Assembly: GCF_012027645.1 (NCBI RefSeq)
Contig: NZ_SNUU01000001.1
Coordinates: forward strand, 1-64,000
Length of the DNA: 64,000 nt
Reading direction: 5' to 3'
Origin: Thermococcus sp. 18S1
GTDB lineage: Archaea > Methanobacteriota_B > Thermococci > Thermococcales > Thermococcaceae
Made by a program: the position numbers and the translations under genes. The notes beneath the pieces are model-generated. The model was not told the DNA's origin and did not search any database. It saw only the letters and a program-made list of their open reading frames with translations. Positions 1-64,000 of this stretch are shown here, piece after piece (the first letter of the stretch is position 1; every line of letters starts with the position of its first letter).

Positions 1-2
1 GG

Positions 3-1922
3 AACGTTTGGGTTCTCAGACTTGACGAGAATGGTAACATCAAATGGCAAAAAACCTACGGTGGTTCTGCCAAGGACTTAGCCAACGCAGTTGCCATCAC
101 AGAGAATGGAGATATAATCATCGCAGGATATTATGGGGCTAACGATGTAAAGGGCACTAGAACTGACATTTGGGTTCTTTTTATTCCATCAGACGGAAGT
201 CTGCCGGGATGTTCCTTCTGTCAAGATTCAACTGCTCAAGTTACAAACACCAATGCTAAAGTTCACAACACTTATTGCAAAGTCCTTAGTGAAATTAAGA
301 TCGGCTTTCTAAACAAGCGAAGCTGGAAAGACGTTGTAGTTAAGAACTCAAAAGCGAAAATCAGTAAGATAAAAGTAAAAATTAAATCCCAGTACTACCT
401 CGACCCAGAACCGCTCAAACGAAACATCCAAAGCTCCCTTTCCTTCTCAATCCCCCAGCTCATCGAAGGCTATGACTCCACCATTAACCTCACCGCCAAG
501 AACGAGTTCACAAACTCTCTCAAACTTACCCTCGACCTCTTAGATAACGACTTCTTCAAGATTGAAACCCCAACTTTAAAATTCCCCAAGCTCAAGAAAG
601 GATACAAAGTCTCGAAGAGCCTTACCGTAACACCAAAATACGCCGGCAGTTTCGACTTCAGAATCAAAATCAAAGCCATAGCCGACGGCATCGAGCTTGA
701 AACTGAAAAAGTCATTCCAGTCGAGGTCATTGAAAGAACCGCAACGCCTGCCTATGCCGTCCCTCAAACTCCTGCAACCCCTGTTACCCCAACACCTCAG
801 CCAATCACCCCGACTTCCTCACCTGCCCAACTCCAGCTTCCTGATGACTTCCCGCCTCAACTGGCCTACAAATACACCGACGTCGAGCTTATAGGAAAGG
901 GCGGTTTCGCTCGCGTGTATAAGGCGAAGAGGAAGGACGGAAAGATAGTCGCCGTCAAAATCCCGCTTAGCCTCGACGAGAATACAGGAAAAGCATTCCT
1001 CAGAGAAATCACCAACTGGCTTCACCTGAAGCACCCAAACATCGTCCGCCTTTACGACGCCAACATTCTTCCGATTCCCTTCCTTGAGATGGAATACTGT
1101 GAAAGCTCCCTCGAAAAGCTCTCCAAGCCCATGCCCATTGAGGTTGCATCCAACATAGTCTTCAACATCGCCGAGGGCCTGAAGTACGCCCACAGCAAGG
1201 GTATAATCCACCGCGACCTGAAGCCGAGCAACATTCTCCTCAAGAACGGCACGCCCAAGATAAGCGACTGGGGATTGAGCAGGGTAATGACGGAAACCCA
1301 CTCCACGACCTTGGCCAGCTTCACGCCCTTCTACGCCTCTCCCGAGCAGACCAGCAGGAGGTTTGGAAAGCCCGACCACAGGAGTGACATCTGGCAGCTT
1401 GGAGTTATCTTCTACCAGCTCGTCACCGGGAGGCTTCCCTTCGAAGGCGAAGACCTGATTGAGGTCGTCTCAAGGATAGCCACCGACGAGCCTGTTCCAC
1501 CAAGCGAGCTCAATCCAGAGACAAAGGACGTTGAACACATCATCTTAACCTGCCTGCGGAAGGACAAGGAAGAGCGCTACCAGTCGGTTGCGGGGCTCCA
1601 GCTCGAGCTTGCCACCTATCTAGGCGTGAGATACAAGAAGGAGCTGAAGCGCTCCATAACCGTGAACGACGCCCCGAGGGCGGCATTCTACGCGGGCAAG
1701 CTCATGCTGATGTTCCTCAAGATGGGCAACCTAAAAGAGGCATACAAATACGCGAGCGACCTGAAGTTCTACGCGAGGGGCCAGCTCACCAGCGACGTAG
1801 AAGCCCTAGCAGAGCAGATCAAAATCCGGCTCGAGGAAGGAATGAGCTTTGCAGGTGAGGAGCTCCTGGCGAAGGCAGAAATAATCGCCCATAAGGTGAA
1901 TCTCGGCTTTGAAAGGATATAG
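3..1922 (+). CDS. Eukaryote-like Ser/Thr protein kinase with beta-propeller repeat, 5' end outside window
   Basis: The frame is open from base 3 to the stop, 639 visible residues, so the gene begins before the window. Residues 1-75 look like the end of a beta-propeller (blade motifs WVLRLDENGNIKWQ and AGYYG). A beta-rich region follows, then a Pro/Thr-rich linker at about 240-285 and a kinase domain from about 290. Kinase motifs seen: G-loop GKGGFARVY, VAVK lysine, HRDLKPSN, DWG in place of DFG, and SPEQ. A helical tail (about 560-639) recurs in the other kinases here. No membrane span is visible between propeller and kinase, unlike the neighbours. Either an anchor lies upstream or this kinase is soluble. 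Family assignment is firm; substrate is unknown. Confidence 0.9.
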   Translation, partial: NVWVLRLDENGNIKWQKTYGGSAKDLANAVAITENGDIIIAGYYGANDVKGTRTDIWVLFIPSDGSLPGCSFCQDSTAQVTNTNAKVHNTYCKVLSEIKIGFLNKRSWKDVVVKNSKAKISKIKVKIKSQYYLDPEPLKRNIQSSLSFSIPQLIEGYDSTINLTAKNEFTNSLKLTLDLLDNDFFKIETPTLKFPKLKKGYKVSKSLTVTPKYAGSFDFRIKIKAIADGIELETEKVIPVEVIERTATPAYAVPQTPATPVTPTPQPITPTSSPAQLQLPDDFPPQLAYKYTDVELIGKGGFARVYKAKRKDGKIVAVKIPLSLDENTGKAFLREITNWLHLKHPNIVRLYDANILPIPFLEMEYCESSLEKLSKPMPIEVASNIVFNIAEGLKYAHSKGIIHRDLKPSNILLKNGTPKISDWGLSRVMTETHSTTLASFTPFYASPEQTSRRFGKPDHRSDIWQLGVIFYQLVTGRLPFEGEDLIEVVSRIATDEPVPPSELNPETKDVEHIILTCLRKDKEERYQSVAGLQLELATYLGVRYKKELKRSITVNDAPRAAFYAGKLMLMFLKMGNLKEAYKYASDLKFYARGQLTSDVEALAEQIKIRLEEGMSFAGEELLAKAEIIAHKVNLGFERI

Positions 1923-1931
1923 CCGCCCGAA

Positions 1932-1948
1932 ATTTTTATTTTTTAAAC
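1932..1948 (+). promoter_or_regulatory. Probable TATA promoter of the first Vps4-like gene
   Basis: This is an AT-only run reading TTTTTATTTTTTAAA, in the short gap after the kinase stop. Archaeal initiation about 25 bp downstream would fall near 1,965, leaving a short leader before the start at 1,989. It suggests that the ATPase can be transcribed apart from the upstream kinase. Confidence 0.45.
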
Positions 1949-1988
1949 ACAGAGGTAATATCAATCCAAAACCATGGTGGTGGTTGGG

Positions 1989-3185
1989 ATGCCCGTCGAT
2001 CTTTCCGGTCCCCTGATGTCAGCCTTTAGGAAGGCCAAGAAGGAGTTTGAGGAAGCGATAAAGAAGGGCGACAAGGAAACCGCCAGAAAAAAGGCCCTCG
2101 AATGCTCCAGGATACTGAAGCAACTCGCGAAGTATGACGAGTTCAACCGCGAGAGCTACCTGCAGAAGGCCAAGAAGTGGGAGACCATAGCACGGGACGT
2201 TGAGGCCGGCCGCTACGGAGTAAAGAGGAAGCACAGGCCGATGAAAGAAGGTGGAAGCGGAAAGGAGGCCGGGACGGGGGACGACGAGGAGGACAAGTTC
2301 AAGCAATACGTCGAGAACCTGATAACGAAGTCCAAGGTCAAGTGGAGCGACATAGGCGGGCTGGAAGAGGTCAAGATGCTGATGATGGAAACGGTCGTCA
2401 TCTCCGCCCTCCAGAGGCCCGAATCGATCCAGCCCTGGAAGGGTATTCTCCTCTTTGGCCCGCCGGGAACCGGCAAAACGCTGCTCGCCTCTGCAGCGGC
2501 CGGAAGCCTGAACGCGACCTTCTTCAGCGTTAAAGCCAGCAACGTCCTCAGCAAGTACTTCGGAGAGTCCACCAAGATAATCTCGGCCCTCTACGAGGTT
2601 GCCAGGGAAAAGGCCCCGAGCATAGTCTTCATGGATGAGATAGACGCCCTGACGACCAAGCGCTCCGGCGACCAGAGCGAGGCCTCGAGGAGAATGCTCT
2701 CGACCCTTCTCACAGAACTCGACGGCTTCCAGGACAAGAAGAGCGACATTCTGGTCTTAACGCTGGCGGCGACCAACACGCCCTGGGATTTGGACGAGGC
2801 GGTCCTTTCCCGTTTCCCGCGCAGGATTTACGTCCCGCTGCCGGACGAGAAGGCCACGAAAGAGATAATCAAGATCAACACCCGCGGACTGGACATAAGC
2901 CGGCTTGACCTGGACGCGATAGCTGAGGAGAGCGTCAAACGCTTGTATTCCGGAAGGGACCTCAAGAACCTCTGTCAGGAGGCGATATGGCACATGATAC
3001 GCGAGGAGAACAGGGATCTCCACAAGCTGGCGGAGCTTCCCTTCCAAGAGCTGAGAAAGCGCTCCCTGAGGACGAGACCCCTGGAGATGAGGGACTTCGA
3101 GGAGGCCTTCAAGAGGATCAAGTCCCCGCTGACGAGGAAGGAGATCGAGCGGTACGAGAAGTGGGCGGAGGAGTTTGGGGGGTGA
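1989..3185 (+). CDS. MIT-like plus AAA ATPase, Vps4/katanin type (copy 1)
   Basis: Predicted disassembly ATPase of 398 residues. Residues about 5-75 form three charged helices resembling the MIT domain that binds ESCRT-III tails (AFRKAKKEFEEAIKKGD, then ESYLQKAKKWETIA). The AAA module follows: WSDIGGLEEVK, Walker A GPPGTGKT near residue 157, Walker B IVFMDEIDAL, and SRFPRR as a likely arginine finger. The C-terminus RYEKWAEEFGG resembles the closing helix of Vps4, katanin and spastin (the meiotic clade). ATG 1,989 is preferred because GGTGGT lies just upstream; ATG 1,974 is the alternative. A paralogue lies at 23,774 beside an ESCRT-III-like gene. The AAA call is firm; MIT and Vps4-like function are inferred from pattern. 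Confidence 0.85.
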   Translation: MPVDLSGPLMSAFRKAKKEFEEAIKKGDKETARKKALECSRILKQLAKYDEFNRESYLQKAKKWETIARDVEAGRYGVKRKHRPMKEGGSGKEAGTGDDEEDKFKQYVENLITKSKVKWSDIGGLEEVKMLMMETVVISALQRPESIQPWKGILLFGPPGTGKTLLASAAAGSLNATFFSVKASNVLSKYFGESTKIISALYEVAREKAPSIVFMDEIDALTTKRSGDQSEASRRMLSTLLTELDGFQDKKSDILVLTLAATNTPWDLDEAVLSRFPRRIYVPLPDEKATKEIIKINTRGLDISRLDLDAIAEESVKRLYSGRDLKNLCQEAIWHMIREENRDLHKLAELPFQELRKRSLRTRPLEMRDFEEAFKRIKSPLTRKEIERYEKWAEEFGG

Positions 3186-3237
3186 GTTTTTCTCCAAATT
3201 TGACTAGTTTAACATGCGGAGATATAGACCCGGGATG

Positions 3238-3254
3238 TGGGGGTGTTGGGGTTG
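3238..3254 (+). promoter_or_regulatory. Ribosome binding site and TTG start shared by two operons
   Basis: TGGGGGTGTTGGGGTTG contains a Shine-Dalgarno-like GGGGGTG, a 6-nt spacer and a TTG start. The same 17 bases occur at 15,838-15,854 before another kinase gene. The first residues read from this TTG are MKKVGILIILW, a good signal anchor, which supports it over the upstream GTG at 3,237. Confidence 0.6.
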
Positions 3255-6200
3255 AAGAAGGTGGGTATATTAATTATATTATGGTTGATAATTGGAGGAA
3301 TGTTGCTCTCTGCTCCGATAGGATTTGCGAAAGAAACTCGCCCAATGGGCAGTATAATATGGAAAGCAGATTTACAAAGTGTCTTAGAAGGAAGCGCACA
3401 CGATTACAAACTAAAGGTTTTTGGAAATGATAAATATATAGTGCTTGTGGCAGATAATAAGTTGTTGGTATTTAACTCGACACATGGATTGCTGTGGGTG
3501 AAGACTCATGACTGTGGCGAAGATTTGAATACAGTGTTTGTAGATGGCACAGAGGACGGGAGAGTAGTACTGACATGTGGACCCCAGAAGACGTATCTCT
3601 ATGATCCCCAAGGAAACATTATTGCAAGATTTAATTTTGGAGGAAGCGTTAGTGTGGGAGGAAATGTGATCTACATTGCATCTCTTTCTGATGATGTAGT
3701 ATACAGGGTTTCATTCGATGGAAAGATTCTTTCCACGATCCCCATAAAAGGATCTCTCTCATATTATGGGATTTCTGTTCTTTCTCTCAAAACTGGAGTA
3801 GTAGGGTTCTTGATTCGTGTCTCTGATGAGAAGCATGAATTTTTAACGTTTTTTGATGACCTGACAAAAAGGTCTTCCATATCTTTTGATATTGGACAGG
3901 ATTCCTTCATTGTTGATGCTTCATTTAAGTATGGAGATTTTCTTGCCGCGTCAGCTTCAGCTTACGAAAAGCATGGCACCATTTACTATGATGGTAGGAA
4001 AGTGGAACTCAATGATAGGATTTTACAAGTGGATGAAGATTATAAGTATATTGTAGCATTGGGAGAAAAGAAAATCTACGTGTTCGATAAAAAGACATTA
4101 GAGCAAATATTTTCATATTCACTACCAGAAACAGAAGCTATTTTGAAGCCTTACTATGGAAGTTATGAAGAGAAGAATATTGCTTTAGTTAATAACTACC
4201 TTATATTGACCTATGACTGGAAGATTTATATATTTGACATAAATTCTAAAAAACTTGTAGCTAAATATGCAATTGGTGGATATCGCGGAACAGTTGCTGG
4301 AGGTTATGACATAGCAGCGGTTTTTAATTCGGCGGAACTTTATGTGATAATTCCCTGGGCAAAGGATTATGTGGAATTGTATAAAGACGGTTCATTAGCT
4401 GGGATTAAGTACAGAACCCCAGACTATATGCAAGAGATATTAGCTGAGTACGTCATTGGGAACATAAGCTTAGGAAAGCAGGGTTTGTGGCATGAAGGAT
4501 TTAATCTGACAGGAGCCGATTGGAACGGTTGGGACGAAACATCAAAGGCTATTTCTGAACTGAGTTCGAAGAATTATGATGAAGCACTTGCTACTGCGCT
4601 TCTCATGCACGATAGAGCAAGAGAGATTTTCGATAACTACTTAGAAACTTTAAAGATCTGGAAAGAAATGTGTTCAGTAGCTTCAAAATACCGGGAAGTC
4701 AAATTTCCTGAAGGGGGTTGTAGCCATAAAATATGGACTAAGCTTCAAGAACTATTTAATAATGGGAACTATGAGGAAGCCAGGGGATATATATGGACAT
4801 ACTACAGATACACAATTAATGCCACAATTCGTAAATACAACAACGCTAAGGAGGAAATTCAAAAGGCAAATGACGCAATTCAGAAATACAAAAGTAAATT
4901 TGACATGTCCAAAGCTGAGGCATTTTTAGCTAAAGCTAATGAACAATTTTCTCAAGGAGAATATGATAAAGCATATGAATTCGCAGAAAAGGCATACTCA
5001 TATGCCATAGATGTTGATCAAGATGGTTCTTCAAATGACAAAGATTTTGCTCCAACTGTAAACAACATGTTCATTTATGGGGCAATTGTAGGAGCAGTTC
5101 TAGTCGGAGGTTTCACTTATCAAACCAGTAAAAAGAAAGCAGAAAGAAAACGCAAGATAGAAAAGATAAATTCAATATTAAATGAATTAACTGCGTTATC
5201 TCCAGTCAGAGCATATCCCAAATTACAAGAAGCTCTCCAAATAGCCAAAGAAATTTCAGATGAGAATCTACAAAGAAACATTAAGTCAAAACTCCGAGAT
5301 ACTGAAGAGAAAATTAAGCAGAAAATTGCAAGTAGAAAGCAAAATGCACAGATATTCGAAGAGAATGAAGAATATGACAAGGCACTAAAGGAGTACAAGG
5401 CAATTTTGGAGTTATCTAGGATTTTAGGGACAGAAACAGCAGAGATTAAAAAGAAAATTGAAGAAATCGAAATAAAACTCAAAAAGGAAGAGGCTAAACA
5501 TCAAATTAACCAACATATTACAGAAGGCACTAGGTATCTCAAACAAGGGAGTTACGATAACGCATTTAGGAAATATCTTCAGGCACTAACATTAGCAAAA
5601 GAGAACGGGTTACCTATAAAAGAAAGAGAGATAATCAGCCTAATCAGCAAGCTTCAACTCGAAGTAGAAGATCTAGCTAAAGATTTAGTTGCTAAAAAAG
5701 ACTATCTTGGGGCATTATCTTCTCTTAAGTTAGCTCTTGAAATTAGAAAACAATTAGGTTTAGATACTCAAGACATAGAAAGAAAAATAGAGGGCGTCAA
5801 AGAACTAATAAAAGAACACAAGACGAAAATTTCTCCAAAATCAGCTACGACTTTCCAACCTAAACCCAAGCATATTCCTTACTTCCCCCCCGAGCTCCTC
5901 AACAAATACGAGTCCCTTGAGTTCCTCGGCGAAGGCGGCTTCGCCAAGGTATTCAAGGTCAGACGCAAGAAAGACGGCAAAATCATAGCCCTCAAGGTCT
6001 CCCGCCTGGACGAGAAGGCCAAGAAGTTCTTCCTTAAGGAGGTCAGGGCCTGGCGCCTGCTCGACCACCCAAACATAGTGAAGCTCTACAACGCCTTCGA
6101 CGAGCCTTTACCCCACCTCGAGATAGAGTTTGTGGACGGAATCCAGCTTGACGGCGAGGTTATCCGCGATCTCGGAAAATACCTGAAGCCAGTGGACGAA

Positions 6201-7037
6201 GAAACCGCATTGGCACTCGTCAGAGGCATTGCCGAGGGCCTCAAGCACGCCCACAGCAAGCAGGTTTACCACCGCGACCTTAAGCCCCAGAACGTCCTCA
6301 TAACCTCCAGCCTGACACCGAAGATAACAGACTGGGGACTGGCCAAAGTCGGCGCGGTTTCCACAACGGCAACAACTACAAAGGGTCTAACGCTCCTCTA
6401 CGCAGCCCCGGAACAGCTCGACGACGAGACCTACGGCCACACCGACCAAAGGACGGACATCTACCAGCTCGGTCTCATCTTCTACGAACTCCTGACGGGC
6501 AAACTCCCATATCAGGGGACTTCTCCTGCCGTTGTCATGGCCAAGGTGATAAACCCGGCCGTAAAGCCCAAACCTCCGAGCCACTTCAACAAGGCCTTGG
6601 CCAAATACGACGGCATTTTCGAGAAGCTCCTCGCGAAGAGAAAGGAAGACCGCTACCAGAGCGTCGAGGAGTTCCTTCACGACCTTAAGCTGATGAAGAA
6701 GCTCGACGAGGAGAGGAAAGCCCTTGAGAAGGAAATAGAGAAGACAAAAACCACGATGAGCATGACGACCGACAGTAAGGAGTTCAAAAAGCTCATGCGC
6801 CAGCTCGTGGGACAGCTGAGCAGGAACGCTTTACTCCACGCTCAGCTCAACGACAAAGCCGGCCTGATCAACGCACTGGAGGACTTAAAGGCCTTCACTA
6901 AAGAGCACAGAGATGAAATTGAGAACGCCATAAACCAGTTCGAGCTGATGATGCGTGAGAGTGTTCCGATAAGCAAGTCCACGCTTGACGAGCTGAAGGT
7001 TCTCCTCCACAAGGTGCAGAAGGAGGTGGAAAAATGA
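3252..7037 (+). CDS. Transmembrane receptor Ser/Thr kinase with beta-propeller and TPR-like coils
   Basis: About 1,261 residues. An N-terminal signal segment (MKKVGILIILWLIIGG) leads to a large beta-propeller-like ectodomain (about 35-390) and a helical part (about 400-600). A membrane span follows (IYGAIVGAVLVGG, about 604-625), then a cytoplasmic TPR-like stretch with repeats such as EEYDKALKEYKAIL and GSYDNAFRKYLQAL. The kinase runs from about 885, with GEGGFAKVF, ALKV, HRDLKPQN, DWG and APEQ, and ends in the helical tail common to this family. It is first gene of a five-gene unit and overlaps the next by ATGA. Base composition jumps near 5,880: I count 19/60 G+C at 5,701-5,760 and 36/60 at 5,881-5,940, exactly where the kinase module begins. 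Ligand is unknown. Confidence 0.9.
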   Translation: MKKVGILIILWLIIGGMLLSAPIGFAKETRPMGSIIWKADLQSVLEGSAHDYKLKVFGNDKYIVLVADNKLLVFNSTHGLLWVKTHDCGEDLNTVFVDGTEDGRVVLTCGPQKTYLYDPQGNIIARFNFGGSVSVGGNVIYIASLSDDVVYRVSFDGKILSTIPIKGSLSYYGISVLSLKTGVVGFLIRVSDEKHEFLTFFDDLTKRSSISFDIGQDSFIVDASFKYGDFLAASASAYEKHGTIYYDGRKVELNDRILQVDEDYKYIVALGEKKIYVFDKKTLEQIFSYSLPETEAILKPYYGSYEEKNIALVNNYLILTYDWKIYIFDINSKKLVAKYAIGGYRGTVAGGYDIAAVFNSAELYVIIPWAKDYVELYKDGSLAGIKYRTPDYMQEILAEYVIGNISLGKQGLWHEGFNLTGADWNGWDETSKAISELSSKNYDEALATALLMHDRAREIFDNYLETLKIWKEMCSVASKYREVKFPEGGCSHKIWTKLQELFNNGNYEEARGYIWTYYRYTINATIRKYNNAKEEIQKANDAIQKYKSKFDMSKAEAFLAKANEQFSQGEYDKAYEFAEKAYSYAIDVDQDGSSNDKDFAPTVNNMFIYGAIVGAVLVGGFTYQTSKKKAERKRKIEKINSILNELTALSPVRAYPKLQEALQIAKEISDENLQRNIKSKLRDTEEKIKQKIASRKQNAQIFEENEEYDKALKEYKAILELSRILGTETAEIKKKIEEIEIKLKKEEAKHQINQHITEGTRYLKQGSYDNAFRKYLQALTLAKENGLPIKEREIISLISKLQLEVEDLAKDLVAKKDYLGALSSLKLALEIRKQLGLDTQDIERKIEGVKELIKEHKTKISPKSATTFQPKPKHIPYFPPELLNKYESLEFLGEGGFAKVFKVRRKKDGKIIALKVSRLDEKAKKFFLKEVRAWRLLDHPNIVKLYNAFDEPLPHLEIEFVDGIQLDGEVIRDLGKYLKPVDEETALALVRGIAEGLKHAHSKQVYHRDLKPQNVLITSSLTPKITDWGLAKVGAVSTTATTTKGLTLLYAAPEQLDDETYGHTDQRTDIYQLGLIFYELLTGKLPYQGTSPAVVMAKVINPAVKPKPPSHFNKALAKYDGIFEKLLAKRKEDRYQSVEEFLHDLKLMKKLDEERKALEKEIEKTKTTMSMTTDSKEFKKLMRQLVGQLSRNALLHAQLNDKAGLINALEDLKAFTKEHRDEIENAINQFELMMRESVPISKSTLDELKVLLHKVQKEVEK

Positions 7038-9070
7038 AGAGAGTTTTTGTTAAAGTGGCTATTGTTTTAGTATTAGTATTTTTGTTAGGAAGATACCCCT
7101 CACTAGTGGTGGCAGGATTAGGCTCTCCAGAACTTAGCGTGTCTATTGAGATATCGCCCAGTAGCACATTAGAATGGGGAGATACTGCAACTTTAACTGT
7201 AACTGTGCGAGAAATTGGAGGCAAAGATTGGGCAAATGATGTTATAGTAACTCCCGTAGTTCCAGAGGGAAGTAAGATTGTTATATCACCATCAGTCTCA
7301 CAACCAAAAGATATAGATAGGAACGGATTCGCAACTTTTACGTTTATAGTGAGGGTCCCTGAATATGAGGAACCTGGAACAAAGAGGATCACTATAAATG
7401 TTGAATATGGAGATACCGGAGCAGGTGACATAGGGGAATGGCGTTACAACATCACAAAATACGTTTATCTAACCGTTAAAAAGCCTCCAGCAACGCTAAT
7501 AATAAAAACAACGCCGGAAGGAGCTTCAGTATATATTAATGATGTCTACAAAGGAATAACTCCCCTCAGCATTACTTTAGAAGAAGGCACTTATGATTTA
7601 AAGCTTAAAAAAGATGGTTATGAAACACTCCAAGAAACTATAACATTATATCCTGGTAAGACAACTACTGTAACACGAGAACTCAAACCACTTCCAACTT
7701 CTCTACCAGGAACCAGTACGAGAATAGAAGCAGATATCCCCAGTTCATCTTCCTCAGGGGTAGAGACTATGAAACTTATAGGGGGAGGTATAATCATAAT
7801 TATTGGAGCATTATTAACAGTGAAACTGAAGAAAAAACAAGCAATACATAACAAAGAGTCAGCCGTTAAGGCAAAAGAACTCTTTCCCGCGGAACTCTTA
7901 AAGAAGTATACCCCTCTCGAATTCCTTGGTGAAGGCGGATTTGCAAAAGTATTCAAAGTCAAGCGCAAGAGTGATGGAAAGATAGTGGCTGTTAAAATCC
8001 CACACATAGACGAAAAGACAAGTAAATCGTTCATTAGGGAAGTTAGTTCATGGCTACACTTGGATCATCCAAACATAGTAAGGTTGTATGAAGTTGACAT
8101 ACTTCCAATCCCCCACCTAGAAATGGAATACATAGAAGGTGTGCAATACAATGGTAAGACTATACGTTCTCTTGAGGAATATCCAAAACCTGCCGATGAT
8201 GAACTTGCAGTTAAACTTGTTAAGGGAGTCGCTCAGGGAGTTAAACACGCTCACTCCAAGGGTATTCTCCATCGTGATATAAAGCCTCTAAACATATTGC
8301 TAAAGCATGACATGACTCCAAAACTCACAGACTGGGGACTTTCAAAGATAGGTATCACCACATCATCTAAAACTGCCGCTGGATATTCCCCCCTCTATGC
8401 TGCTCCAGAACAATTATTGCCTAGTAAATATGGACACACCGACCAAAGAACCGATTTATATCAATTAGGAGCAGTTTTGTATGAACTGCTAACCGGTGAA
8501 CCTCCCTATAGTGGATACTCAAGAGACGAGCTGATAGGGAAAATAACAGATCCAGATTATCTTCCAAAAAAACCAAGTGATTACAATAGTAACCTGTATA
8601 TTTTTGACAAGTTTTTCAAAAAAGCCCTAGCTAAGAGGAAAGAGGACAGATTTTCAAATGTAGATGAGTTCATCAAAGCTCTCGAAAATCTCGAAAAGGT
8701 AATTAAGGAAAGAAAAGAGCTCAAAGAAACTATCAAAGAACTAAAGAAAAATCTCAGCAAGAGTCAGCTAGAACTAAAGCAGAGCAAGACACCAAAAGAA
8801 CAAGTAACTAAGACCCTTGAGATCGTTGATTTATACCACAAATTAGCATTGGCATATTGCAACTTAAACTCTCAACAAGAACTGCTTGATGTGTTAATCA
8901 ATTTGAGGTATTATGTAAAAAGCGAGGAGCTCAAGAGAGACTTAGATAGGGCCATAGGGTATCTAAAATATTACATCTCAGAGCACCTGCTGATTAGCCA
9001 AGAATTCACAGAGAAACTGAATGAATTATTTTCTCATATCAAAGCTGAGATCAGAGGTGAAACGTCATGA
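7034..9070 (+). CDS. Transmembrane receptor Ser/Thr kinase with Ig-like and PEGA domains
   Basis: 678 residues, starting inside the stop of the previous gene (ATGA). A signal peptide (MKRVFVKVAIVLVLVFLLG) is followed by an Ig/CARDB-like domain (about 30-150) and one PEGA domain (about 152-220; key words TPEGASVYIND, KGITPL, EGTYDLKLKKDGY). The membrane span is IGGGIIIIIGALLTV (about 248-264). The cytoplasmic kinase starts near 290 with GEGGFAKVF, AVKI, HRDIKPLN, DWG and APEQ. The tail is the same helical module as in its paralogues. The whole gene is AT-rich, unlike the GC-rich kinase half of its neighbour. PEGA domains are known extracytoplasmic beta modules; the ligand cannot be told. Confidence 0.9.
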   Translation: MKRVFVKVAIVLVLVFLLGRYPSLVVAGLGSPELSVSIEISPSSTLEWGDTATLTVTVREIGGKDWANDVIVTPVVPEGSKIVISPSVSQPKDIDRNGFATFTFIVRVPEYEEPGTKRITINVEYGDTGAGDIGEWRYNITKYVYLTVKKPPATLIIKTTPEGASVYINDVYKGITPLSITLEEGTYDLKLKKDGYETLQETITLYPGKTTTVTRELKPLPTSLPGTSTRIEADIPSSSSSGVETMKLIGGGIIIIIGALLTVKLKKKQAIHNKESAVKAKELFPAELLKKYTPLEFLGEGGFAKVFKVKRKSDGKIVAVKIPHIDEKTSKSFIREVSSWLHLDHPNIVRLYEVDILPIPHLEMEYIEGVQYNGKTIRSLEEYPKPADDELAVKLVKGVAQGVKHAHSKGILHRDIKPLNILLKHDMTPKLTDWGLSKIGITTSSKTAAGYSPLYAAPEQLLPSKYGHTDQRTDLYQLGAVLYELLTGEPPYSGYSRDELIGKITDPDYLPKKPSDYNSNLYIFDKFFKKALAKRKEDRFSNVDEFIKALENLEKVIKERKELKETIKELKKNLSKSQLELKQSKTPKEQVTKTLEIVDLYHKLALAYCNLNSQQELLDVLINLRYYVKSEELKRDLDRAIGYLKYYISEHLLISQEFTEKLNELFSHIKAEIRGETS

Positions 9071-10632
9071 AAAAAACAGCATTATTCTTTTTGGTTCTCT
9101 TTATAAATTGCTTGCTTACCGGCATATTAGTATATGGAGCCAGTATTGAGATAGTTACTTATCCAAAAAATGCCAGTGTCTACATTGACGGAGATTATAA
9201 AGGAACGACCCCCCTGAACGTAACGATCAGTCAAATAATGATAACAAAACGCGTAATAAATGTTACTATAAAAAAAGAAGGATATCTCCCATATACCACT
9301 TCCATGTTTATCCCATCAACTTTATATTTTATAGAACTCAATTTGACTCTTGCTCCTCTCAATGGGACTATCATCATAAACTCAGATCCAATTGGAGCCA
9401 TTGTTCAAATTAATGGAGAATATAAAGGGAAAACCCCCCTAAGTCTAACTCTCCCGCCTGGAGAATACAACATAACATTGTCCTCTGAAGGCTATTATCC
9501 TAACTCTGCTGTTATAGGACTTCCCCCCAATGAAACAAAAAATCTTTCTGTGAAACTCATTCAGAGAATGGGGCTCCTTATAATAAACTCGTCTCCAACT
9601 AACGCCTTTGTCATCATTAATGGAACTCAGCAAGAATGTAGAACCCCCTGTAACATAACACTTAAACCCGGAGTTTACACAATCAACGTCACCGATGGAA
9701 ACGCTCAAAATAACACCATGATAACTCTGAAGCCAGACGAAACCGTGAGCGTTACTCTGACTCTCCAGGAGGAGCCTAGCACCACCCTCATTCCAATACT
9801 CGGGATGCTTTTGATTGTAGGAGCTGGAGCAGGAGCATACATTTATCGCTCCAGTCGTCCCAATAAAAAAATGGAAGGAAAAATCAAAACCAGAAAAACG
9901 AACTCATCTATCGAAATGAATGCTGGAAAAGCCTTTGGCATAAGTCACATCGGTGCGAGGAACAATAACGAGGACAACCTGCTCATCCTCAAGCTCTTCG
10001 ATGCTTACCTTCTCGCGGTGGCAGATGGCCTCGGCGGCCACAACGCCGGTGAAGTCGCCTCCCAGATGGCAGTAGACACCCTCAAGGAAGTCTTTGGACA
10101 GGAATACCGGAAAGGAATGAATGATAAAGAGGTTAAGGGACTCCTAGGAAAAGCCCACGAGCTTGCTCACAAGAGGATAAAGGAGAACGCAGTCGGCGAG
10201 AGGGAGGGAATGGGAACCACTCTGGTCACCGCCTTCGTAAGGGACGGTAAGGCCATCATAGCCAACACCGGGGACAGCAGAGCGTATCTGATAAGGAACG
10301 GAAGAATCATCGCCAGGACGAAGGACCACTCACTTGTTCAGGAGATGCTCGATAAGGGTGAGATAACCCCCGCTGAGGCAATGAGACATCCGATGCGGAA
10401 CATCATCACAAAAGCTCTGGGTGTAGACTTCGGCGTTGACTTCTACGAATGGGAGATTGAGGGAGGAGACATTCTCCTGCTCAGCTCCGACGGGCTTCAT
10501 GACTACGTGGACGAAGAGAAAATAGTCGAAATTGTCTCGCGGGATGGGAGTACGGAGGAGATAATTAGATGGCTGATTGAAGAGGCCCTGCCCGTCACAA
10601 GGGACAACGTGACGGTGGTGGTGTGGAAATGA
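9067..10632 (+). CDS. Membrane-anchored PP2C-type Ser/Thr phosphatase with three PEGA repeats
   Basis: 521 residues, coupled by ATGA to the kinase before it and the kinase after it. A signal peptide precedes three PEGA repeats (about 25-95, 98-168, 172-235; for example GDYKGTTPLN and GEYKGKTPLS). A membrane span lies at about 240-262. The PP2C/PPM domain begins near 295. Metal-site motifs are present: ARNNNED, VADGLGGH, GTTLVTA, NTGDSRAYL, SSDGLHDYV and the closing DNVTVVV. The position between two receptor kinases suggests that it reverses their phosphorylation. An ectodomain fused to a PP2C implies the phosphatase is itself signal-gated, which is an inference. Confidence 0.92.
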   Translation: MKKTALFFLVLFINCLLTGILVYGASIEIVTYPKNASVYIDGDYKGTTPLNVTISQIMITKRVINVTIKKEGYLPYTTSMFIPSTLYFIELNLTLAPLNGTIIINSDPIGAIVQINGEYKGKTPLSLTLPPGEYNITLSSEGYYPNSAVIGLPPNETKNLSVKLIQRMGLLIINSSPTNAFVIINGTQQECRTPCNITLKPGVYTINVTDGNAQNNTMITLKPDETVSVTLTLQEEPSTTLIPILGMLLIVGAGAGAYIYRSSRPNKKMEGKIKTRKTNSSIEMNAGKAFGISHIGARNNNEDNLLILKLFDAYLLAVADGLGGHNAGEVASQMAVDTLKEVFGQEYRKGMNDKEVKGLLGKAHELAHKRIKENAVGEREGMGTTLVTAFVRDGKAIIANTGDSRAYLIRNGRIIARTKDHSLVQEMLDKGEITPAEAMRHPMRNIITKALGVDFGVDFYEWEIEGGDILLLSSDGLHDYVDEEKIVEIVSRDGSTEEIIRWLIEEALPVTRDNVTVVVWK

Positions 10633-13600
10633 AGAATAGAGTTTCGTACTTTACTGAGGGACATTTGAGAAAACTCATGACGCTTCTTTTTGTAAGTGTA
10701 TTAGTTCTCACAGTTAACCCCGATTTCGTTCGGGGCAATACTATGAATCCTACATGGACATACGTTACGGATAGGGCAGTACGCGAAATAGGAATGCCTG
10801 AGGATGGAAGTTTCGTAATAGTTGGAACCTCCACTTCAGAAGACGGGATGCTGTATAAATTCAATTCCAATGGCAATATGGAATGGAACTATCATTTGCC
10901 CAGCAGACTAGATAGTATGTCGATATCTCCAGACGGAAACTACATAGTAGCTGGAACAAAAGGTGGACTGCACATATTGGATGAAGAGGGGAATCTAATC
11001 AGGAAAGTAATTCCACCAAGTATCGCGGGCTCTCCAGAAAACACATTCCATGCGGTAACCATTTCCCCTCTTGGCAACTATGTTGCTACAGAATGCAATG
11101 GGGTCATAATACTTTATGATACGAACGGCAGTCTTCTCTGGGCATATTCGGACATCGTAGGATATGTCTCATCGGAGGGTATTGGATTTTCAAAGGACGA
11201 AAAATACCTGGCGGTAGGATTTTATGACCTGGGGGTTTATCTATTCAACATACACGGTGAGTTACTGTGGAAATTCACAAAATTACCCCAAAACATCCGT
11301 GTTGTGACATTTGTATCGGACAATTATATCGCAGTAGGGACCTCCACGTCTGATTACTCCTCTGGTAGCGTCTATCTCTTTGATATAAATGGAAATATAA
11401 TATGGAAATACACGACAGACGGTGGAGTCTCAAGTATCTCGACGAGCCAGGATGGTAACTACATTGTCGCCAGTACCGGAAAAAGCGGAGTAGGGATGAT
11501 ATACCTGTTCACAAAAGAGGGAAAGCTGATATGGGCCTATAATACAGGCAATCCTGTAAATAGGGTGTTGGTGAGCAACAACGGAAGTTATATTATCTCC
11601 GTAGGGGGCAGTGGTGTCTATAGGTTCAACCGGCAGGGTGATGTATTGTCCTCGTATCGTACTGGTAGCGCTCTTTTTAAGATTGCTGCTTCTAGGGATC
11701 TGAATGTCGCTGTGTTTGGAGGCCTTTACAAACTTTATTTCGTCAACTTCTCAAATGAATCTGCACCCGCAGTGTTGAAGATAGAGACCAGTCCATCAGG
11801 CTCTGAGGTGTACCTGAATGGAAAGTACTTGGGAACTGCCCCCCTAAATATCTCACTTCAGCCGGGGACATATACCCTAAAGATAACCAAAAATGGCTAC
11901 TCCGATTACGTTTCTTCTATAACCCTCGCCAGCGGAGAAACGAAGATAATCTCCGCAACATTAAACAGAAATACAGGCTATCTTAGCGTGAACTCATCCC
12001 CTTCTGGAGCAAAGGTGTATCTTGATGGAAGATACATTGGTACGACCCCACTGGAAAGTTACATGCTGCCACCTGGGGAATACACACTCAAGATAGTTGC
12101 GGACAACCATGAGACGTACAGCAGAAATGTCAGTATCGAAGAAGGCAAAAAGGTAACTATTCGCGCAAATCTTACCCCCCTTCAACCGGCTATCCTGCAA
12201 TCCAAAACGTCAGCAATCCAAATTACAACGGCTACTCATTCCACTACAAATATCACTTCCCCTATCAAGGAGACTTCAACGCCGGTAACTCCAACCGCAA
12301 CTACCCCATCATACACCATGTACGTTTTTGGACTCCTGGCTTTATTTGTAGTTGGGGCTCTTACTATCGCAAAATCAAAGGGTAAACCAGTCGTCCCCAT
12401 GACATCTTCTACTTCCACAAAGTCTCCGTTAAATAGTACCTCAATCGCTAAAGAGGAAACAAACTCCCAAAGAGCTCCAAGGCCAGATTCTTACACTTTA
12501 CAAAAGATTCCTCACTTCCCACAGGAACTGCTCAACAAGTACGAGCCTCTGGAACTCCTTGGGGAGGGAGGTTTTGCAAGGGTTTACAAAGTCAAGCGCA
12601 GGAATGACGGTAAAATTGTCGCCCTCAAGATACCAAGGATGGATGAGAAAACGAGCAAGAACTTCATAAAGGAAGTCTCTGCCTGGCTTCACCTCAACCA
12701 TCCCAATATAGTCCGGCTCCACGATACAGACATTCTCCCGGTCCCGTATCTTGAGATGGAGTTTGTTGAGGGTGTTGAGGTTGGGGGGAAACTTGTCAGA
12801 GACCTCGGAGTTTATCCAAAGCCGATGGACGAGAAAACTGCCCGGGAGCTCATTAAGGGGATAGCTAGGGGCCTAGCCCACGCGCATTCAAAGGGTATAT
12901 ACCATCGCGATCTGAAGCCTCAGAACGTTCTTCTCAAGGCAGACCTAACACCCAAAATAACCGACTGGGGACTATCAAAACTCGAAACGTCAAGTTCTAG
13001 CATAAGTGTCATTGGATATACCCCACTCTACGCCGCTCCAGAACACTTGATGCCGAGTAAATATGGACACACAGACCATAGAACAGATATCTGGCAGCTT
13101 GGAGTTACGTTCTATGAACTGCTAACTGGCAAACTGCCCTTCGAAGGATATACCCATGAGGAGATCTTTGGAAAAATAATAGATGAGGAGTACAGATTCA
13201 CACCACCTTCAAGAATTGACCCGAAGCTTGCTAAGTACGATGAAATCTTCGAGAAGCTCTTGGCAAAGAGAAAAGAGAAACGTTACGGAAGTATTGCCGA
13301 ATTCCTAGCTGATTTGAGGAGACTTGATGAGATAGAAGCAAAAAAGGAGAATCTCGAAAGAGAAATCCTGGAACTGAAAAAAACCCTAGTTAAGAGCGTT
13401 GAAGACCTCAAAAAGAGCAGGAACGTAGAGGAAACAGTAAAGCACAAACAACTCGTTGTTGAGACTCTCGGCAAGCTGGCTATCGCCTATGCAGAACTTA
13501 ACAAAAAGGCTGAGCTTCTCAATACGCTTAGTGACCTCAAGTTCTACACGATCCATAACCTCTCGGACCTCATGAACGCCATTGAGAGCGTCGAGATGAT

Positions 13601-13712
13601 GGTCCGGGAGAATCTCCCAGTTGGAGACGAGTTCATAGAGCGCCTCAAGGTTTTGGTTCACAGAATACGGAGGGAAAATGAAGCCGGAGGCACCGGTAAT
13701 AGAAGGGTGTGA
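10629..13712 (+). CDS. Transmembrane receptor Ser/Thr kinase with beta-propeller and two PEGA domains
   Basis: About 1,027 residues. ATG 10,629 overlaps the phosphatase stop (ATGA) and follows a GGTGGTGGTG ribosome site; GTG 10,623 is less likely. A signal segment is followed by a WD/PQQ-like propeller (about 35-375, repeated words such as ISPDGNYIVAG and YLFDINGNIIWKY). Two PEGA domains follow (about 380-446 and 449-517), then a Ser/Thr-rich stalk, a membrane span (VFGLLALFVVGALTI, about 561-578), the kinase from about 636 (GEGGFARVY, ALKI, HRDLKPQN, DWG, APEH) and the shared helical tail. It combines both sensor types found separately in its neighbours, which suggests domain shuffling. Confidence 0.92.
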   Translation: MKNRVSYFTEGHLRKLMTLLFVSVLVLTVNPDFVRGNTMNPTWTYVTDRAVREIGMPEDGSFVIVGTSTSEDGMLYKFNSNGNMEWNYHLPSRLDSMSISPDGNYIVAGTKGGLHILDEEGNLIRKVIPPSIAGSPENTFHAVTISPLGNYVATECNGVIILYDTNGSLLWAYSDIVGYVSSEGIGFSKDEKYLAVGFYDLGVYLFNIHGELLWKFTKLPQNIRVVTFVSDNYIAVGTSTSDYSSGSVYLFDINGNIIWKYTTDGGVSSISTSQDGNYIVASTGKSGVGMIYLFTKEGKLIWAYNTGNPVNRVLVSNNGSYIISVGGSGVYRFNRQGDVLSSYRTGSALFKIAASRDLNVAVFGGLYKLYFVNFSNESAPAVLKIETSPSGSEVYLNGKYLGTAPLNISLQPGTYTLKITKNGYSDYVSSITLASGETKIISATLNRNTGYLSVNSSPSGAKVYLDGRYIGTTPLESYMLPPGEYTLKIVADNHETYSRNVSIEEGKKVTIRANLTPLQPAILQSKTSAIQITTATHSTTNITSPIKETSTPVTPTATTPSYTMYVFGLLALFVVGALTIAKSKGKPVVPMTSSTSTKSPLNSTSIAKEETNSQRAPRPDSYTLQKIPHFPQELLNKYEPLELLGEGGFARVYKVKRRNDGKIVALKIPRMDEKTSKNFIKEVSAWLHLNHPNIVRLHDTDILPVPYLEMEFVEGVEVGGKLVRDLGVYPKPMDEKTARELIKGIARGLAHAHSKGIYHRDLKPQNVLLKADLTPKITDWGLSKLETSSSSISVIGYTPLYAAPEHLMPSKYGHTDHRTDIWQLGVTFYELLTGKLPFEGYTHEEIFGKIIDEEYRFTPPSRIDPKLAKYDEIFEKLLAKRKEKRYGSIAEFLADLRRLDEIEAKKENLEREILELKKTLVKSVEDLKKSRNVEETVKHKQLVVETLGKLAIAYAELNKKAELLNTLSDLKFYTIHNLSDLMNAIESVEMMVRENLPVGDEFIERLKVLVHRIRRENEAGGTGNRRV

Positions 13713-13725
13713 ACGGGTGGTAGCC

Positions 13726-15762
13726 ATGAAGTGGAGGACGGCTTTCATCATCGGGATCGTTTTGATATCGCTCCTGGGAACGGCTCATGCGAAGGCCTCG
13801 GCACCGCAGATAACACCGGAATGGACGTACAAAGTCAATACCGAGGTTCACGCTATCAAAGTGGGACCAAACGGCCAGTACGTGGTAGCTGGAGGCAAGA
13901 ACGGGAGGATATACTACTTCAGCTGGGATGGGAGGCCGATATGGGACTACCTGACCGGGGGCTTCATAGCGTCCCTTGACATAGCCAAGGATGGCAAGAA
14001 CATCGTGGCCGCGGTTGGCTACGACACGAACAGGGACGGTTCCCCAGAGTACGGGAAGATAATCTACCTGGACGACAGAAAGCACGTGCTCTGGACATAC
14101 ACTTCGCAGACCAAAGAATTCTTCTCCTCAGTGTCTGCGGGCCAGGACAGGATATACGTCGGGAGCGAGGGGAAGATAATACGCTTCAGCTACACCGGCT
14201 CGAGGATATCCACGAACCTCGTAGGCGTTGACCTGCCCGAAGTGGACACCTACGGAAACTACCTGGTGGTGTCGCACTCCCCCTGGTTCTATCGGAGGGA
14301 CGACAACGAGTACAGCAAACTTTTCCTATTCTCAGGGACGTTTCTGAAGTCCACCAGGGAATTCGACGATGCCGTCGTGGGCACGGCCATATCGGAGAAG
14401 TACTACGCCGCTGTGACCGGACTTCACCTTGATCCCAGCGGAAAGTGGGCCGGCTCAGAGGACTACTACGTTTATCTCTACCGGCTCTCTGGAGAGTTCG
14501 TGTGGAGGTACAAGCTGGACGCGCCGGCCTTCGACGTTGATATTGCCCCAACGGGCAGGGTAATCGCGGTGGGCGACACGGGAGGGAACGTCTACGTCTT
14601 CAACGAGAACGGCTACCTGCTCTGGAAGGAAAACCTTGGTTCTCCGGTCTACGCAGTGGCACTCTCTCAGGACGGGAATTACCTGGCGGTTGGAACCAAG
14701 GACGGCACGGTTGCGCTCTATCGGGTTCCGGGAGTGATCCAGATACTGACCGACCCCAGTGACGCTAGGGTGTACCTGATGGAGAACGGTGCGTACACCG
14801 AGATAGGGGAAACTCCTATGGCATTCACAGTCCTCCCAGGAACCTACACGGTAAAGGTCACGAGGGAGTACTACCACACGAAGGTCGTCGAGGTGAGCGT
14901 TTCTTCCGGTGATGTCCTCAAAGAGTACATCTCCCTGACGCTGGCCAACGGTACGATAAACGTCTACTCCAACGTCGATGGTGCTCAGGTTGTCATAGAT
15001 GGGATACCCGTGGGCAAGACGCCCCTTCTGAACTACACGATTCCCGCAGGGAACCACAACGTCACGGTGAGGGCCGACGGGTTCTGCGGGGAGTACCGGG
15101 AAGAGGTGTCAATAAACTCGCCCGCACCTGTGTCAGTGGCGGCCCGTCTGGAACCCTGTCCTGCGAAGCTCGAAATAAACGAACCCTCCGGGGCGGAGGT
15201 TTATGTGGACGGGACCTACTACGGAACCGCACCGACGTCTATCTCCATTCAGCCGGGAAGCTATGCAGTGGTGCTCAAAAAGGAGGGGAAGAAGGACTAC
15301 ACCACCACGGTCTCATTGCGTCCGGGTGAGACAAGGGAACTAACGCCGGACATGCAGATAGATCCGGTTTACTACGGCATCAGGGTGGCGGCAGGTATAG
15401 CCGTCCTGATAGTGTTGCTCATTCTAGTTATGACATACAGGAAGTACAACTTCAGAAAGAGCTACAAAGAGTTACTGGCCACGATAGACTCCGTGAGGAG
15501 GGAAAACATCCCCGAAGAAGCCAGTGAGATACTAAACGGATTGGAGGGAAAAAGAACAGCGATAGAAGAAGCCTACCGCAGGGGAGACAGAGGCAGTCTC
15601 TCAAGACTCAGGGAGGAGGTTGCTGCCGAGGTAGCACGTATCAAAGAACTGAAAGGCCAATACCGGAGTATGAAAGATAGGATCAGCAGGGACATTATGA
15701 GCCTGCTGAACCAGCCAGCAGCGGGAACGCCTTCAGAGGGGGGTGGGAGCAATGAGAAGTAA
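13726..15762 (+). CDS. Kinase-less transmembrane sensor: beta-propeller plus three PEGA domains
   Basis: About 678 residues. ATG 13,726 follows GGTGGT and gives a clean signal peptide (MKWRTAFIIGIVLISLLG); ATG 13,678 would put a 16-residue charged extension before it. The ectodomain is a propeller (about 30-335) followed by three PEGA-like domains (about 338-405, 406-480, 481-545; best copy PSGAEVYVDGTYYG). After one membrane span (about 550-571) there are only about 100 cytoplasmic residues, helical and charged. Their ending (LKGQYRSMKDRISRDIMSLL) resembles the tail of the PEGA protein at 21,264 and part of the soluble protein at 20,592. It is the last gene of the five-gene unit and is probably a receptor or adaptor acting on partner kinases. 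Function is inferred only. Confidence 0.85.
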   Translation: MKWRTAFIIGIVLISLLGTAHAKASAPQITPEWTYKVNTEVHAIKVGPNGQYVVAGGKNGRIYYFSWDGRPIWDYLTGGFIASLDIAKDGKNIVAAVGYDTNRDGSPEYGKIIYLDDRKHVLWTYTSQTKEFFSSVSAGQDRIYVGSEGKIIRFSYTGSRISTNLVGVDLPEVDTYGNYLVVSHSPWFYRRDDNEYSKLFLFSGTFLKSTREFDDAVVGTAISEKYYAAVTGLHLDPSGKWAGSEDYYVYLYRLSGEFVWRYKLDAPAFDVDIAPTGRVIAVGDTGGNVYVFNENGYLLWKENLGSPVYAVALSQDGNYLAVGTKDGTVALYRVPGVIQILTDPSDARVYLMENGAYTEIGETPMAFTVLPGTYTVKVTREYYHTKVVEVSVSSGDVLKEYISLTLANGTINVYSNVDGAQVVIDGIPVGKTPLLNYTIPAGNHNVTVRADGFCGEYREEVSINSPAPVSVAARLEPCPAKLEINEPSGAEVYVDGTYYGTAPTSISIQPGSYAVVLKKEGKKDYTTTVSLRPGETRELTPDMQIDPVYYGIRVAAGIAVLIVLLILVMTYRKYNFRKSYKELLATIDSVRRENIPEEASEILNGLEGKRTAIEEAYRRGDRGSLSRLREEVAAEVARIKELKGQYRSMKDRISRDIMSLLNQPAAGTPSEGGGSNEK

Positions 15763-15790
15763 TACCGTCCCCCGTTGGAGAAATAACAAC

Positions 15791-15799
15791 GTTAATAAG
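15791..15799 (+). promoter_or_regulatory. Possible TATA box of the second kinase/ESCRT operon
   Basis: GTTAATAAG lies in the 89-bp gap before the TTG start at 15,852. Initiation about 25 bp downstream would give a leader of about 30 nt. The match to the archaeal TATA consensus is moderate. Confidence 0.3.
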
Positions 15800-15837
15800 T
15801 ACTTTGCCCTAATAAAAGCGGGTGTTATGCCCCGCGT

Positions 15838-15854
15838 TGGGGGTGTTGGGGTTG
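15838..15854 (+). promoter_or_regulatory. Second copy of the shared 17-nt ribosome site and TTG start
   Basis: The 17 bases are identical to 3,238-3,254: GGGGGTG, spacer TTGGGG, then TTG. Flanking bases differ on both sides. This sets the start of the soluble kinase at 15,852 rather than at GTG 15,822. Confidence 0.6.
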
Positions 15855-17819
15855 GGCAGGATAGCTGACCTGAGGGAGATCGAGTCGTATCTCCCGAAAA
15901 TTTCAAATTACATGACGCTTGGATTACCCGGCTCGAACATCGAGCAGGCTAAGGATTATCTTCAGAACGCGTTAAACGCGCTGAACGCCGATGACACTGG
16001 TACCGCGCTTGAGATGGTCAAAAAAGCCCTGATAGCAGCCCTTCCAGATAGGGATTTCCTTCTAAGCAACGCCCTCCGTCTGAGGCATGACGGAGAGAAG
16101 CTTCTAAAGGCGAGGAACTTTGAGGAGGCAATATCAAAGTTCGCAGAGTCGCTGGAGAAATATCACCAGGCCCTTACTGTTCTGGAGGTCGAAGATGGTA
16201 CCCAAGAGGAGCTGATCCAGAAGCTCAGGAACACCATAGAGACCACCGAGAACCTGAGGAAGATAGCCAACTTCAGGAGGATATACCAGAAGATAAAGGA
16301 CGCTCAAACCGAGCAGGAACTCTGGGATGCGATTAGGGAGCTTGAAGTTGTTGAGGTTCCGATGGAGGACGACAGGTTCGACGCCCTCATAGTCGCCCAC
16401 AGGAAGATAATAATGCTCCAGCTCCAGGCGGTAGCGGACATGATGATAGAGGCCGCAGAGATGTACAGGAAGGAGGACTGGTTCTCCGCCAAGAAGAGCC
16501 TCGAGAGCGCGAAGAAAGTCCTGGAGAACCTCCTGGAAATGGCAAAGAAGCACGACCTGGTAGAGGAAGTCGCAATGATAAACGAGCTGATAAAAGCCTG
16601 TGACAGTAACCTCTACGGAATCACCGAACTCCTCTACACAGGAGAGGTCCCCAAGGGCTGGCGCCTCCAGATCCCGGACAAGGACAGCTTCGTCCTCCAG
16701 GAGGAAGTCGTCGAGGAGGAGACATTCGACCTGTCGGTGAACTTCGAGACAAGACTGGAGCAGATAAAGGAAAGGTACAGGATAATAAGAACCATCGGAG
16801 AAGGCGCGTTCTCCTACGTTTACGAGGCCAAGAATCCACAGGGACACAAGGTGGCACTCAAGGTGCTCAAATACCTGGACAAGGAATCTACCTCCTCGTT
16901 CATGCGAGAGTTCGCGGCGGCCCAAAAGCTCGACCACGAGAACATCGTTAAGGTTCACCGCGCCGATCCGAGGCTCGGCTTCCTTGAGATGGAGCTGGCC
17001 AGCAGTAACCTGGAGGAAGTCAAGAAACCGATAAATCCCTCGGTGGCGGGGAGGATAATATTTGAGATAGGCCGTGCCCTCCACCACGCCCACTCCCAGA
17101 AGATATACCACAGGGACATAAAGCCGAGCAACATACTCATATTCGGAAGCTTGGAGCGGGTTAAACTCGGAGACTGGGGCCTTGCAAGGCTCGCATCTAG
17201 AGCCACAAGGAAATCCTCTCTTGTCAGGCATAAGACTATACTCTACTCCTCTCCAGAGCAGATAAAGGATCCGGAACATATCGACCACAAGAGCGATATA
17301 TTCCAGCTCGGAATTGTCTTCTACGAGATACTGACCGGCAGGCACCCCTTCACGGCCGAGTACGAGGGAACAATCATCAACAACATACTCAACAAAACCC
17401 CAGAACCACCATCGTATCTTAACCCGGAGGCGAGGGTCTTTGATGAGATAGTGATGAAGATGCTCGAAAAGGACCCCGAGAAGCGCTACCAGACGGTGAG
17501 GGAGCTGCAGAACGACATCAAGGAGGTTCTGATACGCATGGGAGTCCACGTCAGAGACAGTGTCAGCTCGCGGGAGAGGGCGAAGATCCTCGCTGAGAAC
17601 GCCTACCTGCGCATCAAGGCGATTGTGGACGGTTTTGCCCAGGAAGTTTCAGCTGAGCTCACAAAACTTGCAGCGGATCTCGATGCCCTCTACCACGAAA
17701 CCGGCTACCCAGAACTCAAGGATCTCCATACGCAGATATCGCTCATGGCCTCCGAGAACGCCCGCCCAACTGAAGACACGTTTAGAAGGGTGGAGACTGT
17801 ATTGAAGAAATGGATGTGA
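15852..17819 (+). CDS. Soluble Ser/Thr protein kinase with N-terminal TPR-like region
   Basis: About 655 residues with no signal peptide or membrane span, so cytoplasmic. Residues about 1-290 are helical with TPR-like repeats (GEKLLKARNFEEAISKFAES; EMYRKEDWFSAKKSLESAKK). The kinase runs from about 310, with GEGAFSYVY, ALKVL, HRDIKPSN, DWG and SPEQ. The tail (ALYHETGYPELKDL, then ARPTEDTFRRVETVL) matches the helical module that ends the receptor kinases. It is the most divergent kinase of the set and the only one clearly without a sensor. It begins the operon that also holds a PP2C, two accessory proteins, an ESCRT-III-like protein and a Vps4-like ATPase. A downstream or hub kinase is plausible. 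Confidence 0.9.
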   Translation: MGRIADLREIESYLPKISNYMTLGLPGSNIEQAKDYLQNALNALNADDTGTALEMVKKALIAALPDRDFLLSNALRLRHDGEKLLKARNFEEAISKFAESLEKYHQALTVLEVEDGTQEELIQKLRNTIETTENLRKIANFRRIYQKIKDAQTEQELWDAIRELEVVEVPMEDDRFDALIVAHRKIIMLQLQAVADMMIEAAEMYRKEDWFSAKKSLESAKKVLENLLEMAKKHDLVEEVAMINELIKACDSNLYGITELLYTGEVPKGWRLQIPDKDSFVLQEEVVEEETFDLSVNFETRLEQIKERYRIIRTIGEGAFSYVYEAKNPQGHKVALKVLKYLDKESTSSFMREFAAAQKLDHENIVKVHRADPRLGFLEMELASSNLEEVKKPINPSVAGRIIFEIGRALHHAHSQKIYHRDIKPSNILIFGSLERVKLGDWGLARLASRATRKSSLVRHKTILYSSPEQIKDPEHIDHKSDIFQLGIVFYEILTGRHPFTAEYEGTIINNILNKTPEPPSYLNPEARVFDEIVMKMLEKDPEKRYQTVRELQNDIKEVLIRMGVHVRDSVSSRERAKILAENAYLRIKAIVDGFAQEVSAELTKLAADLDALYHETGYPELKDLHTQISLMASENARPTEDTFRRVETVLKKWM

Positions 17820-17828
17820 GGGATAGAG

Positions 17829-20579
17829 ATGGTTAACCTGAGGCGTGTTGTTTCAATATTCCTCCTCATCATTATGGTGCTCAGCGTGCCCGTAACTGCC
17901 GCGGACACCGGACAGACGGCCCAGGATTCAACCCAGCAAGCTTCAAGCGATGTGGAAGGACTTAACAAGGACATAGACCTTGCCAGCCAGATTCTGAAAA
18001 CCCTGAACGAGAACAAGAAACCCCTGAACGTGCCAGTAAAGGAGATTCAAAAGCTGAACCAGAGCATAAACACTGCAAGGGATCAGCTGAACAGCGGGGA
18101 TTTAGAGAGCGCCAACGGAACCCTGATAAACGGCTTCTGGAACCCCCTCGCGGAGCTTATAAACAACATCACGAAGGACCTCAATAAAGAGTACACCCAG
18201 CTCTCAAAGGACGCTAAAGCGTGCAGCGATAAAAATGTTGAAAAAGGGATCCAAAGCGACCTCAATGAGGTAAAATCGCTCCTCGATCAGATAAAAGAAC
18301 TGATAAGCGAAGGCAACAATGATCATTCAAAATTCTCAGACGCCCTGTCCAAGCTTCTGGAGGTTAGGGGGAAGCTGGACAAGATTAAGAGCGATATTGA
18401 AAAGTGCTCTACCGCTTCAAACGAGGTCAAGGAGAAAATTGACTCCGCCGAAAGCGCGCTCCAGGCGATCAAGGAAAACAGGAAGTTCCTCGACGTGGAT
18501 GATAAGACCATAACCGACCTCGAGAGCAAGATCAAAACCGCCAGAGACCAGCTGGAGGCCGGGAACGTTTTCGATGCAAACGCCACTATGGACGAAGTCA
18601 TGAGTCGCATCAGAGGAATAGTCACGACCAAGCTGGACGCCGCAGGAATGGAGTACACTGAGTACGAAAGATATTTCACAAAGTACTGCGCCAAATCCAG
18701 CAACCAGGGCGCCCTCTGGGACGGACTTGAGGACGTGAAACAAAAGCTTGGAATAGCAAGTCGCAGTCTGTCCCAGAACAGGATAGCCGAGGCGATAGCG
18801 TACACGAAGTCCGCCTTCGACGCCCTGGAAAACGTCAAAAAACCCCTCGCGGAGTGCCTCGTTGGAAAAGCTGACGAAGAAATAAAGCAACTGAAGGGAA
18901 CCTACGGAGCGCTTCCCGAGGATTATTACGACGCGATAATACCGCCCCTCGAATCCAAGCTTAAGAATGCCAAGACGGCGCTCTCCGGTGGCGATTACGA
19001 TAAGGCTATCACATTGACGGTTGAGGTGATCAACAACGGCGATTTCAAAGCCATCAGGGAGAGAATCCTGGAGCAGATGAGGAAAAAGCTTGGTGTGAAT
19101 GAGACCAGTGTGGACGAGAAGAAGCTCAAAGAACTGGAAGATAGGTACGAGCAGGTTCATAGGAGGTTCCAGGAGACCAAAAAGAAGAAACCAACCATCG
19201 TCATCATAAGTGCGGACGACAAGCTAAGAGAAGCTGATGAAAAACTCAAGCAGGTTAATGCAAGCTTAATAGTTTTGAACGCACGCCTTAAAGCTCAAAA
19301 AGCGTACGTTAAAGCTCAGAACGCCCAGGATGTGGATGGCCTCATAGCGGCCGTGAACGAATTTGACTCGGCCCTATCTGCTTCCGGTGGGGCCGAGAGT
19401 TACATCGTTGCGAGCGTGGCCCAGGTGGAGAGCCTGCTGAACGACGCCAGCAAGTCGATTGATGACGCGGAGAGCAGTTACACCTGGAATACGGTCCTCC
19501 TGGCAGTGATTGCACTGCTCCTCCTGGCTGGTCTGGGCTACGGGGGATATATCGGATACACCAAGTACCAGGACAAGAAGCGCGTGGATCGGGCGAGGGA
19601 AGCGGTTGAAATCATGGAAGATATCATAGAACGCCTCCAGAAGGAACTCGAATCGCTCAACCTGCTGACGGATGAAGGCGTAACAAGGAAGCTGAGTGAG
19701 ATGAAGGGCCTCGTGAGTGAGGCCCGGGCGGCGTTTGAGAGGGGTGATTACAGAAGGCCCCTCGCCCTGAAGGAAAAGTTCCTGTCAGAATACGAGGTGC
19801 TCAACCTCAGGATAACACCTTACAAGCAGACCCTCAACGTGGACATAACAAAGCACGTGGCGGCCAAGAGCTACATAGGACGCAGGCAGAACAACGAGGA
19901 CGCCTACATCGTCGAGAAGGTAGGTGGCAACATACTCCTAGCGGTCGCCGATGGTATGGGTGGGCATCTCGCAGGCGAGGTGGCGAGCAAAAAAGCAACC
20001 GAGATACTCAAGGAGACCCTGGAGCGCAACAAGTTCGGTGATCCCGAGGAGGTGTTTAGGGAGGCTATAAAGAGGGCCAACGAGGTAATCTACCAGATGG
20101 GACACGACCCGGCACATCCTGAGCGGTACAACATGGGAACCACCCTGACTGCGGCTATAGTCCGGGGCAACACAGCGACGGTTGCCAACATAGGTGACAG
20201 CAGAACCTACCTGATACGGCCCGACGGAAGCATAAAGAGGATTACCAAGGATCATTCTCTCGTCCAGGAGCTCATAGACAAGGGCGAGATAACGCCTGAG
20301 GAGGCCAGAAAACACCCGCAAAAGAACGTCATAACTAAGGCCCTGGGCATTTCCCAGACTATAACCATCGGAAGGAACGACATAAAGAAAGTGGGCCTTC
20401 AGAAGGGCGATTACCTGCTCCTGTGCTCCGACGGACTCAGCGATGCCCTTCCTGATAGCGAGATAGCTAGAACCGTCCTCGCCGCCCCGTCTCTCGAAGA
20501 AGCAGTGAAGATACTGGTGGAAAAGGCCTACGGTTATGGAAGTGACGACAACATAACGGTGGTTCTCTACCGCCACTGA
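17829..20579 (+). CDS. Membrane-anchored PP2C-type Ser/Thr phosphatase with coiled-coil ectodomain
   Basis: 916 residues. A signal peptide (RVVSIFLLIIMVLSVPV) precedes about 500 residues that are almost wholly helical and charged, with repeated patterns such as KTARDQLEAGNVFDANAT and KNAKTALSGGDYDKAI. A membrane span lies at about 553-577 (LLAVIALLLLAGLGYGGYI). After a helical juxtamembrane part (LVSEARAAFERGDYRRPL), the PP2C domain starts near 676, with GRRQNNEDAY, VADGMGGH, GTTLTAA, NIGDSRTYL, CSDGLSDAL and DDNITVVLY. It lies 9 bp after the soluble kinase, whose product is a natural counterpart. This is the second PP2C of the cluster; its ectodomain is unlike the PEGA one at 9,067. Confidence 0.92.
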   Translation: MVNLRRVVSIFLLIIMVLSVPVTAADTGQTAQDSTQQASSDVEGLNKDIDLASQILKTLNENKKPLNVPVKEIQKLNQSINTARDQLNSGDLESANGTLINGFWNPLAELINNITKDLNKEYTQLSKDAKACSDKNVEKGIQSDLNEVKSLLDQIKELISEGNNDHSKFSDALSKLLEVRGKLDKIKSDIEKCSTASNEVKEKIDSAESALQAIKENRKFLDVDDKTITDLESKIKTARDQLEAGNVFDANATMDEVMSRIRGIVTTKLDAAGMEYTEYERYFTKYCAKSSNQGALWDGLEDVKQKLGIASRSLSQNRIAEAIAYTKSAFDALENVKKPLAECLVGKADEEIKQLKGTYGALPEDYYDAIIPPLESKLKNAKTALSGGDYDKAITLTVEVINNGDFKAIRERILEQMRKKLGVNETSVDEKKLKELEDRYEQVHRRFQETKKKKPTIVIISADDKLREADEKLKQVNASLIVLNARLKAQKAYVKAQNAQDVDGLIAAVNEFDSALSASGGAESYIVASVAQVESLLNDASKSIDDAESSYTWNTVLLAVIALLLLAGLGYGGYIGYTKYQDKKRVDRAREAVEIMEDIIERLQKELESLNLLTDEGVTRKLSEMKGLVSEARAAFERGDYRRPLALKEKFLSEYEVLNLRITPYKQTLNVDITKHVAAKSYIGRRQNNEDAYIVEKVGGNILLAVADGMGGHLAGEVASKKATEILKETLERNKFGDPEEVFREAIKRANEVIYQMGHDPAHPERYNMGTTLTAAIVRGNTATVANIGDSRTYLIRPDGSIKRITKDHSLVQELIDKGEITPEEARKHPQKNVITKALGISQTITIGRNDIKKVGLQKGDYLLLCSDGLSDALPDSEIARTVLAAPSLEEAVKILVEKAYGYGSDDNITVVLYRH

Positions 20580-20591
20580 GGGGTGCCCGTC

Positions 20592-21260
20592 ATGGGCATT
20601 TTTTCCTCCATTTTACCATCGAAGGAAGAGAAAAAGCTTCGAGAGTTGAAGGGTCGTCTTGATTCTCTGGGAGACAGGATTCCTGAGGAAGGTAAGGAAA
20701 GCCTCAGCGGAGTGCTGGCGCTTATTCAACACGTCGAGGGCCGCATGAGAAGGGGCAAGAAGGAAAACACAATGGATGCACTTGAAAACATTGAGACCGA
20801 AATCTCACGGCTGGAGATTCTCGTGGGGGAGTACCTCGCACTGAAGAATACTATCGTAAGCTCGATCGTGGATATCTTGGGAACTCCCAGACTCGATGAA
20901 TCAGCCATCTTTGCCACCAGTTCCCCAGCAGGAAGTTCTCCAACGAACAACAGGACAGAGGAAAGGATCCACGTTATGAGATACATTGACCACGCCCGCA
21001 AGAATCATGTTGCGGTGCTACTCGATGATGAATTTCAGCCCGTGGCGATAGATAGTGTGGTTTCTATGGTAGTAAGGCTCAACACCCAGCCGGTTACAGG
21101 GAGGGTTCTGATAGTGCCAACCGTCGTGACGAATGTCCTTGTTGAGCTGGCCAGGAGGAGAAATATCGGAACAGTGATCGGAAGAGAGGTAGATGACAGG
21201 ACTTTGGGAACAGATGGAGTTCGTGTCCTCACATTTGATACGTACTCCGGTGGCCGTTAA
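20592..21260 (+). CDS. Soluble accessory protein: shared helical module plus alpha/beta domain
   Basis: 222 residues, no membrane segment. ATG 20,592 is preferred over GTG 20,583 because GAGGGGTG lies just upstream. Residues about 1-100 are helical (IPEEGKESLSGVLALIQHVE, then LKNTIVSSIVDILG) and resemble the cytoplasmic tails of the sensors at 13,726 and 21,264. Residues about 120-222 form an alpha/beta domain (HVAVLLDDEFQPVAID, VLIVPTVVTNVLVELA, NIGTVIGREVDD). This recalls TOPRIM/DnaG-like folds only weakly. Operon position between a phosphatase and a PEGA sensor suggests a role in this pathway. I do not recognise the family. Confidence 0.75.
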   Translation: MGIFSSILPSKEEKKLRELKGRLDSLGDRIPEEGKESLSGVLALIQHVEGRMRRGKKENTMDALENIETEISRLEILVGEYLALKNTIVSSIVDILGTPRLDESAIFATSSPAGSSPTNNRTEERIHVMRYIDHARKNHVAVLLDDEFQPVAIDSVVSMVVRLNTQPVTGRVLIVPTVVTNVLVELARRRNIGTVIGREVDDRTLGTDGVRVLTFDTYSGGR

Positions 21261-21263
21261 ACT

Positions 21264-23156
21264 ATGGCAACGGTGAAGGCGATGAAGAAGGGTATGGCGG
21301 TACTGTTAATCGTGCTCTCCTCCCTGTTCCTTCCATGGGTATCCCCAGAAACAACGATGGAAGAGTGGTATCATGTCGGAGACGCATTGATAATAAGAAA
21401 CACGTACACGGGGGAGGATCTCTACAGGATTACAATTTATGACGTGGATCTCATCAACGAGAAGGTCATATTCAAGTTCCAGGCCCTACCCCAGGGAAGT
21501 CCCGTAATGTACACGGTTTACCTGAAAGAACGGCTGTATGGGGACACCTCCCATGGATTTGACGTGGAGCCTCTCGACGTGTTTTTGGGGATCTCGGGAG
21601 ACCTTTCAGTTAGGATTCGTTTTTACCTAGCGGATAATTACATCGTAGTGAAAGATCGGGCCACCCTGAGGATATCGTCAGACCCCAGCGACGCGGCGGT
21701 TTACATAGACGGCGAATATCGGGGAAAGACCCCCCTCACCGTTGAACTCCCCTCCGGAACCCACGAAATTGTCGTTGCTAAGGAGGGGTACAGGCCATAC
21801 AACACAACAGTCGTACTCGAGACGGGGGAATACAAGACCATATACGCAAGTCTGGAAAGGATAGTGGGGAAACTCAAGGTTGAATCAACACCATCAAACG
21901 CCAAAGTTTACGTAGACGGAGATTACATCGGAAGGACTCCCATAACCTACGAACTTCCCCCTGGAACATACCGGGTAAAACTCGCCCTGGATGGATATTT
22001 TGAGTACTCAACAACGGTCACTGTAAAGGCCAGTGACACTAAGGAAATCTTCGTCAACCTCAAACCAAAACCTGGCAAGCTCAGAATAACATCAGAACCC
22101 TCCGGCGCGGAGGTATACGTAAATGGAACCTACATCGGCAAAACACCCATAGATGGGTACAGTCTAAACCCTGGAAAGTACTGGATTGAGGTAAAACTGC
22201 CCAAATATCAGGTATATGAAAAGAGAATAACAGTGGTTCCAGGTCAGGAATACCGGATACATGCCCAGCTTACCCCATCGTGGGGAGTATTAAAGGTGAC
22301 ATCAACACCCTCCGGAGCAGAGGTATACATCAACGACGAAAACGCTGGGAAAACACCGCTTGAGCTCCAATTAGACCCAGGAACATACACCGTCAGGGTG
22401 ACCCTTGATGGATACGAAGAGTACGAGGACAGAATTGAGGTTAGGGCAGGTGAAACGACCGGGATTTCCGCGAGCCTTACACCCGTAGGGTACGTAACGG
22501 TGACGTCTGAGCCGAGTGGGGCAAGGGTGTATCTCGATGGCACGTACATCGGCAACACGCCCATAATGGAGTACAAAGTACAGGCGGGAACCTACGAAGT
22601 AACGTTAGAGGACGATGGATACCAGGCCTACAAAACGTCCATCAAAATTGAAGCAGGAGAGACAAAGGAGATAAACGTGGAACTAACACCCCTGGAAACG
22701 GTAAAAGAAACCAAAGAAGCTCCAGAAACGGAGGGAATGGAAGAAGCCACCGCCAGCCCAAATTACAAAAACGTTACGGAAGGCACACCGAGTAGCATTT
22801 ACATAATCGGTGCTGCAGTTATGGTTCTAGGCCTGATGGTGGGAATAAAGCTCCACGGAAAGCCAAACGAAACAAAGCTCCTGGAGAGAGAATTCAACTC
22901 AATCAGTCCCTCCATGCTCCCCGAAGAAGCCGTTGGAACATACCGGGAGGCAGAGGCCGCTTTACACACATTGAAAAAGACCAAAGGCAGTGAAAGAGAG
23001 AAGGCAATTAAAGAGCTACGGATAAAGCTCAGAGAACTGAAAGGGGCAATGCAAGACTACCAGGACCTCAAAAGAAACCTGGAGGAAGACATTAGAAAGA
23101 TGCTTTCACAGGGAATTTCCTCATCTGGAGAAACTAATGAAGCGTCCGATGCCTAA
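21264..23156 (+). CDS. Kinase-less transmembrane sensor with five tandem PEGA domains
   Basis: 630 residues; ATG 21,264 or 21,282 are both possible starts. A signal segment (MAVLLIVLSSLFLPWV) is followed by a beta domain of about 100 residues. Five PEGA repeats then span about residues 133-480 at a period near 70, each with an SxPSxAxVYxDGxYxGxTP core. A membrane span (IIGAAVMVLGLMVGI, about 513-527) precedes a helical cytoplasmic tail of about 100 residues (SMLPEEAVGTYREAEAAL, DYQDLKRNLEEDIRKMLSQG). This tail matches the one at 13,726 and the N-terminal part of the 20,592 protein. It probably acts as a receptor or adaptor. It directly precedes the ESCRT-III-like gene. Confidence 0.88.
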   Translation: MATVKAMKKGMAVLLIVLSSLFLPWVSPETTMEEWYHVGDALIIRNTYTGEDLYRITIYDVDLINEKVIFKFQALPQGSPVMYTVYLKERLYGDTSHGFDVEPLDVFLGISGDLSVRIRFYLADNYIVVKDRATLRISSDPSDAAVYIDGEYRGKTPLTVELPSGTHEIVVAKEGYRPYNTTVVLETGEYKTIYASLERIVGKLKVESTPSNAKVYVDGDYIGRTPITYELPPGTYRVKLALDGYFEYSTTVTVKASDTKEIFVNLKPKPGKLRITSEPSGAEVYVNGTYIGKTPIDGYSLNPGKYWIEVKLPKYQVYEKRITVVPGQEYRIHAQLTPSWGVLKVTSTPSGAEVYINDENAGKTPLELQLDPGTYTVRVTLDGYEEYEDRIEVRAGETTGISASLTPVGYVTVTSEPSGARVYLDGTYIGNTPIMEYKVQAGTYEVTLEDDGYQAYKTSIKIEAGETKEINVELTPLETVKETKEAPETEGMEEATASPNYKNVTEGTPSSIYIIGAAVMVLGLMVGIKLHGKPNETKLLEREFNSISPSMLPEEAVGTYREAEAALHTLKKTKGSEREKAIKELRIKLRELKGAMQDYQDLKRNLEEDIRKMLSQGISSSGETNEASDA

Positions 23157-23205
23157 CATATGTTAATGCCCTGATGAATGGTGATAACTGTATGGAGGAT
23201 TCAAA

Positions 23206-23772
23206 ATGGTGAAGTTTTGGAAGTCCAAAGAGGAAAAGGAAATCGAGCGCAAGGTTCGTATGCGGAAGGCCAAAATGGCCCTGAAGCAGTACATAAACAA
23301 CCTCGAAAACCTGAAACGTAAAATTTTCCTCCAGGGTAAGGAGGCGGCAAAGCTTGGCGATGAAGCACTGCTGAAGAGGAGCGCCATGAAGTATCTCGCC
23401 CTTGAGGAGCGGATAAAGCAGGCCAAGAGGCTACTGCTCCTCATGGAGGAAGCCGAGATTCAGAGAGAACTGGTGAAGGTCTCCGCAAACTTCATTCAGT
23501 TTAGCAAGGATATAGTAGAGAGCATAGCAGAGGGTCCTGGAGCGGAGGACGTAGCCAAGATGCAGGTTGAGTTTGAAAAGGCTATGACAAAAGTGGAGGG
23601 CCTTGACGAAGCCCTCAGCACGATGCTCGACCTTACAAGTGAGAGTATCCTAACCGGTGAGTTCGACGCAGAGAGCCTCGAGGAGACCGCATCTTTGTTT
23701 GAGGCATCCGCATCCTCCGACCTAGAACCCAAAACCAGACTGAAACAGATAGAGGACATGATGAGGGGTTGA
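23206..23772 (+). CDS. ESCRT-III/Snf7-like membrane-remodelling protein (predicted)
   Basis: 188 residues, all helical, with a basic N-terminal half and an acidic C-terminal half, the charge layout of ESCRT-III (CHMP/Snf7/CdvB) proteins. Helix alpha1 holds KVRMRKAKMALKQYINNLEN. The hairpin partner has LGDEALLKRSAMKYLALEER followed by IKQAKRLLLL, very like the CHMP alpha2 pattern. A helix with EFEKAMTKVEGLDEALSTML then matches alpha4. The last residues (TRLKQIEDMMRG) resemble a MIM1 motif, the tail that MIT domains bind. ATG 23,206 follows GGAGG. It is one base from the gene for an MIT-like AAA ATPase, as ESCRT-III and Vps4 pairing predicts. PspA/Vipp1-like proteins are the main alternative. 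The call rests on pattern and context, not a profile search. Confidence 0.75.
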   Translation: MVKFWKSKEEKEIERKVRMRKAKMALKQYINNLENLKRKIFLQGKEAAKLGDEALLKRSAMKYLALEERIKQAKRLLLLMEEAEIQRELVKVSANFIQFSKDIVESIAEGPGAEDVAKMQVEFEKAMTKVEGLDEALSTMLDLTSESILTGEFDAESLEETASLFEASASSDLEPKTRLKQIEDMMRG

Positions 23773-23773
23773 G

Positions 23774-24916
23774 ATGAAGTCCCTCTATCTTTCTCTTTTT
23801 GAGGAATGCAGAAAGGAGTATGAGACGGAGCTGGCGAGGGGCAACATGGAAGGAGCCAGAGAGTACGCCCTCAAGTGCGCGGAGATTCTGAAGGCACTAG
23901 CAGATAAGATGCCTGACAGGAGAGAATTCTACCTGGAGAAGGCAAGACGCTGGGAAGAGGCCGCGGAGGAACTCAAAACTCCATCAGCCCATGGAACATG
24001 GGGCGGTATCAAAGGGGGAGCATCCATCGATGAATACATAGCGCAGGTGGAGGGGCTGATAGCCAGTTCTACCGTCACGTGGAAGGACATAGGGGGGCTG
24101 GAGGAAGTCAAGAGATTGCTGGCACGGAACGTTGCCATAGCCTTCGCAAAGAGACCCGAGGCCATAAAGCCATGGAAAGGAATTCTCCTCTTCGGCCCAC
24201 CCGGGACAGGCAAGACCCTTCTCGCTTCCGCGGCGGCGGGGAGTTTAAAGGCCACTTTCTTCAACGTCAAAGCTTCGGACGTACTCAGCAAGTACTATGG
24301 TGAATCCTCAAAGCTGATAACGGCTTTGTACAAACTGGCGAGGGAGAAGGCTCCCAGCATAGTTTTCATCGATGAGGTTGATGCACTCAGTTTGAAAAGA
24401 GAGAGCGTTCACGAGACAACGCGGAGAACCCTGGCGACCCTCCTGTCGGAGATAGATGGTTTTAAGGGAGGAGAGGAGGGATTCGTCCTTACACTCGCAT
24501 CCACCAACACCCCCTGGGACCTCGACGAGGCGCTGCTCTCAAGGTTTCCGCTGAGGATTTACGTGCCACTACCCGATAGGGAGGCCATCAAAGAGATCGT
24601 GAGGATACACACCAGGGGCCTGGATATAAGCAGGCTCGACCTCGATGTGATAGCAGAGGAGAGCGTCAGACGGCTGTACTCCGGGAGGGAGGTAGCGAAC
24701 CTGTGCAACCTGGCTGTTCAGAGTATGCTGGTTGAGGAAAACCCGGAACTGGAGGACCTAGAAGCCGTTTCTGAGATACTTGACGGTGAAATCGAACTGA
24801 GAACCCGCCCTCTTGAAATGAGAGATTTCGAGGAGGCATTTAAGATCGTAAAGAGCCCCCTAACTGGGAAAAAGCTCGAACGCTATCAAAATTGGGCGGA
24901 GGAGTTTGGGGGTTAA
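23774..24916 (+). CDS. MIT-like plus AAA ATPase, Vps4/katanin type (copy 2)
   Basis: 380 residues, one base after the ESCRT-III-like gene. The N-terminal three-helix region (LFEECRKEYETELARGN, KCAEILKALADKM, FYLEKARRWEEAAEEL) looks like an MIT domain. The AAA core has WKDIGGLEEVKRLL, Walker A GPPGTGKT, Walker B IVFIDEVDAL, a sensor region LASTNTPWDL and SRFPLR. The end reads RYQNWAEEFGG, a Vps4/katanin-style C-terminal helix. It closely parallels copy 1 at 1,989, including the phrase RGLDISRLDLD, so the two are a local duplication flanking the kinase block. Predicted to remodel ESCRT-III-like filaments. Confidence 0.87.
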   Translation: MKSLYLSLFEECRKEYETELARGNMEGAREYALKCAEILKALADKMPDRREFYLEKARRWEEAAEELKTPSAHGTWGGIKGGASIDEYIAQVEGLIASSTVTWKDIGGLEEVKRLLARNVAIAFAKRPEAIKPWKGILLFGPPGTGKTLLASAAAGSLKATFFNVKASDVLSKYYGESSKLITALYKLAREKAPSIVFIDEVDALSLKRESVHETTRRTLATLLSEIDGFKGGEEGFVLTLASTNTPWDLDEALLSRFPLRIYVPLPDREAIKEIVRIHTRGLDISRLDLDVIAEESVRRLYSGREVANLCNLAVQSMLVEENPELEDLEAVSEILDGEIELRTRPLEMRDFEEAFKIVKSPLTGKKLERYQNWAEEFGG

Positions 24917-24956
24917 CCCCGAGACACAGGGGCAACGCTCAAAAGACTACAGCAAC

Positions 24957-24965
24957 ATTTATAAG
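24957..24965 (+). promoter_or_regulatory. TATA box of the stomatin/NfeD unit
   Basis: ATTTATAAG lies about 46 bp before the preferred start at 25,011. It separates this housekeeping-type pair from the signalling cluster. Confidence 0.6.
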
Positions 24966-25010
24966 AACTTCAATTTTTCCAAGTTTGAGAACTAACTGGA
25001 GGCGATGGTA

Positions 25011-25973
25011 ATGGGGGCCTTTGCCGGAGCAGCTCTTATCGTAATTGGAGTGTTCCTTTTGATAATGCTCCTGCTGAGCGTGAAGGTTATCCGTCCGTAC
25101 CAGAAGGGCCTTGTCGAGAGGCTCGGAAAGTTCAACAGAATCCTGGAGCCTGGAATACACTTCATAATACCCTTCATGGAGCGCGTCAAGGTCGTGGACA
25201 TGCGCGAGCACGTCGTCGATGTGCCGCCGCAGGAGGTCATCTGTAAGGACAACGTCGTCGTCACCGTCGATGCCATCGTTTACTACCAGATACTTGACCC
25301 CGTCAAGGTCGTTTACAACGTCAGCAACTTCCTGATGGCCATCATCAAGCTCGCCCAGACCAACCTCCGTGCCATCATCGGTGAGATGGAGCTCGACGAG
25401 ACGCTCTCCGGAAGGGACATAATCAACGCCAAGCTGCGCGAGGAGCTTGACAAGATAACCGACCGCTGGGGTGTCAAGATAACCCGCGTTGAGATACAGC
25501 GCATAGACCCGCCGCGGGACATACAGGAGGCAATGGCCAAGCAGATGACAGCCGAGCGTGAGAAGAGGGCCATGATACTCCTCGCGGAGGGTGAGAGGGA
25601 GAGCAAGATAAAGAAAGCCGAGGGTGAAAAGCAGGCGGCCATACTCCGGGCAGAGGGTGAGAAGCAGAGGCAGATACTCGTCGCCGAGGGTCAGGCCGAG
25701 GCAATACGGAAGGTTCTCGAGGCGCTCTCGATGGCCGACGAGAAGTACCTCGCCCTCCAGTACATCGAGAAGCTTCCCGAGCTCGGAAGGCAGGGCAACC
25801 TGATCGTGCCCTACGACACCGAGTCCCTAATCGGACTGCTGAGGATACTCCAGAAGGTGAGGGACATCCCGATGCCTGAGACGCCCAAACCTTCCAGCGG
25901 CGATGTTGGAGAGGAAGTGACCCCCTCCGAGTCGGGTGAAGGCAGCCCAGAGTTGAATCCGGAAAAGGCTTAA
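25011..25973 (+). CDS. Stomatin/prohibitin-family (SPFH) membrane protein
   Basis: About 320 residues. An N-terminal hydrophobic hairpin (IVIGVFLLIMLLLSV) anchors an SPFH domain (VIRPYQKGLVERLGKF, PGIHFIIPF, RTxxGEMELDETLSGRD-like region). A long coiled coil follows with repeats of AEGE/AEGEKQ (about 180-240), then an acidic tail. GGAGG sits 8 nt before ATG 25,011, better spaced than for ATG 25,005. Archaeal stomatins oligomerise on membranes and are partnered by NfeD-type proteins; an NfeD-like gene follows. They are linked to membrane protein quality control. The adjacency to the ESCRT-like cluster may be chance. Confidence 0.93.
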   Translation: MGAFAGAALIVIGVFLLIMLLLSVKVIRPYQKGLVERLGKFNRILEPGIHFIIPFMERVKVVDMREHVVDVPPQEVICKDNVVVTVDAIVYYQILDPVKVVYNVSNFLMAIIKLAQTNLRAIIGEMELDETLSGRDIINAKLREELDKITDRWGVKITRVEIQRIDPPRDIQEAMAKQMTAEREKRAMILLAEGERESKIKKAEGEKQAAILRAEGEKQRQILVAEGQAEAIRKVLEALSMADEKYLALQYIEKLPELGRQGNLIVPYDTESLIGLLRILQKVRDIPMPETPKPSSGDVGEEVTPSESGEGSPELNPEKA

Positions 25974-26005
25974 AGGCCGTTTCTTAATTTTTGATGGTGG
26001 TGGGC

Positions 26006-26425
26006 ATGGAAGCGCTCCCAATTTCCCTTCTTATCCTCGGCCTCCTCGTGATAGCTCTGGACATGATGGTTACCGCGTTCATAACCCCGATCGGAATAGC
26101 GATGGTCGTCATGGGGCTCCTGATGGGGTTCGGGGTGAACTTCACCGAGAGCTTCGTCGCGGCCCTCATAGCGGCGGTGATTTCATACATAATCGTTGGC
26201 CGCTATGTAAAAAAGGACGTCCAGGACGCCGGAAAGGGCAAGTACACCTTCGAGCTGAAGGGCAAGCGCGGAAAGGTGGTTGAAATAGGAAAGGACCACT
26301 ACATCGTCGAGCTTGAGGGCGACAGGTGGATAGCGCTGGCCGAGGGGGACGAGAAGCCCGGAATCGGCGACACCGTTGAGGTCGTCAATGTTGACGGCGT
26401 CAAGCTCATGGTCAGGAAGGTCTGA
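26006..26425 (+). CDS. Short NfeD-like membrane protein with OB-fold domain
   Basis: About 139 residues. Two to three hydrophobic helices ([46 protein letters not shown]) precede a small beta domain ([31 protein letters not shown]), the NfeD C-terminal OB fold. ATG 26,006 follows GGTGGTGG; upstream in-frame starts at 25,991 and 25,994 lack a ribosome site. No serine-protease domain is present, so this is the short form. It is 32 bp after the stomatin gene and its stop overlaps the convergent deaminase gene by 14 bp. Confidence 0.88.
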
Positions 26426-27668
26426 ACTCCACCCACAGCTCCTCCATCGTTTTTCCAAGTTTTGTGAACAGGCCGTTTCTGTAAACGACCTCCCCGTTCA
26501 CCATGACCAGCTCGACATCGCTTCCCCTGGCAGAGTAAACCACATGGGAGTGCGGGTTCTCGCCGGGGAGGAACTGGGCCTTTCTGGCGTTTACAAGGAC
26601 CAGATCCGCAAGGTAACCTGGCTTTATGAGGCCCGCCCTCAGCCCAAGGGCATTTGCACCCCCAACCGTGGCCCAGCGGAAAACCTCCTTCGCAGAGGCG
26701 ACGTCGGTTCTTCTCCTCCAGACCTTGTTCAGAACCGCCGCGAAGCGCATCTCCGTGAACATGTCCATCAGACCCACCGGATTCGGGGAGTCGTTTCCGA
26801 GGGCGATGTTCGTTCCCCCCTCAAAGAGTTCTATTATCGGGGCTATCCTTCCCTCAAGCTTTGCCATGCTCAGGGAGCAATGGACGAGCGTCGCACCGCT
26901 TTTCGCGTAGAGGGAAACCTCTGAATCGCTCAGATAGATGCCGTGGACGCCGATAAGGTTGTCCCCAAGTACACCGGCCCTTTCGAGGTATTCCACGGGA
27001 GAGAGGCCGTAGCGGCGTTTGACCTCCCGCACCTCCCCCATGCTCTGGGAGAGGTGAACGTGAATCAGGGCGTTCCTACCGCGGGCAAACTCACCAATTT
27101 CCCTCATCAGCTCAAGGGACACCGTGTTGGTGGCGTGGGGCGCGAGGGTGGGGGTCACGAGCTCATCCTTCCCCACCCAGTCCTTAAAGAACCTGAAACC
27201 CTCCTCGGGCGCGGCTATGGGGAAGTCAATCGTGTCCATGACGGTCTGGCCGATAAAGGCCCTTATCCCGAGCTCCCGGGCGGCCTTTGCTATTTCGTCG
27301 GCGAAGAAGTAGTGGTCGTTTATCGTCGTCGAACCGTTGGCCAGCGCCTCAGCCATCCCAAGGAGCGCCCAGCGGCGAACGTCCTCTGGTTCCCACTCCA
27401 GCTCCGCGGGCCATATAACATCGCTGAGCCACCTCTCTATGGGCACATCCTCACCAAGGCCCCGGAACTTCGACATGGCGACGTGGGTGTGGGCGTTGAC
27501 CAGGCCTGGCAGGATTATGTAGCCGTCTCCCCCGTAAACTTCATCGACGGCGTATTCACCGACCCTTTCCCGGGGAACGACATCCCGGATGAACCCGTCT
27601 TCCACTATGACCACGACGTTCTCTCTGGCCGACTCGAAGTCAACGGCGGTTCCAACCAATGCTCTCAT
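26412..27668 (-). CDS. mtaD: Amidohydrolase of the MTA/SAH (5'-deoxyadenosine) deaminase family
   Basis: 418 residues, typical length. Metal-dependent deaminase of the TRZ/ATZ group, acting on methylthioadenosine, S-adenosylhomocysteine or a related adenosine. Metal-site motifs are seen: [30 protein letters not shown] and [10 protein letters not shown]. The C-terminal strand TLGKTME closes the composite beta-sandwich. A ribosome site GGTGAG precedes ATG 27,668. Substrate range within the family cannot be fixed from sequence alone, so the symbol is provisional. Confidence 0.87.
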
Positions 27669-27697
27669 AGGCTCACCGGGGGAAGTTGATTCGCGGA

Positions 27698-27706
27698 AAT
27701 TATAAG
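27698..27706 (-). promoter_or_regulatory. TATA box of the deaminase gene
   Basis: Read on the minus strand, CTTATAATT lies about 30 bp before ATG 27,668, a normal archaeal spacing. Confidence 0.55.
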
Positions 27707-27714
27707 GTTTCGCG

Positions 27715-29691
27715 TTACCTCTCCTCCAGTCTGGCCGCTATCCACGCAAGGAGGAGTATAAAGACCATTCCGGCGACAAAGGAACCGGCCACGTATGGGA
27801 GCTTTCCCTCAGGGGATATCCCGGTTTTTGCCTCATCCCCACAAGTGGTGTTTGAGGTAACAGGGACAGTCACCACCTTGGTAACCACCTCCGGCTCACA
27901 GGTCGTGTTGGTGCCGTTTCCGAACGTCGTTGCGTTCCCTGGGGCAGGGGGTGTGGGGACATCCTCCGCAGTATCAGCACTGGAGGTGGGCTGCGGGCCC
28001 ACGACTATTCGGGTCGAGTTGTAGAACACATTACCAGCACTCTCAACGCCGGCGGTTATCGTGTACTCCCCCGGGGCCAGGGGGACTATCTCCATTGAGT
28101 ACGTCCTGCTCTCCCCGGCGCCAAGACTGTCGCTTCCCCTCAACCACTTCCCGTTAATCGTGAAGTTCCTGGCGATGACGGCGAAGCCTTCGGGCAGGGC
28201 AACTGTGATGTTGAAGGGCAGACCTGTGTTGCCTGTGTTCGTCACGGTGATGTTCAACGGGATACCAGTCCCGACGGTTCCGTTCAGGGCCTTCACCGCG
28301 ACCGCGTATTTAACCTCAGCATTCCCTACGTGCACAACCCTCCTCTCCGAGGTGAACGTCATCTCTCCCATCCCGTAGCAGGAGAGGTCGTAGGGTGCGT
28401 GCCCGACGATGGCCACGTCGCCAAGGGTGAGGTTGCCCGCCTTCACCGGAACGATGGTCATGGAAAACTCAACCCTACCCCCTTTCGGGATGGTCGGGAT
28501 GTATTCCGGATAGTCACCGAGGATTCTAAAGCCCGATGTGAAGTTCGGGATCACCTCAATGTACCGTACCTCCCCGGGGCCGGTGTTCGTTATCACGACC
28601 CTCGCCTCGAAGGGCTGCAGCTGTGTTGCATTGTCGGGCGCGTCGAGGGAGACGTTAAGCATGGCCGCATCGCCGGGCTCAGGAACATCTGCGTCATTGA
28701 GAAAGGCAACGATGCGGAGCTCCCGCGTGCCCCCGCTCAGTTTGGTGTCCGTTGCGCCCAGAAGGAGGCCGCCATAGTATATTCCGGACGAAACGTTACC
28801 TGCGTAAACGAAGCCTGAACGCAGAACCCTGCCGCAGGGGTTTCTTATCGAGACGTATCCACCGTCATCGAGCACTTTCTCCACGCGGATGATGTACTGA
28901 CCGAGCTTTTCCGTCTTGCCCTCACTGAGCCAGCCCTCAAAGGACGGAAGGACGTCCACATCGAGATAAGCGCCCCTGAGCCTTAAACGCACCTTCAAAT
29001 ACTCGGAGCCCACGAGGTCGCCCACGTTTATTACCAATCCATCCACTTCTATCGTGTCCCCGGGTTCTGCCAGATACCTCTTCTTGTTTACAAAAACCTC
29101 AACGATCTCCTCAAGCTCACCTCCCCGCGAGGTCACGGTGTAGTTGCCGAATTCCACGAACCATCCTCCCACCCGAACAGCCCTGCCCCTCTTGAGATAG
29201 CCTTCGAAGAGAACCGGCATTGGGGTGGCAGATATCCGAAGGTTCCCGATGGATGCGTCTTTACCCTGTGTGAGGGTGAGTTCAGCTGATCCATCCCCAA
29301 GAGAAACCTTCAGAGTGGCTGTCTTCTCATCAACGGACTCCAAAACCACCCTGTAGCGCCCAAAGAGCACCTCTTCCCCTTCCAGGAGGTACGGGAAGCG
29401 GTAAGAGACGTTGAGATACATGGAGTCCCCTGAGTAGATGCCCCCATGAAAGTCAAACTCGCGGTCATTCCACGCGAGACTCTCCCCAACGTGAAGGACA
29501 CTCATACCGGTGGAATAGCCCCCAGGGTACACCAGCACCGAACCGTCATCCAACGATACGTCACCAACCCGCACTTCCCCTGTCCCGGGATCTATGGTGA
29601 ATGGATAGCTGAACCAGCCGGTTATTGAAGAATCCGCCGATACGCCGGGAAGAAGAAGCACAACGAAGACCAGGATAATGAGTTTTTTCAC
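27715..29691 (-). CDS. Secreted, C-terminally anchored CARDB/S-layer-like protein at the end of the archaellum operon
   Basis: About 658 residues. GTG 29,691 overlaps the arlJ stop (GTGA), so the two are coupled; it gives the signal peptide VKKLIILVFVVLLLPGVSA. The body is beta-rich. Its C-terminal half has two CARDB/NEW3-like repeats (VVITNTGPGEVRYIEVIPNF; ITVTNTGNTGLPFNITVALP), then a Ser/Thr/Pro stalk with NTT sequons and a C-terminal membrane span (VAGSFVAGMVFILLLAWIA). Position suggests a surface protein that helps the archaellum cross or anchor in the cell envelope. That role is inferred; the family is not named. Confidence 0.8.
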   Translation of the reverse strand: MKKLIILVFVVLLLPGVSADSSITGWFSYPFTIDPGTGEVRVGDVSLDDGSVLVYPGGYSTGMSVLHVGESLAWNDREFDFHGGIYSGDSMYLNVSYRFPYLLEGEEVLFGRYRVVLESVDEKTATLKVSLGDGSAELTLTQGKDASIGNLRISATPMPVLFEGYLKRGRAVRVGGWFVEFGNYTVTSRGGELEEIVEVFVNKKRYLAEPGDTIEVDGLVINVGDLVGSEYLKVRLRLRGAYLDVDVLPSFEGWLSEGKTEKLGQYIIRVEKVLDDGGYVSIRNPCGRVLRSGFVYAGNVSSGIYYGGLLLGATDTKLSGGTRELRIVAFLNDADVPEPGDAAMLNVSLDAPDNATQLQPFEARVVITNTGPGEVRYIEVIPNFTSGFRILGDYPEYIPTIPKGGRVEFSMTIVPVKAGNLTLGDVAIVGHAPYDLSCYGMGEMTFTSERRVVHVGNAEVKYAVAVKALNGTVGTGIPLNITVTNTGNTGLPFNITVALPEGFAVIARNFTINGKWLRGSDSLGAGESRTYSMEIVPLAPGEYTITAGVESAGNVFYNSTRIVVGPQPTSSADTAEDVPTPPAPGNATTFGNGTNTTCEPEVVTKVVTVPVTSNTTCGDEAKTGISPEGKLPYVAGSFVAGMVFILLLAWIAARLEER

Positions 29692-31406
29692 AGCATCACC
29701 CCCAGAGATCCGGTCAGGACCCCGACTAAGGAGGAGAAGGTCATCATCTTGCCCATGACCACAGTACCGAGGTACTGGCCGATGGCGGAGAGCCATACCA
29801 GCACGACGAAGTAGTAAACGGTGATTCCCACATGCCCCCCATCTGCAAACTTTATCGAAAGGGCAGAGATGAGGGAATGGACGAGGAGGATAAGTATCAA
29901 AATGTACTCCGTCAGCTCCAGCCCCGCCTTCGACGGCACGAAGATTATGCTCTGAAGGAGATCGCTCTGAATGGGCAGGTTGGAGAACAGTTGGTTCATG
30001 TAAACGGCGACCTGGAAGGCGGAGGCCACGGAGAAGGCAAATGCGCCCGTCACACCGTAGATAACACCCCTAAAGCTGGCTACCGTCTGTGCACGCTTCC
30101 GTCTGAGCCTGATGAGCCGTTCAAAGTTTCGTGAGATGACCATTCCAACGTAGTCCGGCTCGGCGCCCAGCTTTATACTCTTGTTGAATATCTCCGAAAA
30201 CATACCTATCAGCCAGCTTCCGGTGTCAATCGTGAAGTAGCGCCATGACCTGTCGTTACTTATCCTCATCGACACCCTGCGGTAGAGGTTTCTTATGTCC
30301 CGTGTGAGGACGCCGAAGTCGTGGGCGCTCAGATACTTGAGGACGAGCGGAAGGGCTGCTCCACTAGCCGCAAGGGAAGAGCTCAGGCTTCTCATGAAGG
30401 CGGGAAAGTTCTCATCCTTCAGGAGGATGCTTTTCTCCTCCCTATCCAGAACCTTACCCACGTACATCATGGGGGTCAGACTCACGGCGATCTGGACGAG
30501 AAGCGGGACATCAAAGCGCGGCCGCAGGAGGAGCACCACCGCGATGGAAACCACCAGGCTCCCCCCAAAGGACACCATAGCGGCCTTCAGGAACCTGCCC
30601 CTCCGTTCGGGCGTCATAGCGTATTCCGCCCATATCCTGTCCTCGGGCATCTTGTATTTTATAACCAGCATTATACCGATCTCCGTTGCCAGGACGAGGA
30701 CGAACATGAAAGCGCTCAGGCTGACTATATCCTGTCCGGTTAGTATCGGTCCGATGATGATGAACGTGACCATGAAAACGACGGATATGATGAGGGATGA
30801 GTACACCTCCTTGAAGACGTCGAGGTCGTAGAGGGCACCCTCGTAGAAGGTCTCGTAGTCATCCATGACGGTCTTCTGCTCCTGAAGGAGGTACTCCTTG
30901 AAGTCAACACCGCTGTCCAGGGAGTAAGCCAGCCTGTCAAGGAAGTCTGCGAAGACCTTGCTGGGCGTCCTCCGGGCAAGGAACCTCAGGGCATCGGGCA
31001 TTCCCCTGTGGAGTCTGGCTATCAGGTAGTAAACCTTCTTCATGTCGCTCGCTATCGGCTCCAGAATCTTCTCGGTGGCCAGATTCCAGATGAGCTCACT
31101 CCTGCTAACGTCACTCGTCGAGAGTACCGCAAAATACGTTGCAAAATACGGTATCTTCGAGTTTATCTGGACTTTCCTGCCGCTGACCTTGGCGTAGGGA
31201 TATCCTATGGCGTAGAGGAGTGGGAGGAGGGGGATGGCGTAGAGGGCGAAGAGAACCGTCCTCGACAGGGACGCGAAATTTCGGAGGGCCGAGACCGCCA
31301 CAAAGAGTACCACCGCCCCCACAAGACTGGGAAGAAGCACCTTCCGGAGGTACTCGCGCATGGTGACGCCCGACTGCACCAGGATTCCCGCCTTTTCCCC
31401 CACCAT
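29688..31406 (-). CDS. arlJ: Archaellum membrane platform protein ArlJ (FlaJ)
   Basis: About 572 residues, polytopic, of the TadC/GspF-like family. Hydrophobic segments at the N-terminus (LVGAVVLFVAVSAL), middle (SLIISVVFMVTFIIIGPIL; GGSLVVSIAVVLLL) and C-terminus (LILILLVHSLISAL) flank large cytoplasmic loops, as expected for the motor platform. Gene order, directly after arlI, fixes the identity. ATG 31,406 is preferred (GAGGTG 6 nt upstream) over ATG 31,412. Confidence 0.95.
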   Translation of the reverse strand: MVGEKAGILVQSGVTMREYLRKVLLPSLVGAVVLFVAVSALRNFASLSRTVLFALYAIPLLPLLYAIGYPYAKVSGRKVQINSKIPYFATYFAVLSTSDVSRSELIWNLATEKILEPIASDMKKVYYLIARLHRGMPDALRFLARRTPSKVFADFLDRLAYSLDSGVDFKEYLLQEQKTVMDDYETFYEGALYDLDVFKEVYSSLIISVVFMVTFIIIGPILTGQDIVSLSAFMFVLVLATEIGIMLVIKYKMPEDRIWAEYAMTPERRGRFLKAAMVSFGGSLVVSIAVVLLLRPRFDVPLLVQIAVSLTPMMYVGKVLDREEKSILLKDENFPAFMRSLSSSLAASGAALPLVLKYLSAHDFGVLTRDIRNLYRRVSMRISNDRSWRYFTIDTGSWLIGMFSEIFNKSIKLGAEPDYVGMVISRNFERLIRLRRKRAQTVASFRGVIYGVTGAFAFSVASAFQVAVYMNQLFSNLPIQSDLLQSIIFVPSKAGLELTEYILILILLVHSLISALSIKFADGGHVGITVYYFVVLVWLSAIGQYLGTVVMGKMMTFSSLVGVLTGSLGVML

Positions 31407-31416
31407 CCCCATCACC

Positions 31417-33045
31417 TCACAGCCTGAAGCTCAGCCCCTCTATTCCCTTCTCATAGAACGCCCTTATCTCGCGGTGGACATCGTGGTAGTTGGTTATCCC
31501 CAGCTCGGCCATCCTCTTGATTATTCTCGCCCTCAGAAAGAGCTCGTTGTATATCTCCTTGGGATCCTCGTAGCCGGCAACTTCAGCAATCTTCCTCTCC
31601 AGGATGTAAGAGTTGTTCATTCCGCGGAAGATGTGCCTGTCCGTCACCGAGTCCCACTCGAAGACGTTCCTCGTCGCGACACCGCCCAGCTCCTCGTAGT
31701 AACCCTCAATCTCAACGACGCTCAGAACCCTCCTCAGGAACCTGCCGCGGACGTAAACCGCCTGCTGAAAGAGGGCTATGTTGAGATTGTCTATGAACGT
31801 CACGGGGATGTTTATCGGCGAGCCGGTGAAACGCTGTATCATCTTCCTGACATCGCCCGCGTGGAACGTCGCCATAACAGGGTGACCCGTCTGCATCGCC
31901 TGAAATGCTATGGCACCCTCTGCTCCACGTATCTCACCGACAACTATGTAGTTCGGCCTTGAACGCAGTGCCGCCTTCAGGAGGTCAAAGAGCGTAACCC
32001 TGCTCTCCTCCGGCCCGCGCTCCCTGGTGGTGAGCCTCTGCCAGTTCTTGTGCGGAACGACGACCTCGGGGGTGTCCTCGGCGGTGTAGATTTTAGCGTC
32101 TGGTTTGATGAACGGGATGATTGAATTGAGCGTCGTGGTCTTTCCACTCGCCGTCTCGCCGCAGACGAAGATGCTCATGCCGTACTCGAGGGCAAGCCAG
32201 AGATAGGCAGCAACCTCCGCCGAGAATGTGTTCCACTTAACGAGCTGGACGACGCTCAGCGGCGTCGCCGAGAACTTACGGATAGTTGCGCTCGGGCCCT
32301 GTATACTGACATCTGGAGAGTAGATTATGTTGATACGCGAGCCATCCGGCAGGGTTCCGTCAACAATCGGGTTCTTATCGCTGACGGGCCTTCCCATCCT
32401 CTCGCTGAGGTTCTTGAAGTAGTCCGCCAGGCGGAGGTTATCGCCGAAGGTTATGTTGGTCTCCATCGCGTCGAATATCTTGTGGATGAGGGAGACGTAG
32501 TTGGCACCGATGATGTGGATATCCTCGATGTACGGGTCGCGCATGAGGGGCTCGAGGGGACCGATTCCCACTATATCCCTCTTGAGGAGATAGCGGAACT
32601 TCATTATCTCCTGGGGGGTAAACGAGGTCTTTTTCCTGAAGGGGAGGCCCCTGGAGAGTTTTGAAACCGCATCATCAATCAGCTCATCCAGAAAGCGCTC
32701 GAACTCTTCGCTGTCCTCTGGTATCTTCCTTTGGGGGGCAAGCTCGAGAATTTTGTCCTTGAGAATCTCGTATTTTGCCTCCTCCTCAGGGCCAGATATT
32801 CTGGGCTCCACAACCAGGTACCGCCTCTCGGTATGCATGTCCCCGTAAATGTGGATGAATATCGGATCGCCCACCGGGTATATTATGTTGGGGTACTTGA
32901 TGTCCCCCATGTCACGGGTTATTTGCGGATGGAAATCGGGGAGCTTACCCGTTCTCTTCATAAAGCTGTCTATATACGCCTTTAAATGAGGGTTTCGGGC
33001 AACGGCCATGTCCAGAGTGTCGCTGACGTCCTTCTTAACCGGCAT
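31417..33045 (-). CDS. arlI: Archaellum motor ATPase ArlI (FlaI)
   Basis: 542 residues, of the GspE/PilT secretion ATPase family. It powers assembly and rotation of the archaellum. Motifs: Walker A GETASGKTTT, Asp box YTAEDTPEVVVPH, Walker B region NYIVVGEIRGAEG and His box MATFHAGD. It begins 1 bp after the arlH stop with GGTGG upstream. Nothing unusual in length or motifs. Confidence 0.96.
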   Translation of the reverse strand: MPVKKDVSDTLDMAVARNPHLKAYIDSFMKRTGKLPDFHPQITRDMGDIKYPNIIYPVGDPIFIHIYGDMHTERRYLVVEPRISGPEEEAKYEILKDKILELAPQRKIPEDSEEFERFLDELIDDAVSKLSRGLPFRKKTSFTPQEIMKFRYLLKRDIVGIGPLEPLMRDPYIEDIHIIGANYVSLIHKIFDAMETNITFGDNLRLADYFKNLSERMGRPVSDKNPIVDGTLPDGSRINIIYSPDVSIQGPSATIRKFSATPLSVVQLVKWNTFSAEVAAYLWLALEYGMSIFVCGETASGKTTTLNSIIPFIKPDAKIYTAEDTPEVVVPHKNWQRLTTRERGPEESRVTLFDLLKAALRSRPNYIVVGEIRGAEGAIAFQAMQTGHPVMATFHAGDVRKMIQRFTGSPINIPVTFIDNLNIALFQQAVYVRGRFLRRVLSVVEIEGYYEELGGVATRNVFEWDSVTDRHIFRGMNNSYILERKIAEVAGYEDPKEIYNELFLRARIIKRMAELGITNYHDVHREIRAFYEKGIEGLSFRL

Positions 33046-33046
33046 C

Positions 33047-33742
33047 TCATACCACCGCAGCTATCTCGACAATGAACCCCACCCTGGGCTCCACTCTGAA
33101 CGGGATTATCTTCTGAAAGATCCCCGGGGCGTTGTTGTATTTCACGATGGTTGCTGAGTTCTTCAGGTCACCTCCGAAGACCTTCACGCTGAGCCGTATC
33201 AGCATGGTGGAAGCTTCTTCAAACACCCTCAGCGCGTCAGATCCGATGTCGGATGGATTCACCGTCAGAACTATGGCCTTTCCCAGGGCACTGACCCTCT
33301 TGAGATGGAGTGAGAACTCGCGCGCTTCATCTTCACCGATATCGGACGATAGGAGGGCCGACACGGAGTCAATTATGATCACGTCGGTTTTCCAGAGCCT
33401 CGGCTCTCCAACAAACCGGTTCAGGAATTTCTTCCTCTCGGAGAGCCCAACTAGGAGGGGATAGAGCGACACAAAGAGGAGGCGTCTTTTTATCAGCTCG
33501 GGGACTACCCCGTATCCCAGGGATTCCATCTGGTTTATGAACTCCGGTGTGGTGTACTGGCTTGAGACGTAGGTGGCGCTGTGGCCGTTTTTGAGGAAGC
33601 CGTAGAGCAGCCTCTGAGAGAATATGGACTTGCCAGTCCCCCTGTCTCCCTCAACCAGGACTATGCTGCCGGGGGGTATTCCCCCACCAAGACGCCTGTG
33701 GAGCTCGTCGTTGGGTACCCGTATTTCAAGGAGCGACTTCAT
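33047..33742 (-). CDS. arlH: Archaellum RecA-like protein ArlH (FlaH)
   Basis: About 231 residues with a KaiC/RecA-type fold. Walker A is GDRGTGKS and Walker B VIIIDSVSAL. ArlH binds ATP and forms a ring with ArlI and ArlJ. GTG 33,751 would overlap the arlG stop, but ATG 33,742 follows GGTGAGG and starts the conserved MKSLLEI sequence. Confidence 0.94.
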   Translation of the reverse strand: MKSLLEIRVPNDELHRRLGGGIPPGSIVLVEGDRGTGKSIFSQRLLYGFLKNGHSATYVSSQYTTPEFINQMESLGYGVVPELIKRRLLFVSLYPLLVGLSERKKFLNRFVGEPRLWKTDVIIIDSVSALLSSDIGEDEAREFSLHLKRVSALGKAIVLTVNPSDIGSDALRVFEEASTMLIRLSVKVFGGDLKNSATIVKYNNAPGIFQKIIPFRVEPRVGFIVEIAAVV

Positions 33743-33747
33743 TGGCC

Positions 33748-34194
33748 TCACCCTATCCTAAATATAAGTGATCGCCGGTTTCCGCTCTCGGTAACGACCG
33801 TTATCCTGTGGTATCCCGAGGACAGGAAGGACGTGGGCACGTGTATCTCACCAACATCGTAGGGGGCCAGAATGCCCGAAGGTGTGAAGGTCAGGTTTGA
33901 GGGAGGGATTATCACGCCGTCTATCATGACGACAACCGAATCGGGGGTGAATGTGATGGAGGATTTCCCGATGTTCCTCACGTAGAACACGTATGAACCG
34001 CCCGAACTGGGTATGTTCTCGGGATCGTTTATTATCTCGAAGTTCGTTCGCAGGGCCGTGGCCACAGAACTGCCCTTCACCACGATGCCGTCGGAGATAT
34101 CCTGAGTAACCAGATAGAGTCCCCCCGCCACCATTCCCGCCACCAGCAGCGAGGTTATGAAAAGTACCAGTTCCGAAGCCACGGAGCCCGCCAT
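33748..34194 (-). CDS. arlG: Archaellum stator protein ArlG (FlaG)
   Basis: About 148 residues: one N-terminal membrane helix (ASELVLFITSLLVAGMVAGG) then a beta-sandwich domain outside the membrane (SYVFYVRNIGKSSITF, VVVMIDG). ArlG with ArlF anchors the motor to the S-layer. GGAGGG is 6 nt before ATG 34,194; ATG 34,200 touches that site and is less likely. Confidence 0.9.
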   Translation of the reverse strand: MAGSVASELVLFITSLLVAGMVAGGLYLVTQDISDGIVVKGSSVATALRTNFEIINDPENIPSSGGSYVFYVRNIGKSSITFTPDSVVVMIDGVIIPPSNLTFTPSGILAPYDVGEIHVPTSFLSSGYHRITVVTESGNRRSLIFRIG

Positions 34195-34196
34195 CG

Positions 34197-34706
34197 TCAT
34201 CCCTCCACGGGGCAGTACCAGGCACTGCCGATCACCCTTGGCGAACCGTTGGTTCGGTTGCCGACCCACTCCCATTTGACCTTGAGGGCGCATCCCACCT
34301 CCGTGCTGATAACGAGTGAATGAACCTCCAGCTCGACTTTGGGAATGTTCTGCACCGTCACAGCCATGGAGCCCCCGGGAAGGAGGTACTCATCCCCGGA
34401 TATCAGCACCGCCGAGTCGTCGAGCCGGCCGTCGTAGATGAAGGCCCACCTGGTCGGGGAGAGGGTGGCCCCCTCGTTGGTCAGGTTGAACGTTATGTCA
34501 TAAACTATCACAGTGCCATCCGTCGTGTAGTTGTACGATGACAGAGCCAGCTCGGCGGTCTTCGCACGGAGCACCATCTGGTTGTAGTCCTCGCCGGCCT
34601 CGTGGATCATGGAGTAAGCACTCTCCCCTGAGGTGTAGAGCAGCCCAAAGGAAACCAGCGCTGCCGTGACTATTACCGCGAAGGCCGCAGGAACGCTGAG
34701 TCCCAT
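34197..34706 (-). CDS. arlF: Archaellum stator protein ArlF (FlaF)
   Basis: 169 residues. An N-terminal helix (MGLSVPAAFAVIVTAALVSFG) precedes a beta-sandwich domain (IVYDITFNLTNEGATLSP). ArlF domains bind the S-layer in studied archaea. Order between arlD and arlG supports the assignment, and the two small stator proteins are distinguished here by the MG(L/F)SVPA-type start. Confidence 0.9.
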   Translation of the reverse strand: MGLSVPAAFAVIVTAALVSFGLLYTSGESAYSMIHEAGEDYNQMVLRAKTAELALSSYNYTTDGTVIVYDITFNLTNEGATLSPTRWAFIYDGRLDDSAVLISGDEYLLPGGSMAVTVQNIPKVELEVHSLVISTEVGCALKVKWEWVGNRTNGSPRVIGSAWYCPVEG

Positions 34707-34715
34707 GGGGATCCC

Positions 34716-35597
34716 CTAAACCCCGTACATATCGTCCAGCACCTTTCCGATTAGTCTCATCTCCCTCTCCACCGCGTCCAGTACCTCCCTGGTTATTCTG
34801 ACCCCTCTCAGCCTTTCAATGAAGAGCAGGGACACCAGGTGGTCCTGGATGGTGAGCCTCTCGTCCGGTCTCCAGTCAGGTTCCCTGTGGTGCGGCCTTA
34901 TACCCGCCGCGTACCTGAGCAGGGTGTTGAGCACCCCCTCCGATATCCAGCCTATCGAGTAATAGAACTCCAGCACGTTCTCGAGGTTCTGCATTCCCAC
35001 GCGGTCAATGAGAAAGCCGAGCCACTTCAGGGCCATCATAGTAGAGACCATGTCGTTCGGTATCCTCTCAAGCCGGGCAGGGGTGCTGGGGGCGCTTATC
35101 AGAACATCCCTAATATCGGGAGGTATCTCAAATCCCCTCTCCATAGGCATAACCTCCGCAGTTCTGGGGGTAGCGGTATTCAGGGGCACGGAAACATCGC
35201 CCGCAGGCTCACTGATGGGAGACCCCTTGCTGACTTTTGTGGCAATACCCGCACCATTCGTCTCGAAGGCTTCGCCTGTCGGGGTCCCCCCTCCTGGCTC
35301 CTGTGATACTCCCCCAAACGTCCGCTGATTACTGGAATCACCAGAAAGGCCCATCAGGTGGTTGCGTATCTCCTCGAGGTAACGACCGATCTCATCAACA
35401 CGGCTGTCGAGCTTCGAGATCCTCTCCAGCTGGCCCGCGTAGGTCTGGAGCACCCTGTCGACTATTTTATCGACCTGCTCGGGGGTGAGTATGTCCCTCT
35501 TCTTCATGAGCCTCTCCTTCAGGTCATCAACCAGGAAGTTCGGCACCTTTCCCCTCAGGCGCTTCAGTTTTTCGTCAATCTCGATCTCGGTGATCAT
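34716..35597 (-). CDS. arlD: Archaellum ring component ArlD/E (FlaD/E)
   Basis: 293 residues. A helical N-terminus (RLMKKRDILTPEQVDKIVDR; coiled coil around SRVDEIGRYLEEI) and a low-complexity linker lead to the conserved FlaD/E domain. That domain has the words ALKWLGFLIDRVG, LEFYYSIGWISEGVLNTLLRY and DHLVSLLFIERLRG. Euryarchaeal ArlC/D/E form the cytoplasmic ring that links the motor to chemotaxis. It starts in the arlC stop (ATGA). Confidence 0.94.
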   Translation of the reverse strand: MITEIEIDEKLKRLRGKVPNFLVDDLKERLMKKRDILTPEQVDKIVDRVLQTYAGQLERISKLDSRVDEIGRYLEEIRNHLMGLSGDSSNQRTFGGVSQEPGGGTPTGEAFETNGAGIATKVSKGSPISEPAGDVSVPLNTATPRTAEVMPMERGFEIPPDIRDVLISAPSTPARLERIPNDMVSTMMALKWLGFLIDRVGMQNLENVLEFYYSIGWISEGVLNTLLRYAAGIRPHHREPDWRPDERLTIQDHLVSLLFIERLRGVRITREVLDAVEREMRLIGKVLDDMYGV

Positions 35598-36100
35598 AGG
35601 CCTCCCTCCGAAAGGACGTCATATATGAGGTCATCGAGATCCACACCATCAACCACGAGAAGCTTCATGTCAGCCTTTATGTGAGCAATCTCGGTCTTCA
35701 GACTCTCAATCTCCTCACTCAGCTCCTGAATCTCGCCCAACAGGGGGTTAGCAGAGTCGACATCTTTAAACGGGTTGATCTGCTGTGATACAACCTCGTA
35801 GAGGACCATGACATCCTTTATAACACGATCAAGGCGCTCTATCTCTTCCCTGAGCTCATTAATCTGGGACTTGAGGGTGTCGATACTCACCTTTATCCTC
35901 GGGATATCGTTTTCAATCTCATTCACACGGGTCATGACCTGGGTCAGGAGCTCCTCTTCCTCGTTTTCCCCGGTGACAGGCTCTTCAAGGACCTCCTCCT
36001 GAAGCTCATCCAGCGTTATTATTTCCCTGTTATCCCCGGGATCCGCCGAATCCCCCCCGTTTTTCTTTTTGAATTTATTTTTGAGGTACGAAAACGACAT
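35594..36100 (-). CDS. arlC: Archaellum ring component ArlC (FlaC)
   Basis: About 168 residues, mostly coiled coil (TRVNEIENDIPRIKVSID, REEIERLDRVIKDVMVLYE), matching the FlaC family. ATG 36,100 after GGTGATC is preferred to an upstream in-frame extension that would run into arlB. It lies 47 bp after arlB and is coupled to arlD. Confidence 0.9.
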   Translation of the reverse strand: MSFSYLKNKFKKKNGGDSADPGDNREIITLDELQEEVLEEPVTGENEEEELLTQVMTRVNEIENDIPRIKVSIDTLKSQINELREEIERLDRVIKDVMVLYEVVSQQINPFKDVDSANPLLGEIQELSEEIESLKTEIAHIKADMKLLVVDGVDLDDLIYDVLSEGGL

Positions 36101-36147
36101 CCCGATCACCCGCGAGGAGAGTTGTGGAAAAAGGAAAGGTGGGACCT

Positions 36148-36855
36148 TCACGGATAGAGGTTCAATATTGTCCTCTGACTGTAGCTGGATGGCGTAACCA
36201 CCGTAGCGAATGCAGGGGCGCCGACCTCTGGCCTAATGTTGATTGTTATCTTAGTTCTCGGATCAACGCTATCGAAGATGCTGTTAGTGTTAACAGTAAG
36301 GACCACAATGTCACCATCGTTTATTGTTGGGTGGCTTGAAGTGAGTGAACCATCAGCGTCTTGGATGACAATAATGCCAAAGTCGTCGCTGAGAGTACTT
36401 ATGGTAACGGTAGTATTATTGCCCATTGTTTGTAGTTTATAGACCTTCCAAGCCGTCACTTTATTGGTCGAGTTGACGTTATCATCAAAGAGATCAGCTG
36501 GAGCGCTTCCAACAAAAAATGTCGAGTTGTACCTCAGGGTAACAACTTTCCTGCCATCATCGAGTGTCAAAACGGCCTGAGTGAGGTCAACTGGTTCAGA
36601 TCCTGGTCTGAGGCTGATATAAATGGCCATTTTGTCCATGCTGTTACCACTAACATGACCGACTACCTGGTCGATGCCCAGTCCAGTCGAGACCTGCTGG
36701 GTGGTCTGCTTGCCCGTAGCCTCAGCCCTCTGCTGGAGATAACCGCTGGTGTTGATGAGCACCGCAGCAGCCACTGCAGCCACCAACACCATAGCAATAA
36801 ACACTATCAGGGTGCCAATACCAACCGCACCCCTCTTCTTCCTCCCGAACTTCAT
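36148..36855 (-). CDS. arlB: Archaellin (flagellin) ArlB, the only copy in the window
   Basis: About 235 residues. The class III signal RKKRGAVG followed by [21 protein letters not shown] is the prepilin-like peptidase site and N-terminal filament helix. The remainder is a beta-rich surface domain with NxS/T sequons (NNTT, NSTN). ATG 36,855 follows AGGAGGTG. Thermococcales often carry several archaellin genes in tandem; only one is seen here, directly upstream of arlC. Confidence 0.95.
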
Positions 36856-36906
36856 CTCCTGACACCTCCTTTGGAGAGTCTGCAATATACTCTAGGCATG
36901 TTTGCA

Positions 36907-36912
36907 TATAAA
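36907..36912 (-). promoter_or_regulatory. TATA box of the archaellum operon
   Basis: TTTATA on the minus strand. Initiation about 25 bp downstream would fall near 36,882, leaving about 27 nt of leader to ATG 36,855. Confidence 0.65.
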
Positions 36913-36931
36913 TCAATTTTTTGTTTGTAAT

Positions 36932-36961
36932 TATGTAGAAACCGGTGTAACTACATATGTA
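36932..36961 (-). promoter_or_regulatory. EarA-type TACATA boxes upstream of arlB
   Basis: On the minus strand TACATA occurs at 36,932-36,937 and 36,956-36,961. The second is part of the palindrome CTACATATGTAG (36,951-36,962), which also gives TACATA on the plus strand. EarA of Methanococcus is known to activate archaellum operons by binding TACATA upstream of the BRE/TATA. The spacing here (about 20-45 bp upstream of the TATA box) fits. Confidence 0.6.
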
Positions 36962-37036
36962 GGTTGATATTATTTTAAAAAGTAATTTTGATTAAGCAGA
37001 ATTTCCAAGAAAGATTGTAGAGAACACAACCAAAAA

Positions 37037-37999
37037 TCACAGCACACGGGTCACCACGATGGTGGAGTTTCCGATCACGGATGCCTCGACATCGTAGGGA
37101 CTCTCATCCACCGCAGCCAGGATTTCCCCCGCACTTGGAAACCTCACAAACTCCTTTGTGAGACTTTCAAAAAATTCCAGCGCGGCAACCTTAGGAGTGA
37201 GGTCCCTAAATGAGTCCAGTATAACCAGCCTCGCCCCCGGGCTGAGCATCTCGATGGCCTTCCTGACGACCGCCCCTGGGTTCTCCAGGTATCCAAGCAG
37301 AAAACTCATCACAACCCCATCGTATGTGTTTCTTACAACCAGTCTCCTCACGTCCATCTCCCGGAGGGTGACCCAATCCAGCCCCTCGTTCCTCACACGG
37401 GTCGTTGCGATGCTGAGCAGTCCCGGGGAGAAGTCAATACCCACGTATTTTCCGTTTGGTCCGACGGCGCTCCCCAGCTCAACCGGCGAGACCGAACCGC
37501 ATCCAAGGTCTATAATACGCATGCCGTCCTCAAGGCCGAGGAGGCGGGAAGCCAGCTGCCGGTAGACCCTGTTAATACCCAGGAGGAGACGCATGTCCCA
37601 GAAGTCAGCCCCCTTATCAAAATCCATAAGCACCTTGGGATGCTCCCGTGAAATAAAAGCGTAGTCAACCATCTTGTACATTTCCTCAAGAATCGGGATC
37701 CAATCCGGCAGAAGCTTTTCAAGCCGTTCCCGGGCCAGAGGGAGTTCATAAGAAAATTCTGCGATCCTAAGGGATCCACCAGACTCTTCCGCTATCCCCA
37801 ACTGAAGGTACGTGTCAATGAGCCGCCCAAGGCGCTCCTTATTTGGCAGGGGGACCGAGGCAATCAGTTTTTCCCTGCTCACCCCCAGAACCAGCTCCTT
37901 GAAGATGTCGTACTTGAGTCCAATCTGAATTAAATAACCCACCGCAACATCGGCCATTGCTTCCATATTTCGGTCAAGGACCTCCACCAGCGGGTCCAT
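37037..37999 (-). CDS. SAM-dependent methyltransferase linked to the archaellum locus
   Basis: 320 residues. A helical winged-helix-like N-terminus (NKERLGRLIDTYLQLGIAEE) precedes a class I methyltransferase fold with motif I IIDLGCGSVSPVELG, GKYVGIDFSPGLL and VVMSFLLGYLENPG. The layout recalls O-methyltransferases and the methyltransferase gene I recall (as fam) at the head of archaellum operons in Pyrococcus. GAGGTGGGAGC precedes ATG 37,999, and it lies 9 bp after earA. Substrate is unknown. Confidence 0.82.
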   Translation of the reverse strand: MDPLVEVLDRNMEAMADVAVGYLIQIGLKYDIFKELVLGVSREKLIASVPLPNKERLGRLIDTYLQLGIAEESGGSLRIAEFSYELPLARERLEKLLPDWIPILEEMYKMVDYAFISREHPKVLMDFDKGADFWDMRLLLGINRVYRQLASRLLGLEDGMRIIDLGCGSVSPVELGSAVGPNGKYVGIDFSPGLLSIATTRVRNEGLDWVTLREMDVRRLVVRNTYDGVVMSFLLGYLENPGAVVRKAIEMLSPGARLVILDSFRDLTPKVAALEFFESLTKEFVRFPSAGEILAAVDESPYDVEASVIGNSTIVVTRVL

Positions 38000-38008
38000 G
38001 CTCCCACC

Positions 38009-38329
38009 TCAGGTGTACTTCGAGTAGTACGAGTGATACGACCTCAGCAATCCCACAACCTGTTTCCCGTACTCGGTGAGTCGATAGTATTTGAAGCCCC
38101 CGTCAGTCACAACCTCCACCAGACCAAGGCTCACGAGGGAGCTGTGTCCGTTGTAACGGTTCCCCAGTCCGACGAGGGCACCCTTAACGTTCGAGGGGTC
38201 TGATTTGACCACCCTTGCGATTTCAGAGAGGTACGTGGGGGATGGGTAGATTTCGTCAAGATACAGCAGAATCCTCTTGCGGAGTTCACTTCTATTGATG
38301 GACCTTATTACAAAGGGATCAATGAACAT
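38009..38329 (-). CDS. earA: Winged-helix transcription factor, EarA-like archaellum activator
   Basis: About 106 residues from ATG 38,329 (GGGGGATG just upstream); earlier starts at 38,344 and 38,374 lack such a site. It holds a winged helix-turn-helix (RKRILLYLDEIYPSPTYLSEIA, DPSNVKGALVGLG, LVEVVTDGGFKYYRLTEYGK). Size, fold, and position beside the archaellum operon with TACATA boxes match the euryarchaeal archaellum regulator EarA. It forms a two-gene unit with the methyltransferase. Identity is inferred from context and fold. Confidence 0.78.
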   Translation of the reverse strand: MFIDPFVIRSINRSELRKRILLYLDEIYPSPTYLSEIARVVKSDPSNVKGALVGLGNRYNGHSSLVSLGLVEVVTDGGFKYYRLTEYGKQVVGLLRSYHSYYSKYT

Positions 38330-38403
38330 TGGAACATCCCCCATCAATACGTGATTGTATTGGAGATGTCTCAACAGGAGGTGGGATACCTTGGGAATCC
38401 ATG

Positions 38404-38411
38404 TATATAAA
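38404..38411 (-). promoter_or_regulatory. TATA box of the earA unit
   Basis: TTTATATA on the minus strand, about 75 bp before the earA start and followed by CATGG. Initiation would fall near 38,380. Confidence 0.5.
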
Positions 38412-38644
38412 CATTACGATGTGTCAAATCAAGGTACCACTAACATCGGTGAAGAGTCATTAGAGACGTAAGATATGTCCAGATGTTAGATAATGATCCA
38501 CATAACACAAAATCTGCCCACATTTTGGATAATTTCCAATTGTGCCCAAAACCACCCCGCAGCCCCTATGACAGATTTACAAAAAATTCACAAAATATTA
38601 ACATATTGACATCCAAACGGGCAAAGGATTTAAATGGGGAGCGT

Positions 38645-38753
38645 TCCGAATATCCCCCATGCCACTACTGATAATCGTCAGACTTGGGATAGGGACGGTC
38701 ACCCTGTGGCCGAATTGACGCTCTTCTGGTAGCCGTTGCTCCAAATCGCTACC
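38645..38753 (+). ncRNA. Possible structured RNA upstream of aspS
   Basis: The gap between earA and aspS (38,330-38,792) is AT-rich at its left but becomes GC-richer here. A TATA-like GATTTAAAT (38,627-38,635) lies about 25 bp before. Three short stems can form in a row: CTGA/TCAG, GGTCAC/GTGGCC (CCT loop), and GGTAGC (38,728-38,733) with GCTACC (38,748-38,753). GC-rich islands in the gaps of hyperthermophiles often mark RNA genes. No C/D or H/ACA boxes were clear. The rest of this gap shows nothing else. Confidence 0.25.
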
Positions 38754-38754
38754 G

Positions 38755-38762
38755 TTATAAAG
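38755..38762 (+). promoter_or_regulatory. TATA box of aspS
   Basis: TTATAAAG lies about 31 bp before ATG 38,793, which is preceded by GGAGGTGGT. Confidence 0.6.
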
Positions 38763-38792
38763 TCCCCCTCAAAGCCTCTGGAGGTGGTAAGG

Positions 38793-40085
38793 ATGATTGA
38801 TAAGATTTACTGTGCCGATGTTCAGCCCGATATGGAAGGTAAACGCGTCAAGCTCGCAGGATGGGTTTACAGAAAGAGGGAAGTTGGAAAGAAGGTCTTC
38901 ATAGTCCTCCGCGATTCAAGTGGGATAATTCAGACCATATTTAAGAAAGAGCTGAGCGAGGAAGCTTACGAGACGGCCAAAAAGGCTGGTATAGAGTCGA
39001 GCGTCATCATCGAAGGAACCGTCAAGGCGGACCCCCGCGCGCCCACAGGCGTCGAGATTCAGGCGGACAGAATCGAGATAGTCCAGAACGTGGACTTCTT
39101 CCCGATAACGAAGGACGCGAGCGAGGAGTTCCTCCTCGACGTCAGGCACCTCCACCTGCACTCACCCAAGGTCGCCGCGATAATGAAGGTCAAGGCGACG
39201 ATGATGCAGGCCGCTCGCGAGTGGCTCCTCCAGGACGGCTGGTACGAGGTCTTCCCGCCGATACTCGTTACCGGAGCCGTCGAGGGCGGTGCAACGCTCT
39301 TCAAGCTCAAGTACTTCGACAAGACCGCCTACCTCAGCCAGTCGGCCCAGCTCTACCTTGAGGCAGCTATATTTGGCCTCGAAAAGGTCTGGTCGCTCAC
39401 CCCGAGCTTTAGAGCGGAGAAGAGCAGGACGAGGAGGCACCTCACCGAGTTCTGGCACCTCGAGCTTGAGGGGGCCTGGATGGACCTCTGGGACATCATG
39501 AAGGTCGAGGAAGAGCTGGTAAGCTACATGGTTCAGCGCACGCTGGAGCTCAGGAGGAGCGAGATTGAGACCTTCAGGAAGGACTTAACCACCCTCAAGA
39601 ACGCGGTTCCGCCCTTCCCGAGGGTGAGCTACGACGAGGCCATAGACATCCTCCAGAGCAAGGGCGTCGAGATAGAGTGGGGAGAGGACATGGGCGCCGA
39701 CGAGGAGCGCATCTTGACCCAGGAGTTCGAGGCCCCGTTCTTCGTCTACGGCTATCCAAAGGGCATTAAAGCGTTCTACATGAAAGAGGACCCGGAGGAC
39801 CCGCGCAAGGTTCTCGCCGCGGACATGCTCGCGCCCGAGGGGTACGGCGAGATCATCGGCGGTTCCCAGCGTGAGGACGACTACAACAAGCTCGTGCAGC
39901 GCATCTTAGAGGAGGGCATGAAGCCGGAGGACTACGAGTGGTACCTTGACCTCAGGAAGTACGGCAGCGTTCCGCACAGCGGCTTCGGCCTCGGCCTTGA
40001 GAGGCTCGTCGCCTGGGTGCTGAAGCTCGACCATGTCCGCTGGGCAACCCTGTTCCCGAGGACGCCGAGCAGGCTCTATCCGTGA
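38793..40085 (+). CDS. aspS: Aspartyl-tRNA synthetase, archaeal type
   Basis: 430 residues, the usual archaeal length. It charges tRNA with aspartate. An N-terminal OB-fold anticodon domain (VKLAGWVYRKREVGKKVFIV) precedes a class II catalytic core, with motif 2 FRAEKSRTRRHLTEFWHLE and motif 3 GFGLGLERLVAWVL. ATG 38,793 after GGAGGTGGT fits the family start (MIDKIYCADV). It is a single-gene unit with its own promoter and a terminator-like hairpin over its stop codon. Confidence 0.97.
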   Translation: MIDKIYCADVQPDMEGKRVKLAGWVYRKREVGKKVFIVLRDSSGIIQTIFKKELSEEAYETAKKAGIESSVIIEGTVKADPRAPTGVEIQADRIEIVQNVDFFPITKDASEEFLLDVRHLHLHSPKVAAIMKVKATMMQAAREWLLQDGWYEVFPPILVTGAVEGGATLFKLKYFDKTAYLSQSAQLYLEAAIFGLEKVWSLTPSFRAEKSRTRRHLTEFWHLELEGAWMDLWDIMKVEEELVSYMVQRTLELRRSEIETFRKDLTTLKNAVPPFPRVSYDEAIDILQSKGVEIEWGEDMGADEERILTQEFEAPFFVYGYPKGIKAFYMKEDPEDPRKVLAADMLAPEGYGEIIGGSQREDDYNKLVQRILEEGMKPEDYEWYLDLRKYGSVPHSGFGLGLERLVAWVLKLDHVRWATLFPRTPSRLYP

Positions 40086-40096
40086 GCCTGCTTTTT
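40069..40096 (+). terminator. Hairpin plus T-run at the end of aspS
   Basis: GCAGGCTC (40,069-40,076) pairs perfectly with GAGCCTGC (40,084-40,091) around a 7-nt loop, followed by TTTTT. The stem overlaps the aspS stop codon. It looks like an intrinsic terminator; in archaea the T-run alone is often enough. Confidence 0.65.
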
Positions 40097-40167
40097 GTGG
40101 TTTTTACTTATCTGTCTGTTGTTACTTATATTTAACTTCCCATTACAATGAGTTCTATTCGAAAAGT

Positions 40168-40178
40168 TTTTATAAATA
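40168..40178 (+). promoter_or_regulatory. TATA box of the AT-rich two-gene cassette
   Basis: TTTTATAAATA lies about 60 bp before ATG 40,228. Initiation would fall near 40,200, and GGGGGGAAG serves as ribosome site. Confidence 0.6.
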
Positions 40179-40227
40179 ATGTACGATAAAATCACGTATG
40201 ATGTTATAATATCGTGGGGGGAAGAAT

Positions 40228-41052
40228 ATGCCACGAATATTTTTAGCCCCATATACATTCAAAGTGGATAGATTACCCTCAAAGTACCAAGGGGATTTTT
40301 TGGCATTTTTATCAGCCCACCAAGGAAAGTATTATTTAGATAGGAAAGACCAAACAGAGTTAATTCTAAATTCGGTAAAAACACATGACAATCTAGCATG
40401 GGGCCAGATTTATTACGGGAAATTTGGATCTATGAGGCCAGTTATAGATACACAAACCCAAACAAAAACCAAGGACATTTACACCCATGAGTCCCCTATG
40501 GATTCATATTTTTACCTCATCGAATATAATAAGAGTAACAATAGTGGAATCTTAATACTGCAAAGAATCGGGAATGTTGGAGTTAGAACGGCGTTTTCCA
40601 AGGCGTTAAGGCAGTGGAACAGCTATTTGGATATAACTCCTGTAATGCTAGGAATAGATAAACTCTTGAATGGTCCTATAGTAGAATTCAAAATACGAAT
40701 TCCAAAGAAACCCAAAGATGTTGATACTCGCCTGGATAAGCTCGGCATAGTCTCCAAAAACAAGAAAGAAGAACTATATGTCGAAATCTCAATCAAAGCA
40801 CGTCGTAATAAGGTTATAAAACTAAAAGATGACATAATGACTGCAATAAGAAACCAAGAGCTTAGCAAAATTGGATATATTTACGATGAAAACGAAGAAA
40901 AGAGCATCGTTGTGAAAATTGGAAACAGCCGGCGTACTATAAATCTGAGCAAGGGGAAAGTTAGAACTTGGATCGAAGTGAAAAACATAAATAATATAAA
41001 AAATGAGGCAGAGCAGGTACTAAACGAAGTCAAAAAGCAGCAAAGAATTTAA
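40228..41052 (+). CDS. Unknown AT-rich accessory protein (gene 1 of two-gene cassette)
   Basis: 274 residues, no signal peptide or membrane span. I do not recognise the family. An N-terminal alpha/beta region contains YLIEYNKSNNSGILILQRIG followed by a helix VRTAFSKALRQWN. The C-terminal half is very lysine-rich (ISIKARRNKVIKLKDD, VVKIGNSRRTINLSKGKV), which could suit nucleic-acid contact. Base and codon use are much more AT-rich than aspS next door, a sign of recent transfer. It precedes a four-TM protein gene by 38 bp. The pair resembles the sensor-plus-membrane-effector layout of some defence systems, which is only a hypothesis. Confidence 0.8.
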   Translation: MPRIFLAPYTFKVDRLPSKYQGDFLAFLSAHQGKYYLDRKDQTELILNSVKTHDNLAWGQIYYGKFGSMRPVIDTQTQTKTKDIYTHESPMDSYFYLIEYNKSNNSGILILQRIGNVGVRTAFSKALRQWNSYLDITPVMLGIDKLLNGPIVEFKIRIPKKPKDVDTRLDKLGIVSKNKKEELYVEISIKARRNKVIKLKDDIMTAIRNQELSKIGYIYDENEEKSIVVKIGNSRRTINLSKGKVRTWIEVKNINNIKNEAEQVLNEVKKQQRI

Positions 41053-41090
41053 AGCAATGGTTATTGTATCAAAACCACAGGTGGCCTTAG

Positions 41091-41579
41091 ATGTGGGGAC
41101 CGATTAATATAGCCGAGATACTTGTTGACTATTTTAGACACATGAGAAAGGACTTTAGGGCCATTCCTTTATTTATTGTTCTTGTATGTATACCCTCTGC
41201 AATAGCATATATATTTTATTTGACAGTTACACCAGGGGCGGAATTTTATAAAGGAATGATAACAATTTCCAGCATACTGATACCCCTTTTGTTGAATCTT
41301 CTGATGATAGTCTATTATAGTGTGGAGAGGACAAACAAAACAGAGGAAACTAAAATCGAATACCTAGAACATATTAATTCTACGATTTCAATGACAATAT
41401 TTCTTTCTATATTGTTATTGTTTATAGCGATCTTGTTCTCTGGGAAAGATTATACGCCTCAAGAACTTCAAATTATTATATTTTATTTGATCGGTTTTTT
41501 AATAACTAATATCACCATTATCTTGACCAGAATTTACAGACTAATACGTTATGAGATTAATGACATTAAAAACAACTAA
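41091..41579 (+). CDS. Unknown four-TM membrane protein (gene 2 of two-gene cassette)
   Basis: 162 residues with four hydrophobic segments arranged in two pairs: AIPLFIVLVCIPSAIAYIFY, MITISSILIPLLLNLLMIVYY, MTIFLSILLLFIAILF and LQIIIFYLIGFLITNITIIL. A charged loop (RTNKTEETKIEYLEH) separates the pairs, and the ends are basic. It is AT-rich like gene 1, so the two probably moved together. No family recognised. Possible roles include a pore-forming effector or a membrane anchor for gene 1. Confidence 0.78.
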   Translation: MWGPINIAEILVDYFRHMRKDFRAIPLFIVLVCIPSAIAYIFYLTVTPGAEFYKGMITISSILIPLLLNLLMIVYYSVERTNKTEETKIEYLEHINSTISMTIFLSILLLFIAILFSGKDYTPQELQIIIFYLIGFLITNITIILTRIYRLIRYEINDIKNN

Positions 41580-41834
41580 AATACAAAGAGAGAAAGATGT
41601 TGTTTTAGCATATACCACTAGTAATTTGCCAAAAGGTTTCTAGCATTTCAGGTTAGAAGAGTCCATGTACCCTTCTAGGTGGAATAAGTGAAGATCTTTC
41701 TCGTGTGAGAGGCCGATAAAAAGTCGTTCCAAAGTCTTAACGTCCAAGGTACGTCAGGTGGAGTGAAACGCAATAAGAGAAGTGGGAAGTGAGAAATTTC
41801 GTGTATGTTTGATTACAGATATCCTAACTTCTCA

Positions 41835-41875
41835 CGCTTTGATCAAACTTTGAGTTTAATCAAAAGCGCTTTTTC
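41835..41875 (+). terminator. Long near-perfect hairpin followed by T-run
   Basis: CGCTTTGATCAAACT and AGTTTAATCAAAAGCG form a stem of about 15 bp, with one bulge and one mismatch, around TTG. CTTTTTCTT follows. On the plus strand this resembles a strong terminator, either for the cassette ending at 41,579 or for an unrecognised transcript beginning near 41,600. Confidence 0.5.
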
Positions 41876-42052
41876 TTATGACAAAGTCAAACACCAAACG
41901 TGCACTTTCCCAAATAAACTCATTAATAAAGGATTTAGCTTTAAAACAGGATTTTAGTCAGGTTTCACTGAAACACTGTAAAACCAGCAATTGAAGAGTA
42001 ATCCCCTTGGAAAACAAGTATTTCAAAATTGCACGCCATCTTTCCTTTAACA

Positions 42053-42104
42053 CTAACGCTTTGCCTAGCAAAGTTCTGGGGGTGTGGGAGCGTTAGCCCC
42101 CCAG
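42053..42104. other. Overlapping inverted repeats that could form alternative stems
   Basis: CTAACGCT (42,053-42,060) pairs with AGCGTTAG (42,089-42,096). CTTTGC (42,059-42,064) pairs with GCAAAG (42,068-42,073). CTGGGGG (42,076-42,082) pairs with CCCCCAG (42,098-42,104). The first and third stems interlock and the first and second share two bases, so they compete or form a pseudoknot. Confidence 0.45.
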
Positions 42105-42127
42105 AGGATTAGGGAATAAGGAAGGTG

Positions 42128-42364
42128 GGGAAACGTAGTTTCCCAGGTTTTTAGAGAAAAAGCGGGGTTGTGGGGCGGAGCCCCACTCCGGGGGTTTGAG
42201 AGTACAGAGCAAGCTTTAACAAAGCTTGACCAAAGTTTGTGATTGCTATTCGAATCGGCCGTTTAGATGGTGCACATTTGAATTTGACACGTGGAGGATG
42301 ATTTCATTCGAAATTTGCTGTTAACTTTTGAGTCCATTTTTCTTTTTGACGCCCGTAGGGCGTC
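42128..42364. repeat. Series of four perfect hairpins with 3-nt loops
   Basis: The arms are GGGAAAC/GTTTCCC (42,128-42,144, loop GTA), GTGGGGC/GCCCCAC (42,170-42,186, loop GGA), CAAGCTTT/AAAGCTTG (42,210-42,228, loop AAC) and GACGCCC/GGGCGTC (42,348-42,364, loop GTA). All are perfect stems of 7-8 bp with a 3-nt loop, spaced along 240 bp of non-coding DNA. Confidence 0.5.
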
Positions 42365-42481
42365 GTATTTAAGGGACTCGGTGAAAGCTTAATTAAAAAT
42401 AAGGAAATCCAACTAGAATCAGCATTTTAACAACGTGCACTCTAAAAGAAGACACTTTGAAAAGCAATCACCAGCTTTGAT

Positions 42482-42505
42482 GAAACTTTGCGAAGGCAAA
42501 GTTTC
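42482..42505 (-). terminator. 10-bp hairpin just downstream of tRNA-Arg
   Basis: GAAACTTTGC and GCAAAGTTTC form a perfect 10-bp stem with a 4-nt loop, starting 2 bp after the encoded CCA end. It could end the tRNA transcript or direct 3' processing. It belongs to the same word family as the repeats in the adjacent gap. Confidence 0.4.
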
Positions 42506-42507
42506 TA

Positions 42508-42584
<77 letters not shown>

Positions 42585-42645
42585 TCGCTCCTAAGGTGCC
42601 GGGGCGCTCTTATAAAAGTTGCGGTGGGGAGAAAAGGAAGAAACC

Positions 42646-43785
42646 TCACCGCCTCCTCCTGAGGAGGAGCGGGAGTACGGCGAGGCCAACCATCAGGGCC
42701 GGTCCGCATATGCCGGTGTTATCGGTTTCTCCGCCGGTTTCGGTGGTCGTCTTTCCGAGTATCTCATCCGGGCTCTTGCCCTCGACCATGAGCTGGGTCC
42801 ACTGCGTGAGCCAGGTCTCGTAGTTGGTCTCTATCTCCCTGGAGTCTATTGCGACGGGCTTATCTACCTTAACCGCGTACTGGAAGACCTCCGGGAGTTC
42901 AACGTCTCCGTTAACGGGGTACATCCACTGGTTGAGGGGGAGCTTCTCCTGAGCCTCGGCACTGATGAGGAACTCGATGAACTTCTTGGCCAGCTCCTTG
43001 TTCCTGGCACCTTTGACTATTCCCGCGCCCTCTATCTGGAGGTAGTTGCCCTCCCTGAAGGCGACGGCTCCGACGTTGGTGTTGTTGTCGTAGTAGACGG
43101 TTGCAGCTGGGGAGGTGGCGTAGCTGAGGACGAGCGGATACTCACCCTCGCTGAACGCACCCCACGCCTCGCTCCAGCCCTTGACTATCTGAACGTCGTT
43201 CTCCTTCAGCTTCTCCCAGTAGTAGAGCCAGTCGTCGCCGTAGACCGCTATCGTCCAGAGGAGGAAGGCCATTCCCGGCGAGCTCGTGCGCGGGTCTTCG
43301 ATTATCAGCTTGCCCTTCCACTCCGGCTTGGTGAGGTCTTCGAGGCTGGTCGGCGGGTTCTGAACCATGTCCTTGCGGTAGTTGATGGCTATGAAGCCGT
43401 AGTCGTAGGGCGTGAGGTGGTAGGTCGGGTCGAACTTCTCAACGATCCAGTCCGGAATCACGTCGGCGTTGGCCGGCTTGTACGGCTCCAGCACACCCGC
43501 GTCTATGGCCTTCGCCAGGTAGCTGTTGTCTATGCCCACGACGACGTCAGCCTGGGGATTGTCCTTCTCGAGGATGAGCCTGTTTAGAACCTCGCCGGCG
43601 TCACCGATGAGGACGAGGTTCACCTTGACACCGTATTTCTGCTCGAAAATCGGAACTATCTCCTTCATCCACCATTCGATGCTGTCGTAGGAGTAAACCG
43701 TCAGTGTCTCTTCAGCCGCGACCGGTTTTGGGACCAAGAGCCCCAGGAGCAGCAGCATGGCGAGGAACGCGCCAAGCTTCCTCAT
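42646..43785 (-). CDS. ABC-transporter substrate-binding protein, thiamine-type, with CGP-CTERM anchor
   Basis: 379 residues. A signal peptide (MRKLGAFLAMLLLLGLLV) precedes a periplasmic-binding fold of the thiamine/iron family (LTVYSYDSIEWWMKEIVPIFEQKYG-type start, YDYGFIAINY, LSYATSPAATVYYD). The C-terminus has a Thr/Gly linker, then CGPALMVGLAVLPLLLRRRR, a Thermococcales CGP-CTERM signal thought to direct processing and lipid anchoring at the cysteine. ATG 43,785 follows GGAGGTG. Permease and ATPase genes are not adjacent. Thiamine as ligand is a family-based guess. Confidence 0.85.
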   Translation of the reverse strand: MRKLGAFLAMLLLLGLLVPKPVAAEETLTVYSYDSIEWWMKEIVPIFEQKYGVKVNLVLIGDAGEVLNRLILEKDNPQADVVVGIDNSYLAKAIDAGVLEPYKPANADVIPDWIVEKFDPTYHLTPYDYGFIAINYRKDMVQNPPTSLEDLTKPEWKGKLIIEDPRTSSPGMAFLLWTIAVYGDDWLYYWEKLKENDVQIVKGWSEAWGAFSEGEYPLVLSYATSPAATVYYDNNTNVGAVAFREGNYLQIEGAGIVKGARNKELAKKFIEFLISAEAQEKLPLNQWMYPVNGDVELPEVFQYAVKVDKPVAIDSREIETNYETWLTQWTQLMVEGKSPDEILGKTTTETGGETDNTGICGPALMVGLAVLPLLLRRRR

Positions 43786-43893
43786 GGCAACACCTCCAAA
43801 TACTCGGTTTTGATTCCCAATAATAGGGTAATAACCGGATTAATAAAGCTTTGCTTCCCATTTTCGGGAAGTCAGAAAAAGTTGAGAATGAGG

Positions 43894-44826
43894 TTAGAGC
43901 CTTACGGCACCTGTGGTGTAGGCGTACAGGAAGTAGGCGTACACCGCCAGAAAAACACCCGCGGTAACCCTGTCTATCCTTCCCGTGAGCCTCAAGACGG
44001 CGGTTAGGAGCCCCATGACGAGGAGGGTCAGCGGCAGGGTGAAGGTGTAAACCGTCGCATCCACCTTTATGGGGTTTATCAGGGACGCTATTCCTATAAC
44101 CATTAGCACGTCGAGTATGTTGGCGCCGATTATGTTGCCGACGCTTATGTTGGGCAACCTCTTGAGGGTGGCCATGAGGGAGTTCGTGAGCTCCGGCAGG
44201 GAGGTTCCTATGGACACCATCGTTAGACCGATTACGATTTCCGGGACACCGTAGGCCCTGGCTATCGTTACGGCGCTGTCCACGACCAGTTTGGCGCCGA
44301 TGACCACGACCAGACCGCTTCCGAGCATTATCAGGGCATCCCTGCGGGGGTCGCGGGTTCCGCCCTCGGGAAGTTCCTCGAGCGTCATGTGCTTCCGGTA
44401 GAGGTAGTAGAGGAAGCCGAAGTAGATGAGTATGAGGCTGGCACCGTCGAGCCGGCTTATGGTCCCGTCGTGCATTAGCAAGCCCGCGTAGGCGGTGACG
44501 GCCACCATGAAGAGGGCGTTTTTCCAGGCGGTTCTCTCAACGCTGAGGGGCATTATCAGGGCCGAGACTCCGAGGATGAGGGCTATGTTGGCGAGGGCGC
44601 TTCCTATGGCGTTTCCCAGGGCGATGTCCGGGTTTCCCTGGTAGGAGGAGATGGCCGAGACCGTTACCTCCGGCAGGGTGGTGGCGATGCTCGCGAGGAC
44701 GAGTGCGATTATGAACTCACTGACGCCGAACCCCTTGGCGACGCGGGAGGCCGCCTCCACGAAGTAATCGCTCCCCTTGATGAGAAGAACCAGACCCACT
44801 GCAAAGAGGATTATTTCAACTATCAC
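43894..44826 (-). CDS. Na+/Ca2+ exchanger family (CaCA) membrane antiporter
   Basis: 310 residues, about ten membrane helices in two inverted halves. The two alpha repeats are clear: ASIATTLPEVTVS with GNAIGSALANIALILG, and SIGTSLPELTNS with GNIIGANILDVLMVIG. They hold the acidic ion-binding residues of the NCX fold. GTG 44,826 follows GGTGGGAG. It exports calcium in exchange for sodium or protons; the ion pair is not certain. Confidence 0.92.
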   Translation of the reverse strand: MIVEIILFAVGLVLLIKGSDYFVEAASRVAKGFGVSEFIIALVLASIATTLPEVTVSAISSYQGNPDIALGNAIGSALANIALILGVSALIMPLSVERTAWKNALFMVAVTAYAGLLMHDGTISRLDGASLILIYFGFLYYLYRKHMTLEELPEGGTRDPRRDALIMLGSGLVVVIGAKLVVDSAVTIARAYGVPEIVIGLTMVSIGTSLPELTNSLMATLKRLPNISVGNIIGANILDVLMVIGIASLINPIKVDATVYTFTLPLTLLVMGLLTAVLRLTGRIDRVTAGVFLAVYAYFLYAYTTGAVRL

Positions 44827-44858
44827 TTTCTCCCACCGGGGTAGAATAGGAAAGGGAC

Positions 44859-45371
44859 TTAAAAGTTATTTGCCCGTTCCTCCCCCTTTCCCTCCATTCT
44901 TATCACGTAGTCGGCCGCGTTCTGAAGGGCCACGGAAAAGCCGGGTTCAACGCCTATGGCTATGGTCTCCTTACCCTTACGTTTGGCCTCGTTGATGAGG
45001 GGGAGAAAGTCCGCATCGCGGGTGGCCAGGGCGATGACCTCGACGTCCGAGTTGTAGATGAGCTCCATAGCCTCTATCGCTATTCTGACGTCCGTGTCGC
45101 CGGCGACGATTATCGGCTCGAGTCCCTGATTGACGACGGCTTCGATGAGTCCCTGGGGGGCGTACTGGTTGAGGACAACCTTGGCAACGCGTATCTTGCC
45201 GATCCTCTCAAGCGCTTCCACTATGTCCTCAAGCTTTATCCCGAACTCCTTGCGGAGAATATTCGGACCGTCGATTATCAGGCCGATGCTCTTGCCCCTC
45301 ACGTGCTTGGGTGGCTCTGCCTCGACCTCCTTTTCGCCCCTGCGGAGCACCTTGAAGAGGGTCTCCTTCAT
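44859..45371 (-). CDS. NYN/PIN-like (LabA/DUF88) nuclease-family protein, active-site copy
   Basis: 170 residues. NYN-domain acidic motifs are intact: [23 protein letters not shown] and [11 protein letters not shown], as in metal-dependent RNases of the PIN/NYN fold. ATG 45,371 overlaps the stop of the upstream paralogue (ATGA), so the two are made together. They share long stretches ([33 protein letters not shown]), pointing to recent tandem duplication. RNA target unknown. Confidence 0.85.
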
Positions 45372-45880
45372 TCCTCATCACCCTTCGGGTTCAGGATTAT
45401 TGTGTAGTCCGCCGCGTGCTTGAGGGCCGCGGAAAAGCCCGGCTCTATGCCGAGCACTATCGTCTCCTTGCCCTTCTCCTTGGCCTTGAGGATGACCGGG
45501 AGGAACTCCGCATTTCGGGTTGCTATGGCTATGGCATCGATGTTCGGGTTGTATATCTCGCGCATCGCCTCCACCGCGAGCTTCACCCCGGTCTCACCGG
45601 AGACGACCATGGTGTCGAACCCCTGGTTCGAGACGGCTTCGATGAGTCCCTGGGGGGCGTACTGGTTGAGAACAACCTTGGCAACGCGCAGGTCGCCGAG
45701 TCCCTCAAGGGCCTCGACTATGTCCTCAAGCTTTATCCCGAACTCCTTGCGGAGAATATTCGGGCCATCAATGAGAAGAGCTATCCTCTTTCCCCGGCTC
45801 ATCTTTCTCCGCATCATTCCGATGCTCCTCATCCCGTCCTTCGTCATCGATATTATCCGCTCCCAGTTGCTGCCCGCCAT
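45368..45880 (-). CDS. NYN/PIN-like paralogue with degenerate active site
   Basis: 170 residues, paralogue of the gene it overlaps. It keeps LLIDGPNIL, but the next acidic motifs are changed: [13 protein letters not shown] in place of [13 protein letters not shown], and [11 protein letters not shown] in place of [11 protein letters not shown]. Two Asp residues become Glu, one becomes Gly and one becomes Asn. It has an N-terminal extension ([20 protein letters not shown]). It likely acts as a non-catalytic partner of the active copy, an inference from these residues and from translational coupling. Confidence 0.83.
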
Positions 45881-45950
45881 AGGGAGTCACCGTTGAAATT
45901 GTCCAACCAATCACGCGATCAGAGTGATACACCCTACCTACGGGACAATC

Positions 45951-45960
45951 CTATAAAAAG
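45951..45960 (-). promoter_or_regulatory. TATA box of the NYN pair
   Basis: CTTTTTATAG on the minus strand, about 70 bp before ATG 45,880. Initiation near 45,928 would leave a leader of about 47 nt. Confidence 0.55.
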
Positions 45961-46026
45961 GTTGATTCCCGGAAACCGCGTATCGTTATCGAGTATGGGG
46001 GGATAAGCCATACAAAAAAGAGGGAC

Positions 46027-48459
46027 TTAAAGGAGCCGCTTGTAGTAGTACCAGAGGCCCCTGATGATGTCGCGCACCTCTATCATGGTGAATGTTTCGG
46101 TTCTGTCTATGAGCCTTGCGGTCTCCTCCCAGCTGTGGGCCTGGAGCACGCGGTAGATAAGGAGCTTTATCTGGCGTTCGTCGAGGTAGGGCTTCATCCA
46201 GCCGTCCAGGAAGTAGAGCTTCACTATCGGCTTGACAGCGTCGAGCACGGTGTCGTAGGTGAGAACCTTGCCCGTGAAGGCGTCCAGTCTCTTCTTCTGG
46301 ACGTCGGTGAGGTGAATCGGGTAATCCACGGCCTCACCGAAGGGCGTCTCGAAAAGCCAGCGCGCTATCTCGGGCTCAAGCTCCCTGTGGGTGTCGCCCA
46401 GCCACTCTGTGAGTCTGATCCTGAACTCATCGCTGGCCTGGCGAATGAGCCTCTTCGCCCTCTCGCTTATCGGCTTTAGGACTATCGCGGTGAACTCACC
46501 GCTGACCGGGTTGCGGGCTGGACTGAGGTGCACCACCGCGAAGCCGTTCCTGACCCAGAAGCGGGCAAGCTCTTCACTCGCACCGAAGCCGGAGCCAATC
46601 CAGTCGAGGCCCTTCTCACGCGCTTCCTTTTCAAGGAGCTCAAGGGCTTTGCTGCCCAGCCCCATGTCCATGGCATCGGGATGCGTGGCTATGCGGACGA
46701 TGCGGTAGCCCTTCAGCTTGGCGAACTCCTTGAGCATGTGGTGCTTGACCATCATGTCGGGGATTATGTTGCCGCGCGGCTTGTAGCCCTTGACCATCTT
46801 CTCGACGACTTTTTTGGGGATGTTGCCTTCCTTGGCTATCTGAATCGCCGTCACTATCTTGCCGTTCTTGAGGCGGAGAACGCGGGCCTCATGGTGCGGC
46901 GCATCGGCGAGCAGGGCCACGTCGCTCGGCCTGTTGCGGTAGTGGGCGAGGATGTAGATACCGACGAAGTTCCTGAGATCCTCCCGGTCCTTTTCAAACC
47001 AGTCATCGAGGTTGGGCTTCTCAAAGTACACCTCGCCGTTCTTTATCAGCCGGTAATCTTCCTCCGTGAGCTCAACCGGCTCCGCATCGAGCAGGAGGAC
47101 GTCGAAGAGCCACTTCTCGATGGGGTCGCCTTCCGCATAGCGTATCGGCTCGTCCATGTGAAGCTCACTGAACCTGCGCTTCTCACGGGCCTTCTTCAGG
47201 AACTTGACCGAGAATCCCCTGCCCGCGCCCTCGTAGCCGTGAATCGTGGAGGAGTAAACGACGCGGGGCTTGTCGAGGTACTTGTGGAGTATAGGAACGT
47301 GGATTCCAGCGGCCTCGTCCAGTATGTAGAGGTCGGCGCTCTTGCGGTATCCCTCGGCCGGCGGGTAATATCTCAGTCCAATCTTCCTCGCGTAGAGCTC
47401 CTTTATCAGGCCCTTCTCCTCGACGACGTGGGGCTTAAAGCCCAGCCTCTCGAGGGCGCGCTTTGCGAAGCGGAAGAGGGCCTGGACGTTCTCCGGCTCG
47501 GGGGCGGTTACGACGATGCGGGTGCGCTTGTTAAGGGCGAGGGCAAGCCCTATCGCAGCTATTCCGACCGAGACGCTCTTTCCACGCCCCCTGTCCGCGG
47601 TGAGGACGAGCATGCCCTCCTCCTCAACCAGCCCCTCAAAGGCCCTCAGAACCTCGACCTGGCCCTCAGTGAGCGCCATCTCGTACAGCTCGCGCGGGAA
47701 AACCGTCTCGTCCGGAATCTCAACGCCCCTGCGGCCCTTAATCTTTGCCTGGGTCTTGTTCCTCTTCGGCTTCTTCCTGAGCTTGCCGTTCTCGGTGATG
47801 ATGTATATCCCGTCGTATTCGGTGAACTTACGGATGATGCGCCTGTTGAAGCGCTTCTTCACGTCGTCTATCGTGTAGGGCGGCGTGACGAGGCTCTTGT
47901 GAAAGCCCGTCCACATCTTTTTCCACTTCTCAAATGGGTGGGCCAGGATGAAGATGAGCCCACCTCCGCGAACGGTCTCGATTATCCTTCCTAGGTCGTT
48001 GGGGGAGTAGTCGTAGCTCATGTCCAGAACGAGCAGGTCGTACGTCCTTCCGAGTATGTCGCGGGTGTGCTTGAATGTCACGGCCTTCACATCGGCGTTT
48101 GAGCCCGCGAGAACGTCAAAGTGCTTTCTGAATGCTTCGTAGCGCTTCCGCCCGAAGGTGTCCTCCCCCAGGGCGTCCGTTGCGTAGAGAACCTGTATTC
48201 CATCCTCGCTCTCATCACGGAGGCGCTTTTTCTTCAGTTCCTCCAGGGCATCGCTCAAAACGCGCGCTGAAGCCCCGGCCAGAATTCCGGCCAGCTCCGC
48301 CTTTCGCGGTGTATCGCCCTCTATCAGAATCATCCTTCTGTGGAACTTCTCAAGCGCCTGCGCCAGGGCAGTCTCGGTGAGCCTGAGAACATCGTCCTTA
48401 ACCTTCTCGCCTTTGGCGTATTCTCTCACTTCCTTGTCAAAGCGGACCTTGACGGTCAC
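46027..48459 (-). CDS. tmcA: tRNA/rRNA cytidine acetyltransferase TmcA (Nat10/Kre33 family)
   Basis: About 810 residues. It makes N4-acetylcytidine in RNA using acetyl-CoA and ATP. Domains in order: DUF1726-like N-terminal region (YDLLVLDMSYDYSPNDLGRI), RNA helicase module with Walker A TADRGRGKSVSVG and DEAA box, GNAT domain (RIATHPDAMDMGLGSKALELL, GASEELARFWVRNGFAVVH), and a helical tRNA-binding tail. GTG 48,459 is preferred since GGGAGGTG overlaps the earlier GTG 48,468. Thermococcus acetylates many RNA cytidines, in line with a full-length enzyme. Confidence 0.95.
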   Translation of the reverse strand: MTVKVRFDKEVREYAKGEKVKDDVLRLTETALAQALEKFHRRMILIEGDTPRKAELAGILAGASARVLSDALEELKKKRLRDESEDGIQVLYATDALGEDTFGRKRYEAFRKHFDVLAGSNADVKAVTFKHTRDILGRTYDLLVLDMSYDYSPNDLGRIIETVRGGGLIFILAHPFEKWKKMWTGFHKSLVTPPYTIDDVKKRFNRRIIRKFTEYDGIYIITENGKLRKKPKRNKTQAKIKGRRGVEIPDETVFPRELYEMALTEGQVEVLRAFEGLVEEEGMLVLTADRGRGKSVSVGIAAIGLALALNKRTRIVVTAPEPENVQALFRFAKRALERLGFKPHVVEEKGLIKELYARKIGLRYYPPAEGYRKSADLYILDEAAGIHVPILHKYLDKPRVVYSSTIHGYEGAGRGFSVKFLKKAREKRRFSELHMDEPIRYAEGDPIEKWLFDVLLLDAEPVELTEEDYRLIKNGEVYFEKPNLDDWFEKDREDLRNFVGIYILAHYRNRPSDVALLADAPHHEARVLRLKNGKIVTAIQIAKEGNIPKKVVEKMVKGYKPRGNIIPDMMVKHHMLKEFAKLKGYRIVRIATHPDAMDMGLGSKALELLEKEAREKGLDWIGSGFGASEELARFWVRNGFAVVHLSPARNPVSGEFTAIVLKPISERAKRLIRQASDEFRIRLTEWLGDTHRELEPEIARWLFETPFGEAVDYPIHLTDVQKKRLDAFTGKVLTYDTVLDAVKPIVKLYFLDGWMKPYLDERQIKLLIYRVLQAHSWEETARLIDRTETFTMIEVRDIIRGLWYYYKRLL

Positions 48460-48537
48460 GGCCGCCACCTCCCGGATAAAGGGGAGAAGGGGGATTTAAA
48501 AAGGTAGCTCAGGGCAGTGGCCAGAACCTGCGGCACG

Positions 48538-49647
48538 TCAGCCCGCCACGAAGCTAACCATCACGCGGTACCTGGCGGGGAACTTCATCCCCATTATCCG
48601 TTCCCTTTCGGCGTCTATCGAATCCTCCAGCCCGCGAAAGTCCCCCTCGTCTATGTAGCCCCTGTCGAGCAGTTCTTTCCCAAGGGTCTCGGTTCTGTCG
48701 AGCGAGGCCAAACTCTCCCGGTCCCAGCATTCCCTGTCTTTGACCCACACCGCGCCGAGGTCCTTAAGCCCCGAGAGAAGCGCGTTCCTCTCGCTCTCGT
48801 TGAGCCACAGCTCGAGGTAGTGAACGGAGTACTCTGGGTCGTCCGCGTAGACCGGTGGATTGTCCCTGAGATACTTCCGGAAGATTCCTTCCACCTCAGG
48901 CGACGCCTTGACATACCAGCTCTCAAGGCACGGCGGGCTGGGGGAGGAGTTCCGCTCCACAGGCTGTATTCCCGCCAGGAACCCGTCGGGAATCGACGAG
49001 TGCCCCGTGTGGAAGGGATACCCCACGAAGACGAAGGCGTAACCGACCACCAGGAGACCCGAAAAAATGACGGCAACCGCAAGGGCCTTTGCAGGCTCCC
49101 TGTCGGCGAAGTCCCGTATCTCGAAGGCAAAGGCCACGCCCGCGAGGGTTATCATCAGGCCCTGCAGGAGCGCTAGGATTCCGGCCACCGGGAACAGCTC
49201 GACGCTCGCCTCGTCCAAGCGGTCCCGGTATTCGGAGATGCTCTCGTTGAGCCAGACCACGTATGAAAGCCGGAGGTACAGCTCGCTCGCGTTCCAGTCT
49301 CCCTTTCCTCCCTTCACCTCCTCCAGAATCCGCTGAATCTCAGTAGAACGGTTCTCAATCAGCTCCTGAATTTCGGGTCGGTAATCGTACACGGTAGGGA
49401 GGTTCAGGTCATCGGAGGTTCTGACGTAGAGCGTATCGCCGGCCCTCCAGATTACCTCCCCGTTCCTCTCGGCCTCCAGTACCGCATAAGTCTTGGGGAA
49501 GTAGAGACCGTAGGTCACCGGCGTGCCCACAACCACCGGGACCTCCGGCACGTCCCGTAGAAGGAACTCCGCCATGCCGTAGTCCAAGAACGGAACGGCC
49601 ACCAGGAGAAACGCCAGTACAAATATCGCCTTTGATGACTTTTTCAT
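48538..49647 (-). CDS. Unknown three-TM membrane protein (paralogue of next gene)
   Basis: About 369 residues. One N-terminal span (AIFVLAFLLVAVPFLDYG), an outer domain with a helical part, two spans (FPVAGILALLQGLMITLAGVAF; AVAVIFSGLLVVGYAFVFVG), and a C-terminal outer domain ending in a beta strand (RYRVMVSFVAG). The topology matches the upstream gene, with which it overlaps by ATGA. ATG 49,647 follows GGGGGAG. I do not recognise the family. Confidence 0.75.
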   Translation of the reverse strand: MKKSSKAIFVLAFLLVAVPFLDYGMAEFLLRDVPEVPVVVGTPVTYGLYFPKTYAVLEAERNGEVIWRAGDTLYVRTSDDLNLPTVYDYRPEIQELIENRSTEIQRILEEVKGGKGDWNASELYLRLSYVVWLNESISEYRDRLDEASVELFPVAGILALLQGLMITLAGVAFAFEIRDFADREPAKALAVAVIFSGLLVVGYAFVFVGYPFHTGHSSIPDGFLAGIQPVERNSSPSPPCLESWYVKASPEVEGIFRKYLRDNPPVYADDPEYSVHYLELWLNESERNALLSGLKDLGAVWVKDRECWDRESLASLDRTETLGKELLDRGYIDEGDFRGLEDSIDAERERIMGMKFPARYRVMVSFVAG

Positions 49648-50789
49648 CGCCAACTCCCCCCGAAGGTGAACTCAACTACGGTGACGTTAGCGCAGAACTT
49701 GAACTCTCCCCTCGACCTCCCAAGCTCCTCCAGGGAAGCGGACATCACTGCATCAACAGCCCCCTCTCTCAGTCCCCCTGTTTCGAGCAGATCCTCCCGT
49801 ACAAGAGACACCACCGAGTCATTGATTTCCAGCCTTTCGAGCCATGAGGGAAGGGAATAGACGTAGAGCACTGTGCTCTCCTTGGACAGGCTGTCGAGTA
49901 GCCATTCCTCCTCTCCCCGAGGGAGCGCCAGAGTTATCGAGGTAACCCTGCCACCCCACCTCTCAACGCGAACGTACTCAGCTGAGTTCACCGCGTCGAG
50001 CAGGAGGGAATCCACCCGGGCGTTGCGATGGACGTAGTAGGCTGTCCCGCCGCAAAAGTTGAGGTCACCGTTCCACTTTGGCTCAATGTCGAAGAGCGGG
50101 TCGTGTTCCTGAGAAATGCCGTAGAATATGAGGGAAATCCCGAGGACGAGGGCAATGAGAAGCGCTAGGTTCCTGAAATCCGACAACACCTCGATTACGA
50201 CGTCAAGCCGGGAAAGGAATAACACCATGCCCGCCAGCAGAAGAAGAGAAACCACCACCTCCCCAGGAACGGGGATATCCCCATGGAAAAGCCTGTATGG
50301 ATAGGGTGGTCTCATCAGAACCTCAGTCACGTTCTCACCGCGCTTGAACATCTCCAGTTCCTTTCGTGCTTCAAGGGTCTTCCCGAGCAAGTTCACGGCG
50401 TGGATAAAGGCCGATTCGTCCCCGGTTTCATACCAGCGCGCGATGTATTCGGCGGTGAGGTTGAGGTAATCCATGTAAGAATTCTCAAGCCCGGTTAGTT
50501 CCAGCCAGTAGTACTTGTCGGGTTTTCCCTTTTGCCCCCGAACCAGGAGAACGTACTCGCCGGTGGACGGCAGGTACGAGTAGCCAACCAGGGAATCCCC
50601 AATGGAACGGATGTAAAGGGCAGGCAAAACCGGACTGACGTTTTCACGATAGCCTGCAACTACCGGGTCATGTGGACTGCCCTCAAGAATTTCTCCAACT
50701 AGAATATAATTCCACCACTGGGCGACGGCCAGGAGAATCACGCCGACTATCACGAGCACCGCGAGGTATTTTCTCGTAAAGAGTTTCAT
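49644..50789 (-). CDS. Unknown three-TM membrane protein (first of pair)
   Basis: About 381 residues. Same plan as its neighbour: N-terminal span (YLAVLVIVGVILLAVAQWW), outer domain, two spans (VVSLLLLAGMVLFLSRL; ALLIALVLGISLIFYGI), then an outer domain ending in a beta strand (FCANVTVVEFTFGG). The TATA box 20-30 bp upstream of ATG 50,789 implies a leaderless message. Function unknown. Confidence 0.75.
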   Translation of the reverse strand: MKLFTRKYLAVLVIVGVILLAVAQWWNYILVGEILEGSPHDPVVAGYRENVSPVLPALYIRSIGDSLVGYSYLPSTGEYVLLVRGQKGKPDKYYWLELTGLENSYMDYLNLTAEYIARWYETGDESAFIHAVNLLGKTLEARKELEMFKRGENVTEVLMRPPYPYRLFHGDIPVPGEVVVSLLLLAGMVLFLSRLDVVIEVLSDFRNLALLIALVLGISLIFYGISQEHDPLFDIEPKWNGDLNFCGGTAYYVHRNARVDSLLLDAVNSAEYVRVERWGGRVTSITLALPRGEEEWLLDSLSKESTVLYVYSLPSWLERLEINDSVVSLVREDLLETGGLREGAVDAVMSASLEELGRSRGEFKFCANVTVVEFTFGGSWR

Positions 50790-50811
50790 CACAACAACCA
50801 CTGTTAATGTT

Positions 50812-50820
50812 CTTAAATAC
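50812..50820 (-). promoter_or_regulatory. TATA box of the membrane-protein pair
   Basis: GTATTTAAG on the minus strand, about 25 bp before ATG 50,789. It is divergent from the peptidase promoter. Confidence 0.5.
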
Positions 50821-50868
50821 CTTTCGCAGTTGCAAATACGTCGCGGAGACAGCCATCGAAACGCTAAG

Positions 50869-50878
50869 CTTTTATACG
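50869..50878 (+). promoter_or_regulatory. TATA box of the acylaminoacyl peptidase gene
   Basis: CTTTTATACG lies about 35 bp before ATG 50,908, which is itself preceded by GGTGGT. Confidence 0.6.
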
Positions 50879-50907
50879 AAAAGAGCCGAATTAATTCGGT
50901 GGTTTCT

Positions 50908-52806
50908 ATGGCGAAAGGCCTGAGCGAGAAAGACCTCGGAAAGTTCAAGCTCGTTGGGAACATAGACACCTTTAGGAGAAGGCTCGTTTTCCAGGTAACG
51001 GAGATAAGCGTTGAGAAGGACGACTATTTCTCAAGGATCTATCTCTACGACGGCAGAAAGGTTAAGCCCTTCACTTCCGGCAAGAAGGACTCCAACCCGC
51101 GCTTCTCCCCGGACGGGAAGCTGATAGCCTTCACATCAAAGCGCGATAAGGAGAGCAAGGAAGCCGAGCTGTACGTTATTCCGACCGACGGCGGCGAGGC
51201 GAGGCTTTTAGCGAAGTTCAAGTACGGAATCAAGAACCTCCGCTTCACCGAGGACGGGAAGAGCATAGCGGTCGTTACGCCGATAGACGTCGAGAAGAAA
51301 CCGAAGGACGACGTCCACGTCATCAAGGAGATTCCATTCTGGTTCAACGGCGTCGGCTGGGTCTATGGAAAGAGGAGCGTTGTCTATCTCGTTGACCTCG
51401 AGACGGGCAGGAAGAGGCGCGTAACACCGAAGAACCTCGACGTCTCGCAGATCAGGTTCCATGAAGGAAAGCTCTACTTCATCGCCCAGGAGGACCGCGA
51501 GAGAAAGCCCATGGTGAGCGACCTCTACGTCCTTGAGGGCAGGAAGGCGAAGCGCCTAACTCCGGGGGAGTGGAGCATTCAGGACTTCATACCCCTCGAC
51601 GACGGCACGTTCATCCTCAAGGCCAACACCCGCGAGCGCGGGATTCCTACGAATACTCACATCTACCACTACAACCCCGAGACGGGCGAGATGAGGAAGC
51701 TCACCGCGGAACTCGACAGGGCTGCATACAACTCCCTGAACTGTGACGTCAGGGGAAGTCAGAGGGCAGAACTGGTTTTCAAGGATGGCTGGGTTTACTA
51801 TGTCGCAACCGACGGCCCGAGGGCCAACCTCTTCAGGGTGAACCTTGAGGGGAAAATAGAGCGCGTCATCGGTGGCGATAGAAGCGTCGAGAGCTTCGCA
51901 ATCGGCGACTACATAGCCTTCACTGCCCAGGACGCGGTCACTCCGACGGAGCTCTACGTTCTCAGGGATGGAAAGGAGAAAAAGCTCACGGACTTCAACG
52001 GCTGGATAAAGGAGTACACCCTCTCCAAACCGGAGCACTTTAAGGTCAAGGCCAGCGACGGCGCTGAGATAGACGCCTGGATTATGAAGCCCGTTGACTT
52101 TGAGCCCGGGAAGAAGTATCCCGCTGTCTTGGAGATTCACGGGGGGCCGAAGACGGCCTACGGCTACTCATTCATGCACGAGTTCCACGTTCTTACCGCT
52201 AGGGGCTTCGTCGTGATATTTTCCAACCCGCGCGGCAGCGACGGCTACGGTGAGGAGTTCGCCGACATAAGGGAGCACTACGGGGAGAGGGATTATAAGG
52301 ACCTCCTGGAGGTCGTTGATGAAGCACTGAAGCGCTTCGACTTCATCAATGGGGAGAGGCTCGGCGTCACTGGAGGCTCCTACGGCGGCTTCATGACCAA
52401 CTGGATAGTCGGCCACACGAAGCGCTTCAAGGCGGCAGTTACCCAGCGCTCGATTTCGAACTGGGTGAGCTTCTTCGGGACGACGGATATAGGCTACTTC
52501 TTCGCCCCCGACCAGATAGGCGGCGACCCCTGGAGCAACACCGAAGGCTACTGGGAGAAGAGCCCGCTGAAGTACGCCCCGAACGTCGAAACTCCACTCC
52601 TGATAATCCACTCTATGGAGGACTACCGCTGCTGGCTGCCCGAGGCCCTTCAGTTCTACACGGCGCTCAAATACCTCGGCAAGACGGTCGAGCTCGCCCT
52701 CTTCCCCGGCGAGAACCACGACCTCAGCAGGGGCGGAAAGCCGAAGCACCGCGTTAAGAGGCTTGAGCTGATTGTTGGGTGGATGGAGAAGTGGTTGAAG
52801 GGGTGA
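50908..52806 (+). CDS. apeH: Acylaminoacyl-peptidase, S9C prolyl-oligopeptidase family
   Basis: About 632 residues, the length of characterised Pyrococcus/Aeropyrum-type enzymes. A beta-propeller (DSNPRFSPDGKLIAFTS and similar blades) covers an alpha/beta-hydrolase domain from about 385. The nucleophile is in TGGSYGGFM, the acid in HSMEDYRC, the histidine in GENHDLSR. An oxyanion-type HGGPKTAYGY is present. It is cytoplasmic and releases acylated residues from peptides. ATG 50,908 has GGTGGT upstream; an earlier in-frame ATG would start before the promoter. Confidence 0.94.
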   Translation: MAKGLSEKDLGKFKLVGNIDTFRRRLVFQVTEISVEKDDYFSRIYLYDGRKVKPFTSGKKDSNPRFSPDGKLIAFTSKRDKESKEAELYVIPTDGGEARLLAKFKYGIKNLRFTEDGKSIAVVTPIDVEKKPKDDVHVIKEIPFWFNGVGWVYGKRSVVYLVDLETGRKRRVTPKNLDVSQIRFHEGKLYFIAQEDRERKPMVSDLYVLEGRKAKRLTPGEWSIQDFIPLDDGTFILKANTRERGIPTNTHIYHYNPETGEMRKLTAELDRAAYNSLNCDVRGSQRAELVFKDGWVYYVATDGPRANLFRVNLEGKIERVIGGDRSVESFAIGDYIAFTAQDAVTPTELYVLRDGKEKKLTDFNGWIKEYTLSKPEHFKVKASDGAEIDAWIMKPVDFEPGKKYPAVLEIHGGPKTAYGYSFMHEFHVLTARGFVVIFSNPRGSDGYGEEFADIREHYGERDYKDLLEVVDEALKRFDFINGERLGVTGGSYGGFMTNWIVGHTKRFKAAVTQRSISNWVSFFGTTDIGYFFAPDQIGGDPWSNTEGYWEKSPLKYAPNVETPLLIIHSMEDYRCWLPEALQFYTALKYLGKTVELALFPGENHDLSRGGKPKHRVKRLELIVGWMEKWLKG

Positions 52807-52833
52807 TTCCCCCCACCCCCTCTTTTCACAACC

Positions 52834-52842
52834 CTTAAATAC
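52834..52842 (+). promoter_or_regulatory. TATA box and possible operator of vapBC
   Basis: CTTAAATAC lies about 32 bp before ATG 52,874. A small dyad CACA-TATTTC-TGTG follows at about 52,850-52,863 and could be a self-regulation site for the antitoxin. Confidence 0.4.
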
Positions 52843-52873
52843 GTGAACTCACATATTTCTGTGCGGTGGTGGC

Positions 52874-53146
52874 ATGCCAAACATAACCCTCTCCGTCCCG
52901 CTCGACCTCTACCGGAGAATGAAGAAGCACCCGGAAATAAAGTGGAGTGAGGTTGCGAGGAGGGCAATAGCGGAATATTTAGCGAAAATCGAGGCTGAGG
53001 AGCTTAGTTCGGACGAAGTGCTCTCCCTTCTTGGGGACGAGTTTAGAGAGGAGCTTAAGGAAACCCCAGTCGAGAAGTACGAGGAAGCACTCAAAGAAAC
53101 GAGGGGTGCGGAATGGAAAAGGCTCTCTACGACACGAACGTCCTAA
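52874..53146 (+). CDS. vapB: VapB-type antitoxin
   Basis: 90 residues. The ribbon-helix-helix start (PNITLSVPLDLYRRMKKHPE, then WSEVARRAIAEYLAKIE) binds DNA, and the acidic helical tail would wrap the toxin. It overlaps vapC by 34 bp. Normal type II antitoxin size. Confidence 0.9.
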   Translation: MPNITLSVPLDLYRRMKKHPEIKWSEVARRAIAEYLAKIEAEELSSDEVLSLLGDEFREELKETPVEKYEEALKETRGAEWKRLSTTRTS

Positions 53147-53442
53147 TAGACGCAGCAAAATCCGGAAAAACCCTCAACGGATACACCACGGTTCTCAACG
53201 TCGTTGAGTTTCCGAGGGCGCTTGAGCTTGGCCTTAGGGTCATAACACCGAGCCTTGAGGACTATTTGCTCGCGATTAAGATATCGCAGGCGATGGTGAA
53301 GAGGGGAACGCCCGTTCCGGCGGTTGATGCCATCGTTGCGGCTGTTGCAATAAACCGGGAGCTGACGCTCGTCACGAAGGACAAACACTTTGAATGGATA
53401 AAGGAAGAATTTAAAGAGCTGAGGCTCTCAGAATGGCCTTAA
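53113..53442 (+). CDS. vapC: VapC-type PIN-domain toxin
   Basis: 109 residues. PIN-domain acids are present: LYDTNVLIDA, NVVEFPRALE, PAVDAIVAAVA and VTKDKHFEWI. Predicted RNase held in check by VapB. Short for the family but all catalytic positions seem present. Its 3' end overlaps the convergent membrane-protein gene by 15 bp. Confidence 0.9.
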   Translation: MEKALYDTNVLIDAAKSGKTLNGYTTVLNVVEFPRALELGLRVITPSLEDYLLAIKISQAMVKRGTPVPAVDAIVAAVAINRELTLVTKDKHFEWIKEEFKELRLSEWP

Positions 53443-54060
53443 CCGCATATACACATGGACGCCAAAAACCGGCCCGAGCCACAGGAGTGCTCCCGGAGGA
53501 AACGCCCCAACAAGGAAACCCAGAACCAGCCACAGAGCTGACACAACGGGTGAGACCCCTCTTAAAGCGTTTCTTGGCCTTTCAAATCGTCCGATGAGCA
53601 GAATCAGTGGGAATGCCAAGAAAACGTATTGCAACCCATCCGGATACGTCAAGGCCGATAGGGGAATCCACTCAAGCCCCGTCGAGATGAAGGTCTTATC
53701 CCTAAACTCCGCCCACTCAAAGAAAGTCATGCCGGCAAGGAACGAGAAAGTGAAGAGTGAAGGAACGTAGGTGTTAAGAGTGCTGTCCCCTGCAACCCAT
53801 TTGAGTGGATAGACTGTAAAGACATATATGAACCCAGACACCACAAGCAACGTCAATACCAGGTCCGAGATTCCCGGAGTATCTTTGGCATCTCCCCGCT
53901 CAGGGACGTTCCCTGTGACCAGTTTTATTGTTTTAAGGGCCCAGCTCACGAGGATGAAGAACAAGAGGGCCAGTATCAGCCAGATGTTCTCCTTGACTGG
54001 CGTGAGCAGATCGTTTAGGACTGGCATTGTGGCTTCAATCAGATTATGCTCTACTTCCAC
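53428..54060 (-). CDS. Unknown polytopic membrane protein
   Basis: About 210 residues with five or six hydrophobic segments (IWLILALLFFILVSWAL, LVLTLLVVSGFIYVFTVY, SLFTFSFLAGMTFFEW, LQYVFLAFPLILLIG, ALWLVLGFLVGAF). GTG 54,060 follows GGTGGTG and is preferred to an upstream frame extension that would overlap the divergent gene. No family recognised. Confidence 0.7.
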   Translation of the reverse strand: MEVEHNLIEATMPVLNDLLTPVKENIWLILALLFFILVSWALKTIKLVTGNVPERGDAKDTPGISDLVLTLLVVSGFIYVFTVYPLKWVAGDSTLNTYVPSLFTFSFLAGMTFFEWAEFRDKTFISTGLEWIPLSALTYPDGLQYVFLAFPLILLIGRFERPRNALRGVSPVVSALWLVLGFLVGAFPPGALLWLGPVFGVHVYMRLRPF

Positions 54061-54193
54061 ACCACCACCGCGGAAAAGTACGTTTGGAGCCTTAAATATA
54101 TTTCTCCCAAATAGAGTAAAAAAAGTGCAGCGGGTGTTAGCATGCAAAATTTCGAAACGCTGGATTTTTAAAGGGCAAGTTGAGAGGGAAACC

Positions 54194-54781
54194 ATGCTCG
54201 GGATAATCCTGGCCTTCCCAGAAAAGCGGTGGGAAAACTACACCCTCCCCGTTGCGGATGAGCCGGTTGTTAAGCTCACCGAGAACCGTCTCTTAATGGG
54301 CAAGAGGATAGACGGAGTCATGACGGTGGTCAGGAAGGACAAGCTCAGGACTTATTCCCTCCACGTCTCGAATCCACTTCCCGTTGCCGCGAGGAGCAGG
54401 ATGGAAGCCCTCCTGAAAGTCCTCCCCGGGGAGCCGTTCTTCCTGGCTGAAGGCAACATGCCGCTGATAATGCCCTTCCTCGTGAACTACATGACCGGGC
54501 TCTTCTACGAGAACGAGCCGGAGGCGCTGATACCAGTTTGGAAGGACGGGACGGCCGAGGTCACGCATGCGGTTTACGAGCCCGAGGCGCTGGAAGACGC
54601 GATAAACACCGCCCTCGCCGAGGGTTACAGGAGTCTGAGCAGGATAACCGAGTTCCTCGACTATGAACCTCTATCCATTGAGGAGCTTGCGAAGAGGAAC
54701 CCCAAGGTGACGCTCAGTTTCTTCAGGGTGAAGAACTCTCTCGACGTTAGGTTCGCGGCCGAGACCCTCGGAAAGCTGTAG
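54194..54781 (+). CDS. MobA-like nucleotidyltransferase homologue with altered motifs
   Basis: 195 residues. The overall layout follows MobA/NTP-transferase proteins: LGIILA start, LPVADEPVVKL, PFFLAEGNMPLIMPFLVNYM, ALIPVWKDGTAEVTHAVYEPEAL, and a closing SFFRVKNSLDVRFA. The nucleotide loop GGxSxRMGxxK is replaced by FPEKRWENYTLP, and the metal-binding D of the CDMP motif reads N in EGNMP. It may have lost catalysis or changed role. The fold call is moderately sure, the function is not. Confidence 0.65.
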   Translation: MLGIILAFPEKRWENYTLPVADEPVVKLTENRLLMGKRIDGVMTVVRKDKLRTYSLHVSNPLPVAARSRMEALLKVLPGEPFFLAEGNMPLIMPFLVNYMTGLFYENEPEALIPVWKDGTAEVTHAVYEPEALEDAINTALAEGYRSLSRITEFLDYEPLSIEELAKRNPKVTLSFFRVKNSLDVRFAAETLGKL

Positions 54782-54824
54782 GGGCAAAATCCGATTGGAA
54801 ATTTTTCAAAACCGTGTAAGAAGG

Positions 54825-54832
54825 CTTAAATA
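54825..54832 (+). promoter_or_regulatory. TATA box of the secreted-protein gene
   Basis: CTTAAATA, with expected initiation near 54,853 and thus a leader of about 57 nt, long for this organism. Confidence 0.5.
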
Positions 54833-54861
54833 GTGTAAAGCATACAATAGACTACGGGTAG

Positions 54862-54883
54862 GAGCCCAGAAGTTCTTCTGCTC
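54862..54883 (+). promoter_or_regulatory. Leader hairpin before the secreted-protein gene
   Basis: GAG-CC-CAGAAG and CTTCTG-CTC pair across the leader with a 2-nt bulge. The hairpin ends about 12 nt before the GGAG ribosome site at 54,897-54,900. It may stabilise the message or affect translation. Confidence 0.4.
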
Positions 54884-54909
54884 GGTTCGGACCAAAAGGA
54901 GAGATTTGT

Positions 54910-55941
54910 ATGAAAAAAGTTTTGAGCGCAGCGTTATCGCTGCTCATACTGTTCAGTTTGGTGGCAGTGTTAGGGCCGCCGTCGGTTTCCGCAAAGCCCC
55001 TAACGAATTACAACGTGCTGATTCTAAAGAACTCTGACGCATGGGGCTCGCCCAGCGTTGAAAACACTCTTACAAACATGAGTATCCCCTACGACGTCAT
55101 GACAAGCACCGAACTCCAGAACAAAACGGCTCAGGACCTCATAGGTGCGTACGATATGATCATCATCGTCAGCGATCAGGGGCAGCAGTTTTACAACGAG
55201 ATAGGCCCGCAGATGGGCAAGCTTGAGGAGTACGTGAAAGCCGGAAAGGTTCTCGAAATCCACGCCGCCAACTGGGGATGGGGCGGTGGATTGTGGACCA
55301 CGCCACTCCCTGGAGGTGTAGAGATAAAGAAGAGCTATTCAAACCACGACTACGTACTCGCCAACAACACGACGCTCACCAGCAGCTACGCAAGCCACGG
55401 CTACTTCGTTGGTCTTCCGGCGAACGCCGAGATAATCACCGTCCAGGCACCCACGGGAACCCCTGACAACACCAGGCCAAGCACCGCGACGTACACCTTC
55501 GGAAATGGCAGGGTCTTTGTTACGGGACTGACCATAGAATTCAGCGTCGCAAGAAAGGGGCCCGAATGGGAATCGTTCTACAGGGAGATTATCATGGACA
55601 ACCTCGGATATTCCTCAATAGTGCTTCCTCCGAAGGCGCCGGTTCAGAGGGGAATAGACGTGATGCTCTTCAACTTCTACTACTACATCCAGTACCACAG
55701 GGCTCTCGATGAATACAACGTGCTCTATACTGAGGCCGTGGAAGGGGGAATGGACAACGAGACACTGGGGATAGCCCAGATTCAGAACTCAACCGCTGCG
55801 GAGTACTATGCCAACGCAAGCCAGTACGGACCGGTCGTTTCCAACTTCCCGAGGATCTACATCTTCATAGATCTGAGAAAGGCAGCGCTTCACCAGAAAC
55901 AGGCGGTAGGGGTACTTGAAGAGGCGATGGCGGACTGGTGA
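54910..55941 (+). CDS. Secreted protein with class I glutamine-amidotransferase-like fold, function unknown
   Basis: 343 residues. A signal peptide (LSAALSLLILFSLVAVLGPP) is followed by an alpha/beta domain that resembles GATase-like ThuA/DUF4350 proteins (NYNVLILKNSDAWGSPSVEN, YDMIIIVSDQGQQFYN, LEEYVKAGKVLEIHAANWGWG, GRVFVTGLTIEFS). A helical C-terminal part of about 110 residues follows (NFYYYIQYHRALDEYNVLYTE, ALHQKQAVGVLEEAM). No C-terminal anchor is seen, so it may be released. GGAG precedes ATG 54,910. Role unknown. Confidence 0.75.
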   Translation: MKKVLSAALSLLILFSLVAVLGPPSVSAKPLTNYNVLILKNSDAWGSPSVENTLTNMSIPYDVMTSTELQNKTAQDLIGAYDMIIIVSDQGQQFYNEIGPQMGKLEEYVKAGKVLEIHAANWGWGGGLWTTPLPGGVEIKKSYSNHDYVLANNTTLTSSYASHGYFVGLPANAEIITVQAPTGTPDNTRPSTATYTFGNGRVFVTGLTIEFSVARKGPEWESFYREIIMDNLGYSSIVLPPKAPVQRGIDVMLFNFYYYIQYHRALDEYNVLYTEAVEGGMDNETLGIAQIQNSTAAEYYANASQYGPVVSNFPRIYIFIDLRKAALHQKQAVGVLEEAMADW

Positions 55942-55946
55942 CGCCA

Positions 55947-56465
55947 TCACCCCAAATCTATTGCTTTTCTTACCCTGTCAGCTACCAAAACCGCCAGGGC
56001 AGCTTTTATAACATCCACGGGAATGAAGGGCAGCACCCCGAGCGTGAAGGCACTTTCAAAGTCCCCGTTCATAAACAAGCCGAGCCTGAGCCAGCCCAGG
56101 AGATAGATGACCGCGATGCCGCCCAGGGAGCCCGCGAGCATACCCGTTTTTTTCTCCGTCTTTTCCGTTAGGTATCCCGCTATGAAGGCAGCTATCGGGA
56201 ATGCGACTATATAGCCCCCGGTCGGCCCGTAGAGAACGGCGAAGCCGCCCTGAAGGCCCGCAAACACGGGAATTCCAACCGCGCCCATGACCACGTAAGC
56301 GAGCTGGCTTAAAAAGCCGAGCCTGGCACCGAGGACGAGCCCCCCAAGGAGAACGAACAGAACCTGAAGCGTTATCGGAACTGGACCTATGGGGATACTT
56401 ATTTGAGCACCAACCGCCGTCAGGGCGGCGAAGAGAGCCGCAAACGCCACGTCTTTACTGTGCAT
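55947..56465 (-). CDS. bioY: Biotin transporter S component BioY
   Basis: 172 residues, six membrane helices, typical BioY: AALFAALTAVGAQISIPIGPVPITLQ, YGPTGGYIVAF and the C-terminal FIPVDVIKAALAVLVA. It binds biotin for uptake with the EcfA/EcfT module encoded divergently at 57,301-58,850. A palindromic site lies between this gene and the BirA-like gene. Confidence 0.93.
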   Translation of the reverse strand: MHSKDVAFAALFAALTAVGAQISIPIGPVPITLQVLFVLLGGLVLGARLGFLSQLAYVVMGAVGIPVFAGLQGGFAVLYGPTGGYIVAFPIAAFIAGYLTEKTEKKTGMLAGSLGGIAVIYLLGWLRLGLFMNGDFESAFTLGVLPFIPVDVIKAALAVLVADRVRKAIDLG

Positions 56466-56498
56466 TCTGCCACCCCCTTTCAGTCACCCGCAGGCGGA

Positions 56499-56527
56499 CG
56501 TTAATCTTTAAAATGTTTTAGTTAACG
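56499..56527. promoter_or_regulatory. Candidate biotin operator in the bioY/birA-like divergent promoter
   Basis: CGTTAAT (56,499-56,505) and GTTAACG (56,521-56,527) are inverted arms with one mismatch, 15 bp apart. BirA operators are known as two inverted arms with a 14-16 bp spacer. The spacer CTTTAAAATGTTTTA can serve as TATA box in both directions, so bound regulator would block both promoters. Confidence 0.6.
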
Positions 56528-56534
56528 AAATTCG

Positions 56535-57335
56535 ATGGCCATGAGGGGACTCATCAGGGACAGCAGGGTTAAGAGGGGCATCCTTGACATGCTCCGAAGG
56601 GGTGAGAGGGTATCCGGCGACACCATAGCGGTGGAGCTGGGCGTGTCCAGGGTTGCTATATGGAAGCACGTGAGGGAGCTGACCGCCCTCGGCTACACCA
56701 TAGACTCCTCCAGGAAGGGCTATATGCTCCTCTCTGAGCCCGGGGAGCCGTACCCATGGGAGCTGGACGTGAGGAGTTACTACGTTCTGAGAACGCCATC
56801 GACCATGGACGTTGCAGGGAAGCTCGCGGAGGAGGGGGAGCCGGGAGGGACGTTCGTCATAGCCAGGGAGCAGACATCGGGCAGGGGACGCAGGGGGAGC
56901 CGCTGGGAATCCAGGAGGGGAGGACTGTACTTCTCCGTTATCCTCCGGCCCGATATGCGGCTGGCGGATGTTTCCGGGCTGGTGCCCCCGACGCTCGACG
57001 CGATTGTTCGGACACTGTCCCGCTATGGAATCGAAGCGGAGCGGCAGGAATGCGGGGTCTACGTGGAGGGGAGAAAGATGGCCGGCGTGCTGGTGGAGGC
57101 CGCCGGTGAGCTGGATATGGTGAGGTACGCCGTCATAGGGGTCGGCCTCAACGTCTCCAATCCCGTGCCGGCGGGCGCGGCCTCGGTTGCTGAGATACTT
57201 GGGGACGCACCGTCCCTCCTTGAGGTTTCCAGGGTTCTGTTCGGCGAGCTCATGGACTCACTGGGAACTTTTTTAAATTCCCGGACGGAAGTGGAAAGCG
57301 ATGCTGAGGGTGGAAAACGTCTGGCACGTCTATGA
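56535..57335 (+). CDS. BirA-like biotin regulator lacking the ligase catalytic motif and C-terminal domain
   Basis: 266 residues. The N-terminal winged helix (GDTIAVELGVSRVAIWKHVREL) is the BirA DNA-binding domain. The biotin-ligase-like core keeps TSGRGRRGSRW, GGLYFSVILRP and KMAGVLVEA. The KWPND motif, with its catalytic lysine, is replaced by RQECG, and the STN motif reads STM. The family's C-terminal SH3-like domain of about 45 residues is absent. It is thus probably a biotin-sensing repressor, not a ligase. ATG 56,535 or 56,541 follow the TATA directly, suggesting a leaderless message. It overlaps ecfA by 35 bp. Confidence 0.82.
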   Translation: MAMRGLIRDSRVKRGILDMLRRGERVSGDTIAVELGVSRVAIWKHVRELTALGYTIDSSRKGYMLLSEPGEPYPWELDVRSYYVLRTPSTMDVAGKLAEEGEPGGTFVIAREQTSGRGRRGSRWESRRGGLYFSVILRPDMRLADVSGLVPPTLDAIVRTLSRYGIEAERQECGVYVEGRKMAGVLVEAAGELDMVRYAVIGVGLNVSNPVPAGAASVAEILGDAPSLLEVSRVLFGELMDSLGTFLNSRTEVESDAEGGKRLARL

Positions 57336-58092
57336 GACCGGTAGGGAAGCCCTGAAGGGCGTAAGTTTCGAGATGGGGGAGGAGATAGTCGCGTTAGTTG
57401 GCCCCAACGGGAGCGGAAAAACCACCCTCGCGAAGCACCTCAACGGCCTCCTGAAGCCCACGCGGGGCAGGGTGACGGTGGACGGTATGGACACGCGCGA
57501 ACACACCGTCGCCGAGCTGAGCATGAAGGTGGGCTACGTCTTCCAGAACCCCGAGCACATGTTCTTCGAGGAGAACGTGTTCCGCGAGGTTGCATTCGGG
57601 CCGCGGAACCTCGGGCTGAGCGAGGAGGAGATTGAAGAGAGGGTTCGGTGGGCGCTGAGGGCGGTCAATCTGGAGGGCTACTTGGAGAGGACACCGTACT
57701 CGATGAGCGGCGGCGAGAAGCAGAGGCTGGCGATAGCCTGCGTCCTGGCGATGAAGCCGAAGTACCTCATCCTGGACGAACCAACGACCGGACTGGACGC
57801 GAGGAGTTCCTCCAGTGTCGTCGATGCTGTGAGGAAGCTCCGTTCCGAGGGGCACGGGATACTGCTCATAACCCATGATATGGATCTGGTTCTGGAGCTG
57901 GCCGAGAGGGTCCTCCTGCTGCACGACGGCAGAAAGGTCTTCGATGGCCCCGTGGAGGAGTTCTTCTCGCTTGAGCTCCACGATTTCGGACTTGAGAAGC
58001 CAGAACTTCTCAGGATAAGCGAGGGCGCGGGAGTGGGCTTCGTGAGAAGCGTTCGTGAGCTGGTTGATGCCCTAGCGGGTGGTGCGGTATGA
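57301..58092 (+). CDS. ecfA: ECF transporter ATPase (BioM/EcfA)
   Basis: 263 residues. ABC ATPase with Walker A GPNGSGKTTL, Q-loop FQNPEHMFFE (typical of ECF type), signature MSGGEKQR, Walker B LILDEPTTGLD and switch ITHD. It energises biotin uptake with EcfT and BioY. A TATA-like TTTTTTAAAT at about 57,269 inside the upstream gene may give it its own transcript. Confidence 0.95.
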   Translation: MLRVENVWHVYETGREALKGVSFEMGEEIVALVGPNGSGKTTLAKHLNGLLKPTRGRVTVDGMDTREHTVAELSMKVGYVFQNPEHMFFEENVFREVAFGPRNLGLSEEEIEERVRWALRAVNLEGYLERTPYSMSGGEKQRLAIACVLAMKPKYLILDEPTTGLDARSSSSVVDAVRKLRSEGHGILLITHDMDLVLELAERVLLLHDGRKVFDGPVEEFFSLELHDFGLEKPELLRISEGAGVGFVRSVRELVDALAGGAV

Positions 58093-58850
58093 TATACCCG
58101 TTCTACACGGAGAAGAGCTCTCCGCTGCACTCCCTCGACCCCAGGGTCAAGATAATCGGAACAATCGCCGGGATAGCGGCGATTATGCTGTACAACGACC
58201 CCAAAATCCTGATACCCCTGTTCTTCGCTTTCCTGCTCGTCGGAAGGCTCCTCGGCGGGGTGGAGATACGGGAGCAGATAAAGCTCCTCAAACCCCTCCT
58301 GCCGATAGTCATCATAACCCTCGTGGTGTGGCCGATTATCTATGAGCCGAGGCTCAAGGGACTGCTCTTCGGCGTTTCTTTCGCCATGAGGCTGCTCACG
58401 TTTGCGCTGATAACGTTCCTCCTGCTGATGACGACAACCCAGCGCGACCTGATACTGGGTTTCGTGAGGCTGGGCATGCCCTACGAGTTCGGTCTGACGA
58501 TCTCAATAGCCCTCCGCTACATTCCAACACTCTACGTGCTGTCCAGAAACATAACCGATGCCCAGAGGAGCCGCGGCTGGGAAGTCGAGAAGGGGAATCT
58601 CCTGGTGAGGGCAAAGAAGATGACCGCCGTTCTCATCCCCCTGCTAGTTGCCTCCCTCAAAACCGCCCACGAGCTGAGCATAGCCCTAGAAAGCCGCGCC
58701 CTCGGTGCCACCAAGAAAAGGACGTTTCTCCATGATATCGAAATGACGGGTAAGGACTACGCGGCCACTCTAGTGGTCCTGCTGCTCTTTGCACTGGCGC
58801 TCTACGTCCGCTACGGCCTTGGGTTGGGACATATAAGCATATACGGTTAG
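58089..58850 (+). CDS. ecfT: ECF transporter transmembrane coupling protein (BioN/EcfT)
   Basis: 253 residues with about five membrane helices. The two coupling helices carry Ala-Arg-Gly-type motifs: TDAQRSRGWEVE and ALESRALGAT, the second with R-A in place of R-G. It starts in the ecfA stop (ATGA). It transmits ATPase motion to BioY. Its stop overlaps the convergent gene by 4 bp. Confidence 0.93.
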   Translation: MIYPFYTEKSSPLHSLDPRVKIIGTIAGIAAIMLYNDPKILIPLFFAFLLVGRLLGGVEIREQIKLLKPLLPIVIITLVVWPIIYEPRLKGLLFGVSFAMRLLTFALITFLLLMTTTQRDLILGFVRLGMPYEFGLTISIALRYIPTLYVLSRNITDAQRSRGWEVEKGNLLVRAKKMTAVLIPLLVASLKTAHELSIALESRALGATKKRTFLHDIEMTGKDYAATLVVLLLFALALYVRYGLGLGHISIYG

Positions 58851-59482
58851 AGAAGGGGCTTTACCAGGGAGTCTATCGGTATCGAGTGGTCACCCACGGC
58901 GGAGACGTAGTCGGGAGGTGCCTTAAGGACGGTCATGTTGAGCCTGTAGTGACCGCGGTAGGAGGTGGTTCTCAGAACGGCCAGCGCCTCGAATATCTCA
59001 GGAAGGTCATAGAGGCGCCTGAATTCTCCGGGGAGGTCGAGTTCGTTGAGCTCTATGGTAGTGTGTCCAAGAACCAAGATGAGCCCCTTTCTGTTAACCA
59101 GTTTCCGAACCTCCACTATTCCCTCGGCGGAGCGGTTGAGAAGCGCCGGAAAGAGCGAGACCACCACGAGAGAGCCATCCTCAACGACGTTGAGCGCTTG
59201 GAGGAGCTCCTCAACGGAGTAGACGTTGCCTGCGTACAGGTTGGAAACGTCCTCAGCTATGCGCTTCAGAACCTTGACGGAAAACGACGCTCCAGGACCG
59301 ATATGATAGACAGGGCCGTTCTCAAGGGAGTTTGCAACGAGGTGGTACAGAAAAGCAGTTTCGGCCAGCTCGTCGGTCGAGATTATCCCGGCTAGGCTCC
59401 CCTCGCTGAGGCCGAAGGGGAACCCCTCGAAGGGCTTCACCTCCCTGGATTGGAGCTCGGCCGGTTTGAAGAACATAGGCAT
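58847..59482 (-). CDS. RecA-fold protein without a P-loop, unknown function
   Basis: About 211 residues. The order of elements resembles RadB/KaiC-like RecA folds: FGLSEGSLAGIISTDELAETAFLYHLVANSL, SLVVVSLFPALL in the Walker B position, KLVNRKGLILVLGHTT. The Walker A segment (GxxGxGKT) is missing and reads STDELAETA. A TATA box 23-32 bp upstream of ATG 59,482 suggests a leaderless message. Possibly a non-catalytic RecA-like partner; the fold is only a pattern-based guess. Confidence 0.6.
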   Translation of the reverse strand: MPMFFKPAELQSREVKPFEGFPFGLSEGSLAGIISTDELAETAFLYHLVANSLENGPVYHIGPGASFSVKVLKRIAEDVSNLYAGNVYSVEELLQALNVVEDGSLVVVSLFPALLNRSAEGIVEVRKLVNRKGLILVLGHTTIELNELDLPGEFRRLYDLPEIFEALAVLRTTSYRGHYRLNMTVLKAPPDYVSAVGDHSIPIDSLVKPLL

Positions 59483-59504
59483 CACATAGTTTAGCGCGCT
59501 GGGG

Positions 59505-59514
59505 ATATTTATAC
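59505..59514 (-). promoter_or_regulatory. TATA box of the RecA-fold gene
   Basis: GTATAAATAT on the minus strand, about 25 bp before ATG 59,482. Confidence 0.6.
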
Positions 59515-59542
59515 CTTACCCCAAACCAAAATAAAGAGAAAC

Positions 59543-59929
59543 TCAGAGCGCCGCGAGTGCGCCGATTGTGAATATTCCCAGGAACGCAAGGATTCCCATC
59601 ACAAGGATGGCTATAATCCCGGAAAGTAACCACGCCAGGAAGGCTCTAATCCAGTCAGTATCGAACACCGCCTTAATGACCCATATGCTGGTTATGAACG
59701 CAGCGATAGGGCCAAGGGGTCCCAGAACCGCTCCGACCAGAGCGCCAACGATGGCCGCTAGGATGCCCCCACCGAGTATTGCGATCATTGCCTTCCCTAT
59801 CGAGGCGTTCTGGATTCCAATCAGCTTCGCCGCCATCCACAGGAACAGCGCTGCTATGAAGAGCGCCAGCAGGAAGCCCAGTATCATCGCGGCGCCCATA
59901 CCAAAAACCATCGCAGGTCCGTACGGCAT
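59543..59929 (-). CDS. Small four-TM membrane protein, unknown
   Basis: About 128 residues, nearly all hydrophobic: MVFGMGAAMILGFLLALFIAAL, AMIAILGGGILAAIVGALVGAVLG, PIAAFITSIWVIKAVF and LSGIIAILVMGILAFLGIF. ATG 59,929 follows GGGGTGATGG; the frame open further upstream would overlap the divergent DUF63 gene and lacks a ribosome site. No function assigned. Confidence 0.75.
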   Translation of the reverse strand: MPYGPAMVFGMGAAMILGFLLALFIAALFLWMAAKLIGIQNASIGKAMIAILGGGILAAIVGALVGAVLGPLGPIAAFITSIWVIKAVFDTDWIRAFLAWLLSGIIAILVMGILAFLGIFTIGALAAL

Positions 59930-60033
59930 TCCATCACCCCTTACATTTTTAAAATCCCACCGTTTATCAGCTTTTCTTTTTTGTTCCCAAAAGACCTTTA
60001 AACCGGAAGGGAGACTCACCCTGGGGGAGAAAG

Positions 60034-60840
60034 ATGCTGGAATCACTGTGGAACGAACTGTGGGGGTTCATATACAAATACTTCTGGGAACCGATGTTCA
60101 CGAGGAGCGGCTACAACCCGATTAACACGCTCGTGTATGCACTCATGCTCGGCTTTGGTGCCATATATACCTATAGGTATATACTGAAACCCCTCAAGAT
60201 CAAAATCGACAGAACGCTCTTCATCGCGGTCACCCTGATGGTCGTCTTCGGATCCACCGTGAGGGCCCTCGTCGATGGAGGCATACTCCCCCAGAATCCC
60301 CTGATACTCACGCCGGGAATTTTCTTCACCACGTTCTTCATAATGCTGCCCGCCATAGTTCTGGACGCAAAGCTGAAAACCTACCCGAAGCTGACCTTCG
60401 GCTGGGGAGCACTCCTGGCACTGTGGGCGAACTATTTGCTGGTCACCCACGCAAAGAGCTGGGAGCCCTACGGGCTGACGCTCCTTCACACCTTTGTATC
60501 GTGGATTCCGGCGCTACTGATATACAAGTACAGACCCTTTGACAGGCTCTATCTCTACGCGGTTTTAGCGCACCTCTACGACATGGGATCAACGGTCGTT
60601 GCCATACACTTCTACGGCTACCGCGAGGTTCACTGGCTTGAGAACATCCTGGTCCAGCACTTTGGAGCGTACTTCTACTACCCGTGGATAACCTTCATCC
60701 TCGTGATAGTCTACTACGGTCTCCAGAAGCTCATAGATGATGAAGAGGAAAGAAGGCTCTGGTATCTCATGGTCTACGTCCTCGGTCTGGGGCCGGCCAT
60801 CAGGGACCCGGCCCAGCTGGTGCTCCAGATAGGGGGCTGA
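60034..60840 (+). CDS. DUF63 family integral membrane protein
   Basis: 268 residues with about seven membrane helices. The start YKYFWEPMFTRSGYNPINTLVYAL and the middle LYAVLAHLYDMGSTVVAIHF match the archaeal DUF63 family. Function is not known for the family. GGGGGAG precedes ATG 60,034. It is convergent with the helicase gene 29 bp away. Confidence 0.88.
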   Translation: MLESLWNELWGFIYKYFWEPMFTRSGYNPINTLVYALMLGFGAIYTYRYILKPLKIKIDRTLFIAVTLMVVFGSTVRALVDGGILPQNPLILTPGIFFTTFFIMLPAIVLDAKLKTYPKLTFGWGALLALWANYLLVTHAKSWEPYGLTLLHTFVSWIPALLIYKYRPFDRLYLYAVLAHLYDMGSTVVAIHFYGYREVHWLENILVQHFGAYFYYPWITFILVIVYYGLQKLIDDEEERRLWYLMVYVLGLGPAIRDPAQLVLQIGG

Positions 60841-60869
60841 GCATCAGCCCGGCCCCTTCCTCCTACCGT

Positions 60870-63458
60870 TCATCCCTTTCGAGTCTGGTTCCGTCCTCTC
60901 GATTTTTCCCGGTCTCTCATGCCTGAAGACCTATGGTAACTTCTGTTGTCCCCGCGATCCCTGCGTATCGTTCTGCCCTCTTCAATCTCCCTCTTCAGGA
61001 CCTTCGCCTCCTCCTCTGTGCTCCTGACACGGAAGACCCTCGCGATTCTTTCCACCGCCTCAAGCTTCCTCACGATGCCGTCGAGCCACGTGAAGACGTC
61101 TCCGGGATAGAGTATCAATCCATAGACCTTCCTGAAGTGCTCCGCGATCTGCGTGGGGTGCTTACCGTTCCTCCTCAGCTCGATTATCAGGTTGCTGACG
61201 CGCTCCATCGCGTGCTCGGTGCAGTCCTCCTCGGGGCACATGAAGAACTCCTGGTAGAGCGTGAAGAGCCTCTCGGCGGCGTTGGGGCTGAGCTCCGGGA
61301 TGACCTTGTCGAGCTCCTCAAGGATAGCTGAAAAGCTCGGCGAGAATACGTTGGCGCTCAGCCTCCCCCTCACTGCACCCTCAAGCTCCCTCTGGAGCGT
61401 TCCGCTCAGGTAGAGGTTCTCGAAGGGCAAGAGCTTGACGGCTATCCATTGAGCGGGCTTCTTTCCAAGGTTGTTCCTTATGAAAGAGGCCTCCTTGGGC
61501 AGGAGGAAGCTCATGCTCACGGCCCTTCCGTAGGGGGTGACCTCCACGGACGGCCCTTTAAGCCGGACGAAGCCGAACTCCTCAAGCTTTTCGAGGACCT
61601 TTTCCGCGCTCTGGTTGGCGCCGAGGCATTTGGACTGGACATCCTCGATGACGTCGAGCCGGTTGAAGACGCAGGAATGGGCCAAAACGTTGTCCTGCTC
61701 AAGCTCGTCGCTCCACTCCACCATCACGGGCTCGATTGGAGCCGTCAGGAGCTTGAATGCAACTTCGTCCTCGGAGCCTTCCATCTGGGCGGAATACTTC
61801 CTTCCCGGCTCGACGATGAGGTAGACCCTGCCCTTCTCGTGGTAGAGCGGCCTTCCGGCACGGCCGAGCATCTGGTGGAACTCCCTCACGCTCAGCCACT
61901 TGTTGCCCATGGCAAGGCTCTCGAAGACCACCTGCGAAGCGGGAAAGTCAACGCCGGCTCCCAAAGCCGCCGTTGTAACGACCACGTCCAACCTCTGAGC
62001 CAGGAACTCCATCTCGGTAAGCTTCCTCTGTTTGTAAGGTAAACCGGAGTGGTAGGGCTTGGCCTTCAGGCCTTTGCTCGTGAGGTAGGCGGCAAGCTCG
62101 TGCGTCCTCTTGCGCGAGAATGTGAAGACTATCGTCTGCCCCTTGTAGCCCTGCCGGGATTTCCTCATCGCCTCCGCCCGGCAGAGAACCGCTATGTGGC
62201 GCCACTTCTCGGACTCGTTTCTCGCTATGATTATGTGCCTCTCCAGATCCACCGGTCTCTCGTCGTAGAGCACCAGCTTCAGCCCGAGCTCCTTCGCCAG
62301 TTCACCGGCGTTTCCAACGGTTGCGGAGAGGCCGATGAACTGCGCGCTCGGATAGAGCTTCCTCAGCCTCGCAATTAAACCGTCCAGCCTCGACCCGCGC
62401 TCCTCGTCGTCGAGGGTGTGTATCTCATCTATCACTATGGTTCCAACGTTGCCGATCTTCCTGCCGGCACGGAGAAGGTAGTCTATACCCTCGTAGGTTC
62501 CCACTATAATGTCCGCGTCGATGCCCGTGTCAACGACGACTAACTCGTCCCGGGTCTTTATGCGGCTCATTCCGACGCGGATGGCCACGCGGAGGCCGAG
62601 CTTCGAGTACCTCCTCTTGAAGTCCTCGTACTTCTGGTTCGCCAGGGCGACGAGGGGGACGAGGAAGAGGAGCTTCCTGCCCTTCATGGCCTTCGGGACA
62701 CCGGCCAGCTCGCCGATGAGGGTTTTGCCGCTCGCGGTGGCGGAAACCACGAGGAGGCTCTCGCCCTCAAGGAGGCCGTTCTTTATTGCCAAACTCTGGA
62801 CCGGGAGGAGCTCGTTAACGCCTTCCGCCTTGAGGACGGATTTAAACTTCTCGGGAAGCGGGAGCTCGTCGAGGTGGATTTTCTCAACGCGCACGTGTTT
62901 GGCCTTCAGCTCGTCCCACTTGGTTATCTCAGGATGCCTCGTAGGGTCGAAGCGGGGGTCGAAGGCGTAGAGGACTTTATCGAGGTCCCTGAACCTGTCG
63001 AGGAGCTTCTTAGCCTGGTCAAACATGGCAACGCTCCTGAACCTGAAGCGGAGCTCCCTCTTCAGCTCGTCCTCGGCACAGCGCTCGCAGATATACTCGC
63101 CGTGGTATTTAATGCGGTTGCCCTCGGTGAGAACTGTCACCCTGCCGTCGAGGAGGCAGAGGCGGCAGAGCTCGGCTTTCTCAACGCGCTTGTTCTGGAG
63201 CCTCCTCCTGAAGTAGTCCTCCCACTCGTCGGCGTTCACAAGGACGATTCTGGCCTGACGGAGGAGCTTCTCGATCTCCTTGGGGTTGCGGTACTGACTC
63301 CCCTCAAGAACCTTGAAGAGCCTTCCCTCACGCATTATGAAGCGGTATATCCTCTCGGCCTTCAGGTTCTTCATCGCGGTTAGTTTTTCTGGCTCGTTCT
63401 CGATGAAGAATGCCTCAAGCTCGTTCTTCTTTCTCCCAGGTCTCACGACGAAGAGCAT
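60870..63458 (-). CDS. Ski2-like DEAD/DEAH helicase with N-terminal zinc finger, probable ASH-Ski2
   Basis: About 862 residues. A unique N-terminal region has a CxxC pair (CRLCLLDG and CERCAEDE, about 100-135). The helicase core follows: ATASGKTLIGE (motif I), IVIDEIHTLDD (II), LSATVGN (III), FTFSRKRTHELA, and MLGRAGRPL (VI). A winged-helix and helical part and an Arg-rich tail follow. This plan fits the archaeal-specific Ski2-like helicase reported to work with aRNase J and the exosome in RNA decay. Hel308 is the main alternative, but lacks such a zinc finger. ATG 63,458 is preferred over GTG 63,464. Confidence 0.87.
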   Translation of the reverse strand: MLFVVRPGRKKNELEAFFIENEPEKLTAMKNLKAERIYRFIMREGRLFKVLEGSQYRNPKEIEKLLRQARIVLVNADEWEDYFRRRLQNKRVEKAELCRLCLLDGRVTVLTEGNRIKYHGEYICERCAEDELKRELRFRFRSVAMFDQAKKLLDRFRDLDKVLYAFDPRFDPTRHPEITKWDELKAKHVRVEKIHLDELPLPEKFKSVLKAEGVNELLPVQSLAIKNGLLEGESLLVVSATASGKTLIGELAGVPKAMKGRKLLFLVPLVALANQKYEDFKRRYSKLGLRVAIRVGMSRIKTRDELVVVDTGIDADIIVGTYEGIDYLLRAGRKIGNVGTIVIDEIHTLDDEERGSRLDGLIARLRKLYPSAQFIGLSATVGNAGELAKELGLKLVLYDERPVDLERHIIIARNESEKWRHIAVLCRAEAMRKSRQGYKGQTIVFTFSRKRTHELAAYLTSKGLKAKPYHSGLPYKQRKLTEMEFLAQRLDVVVTTAALGAGVDFPASQVVFESLAMGNKWLSVREFHQMLGRAGRPLYHEKGRVYLIVEPGRKYSAQMEGSEDEVAFKLLTAPIEPVMVEWSDELEQDNVLAHSCVFNRLDVIEDVQSKCLGANQSAEKVLEKLEEFGFVRLKGPSVEVTPYGRAVSMSFLLPKEASFIRNNLGKKPAQWIAVKLLPFENLYLSGTLQRELEGAVRGRLSANVFSPSFSAILEELDKVIPELSPNAAERLFTLYQEFFMCPEEDCTEHAMERVSNLIIELRRNGKHPTQIAEHFRKVYGLILYPGDVFTWLDGIVRKLEAVERIARVFRVRSTEEEAKVLKREIEEGRTIRRDRGDNRSYHRSSGMRDREKSRGRNQTRKG

Positions 63459-63479
63459 CCCCACTCCCTCACCGAGCGG

Positions 63480-63953
63480 TCAGCGTTTTCCCTTCTCACA
63501 GGACACCCAGTTCTCCTTGAAGGTGTCTATTATGAGCGTAACCTCAACCCGCTCCAAGTTCTTGCCGAATAACCGTTTGAGCCTTCCGGCGAAGGCCTTG
63601 ACCTCATCCGTGTCGTGGAAGCTCGCCCTCACGAGTATCTGCCTCTCACCGCTGCGCCGGTAGAGGCTCTGAACTTCATCCAGCTTGGCTACCCGTCTCA
63701 GAATCGGGTCGATGGTGTGGTCGTCTATGGCAAGCTTGAGCTCAAAGAACGCCTGAACGTATTCGTCGAGGAAAGCCGGGTCAACGATGGCGGAGTAGCC
63801 CTTAATCGCCCCGAGCTTCTCCAGCTTTTCTACCCTGTTCTTCACGCTGGCCGGGGACAGGCCAACCCTCTTCCCGAGCTCGGTTAGGGTTATCCTGCCC
63901 TCCTTCCGGAGGATTCTGAGTATCTCCCTGTCCTTCTCGTCTATTCCCGGCAT
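63480..63953 (-). CDS. Lrp/AsnC family transcriptional regulator
   Basis: About 157 residues. An N-terminal helix-turn-helix (DREILRILRKEGRITLTELGKRVGLSPASVKNRVEKLEKLG, typical of Lrp) precedes a RAM-type effector domain (AFFELKLAID, VQSLYRRSGERQILVRASF). ATG 63,953 follows GGTGGAG; GTG 63,962 overlaps that site. Target genes unknown; it lies 21 bp upstream of the helicase gene on the same strand and may be co-transcribed with it. Confidence 0.93.
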   Translation of the reverse strand: MPGIDEKDREILRILRKEGRITLTELGKRVGLSPASVKNRVEKLEKLGAIKGYSAIVDPAFLDEYVQAFFELKLAIDDHTIDPILRRVAKLDEVQSLYRRSGERQILVRASFHDTDEVKAFAGRLKRLFGKNLERVEVTLIIDTFKENWVSCEKGKR

Positions 63954-64000
63954 CGGCTCCACCAGCTAAAAGGGAAGGAAAAATCAGCGGGTGATCTTTA

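Follow-up and report, generated by a model that had tools for sequence, protein, structure and literature searches.

A divergent ESCRT-III-like gene directly followed by a second Vps4-type ATPase in a kinase-rich ESCRT cluster of the Thermococcales

According to several reviews, ESCRT-III is absent from Thermococcales, and how they make their vesicles is not known (PMC10117752, PMC6524685). The "Main" clade euryarchaeal ESCRT system has been described from this same order (Makarova et al. 2024, mBio, PMC10936438) and, as outlined there, joins Vps4 and ESCRT-III in a single locus with arCOG08177- and arCOG09748-like genes and with membrane Ser/Thr kinases and phosphatases; other Vps4 genes of the Thermococcales are termed solo in that outline. 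The cluster described here has the same content (Vps4, ESCRT-III, arCOG08177- and arCOG09748-type genes, Ser/Thr kinases and phosphatases), likewise ordered across the contig join, with the two arCOG assignments resting on architecture and gene order rather than on the arCOG database, and on this composition we assign it to the "Main" system. It contains three ESCRT-III and two Vps4 genes. The additional pair, E3c and Vps4b, is an optional one, and lies at the end of a large ESCRT cluster rich in kinases and phosphatases.

The analysed stretch (the window) covers the opening 64,000 nucleotides of a contig of 1,989,976 bases, and a further part of the ESCRT cluster lies at the far end of this contig. 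The first bases of the contig recur as its last, within a beta-propeller kinase gene (window 1-1922); the record seems to be a circle left untrimmed, in which this gene has been cut at the join. Before the join, in the coordinates of locus L034, are an arCOG08177-like gene (9973-10497), a gene (10466-12346) for an arCOG09748-like coiled-coil protein whose C-terminal part is HTH-like, and two tandem ESCRT-III genes, E3a and E3b (12365-13593), with kinases beside them. The 3′ part of the beta-propeller Ser/Thr kinase gene, which crosses the join, occupies window positions 915-1922 on the plus strand, as do all cluster genes placed in the window below (Pkinase 4.8e-44; frame open from window base 3), and is followed by the first Vps4 paralogue, Vps4a (1989-3185; Vps4_C 33.9 bits), whose start at 1989 was set by orthologues beginning with MPVDLSG.

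Between Vps4a and E3c we find a membrane Ser/Thr kinase with TPR-like repeats (3237-7037; Pkinase 1.8e-46), a PEGA-transmembrane-Ser/Thr kinase (7034-9070; PEGA, Pkinase), a PEGA-transmembrane-PP2C phosphatase (9067-10632; PEGA, PP2C), a beta-propeller-PEGA-Ser/Thr kinase (10623-13712; Pkinase 2.3e-50, PEGA), and a beta-propeller-PEGA membrane protein of uncertain start codon and with no kinase (13678-15762; PEGA 3e-38, WD40/PQQ). They are followed by a cytoplasmic Ser/Thr kinase (15822-17819; Pkinase 4.2e-44), which has a weak MIT-like stretch (E=0.016, residues 81-146) and may therefore bind ESCRT-III tails as well, a membrane coiled-coil PP2C phosphatase (17829-20579; PP2C 6.1e-21), a coiled-coil protein (20583-21260) with a weak likeness, over its last ~100 residues, to the end of archaeal DnaG primase (NCBIfam NF003108, E=0.0011, residues 121-217), and a five-PEGA membrane protein (21264-23156; PEGA 2.2e-105), the gene for which stops 49 bases ahead of E3c. 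Since the gaps between genes from Vps4a to E3c amount to only -10 to +59 bases, a long operon from Vps4a through the cluster is likely; a scan for bacterial promoters and terminators, with models of the wrong type for archaea, stayed at chance level. In relatives, a compact form of the locus (L046-L053) reads arCOG08177 - arCOG09748 - E3a - E3b - kinase - Vps4a - PP2C - E3c, and in larger loci Vps4b stands behind E3c and there are additional kinases of the PEGA and beta-propeller kinds. Directly after the ESCRT cluster, the window contains stomatin (SPFH) and NfeD-like genes (25005-26425), with a TATA-like TTTATAAG ahead of them at ~24958. The same neighbour is seen at L037, L038, L039, L043 and L044, and SPFH at L167; in the published outline, SPFH genes are tied to another archaeal ESCRT type (PMC10936438).

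E3c (23206-23772, 188 aa) has an ATG start with a GGAGG ribosome site upstream, and the ATG of Vps4b (23774-24916, 380 aa) lies one base past the E3c TGA, with its own ribosome site within the 3′ end of E3c. Both frames are open where the sequence-only reading had placed a 188-residue protein and an ATPase one base later, and both are real genes. For E3c this follows from its orthologues, which are 74-99% identical and present in 30 of the 94 family genomes, together with silent changes far commoner than protein changes (pN 0.02-0.13 vs pS 0.70-0.81). In same-genome comparisons it is better conserved than its partner, with identities of 96%, 94% and 93% for E3c vs 85%, 81% and 74% for Vps4b.

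The top and only sensible Pfam match of E3c is Snf7 (E=0.0017, 18.4 bits), which extends over residues 15-164 and nearly the whole profile but stays under the curated cut-off of 27.3 bits. In calibration, of 14 control genomes, the Snf7 model at E<=0.01 matched only that of Sulfolobus; CdvB-type proteins of TACK genomes scored from 42 down to ~18 bits, a range that includes E3c; and 83 of the 101 genomes in the phylum of the thaumarchaeal relative had Snf7 matches, many of them under the curated cut-off. Within the host genome, matches under 0.01 are limited to E3c and E3b. When 11 divergent E3c orthologues were scanned singly, ten had a Snf7 match with E no higher than 1 (1.1e-5 at best), and any other family was matched by four of them at most. 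Profile alignment with hhalign yielded nothing when E3c was represented by 29 close homologues alone (Neff 1.3), and gave a signal only once Archaeoglobales-type, thaumarchaeal and halobacteriote relatives had joined the alignment, still of Neff below 2: E3c then aligned with E3a/E3b over the full length and in register at 2.6e-4, vs 0.01 or worse for coiled-coil controls. E3a/E3b align with CdvB at 1e-4. The direct comparison of E3c with CdvB is not significant (0.2), and the link runs via E3a/E3b and Pfam. Neither phmmer with E3c nor hmmsearch with the E3c alignment found an ESCRT-III match among PDB sequences, as E3c is too divergent.

The AF2 model of E3c, built from 29 sequences (pLDDT 80.8), consists of helices 8-50, 53-107, 113-150, 155-170 and 175-187; alpha1 and alpha2 pair as a long hairpin, and alpha3, alpha4 and a C-terminal helix come after it, as in the ESCRT-III layout. 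The segment that had been singled out as alpha2-like falls inside the predicted hairpin. In a Foldseek search of the PDB, the first match was the closed form of S. islandicus CdvB (E 0.018, prob 1.00), and CdvB or CdvB2 made up nine of the thirteen best matches (prob 0.97-1.00). No match reached 1e-3 and BAR-domain proteins came close behind, so we regard the modelled likeness to CdvB/CdvB2 as good but not overwhelming. The CHMP-like basic and acidic halves noticed from the sequence are also real: residues 1-91 carry a net charge of +11 and residues 92-188 one of -14, and the contrast is kept in divergent orthologues. From profiles and model together, we regard E3c as a divergent ESCRT-III protein of the Snf7/CdvB superfamily.

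Its partner, Vps4b, carries a single AAA domain (Pfam AAA, 1.1e-37) with all motifs intact: Walker A at 141, pore loop KYYGES at 173, Walker B at 196 and the Arg finger SRF at 256. The katanin/Vps4-like end proposed for the ATPase corresponds to a Vps4_C oligomerisation domain (PF09336; residues 341-379, 24794-24910), which scores 25.9 bits, above the cut-off of 21.3. Its N-terminus is weak by Pfam MIT and by sequence profile alone, and is modelled by AF2 as a three-helix bundle (helices 2-22, 25-45 and 47-68; pLDDT 83.7; MIT domain, residues 2-68, 23777-23977). The top Foldseek matches of this bundle are Sulfolobus Vps4 MIT structures, 2v6y and 2w2u (TM 0.64-0.77), of which 2v6y is the MIT domain alone (TM 0.73/0.77, 1.7 A) and 2w2u is the domain with its ESCRT-III peptide; hhalign aligns the Vps4b N-terminus with the MIT domain of CdvC at 4e-5, with helical controls at 0.18 or worse. 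The three-helix, MIT-like start is thereby supported, and with it, from the models of both proteins, the ESCRT-III and Vps4 assignments. Against the NCBIfam equivalog for CdvC (NF041006), Vps4b falls short, with 175.9 bits for a cut-off of 650, and by its domains we file it as a Vps4-type ATPase and not as CdvC itself.

The MIM1 motif has the consensus [DE]xx[LIVM]xxRLxx[LIVM]. The last helix of E3c (residues 175-187, 23728-23766) contains RLKQIEDMM, a candidate MIT-binding motif in which L179, I182, E183 and M186 are kept throughout Thermococcaceae. The MIM1-like tail claimed for the window's E3c stands in part: RLxxI is present, and Pro replaces Leu at R-3, because of which "MIM1-like" is the fitting term rather than "MIM1". 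The tails of the Archaeoglobales-type orthologues L063 and L106, DARIEERLREVE and DERIERRLREVE, fit the consensus exactly, as do 0.6-0.7% of shuffled tails.

Comparison with CdvB/CdvC of TACK archaea shows a shared ESCRT-III fold, MIT domain, Vps4_C and gene adjacency, and several differences: no CdvA was noticed at the E3c locus, E3c has no fused winged helix, its tail resembles MIM1 and not the proline-rich MIM2, and the Vps4 of this system forms a separate, well-supported branch from CdvC. The pair does more than mimic CdvB/CdvC, as had been proposed: it is an extra one, added to the end of a complete locus of published type with Vps4a, E3a and E3b. Eukaryotic and Asgard ESCRT-III/Vps4 share the domain logic, with the MIM1-like tail found in Archaeoglobales-type E3c orthologues; unlike them, the present system shows no link to ubiquitin, and has phosphorylation genes instead. 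PspA/Vipp1 share the superfamily hairpin, as presented in PMC8281802, but PspA (PF04012) is absent from the Pfam matches of E3c up to E=10, and hhalign against it is not significant (0.08).

Vps4a is present in 38 of the 94 family genomes (~40%), in a kinase-rich ESCRT locus in those whose locus was opened, and every genome with E3c also holds Vps4a (30/30; Fisher 1.5e-17, a value that ignores relatedness). The Vps4a matches at L121, L123 and L125 (genomes G030, G067 and G042) include one in-frame TAA, probably due to upstream extension of the match and not to a broken gene. Vps4b is found at 12 loci in 11 genomes, directly behind E3c at all 12. E3c is not essential to the ESCRT system, since the loci of two genomes, L166 and L167, look intact without it. 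A third type of Vps4, 52-56% identical to Vps4a, occurs alone in most g3 genomes and several g1 genomes, and no ESCRT-III was found at those of its loci that were opened; it is the published solo Vps4. In our tree, Vps4b and the solo Vps4 group together (100/100), separate from Vps4a. Identity of Vps4b with the solo Vps4 was considered and rejected, as the solo genes lie elsewhere and lack ESCRT-III neighbours. One genome (L164; G024:C1:990000-1003000), which we take to be that of T. kodakarensis KOD1, has solo Vps4 only, with neither E3c nor Vps4a, and knock-outs there would say nothing on this system.

Outside the family, MAGs that go by the names Archaeoglobus, Geoglobus and Nitrosothermus contain E3c, as do two more genomes from the phylum of the Geoglobus relative; MAG contigs may be misbinned, and the Archaeoglobus contig (79%) looks like Thermococcales. 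At a distant halobacteriote locus, L105, an arCOG08177 gene, an arCOG09748-like gene, E3c and an AAA ATPase with an MIT-like start lie in a row, and E3c is the only recognised ESCRT-III, with no E3a or E3b. The Nitrosothermus MAG (L107) has an E3c relative of ~60% identity, without ESCRT neighbours and without a MIM-like tail, as well as CdvB- and CdvC-type genes; this relative reflects either transfer or misbinning.

What we observe is the family membership and the folds of the two proteins, the motifs of the ATPase, the linkage of the genes and their co-occurrence; from these we infer assembly, tail-MIT contact, phospho-control and site of action. E3c would probably be an ESCRT-III subunit, with either E3c itself or its co-polymer with E3a/E3b as the target of Vps4b, in regulated remodelling of the envelope rather than in division. 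The membrane-anchored kinases and phosphatases, with their outward PEGA and beta-propeller domains, would sense envelope or cargo, and phosphorylation would act as the switch for ESCRT-III assembly at the inner membrane face, with the arCOG09748 and arCOG08177 proteins as possible nucleators or adaptors. E3c may then join or cap the filament; its C-terminal helix would be held by the Vps4b MIT domain or, where a species has no Vps4b, by that of Vps4a, and the ATPase would thread subunits out, leading to constriction or recycling. Such a machine could serve to bud or mend the envelope in a regulated way, and not for routine division. A bolder version is possible, though we offer it tentatively: E3c and Vps4b may constitute a self-contained, transferable sub-module with a MIM1-MIT code of its own, apart from E3a/E3b/Vps4a, and the solo Vps4 may descend from its ATPase after loss or change of partner. 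If true, the cells would have two kinase-controlled ESCRT machines, and division would be the task of FtsZ.

Clearly less likely than the main reading is one in which E3a/E3b make the filament and E3c, though derived from ESCRT-III, serves as a regulator or Vps4 adaptor that recruits or tunes Vps4a/Vps4b, similar to Ist1 or Vps60 in eukaryotes. It would agree with E3c being an extra, optional gene atop the E3a-E3b pair, with its high conservation (88% mean column identity in the family alignment) and with the occurrence of Vps4b only beside it. At L105, however, E3c is the sole recognised ESCRT-III beside the ATPase, and should for this reason form the filament there.

It is unlikely that the pair drives constitutive budding of extracellular vesicles, as ESCRT does in Sulfolobales, even though Thermococcales bud vesicles abundantly and Sulfolobus vesicles are ESCRT-made (PMC10117752). 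E3c and Vps4a are each confined to a minority of the family genomes. The presumed KOD1 genome has solo Vps4 only and its species makes vesicles. Vesicles are still made by species that appear to be without the whole cluster, which speaks against a general vesicle role, and disruption of the Vps4 homologues of T. kodakarensis is reported to have been without effect (PMC10117752).

We think it very improbable that the likeness of E3c to ESCRT-III is convergent and the protein a generic BAR- or PspA-like helical hairpin or a plain coiled coil: the Foldseek values, the BAR domains among the matches, the weak sequence scores and the low Neff would allow it, but E3c has no PspA match in Pfam, the coiled-coil controls fall behind its alignment with E3a/E3b, and its gene is coupled to a Vps4 with MIT and Vps4_C domains. 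Least probable of all is participation of the pair in division next to FtsZ, as seen for CdvB and CdvC in TACK archaea, since it is missing from most relatives, many of them complete genomes, and the host genome has three tubulin/FtsZ-family genes, which argue against division as the pair's main role and make the different role foreseen in the sequence-only reading a reasonable one.

This type of system is already on record, as outlined in PMC10936438, and to it are added here a third, divergent ESCRT-III subfamily, a strict link of E3c to the second Vps4, and the kinship of Vps4b with solo Vps4. A Vps4 that is found only beside one ESCRT-III partner offers a clean system for the evolution of MIT-tail pairing. 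If our assignment of the species is right, the silent Vps4 knock-outs of T. kodakarensis would be explained by a genome without the cluster. For the family as a whole, the presence of Vps4a in ~40% of genomes and of E3c in a third runs counter to the statement in reviews that ESCRT-III is absent.
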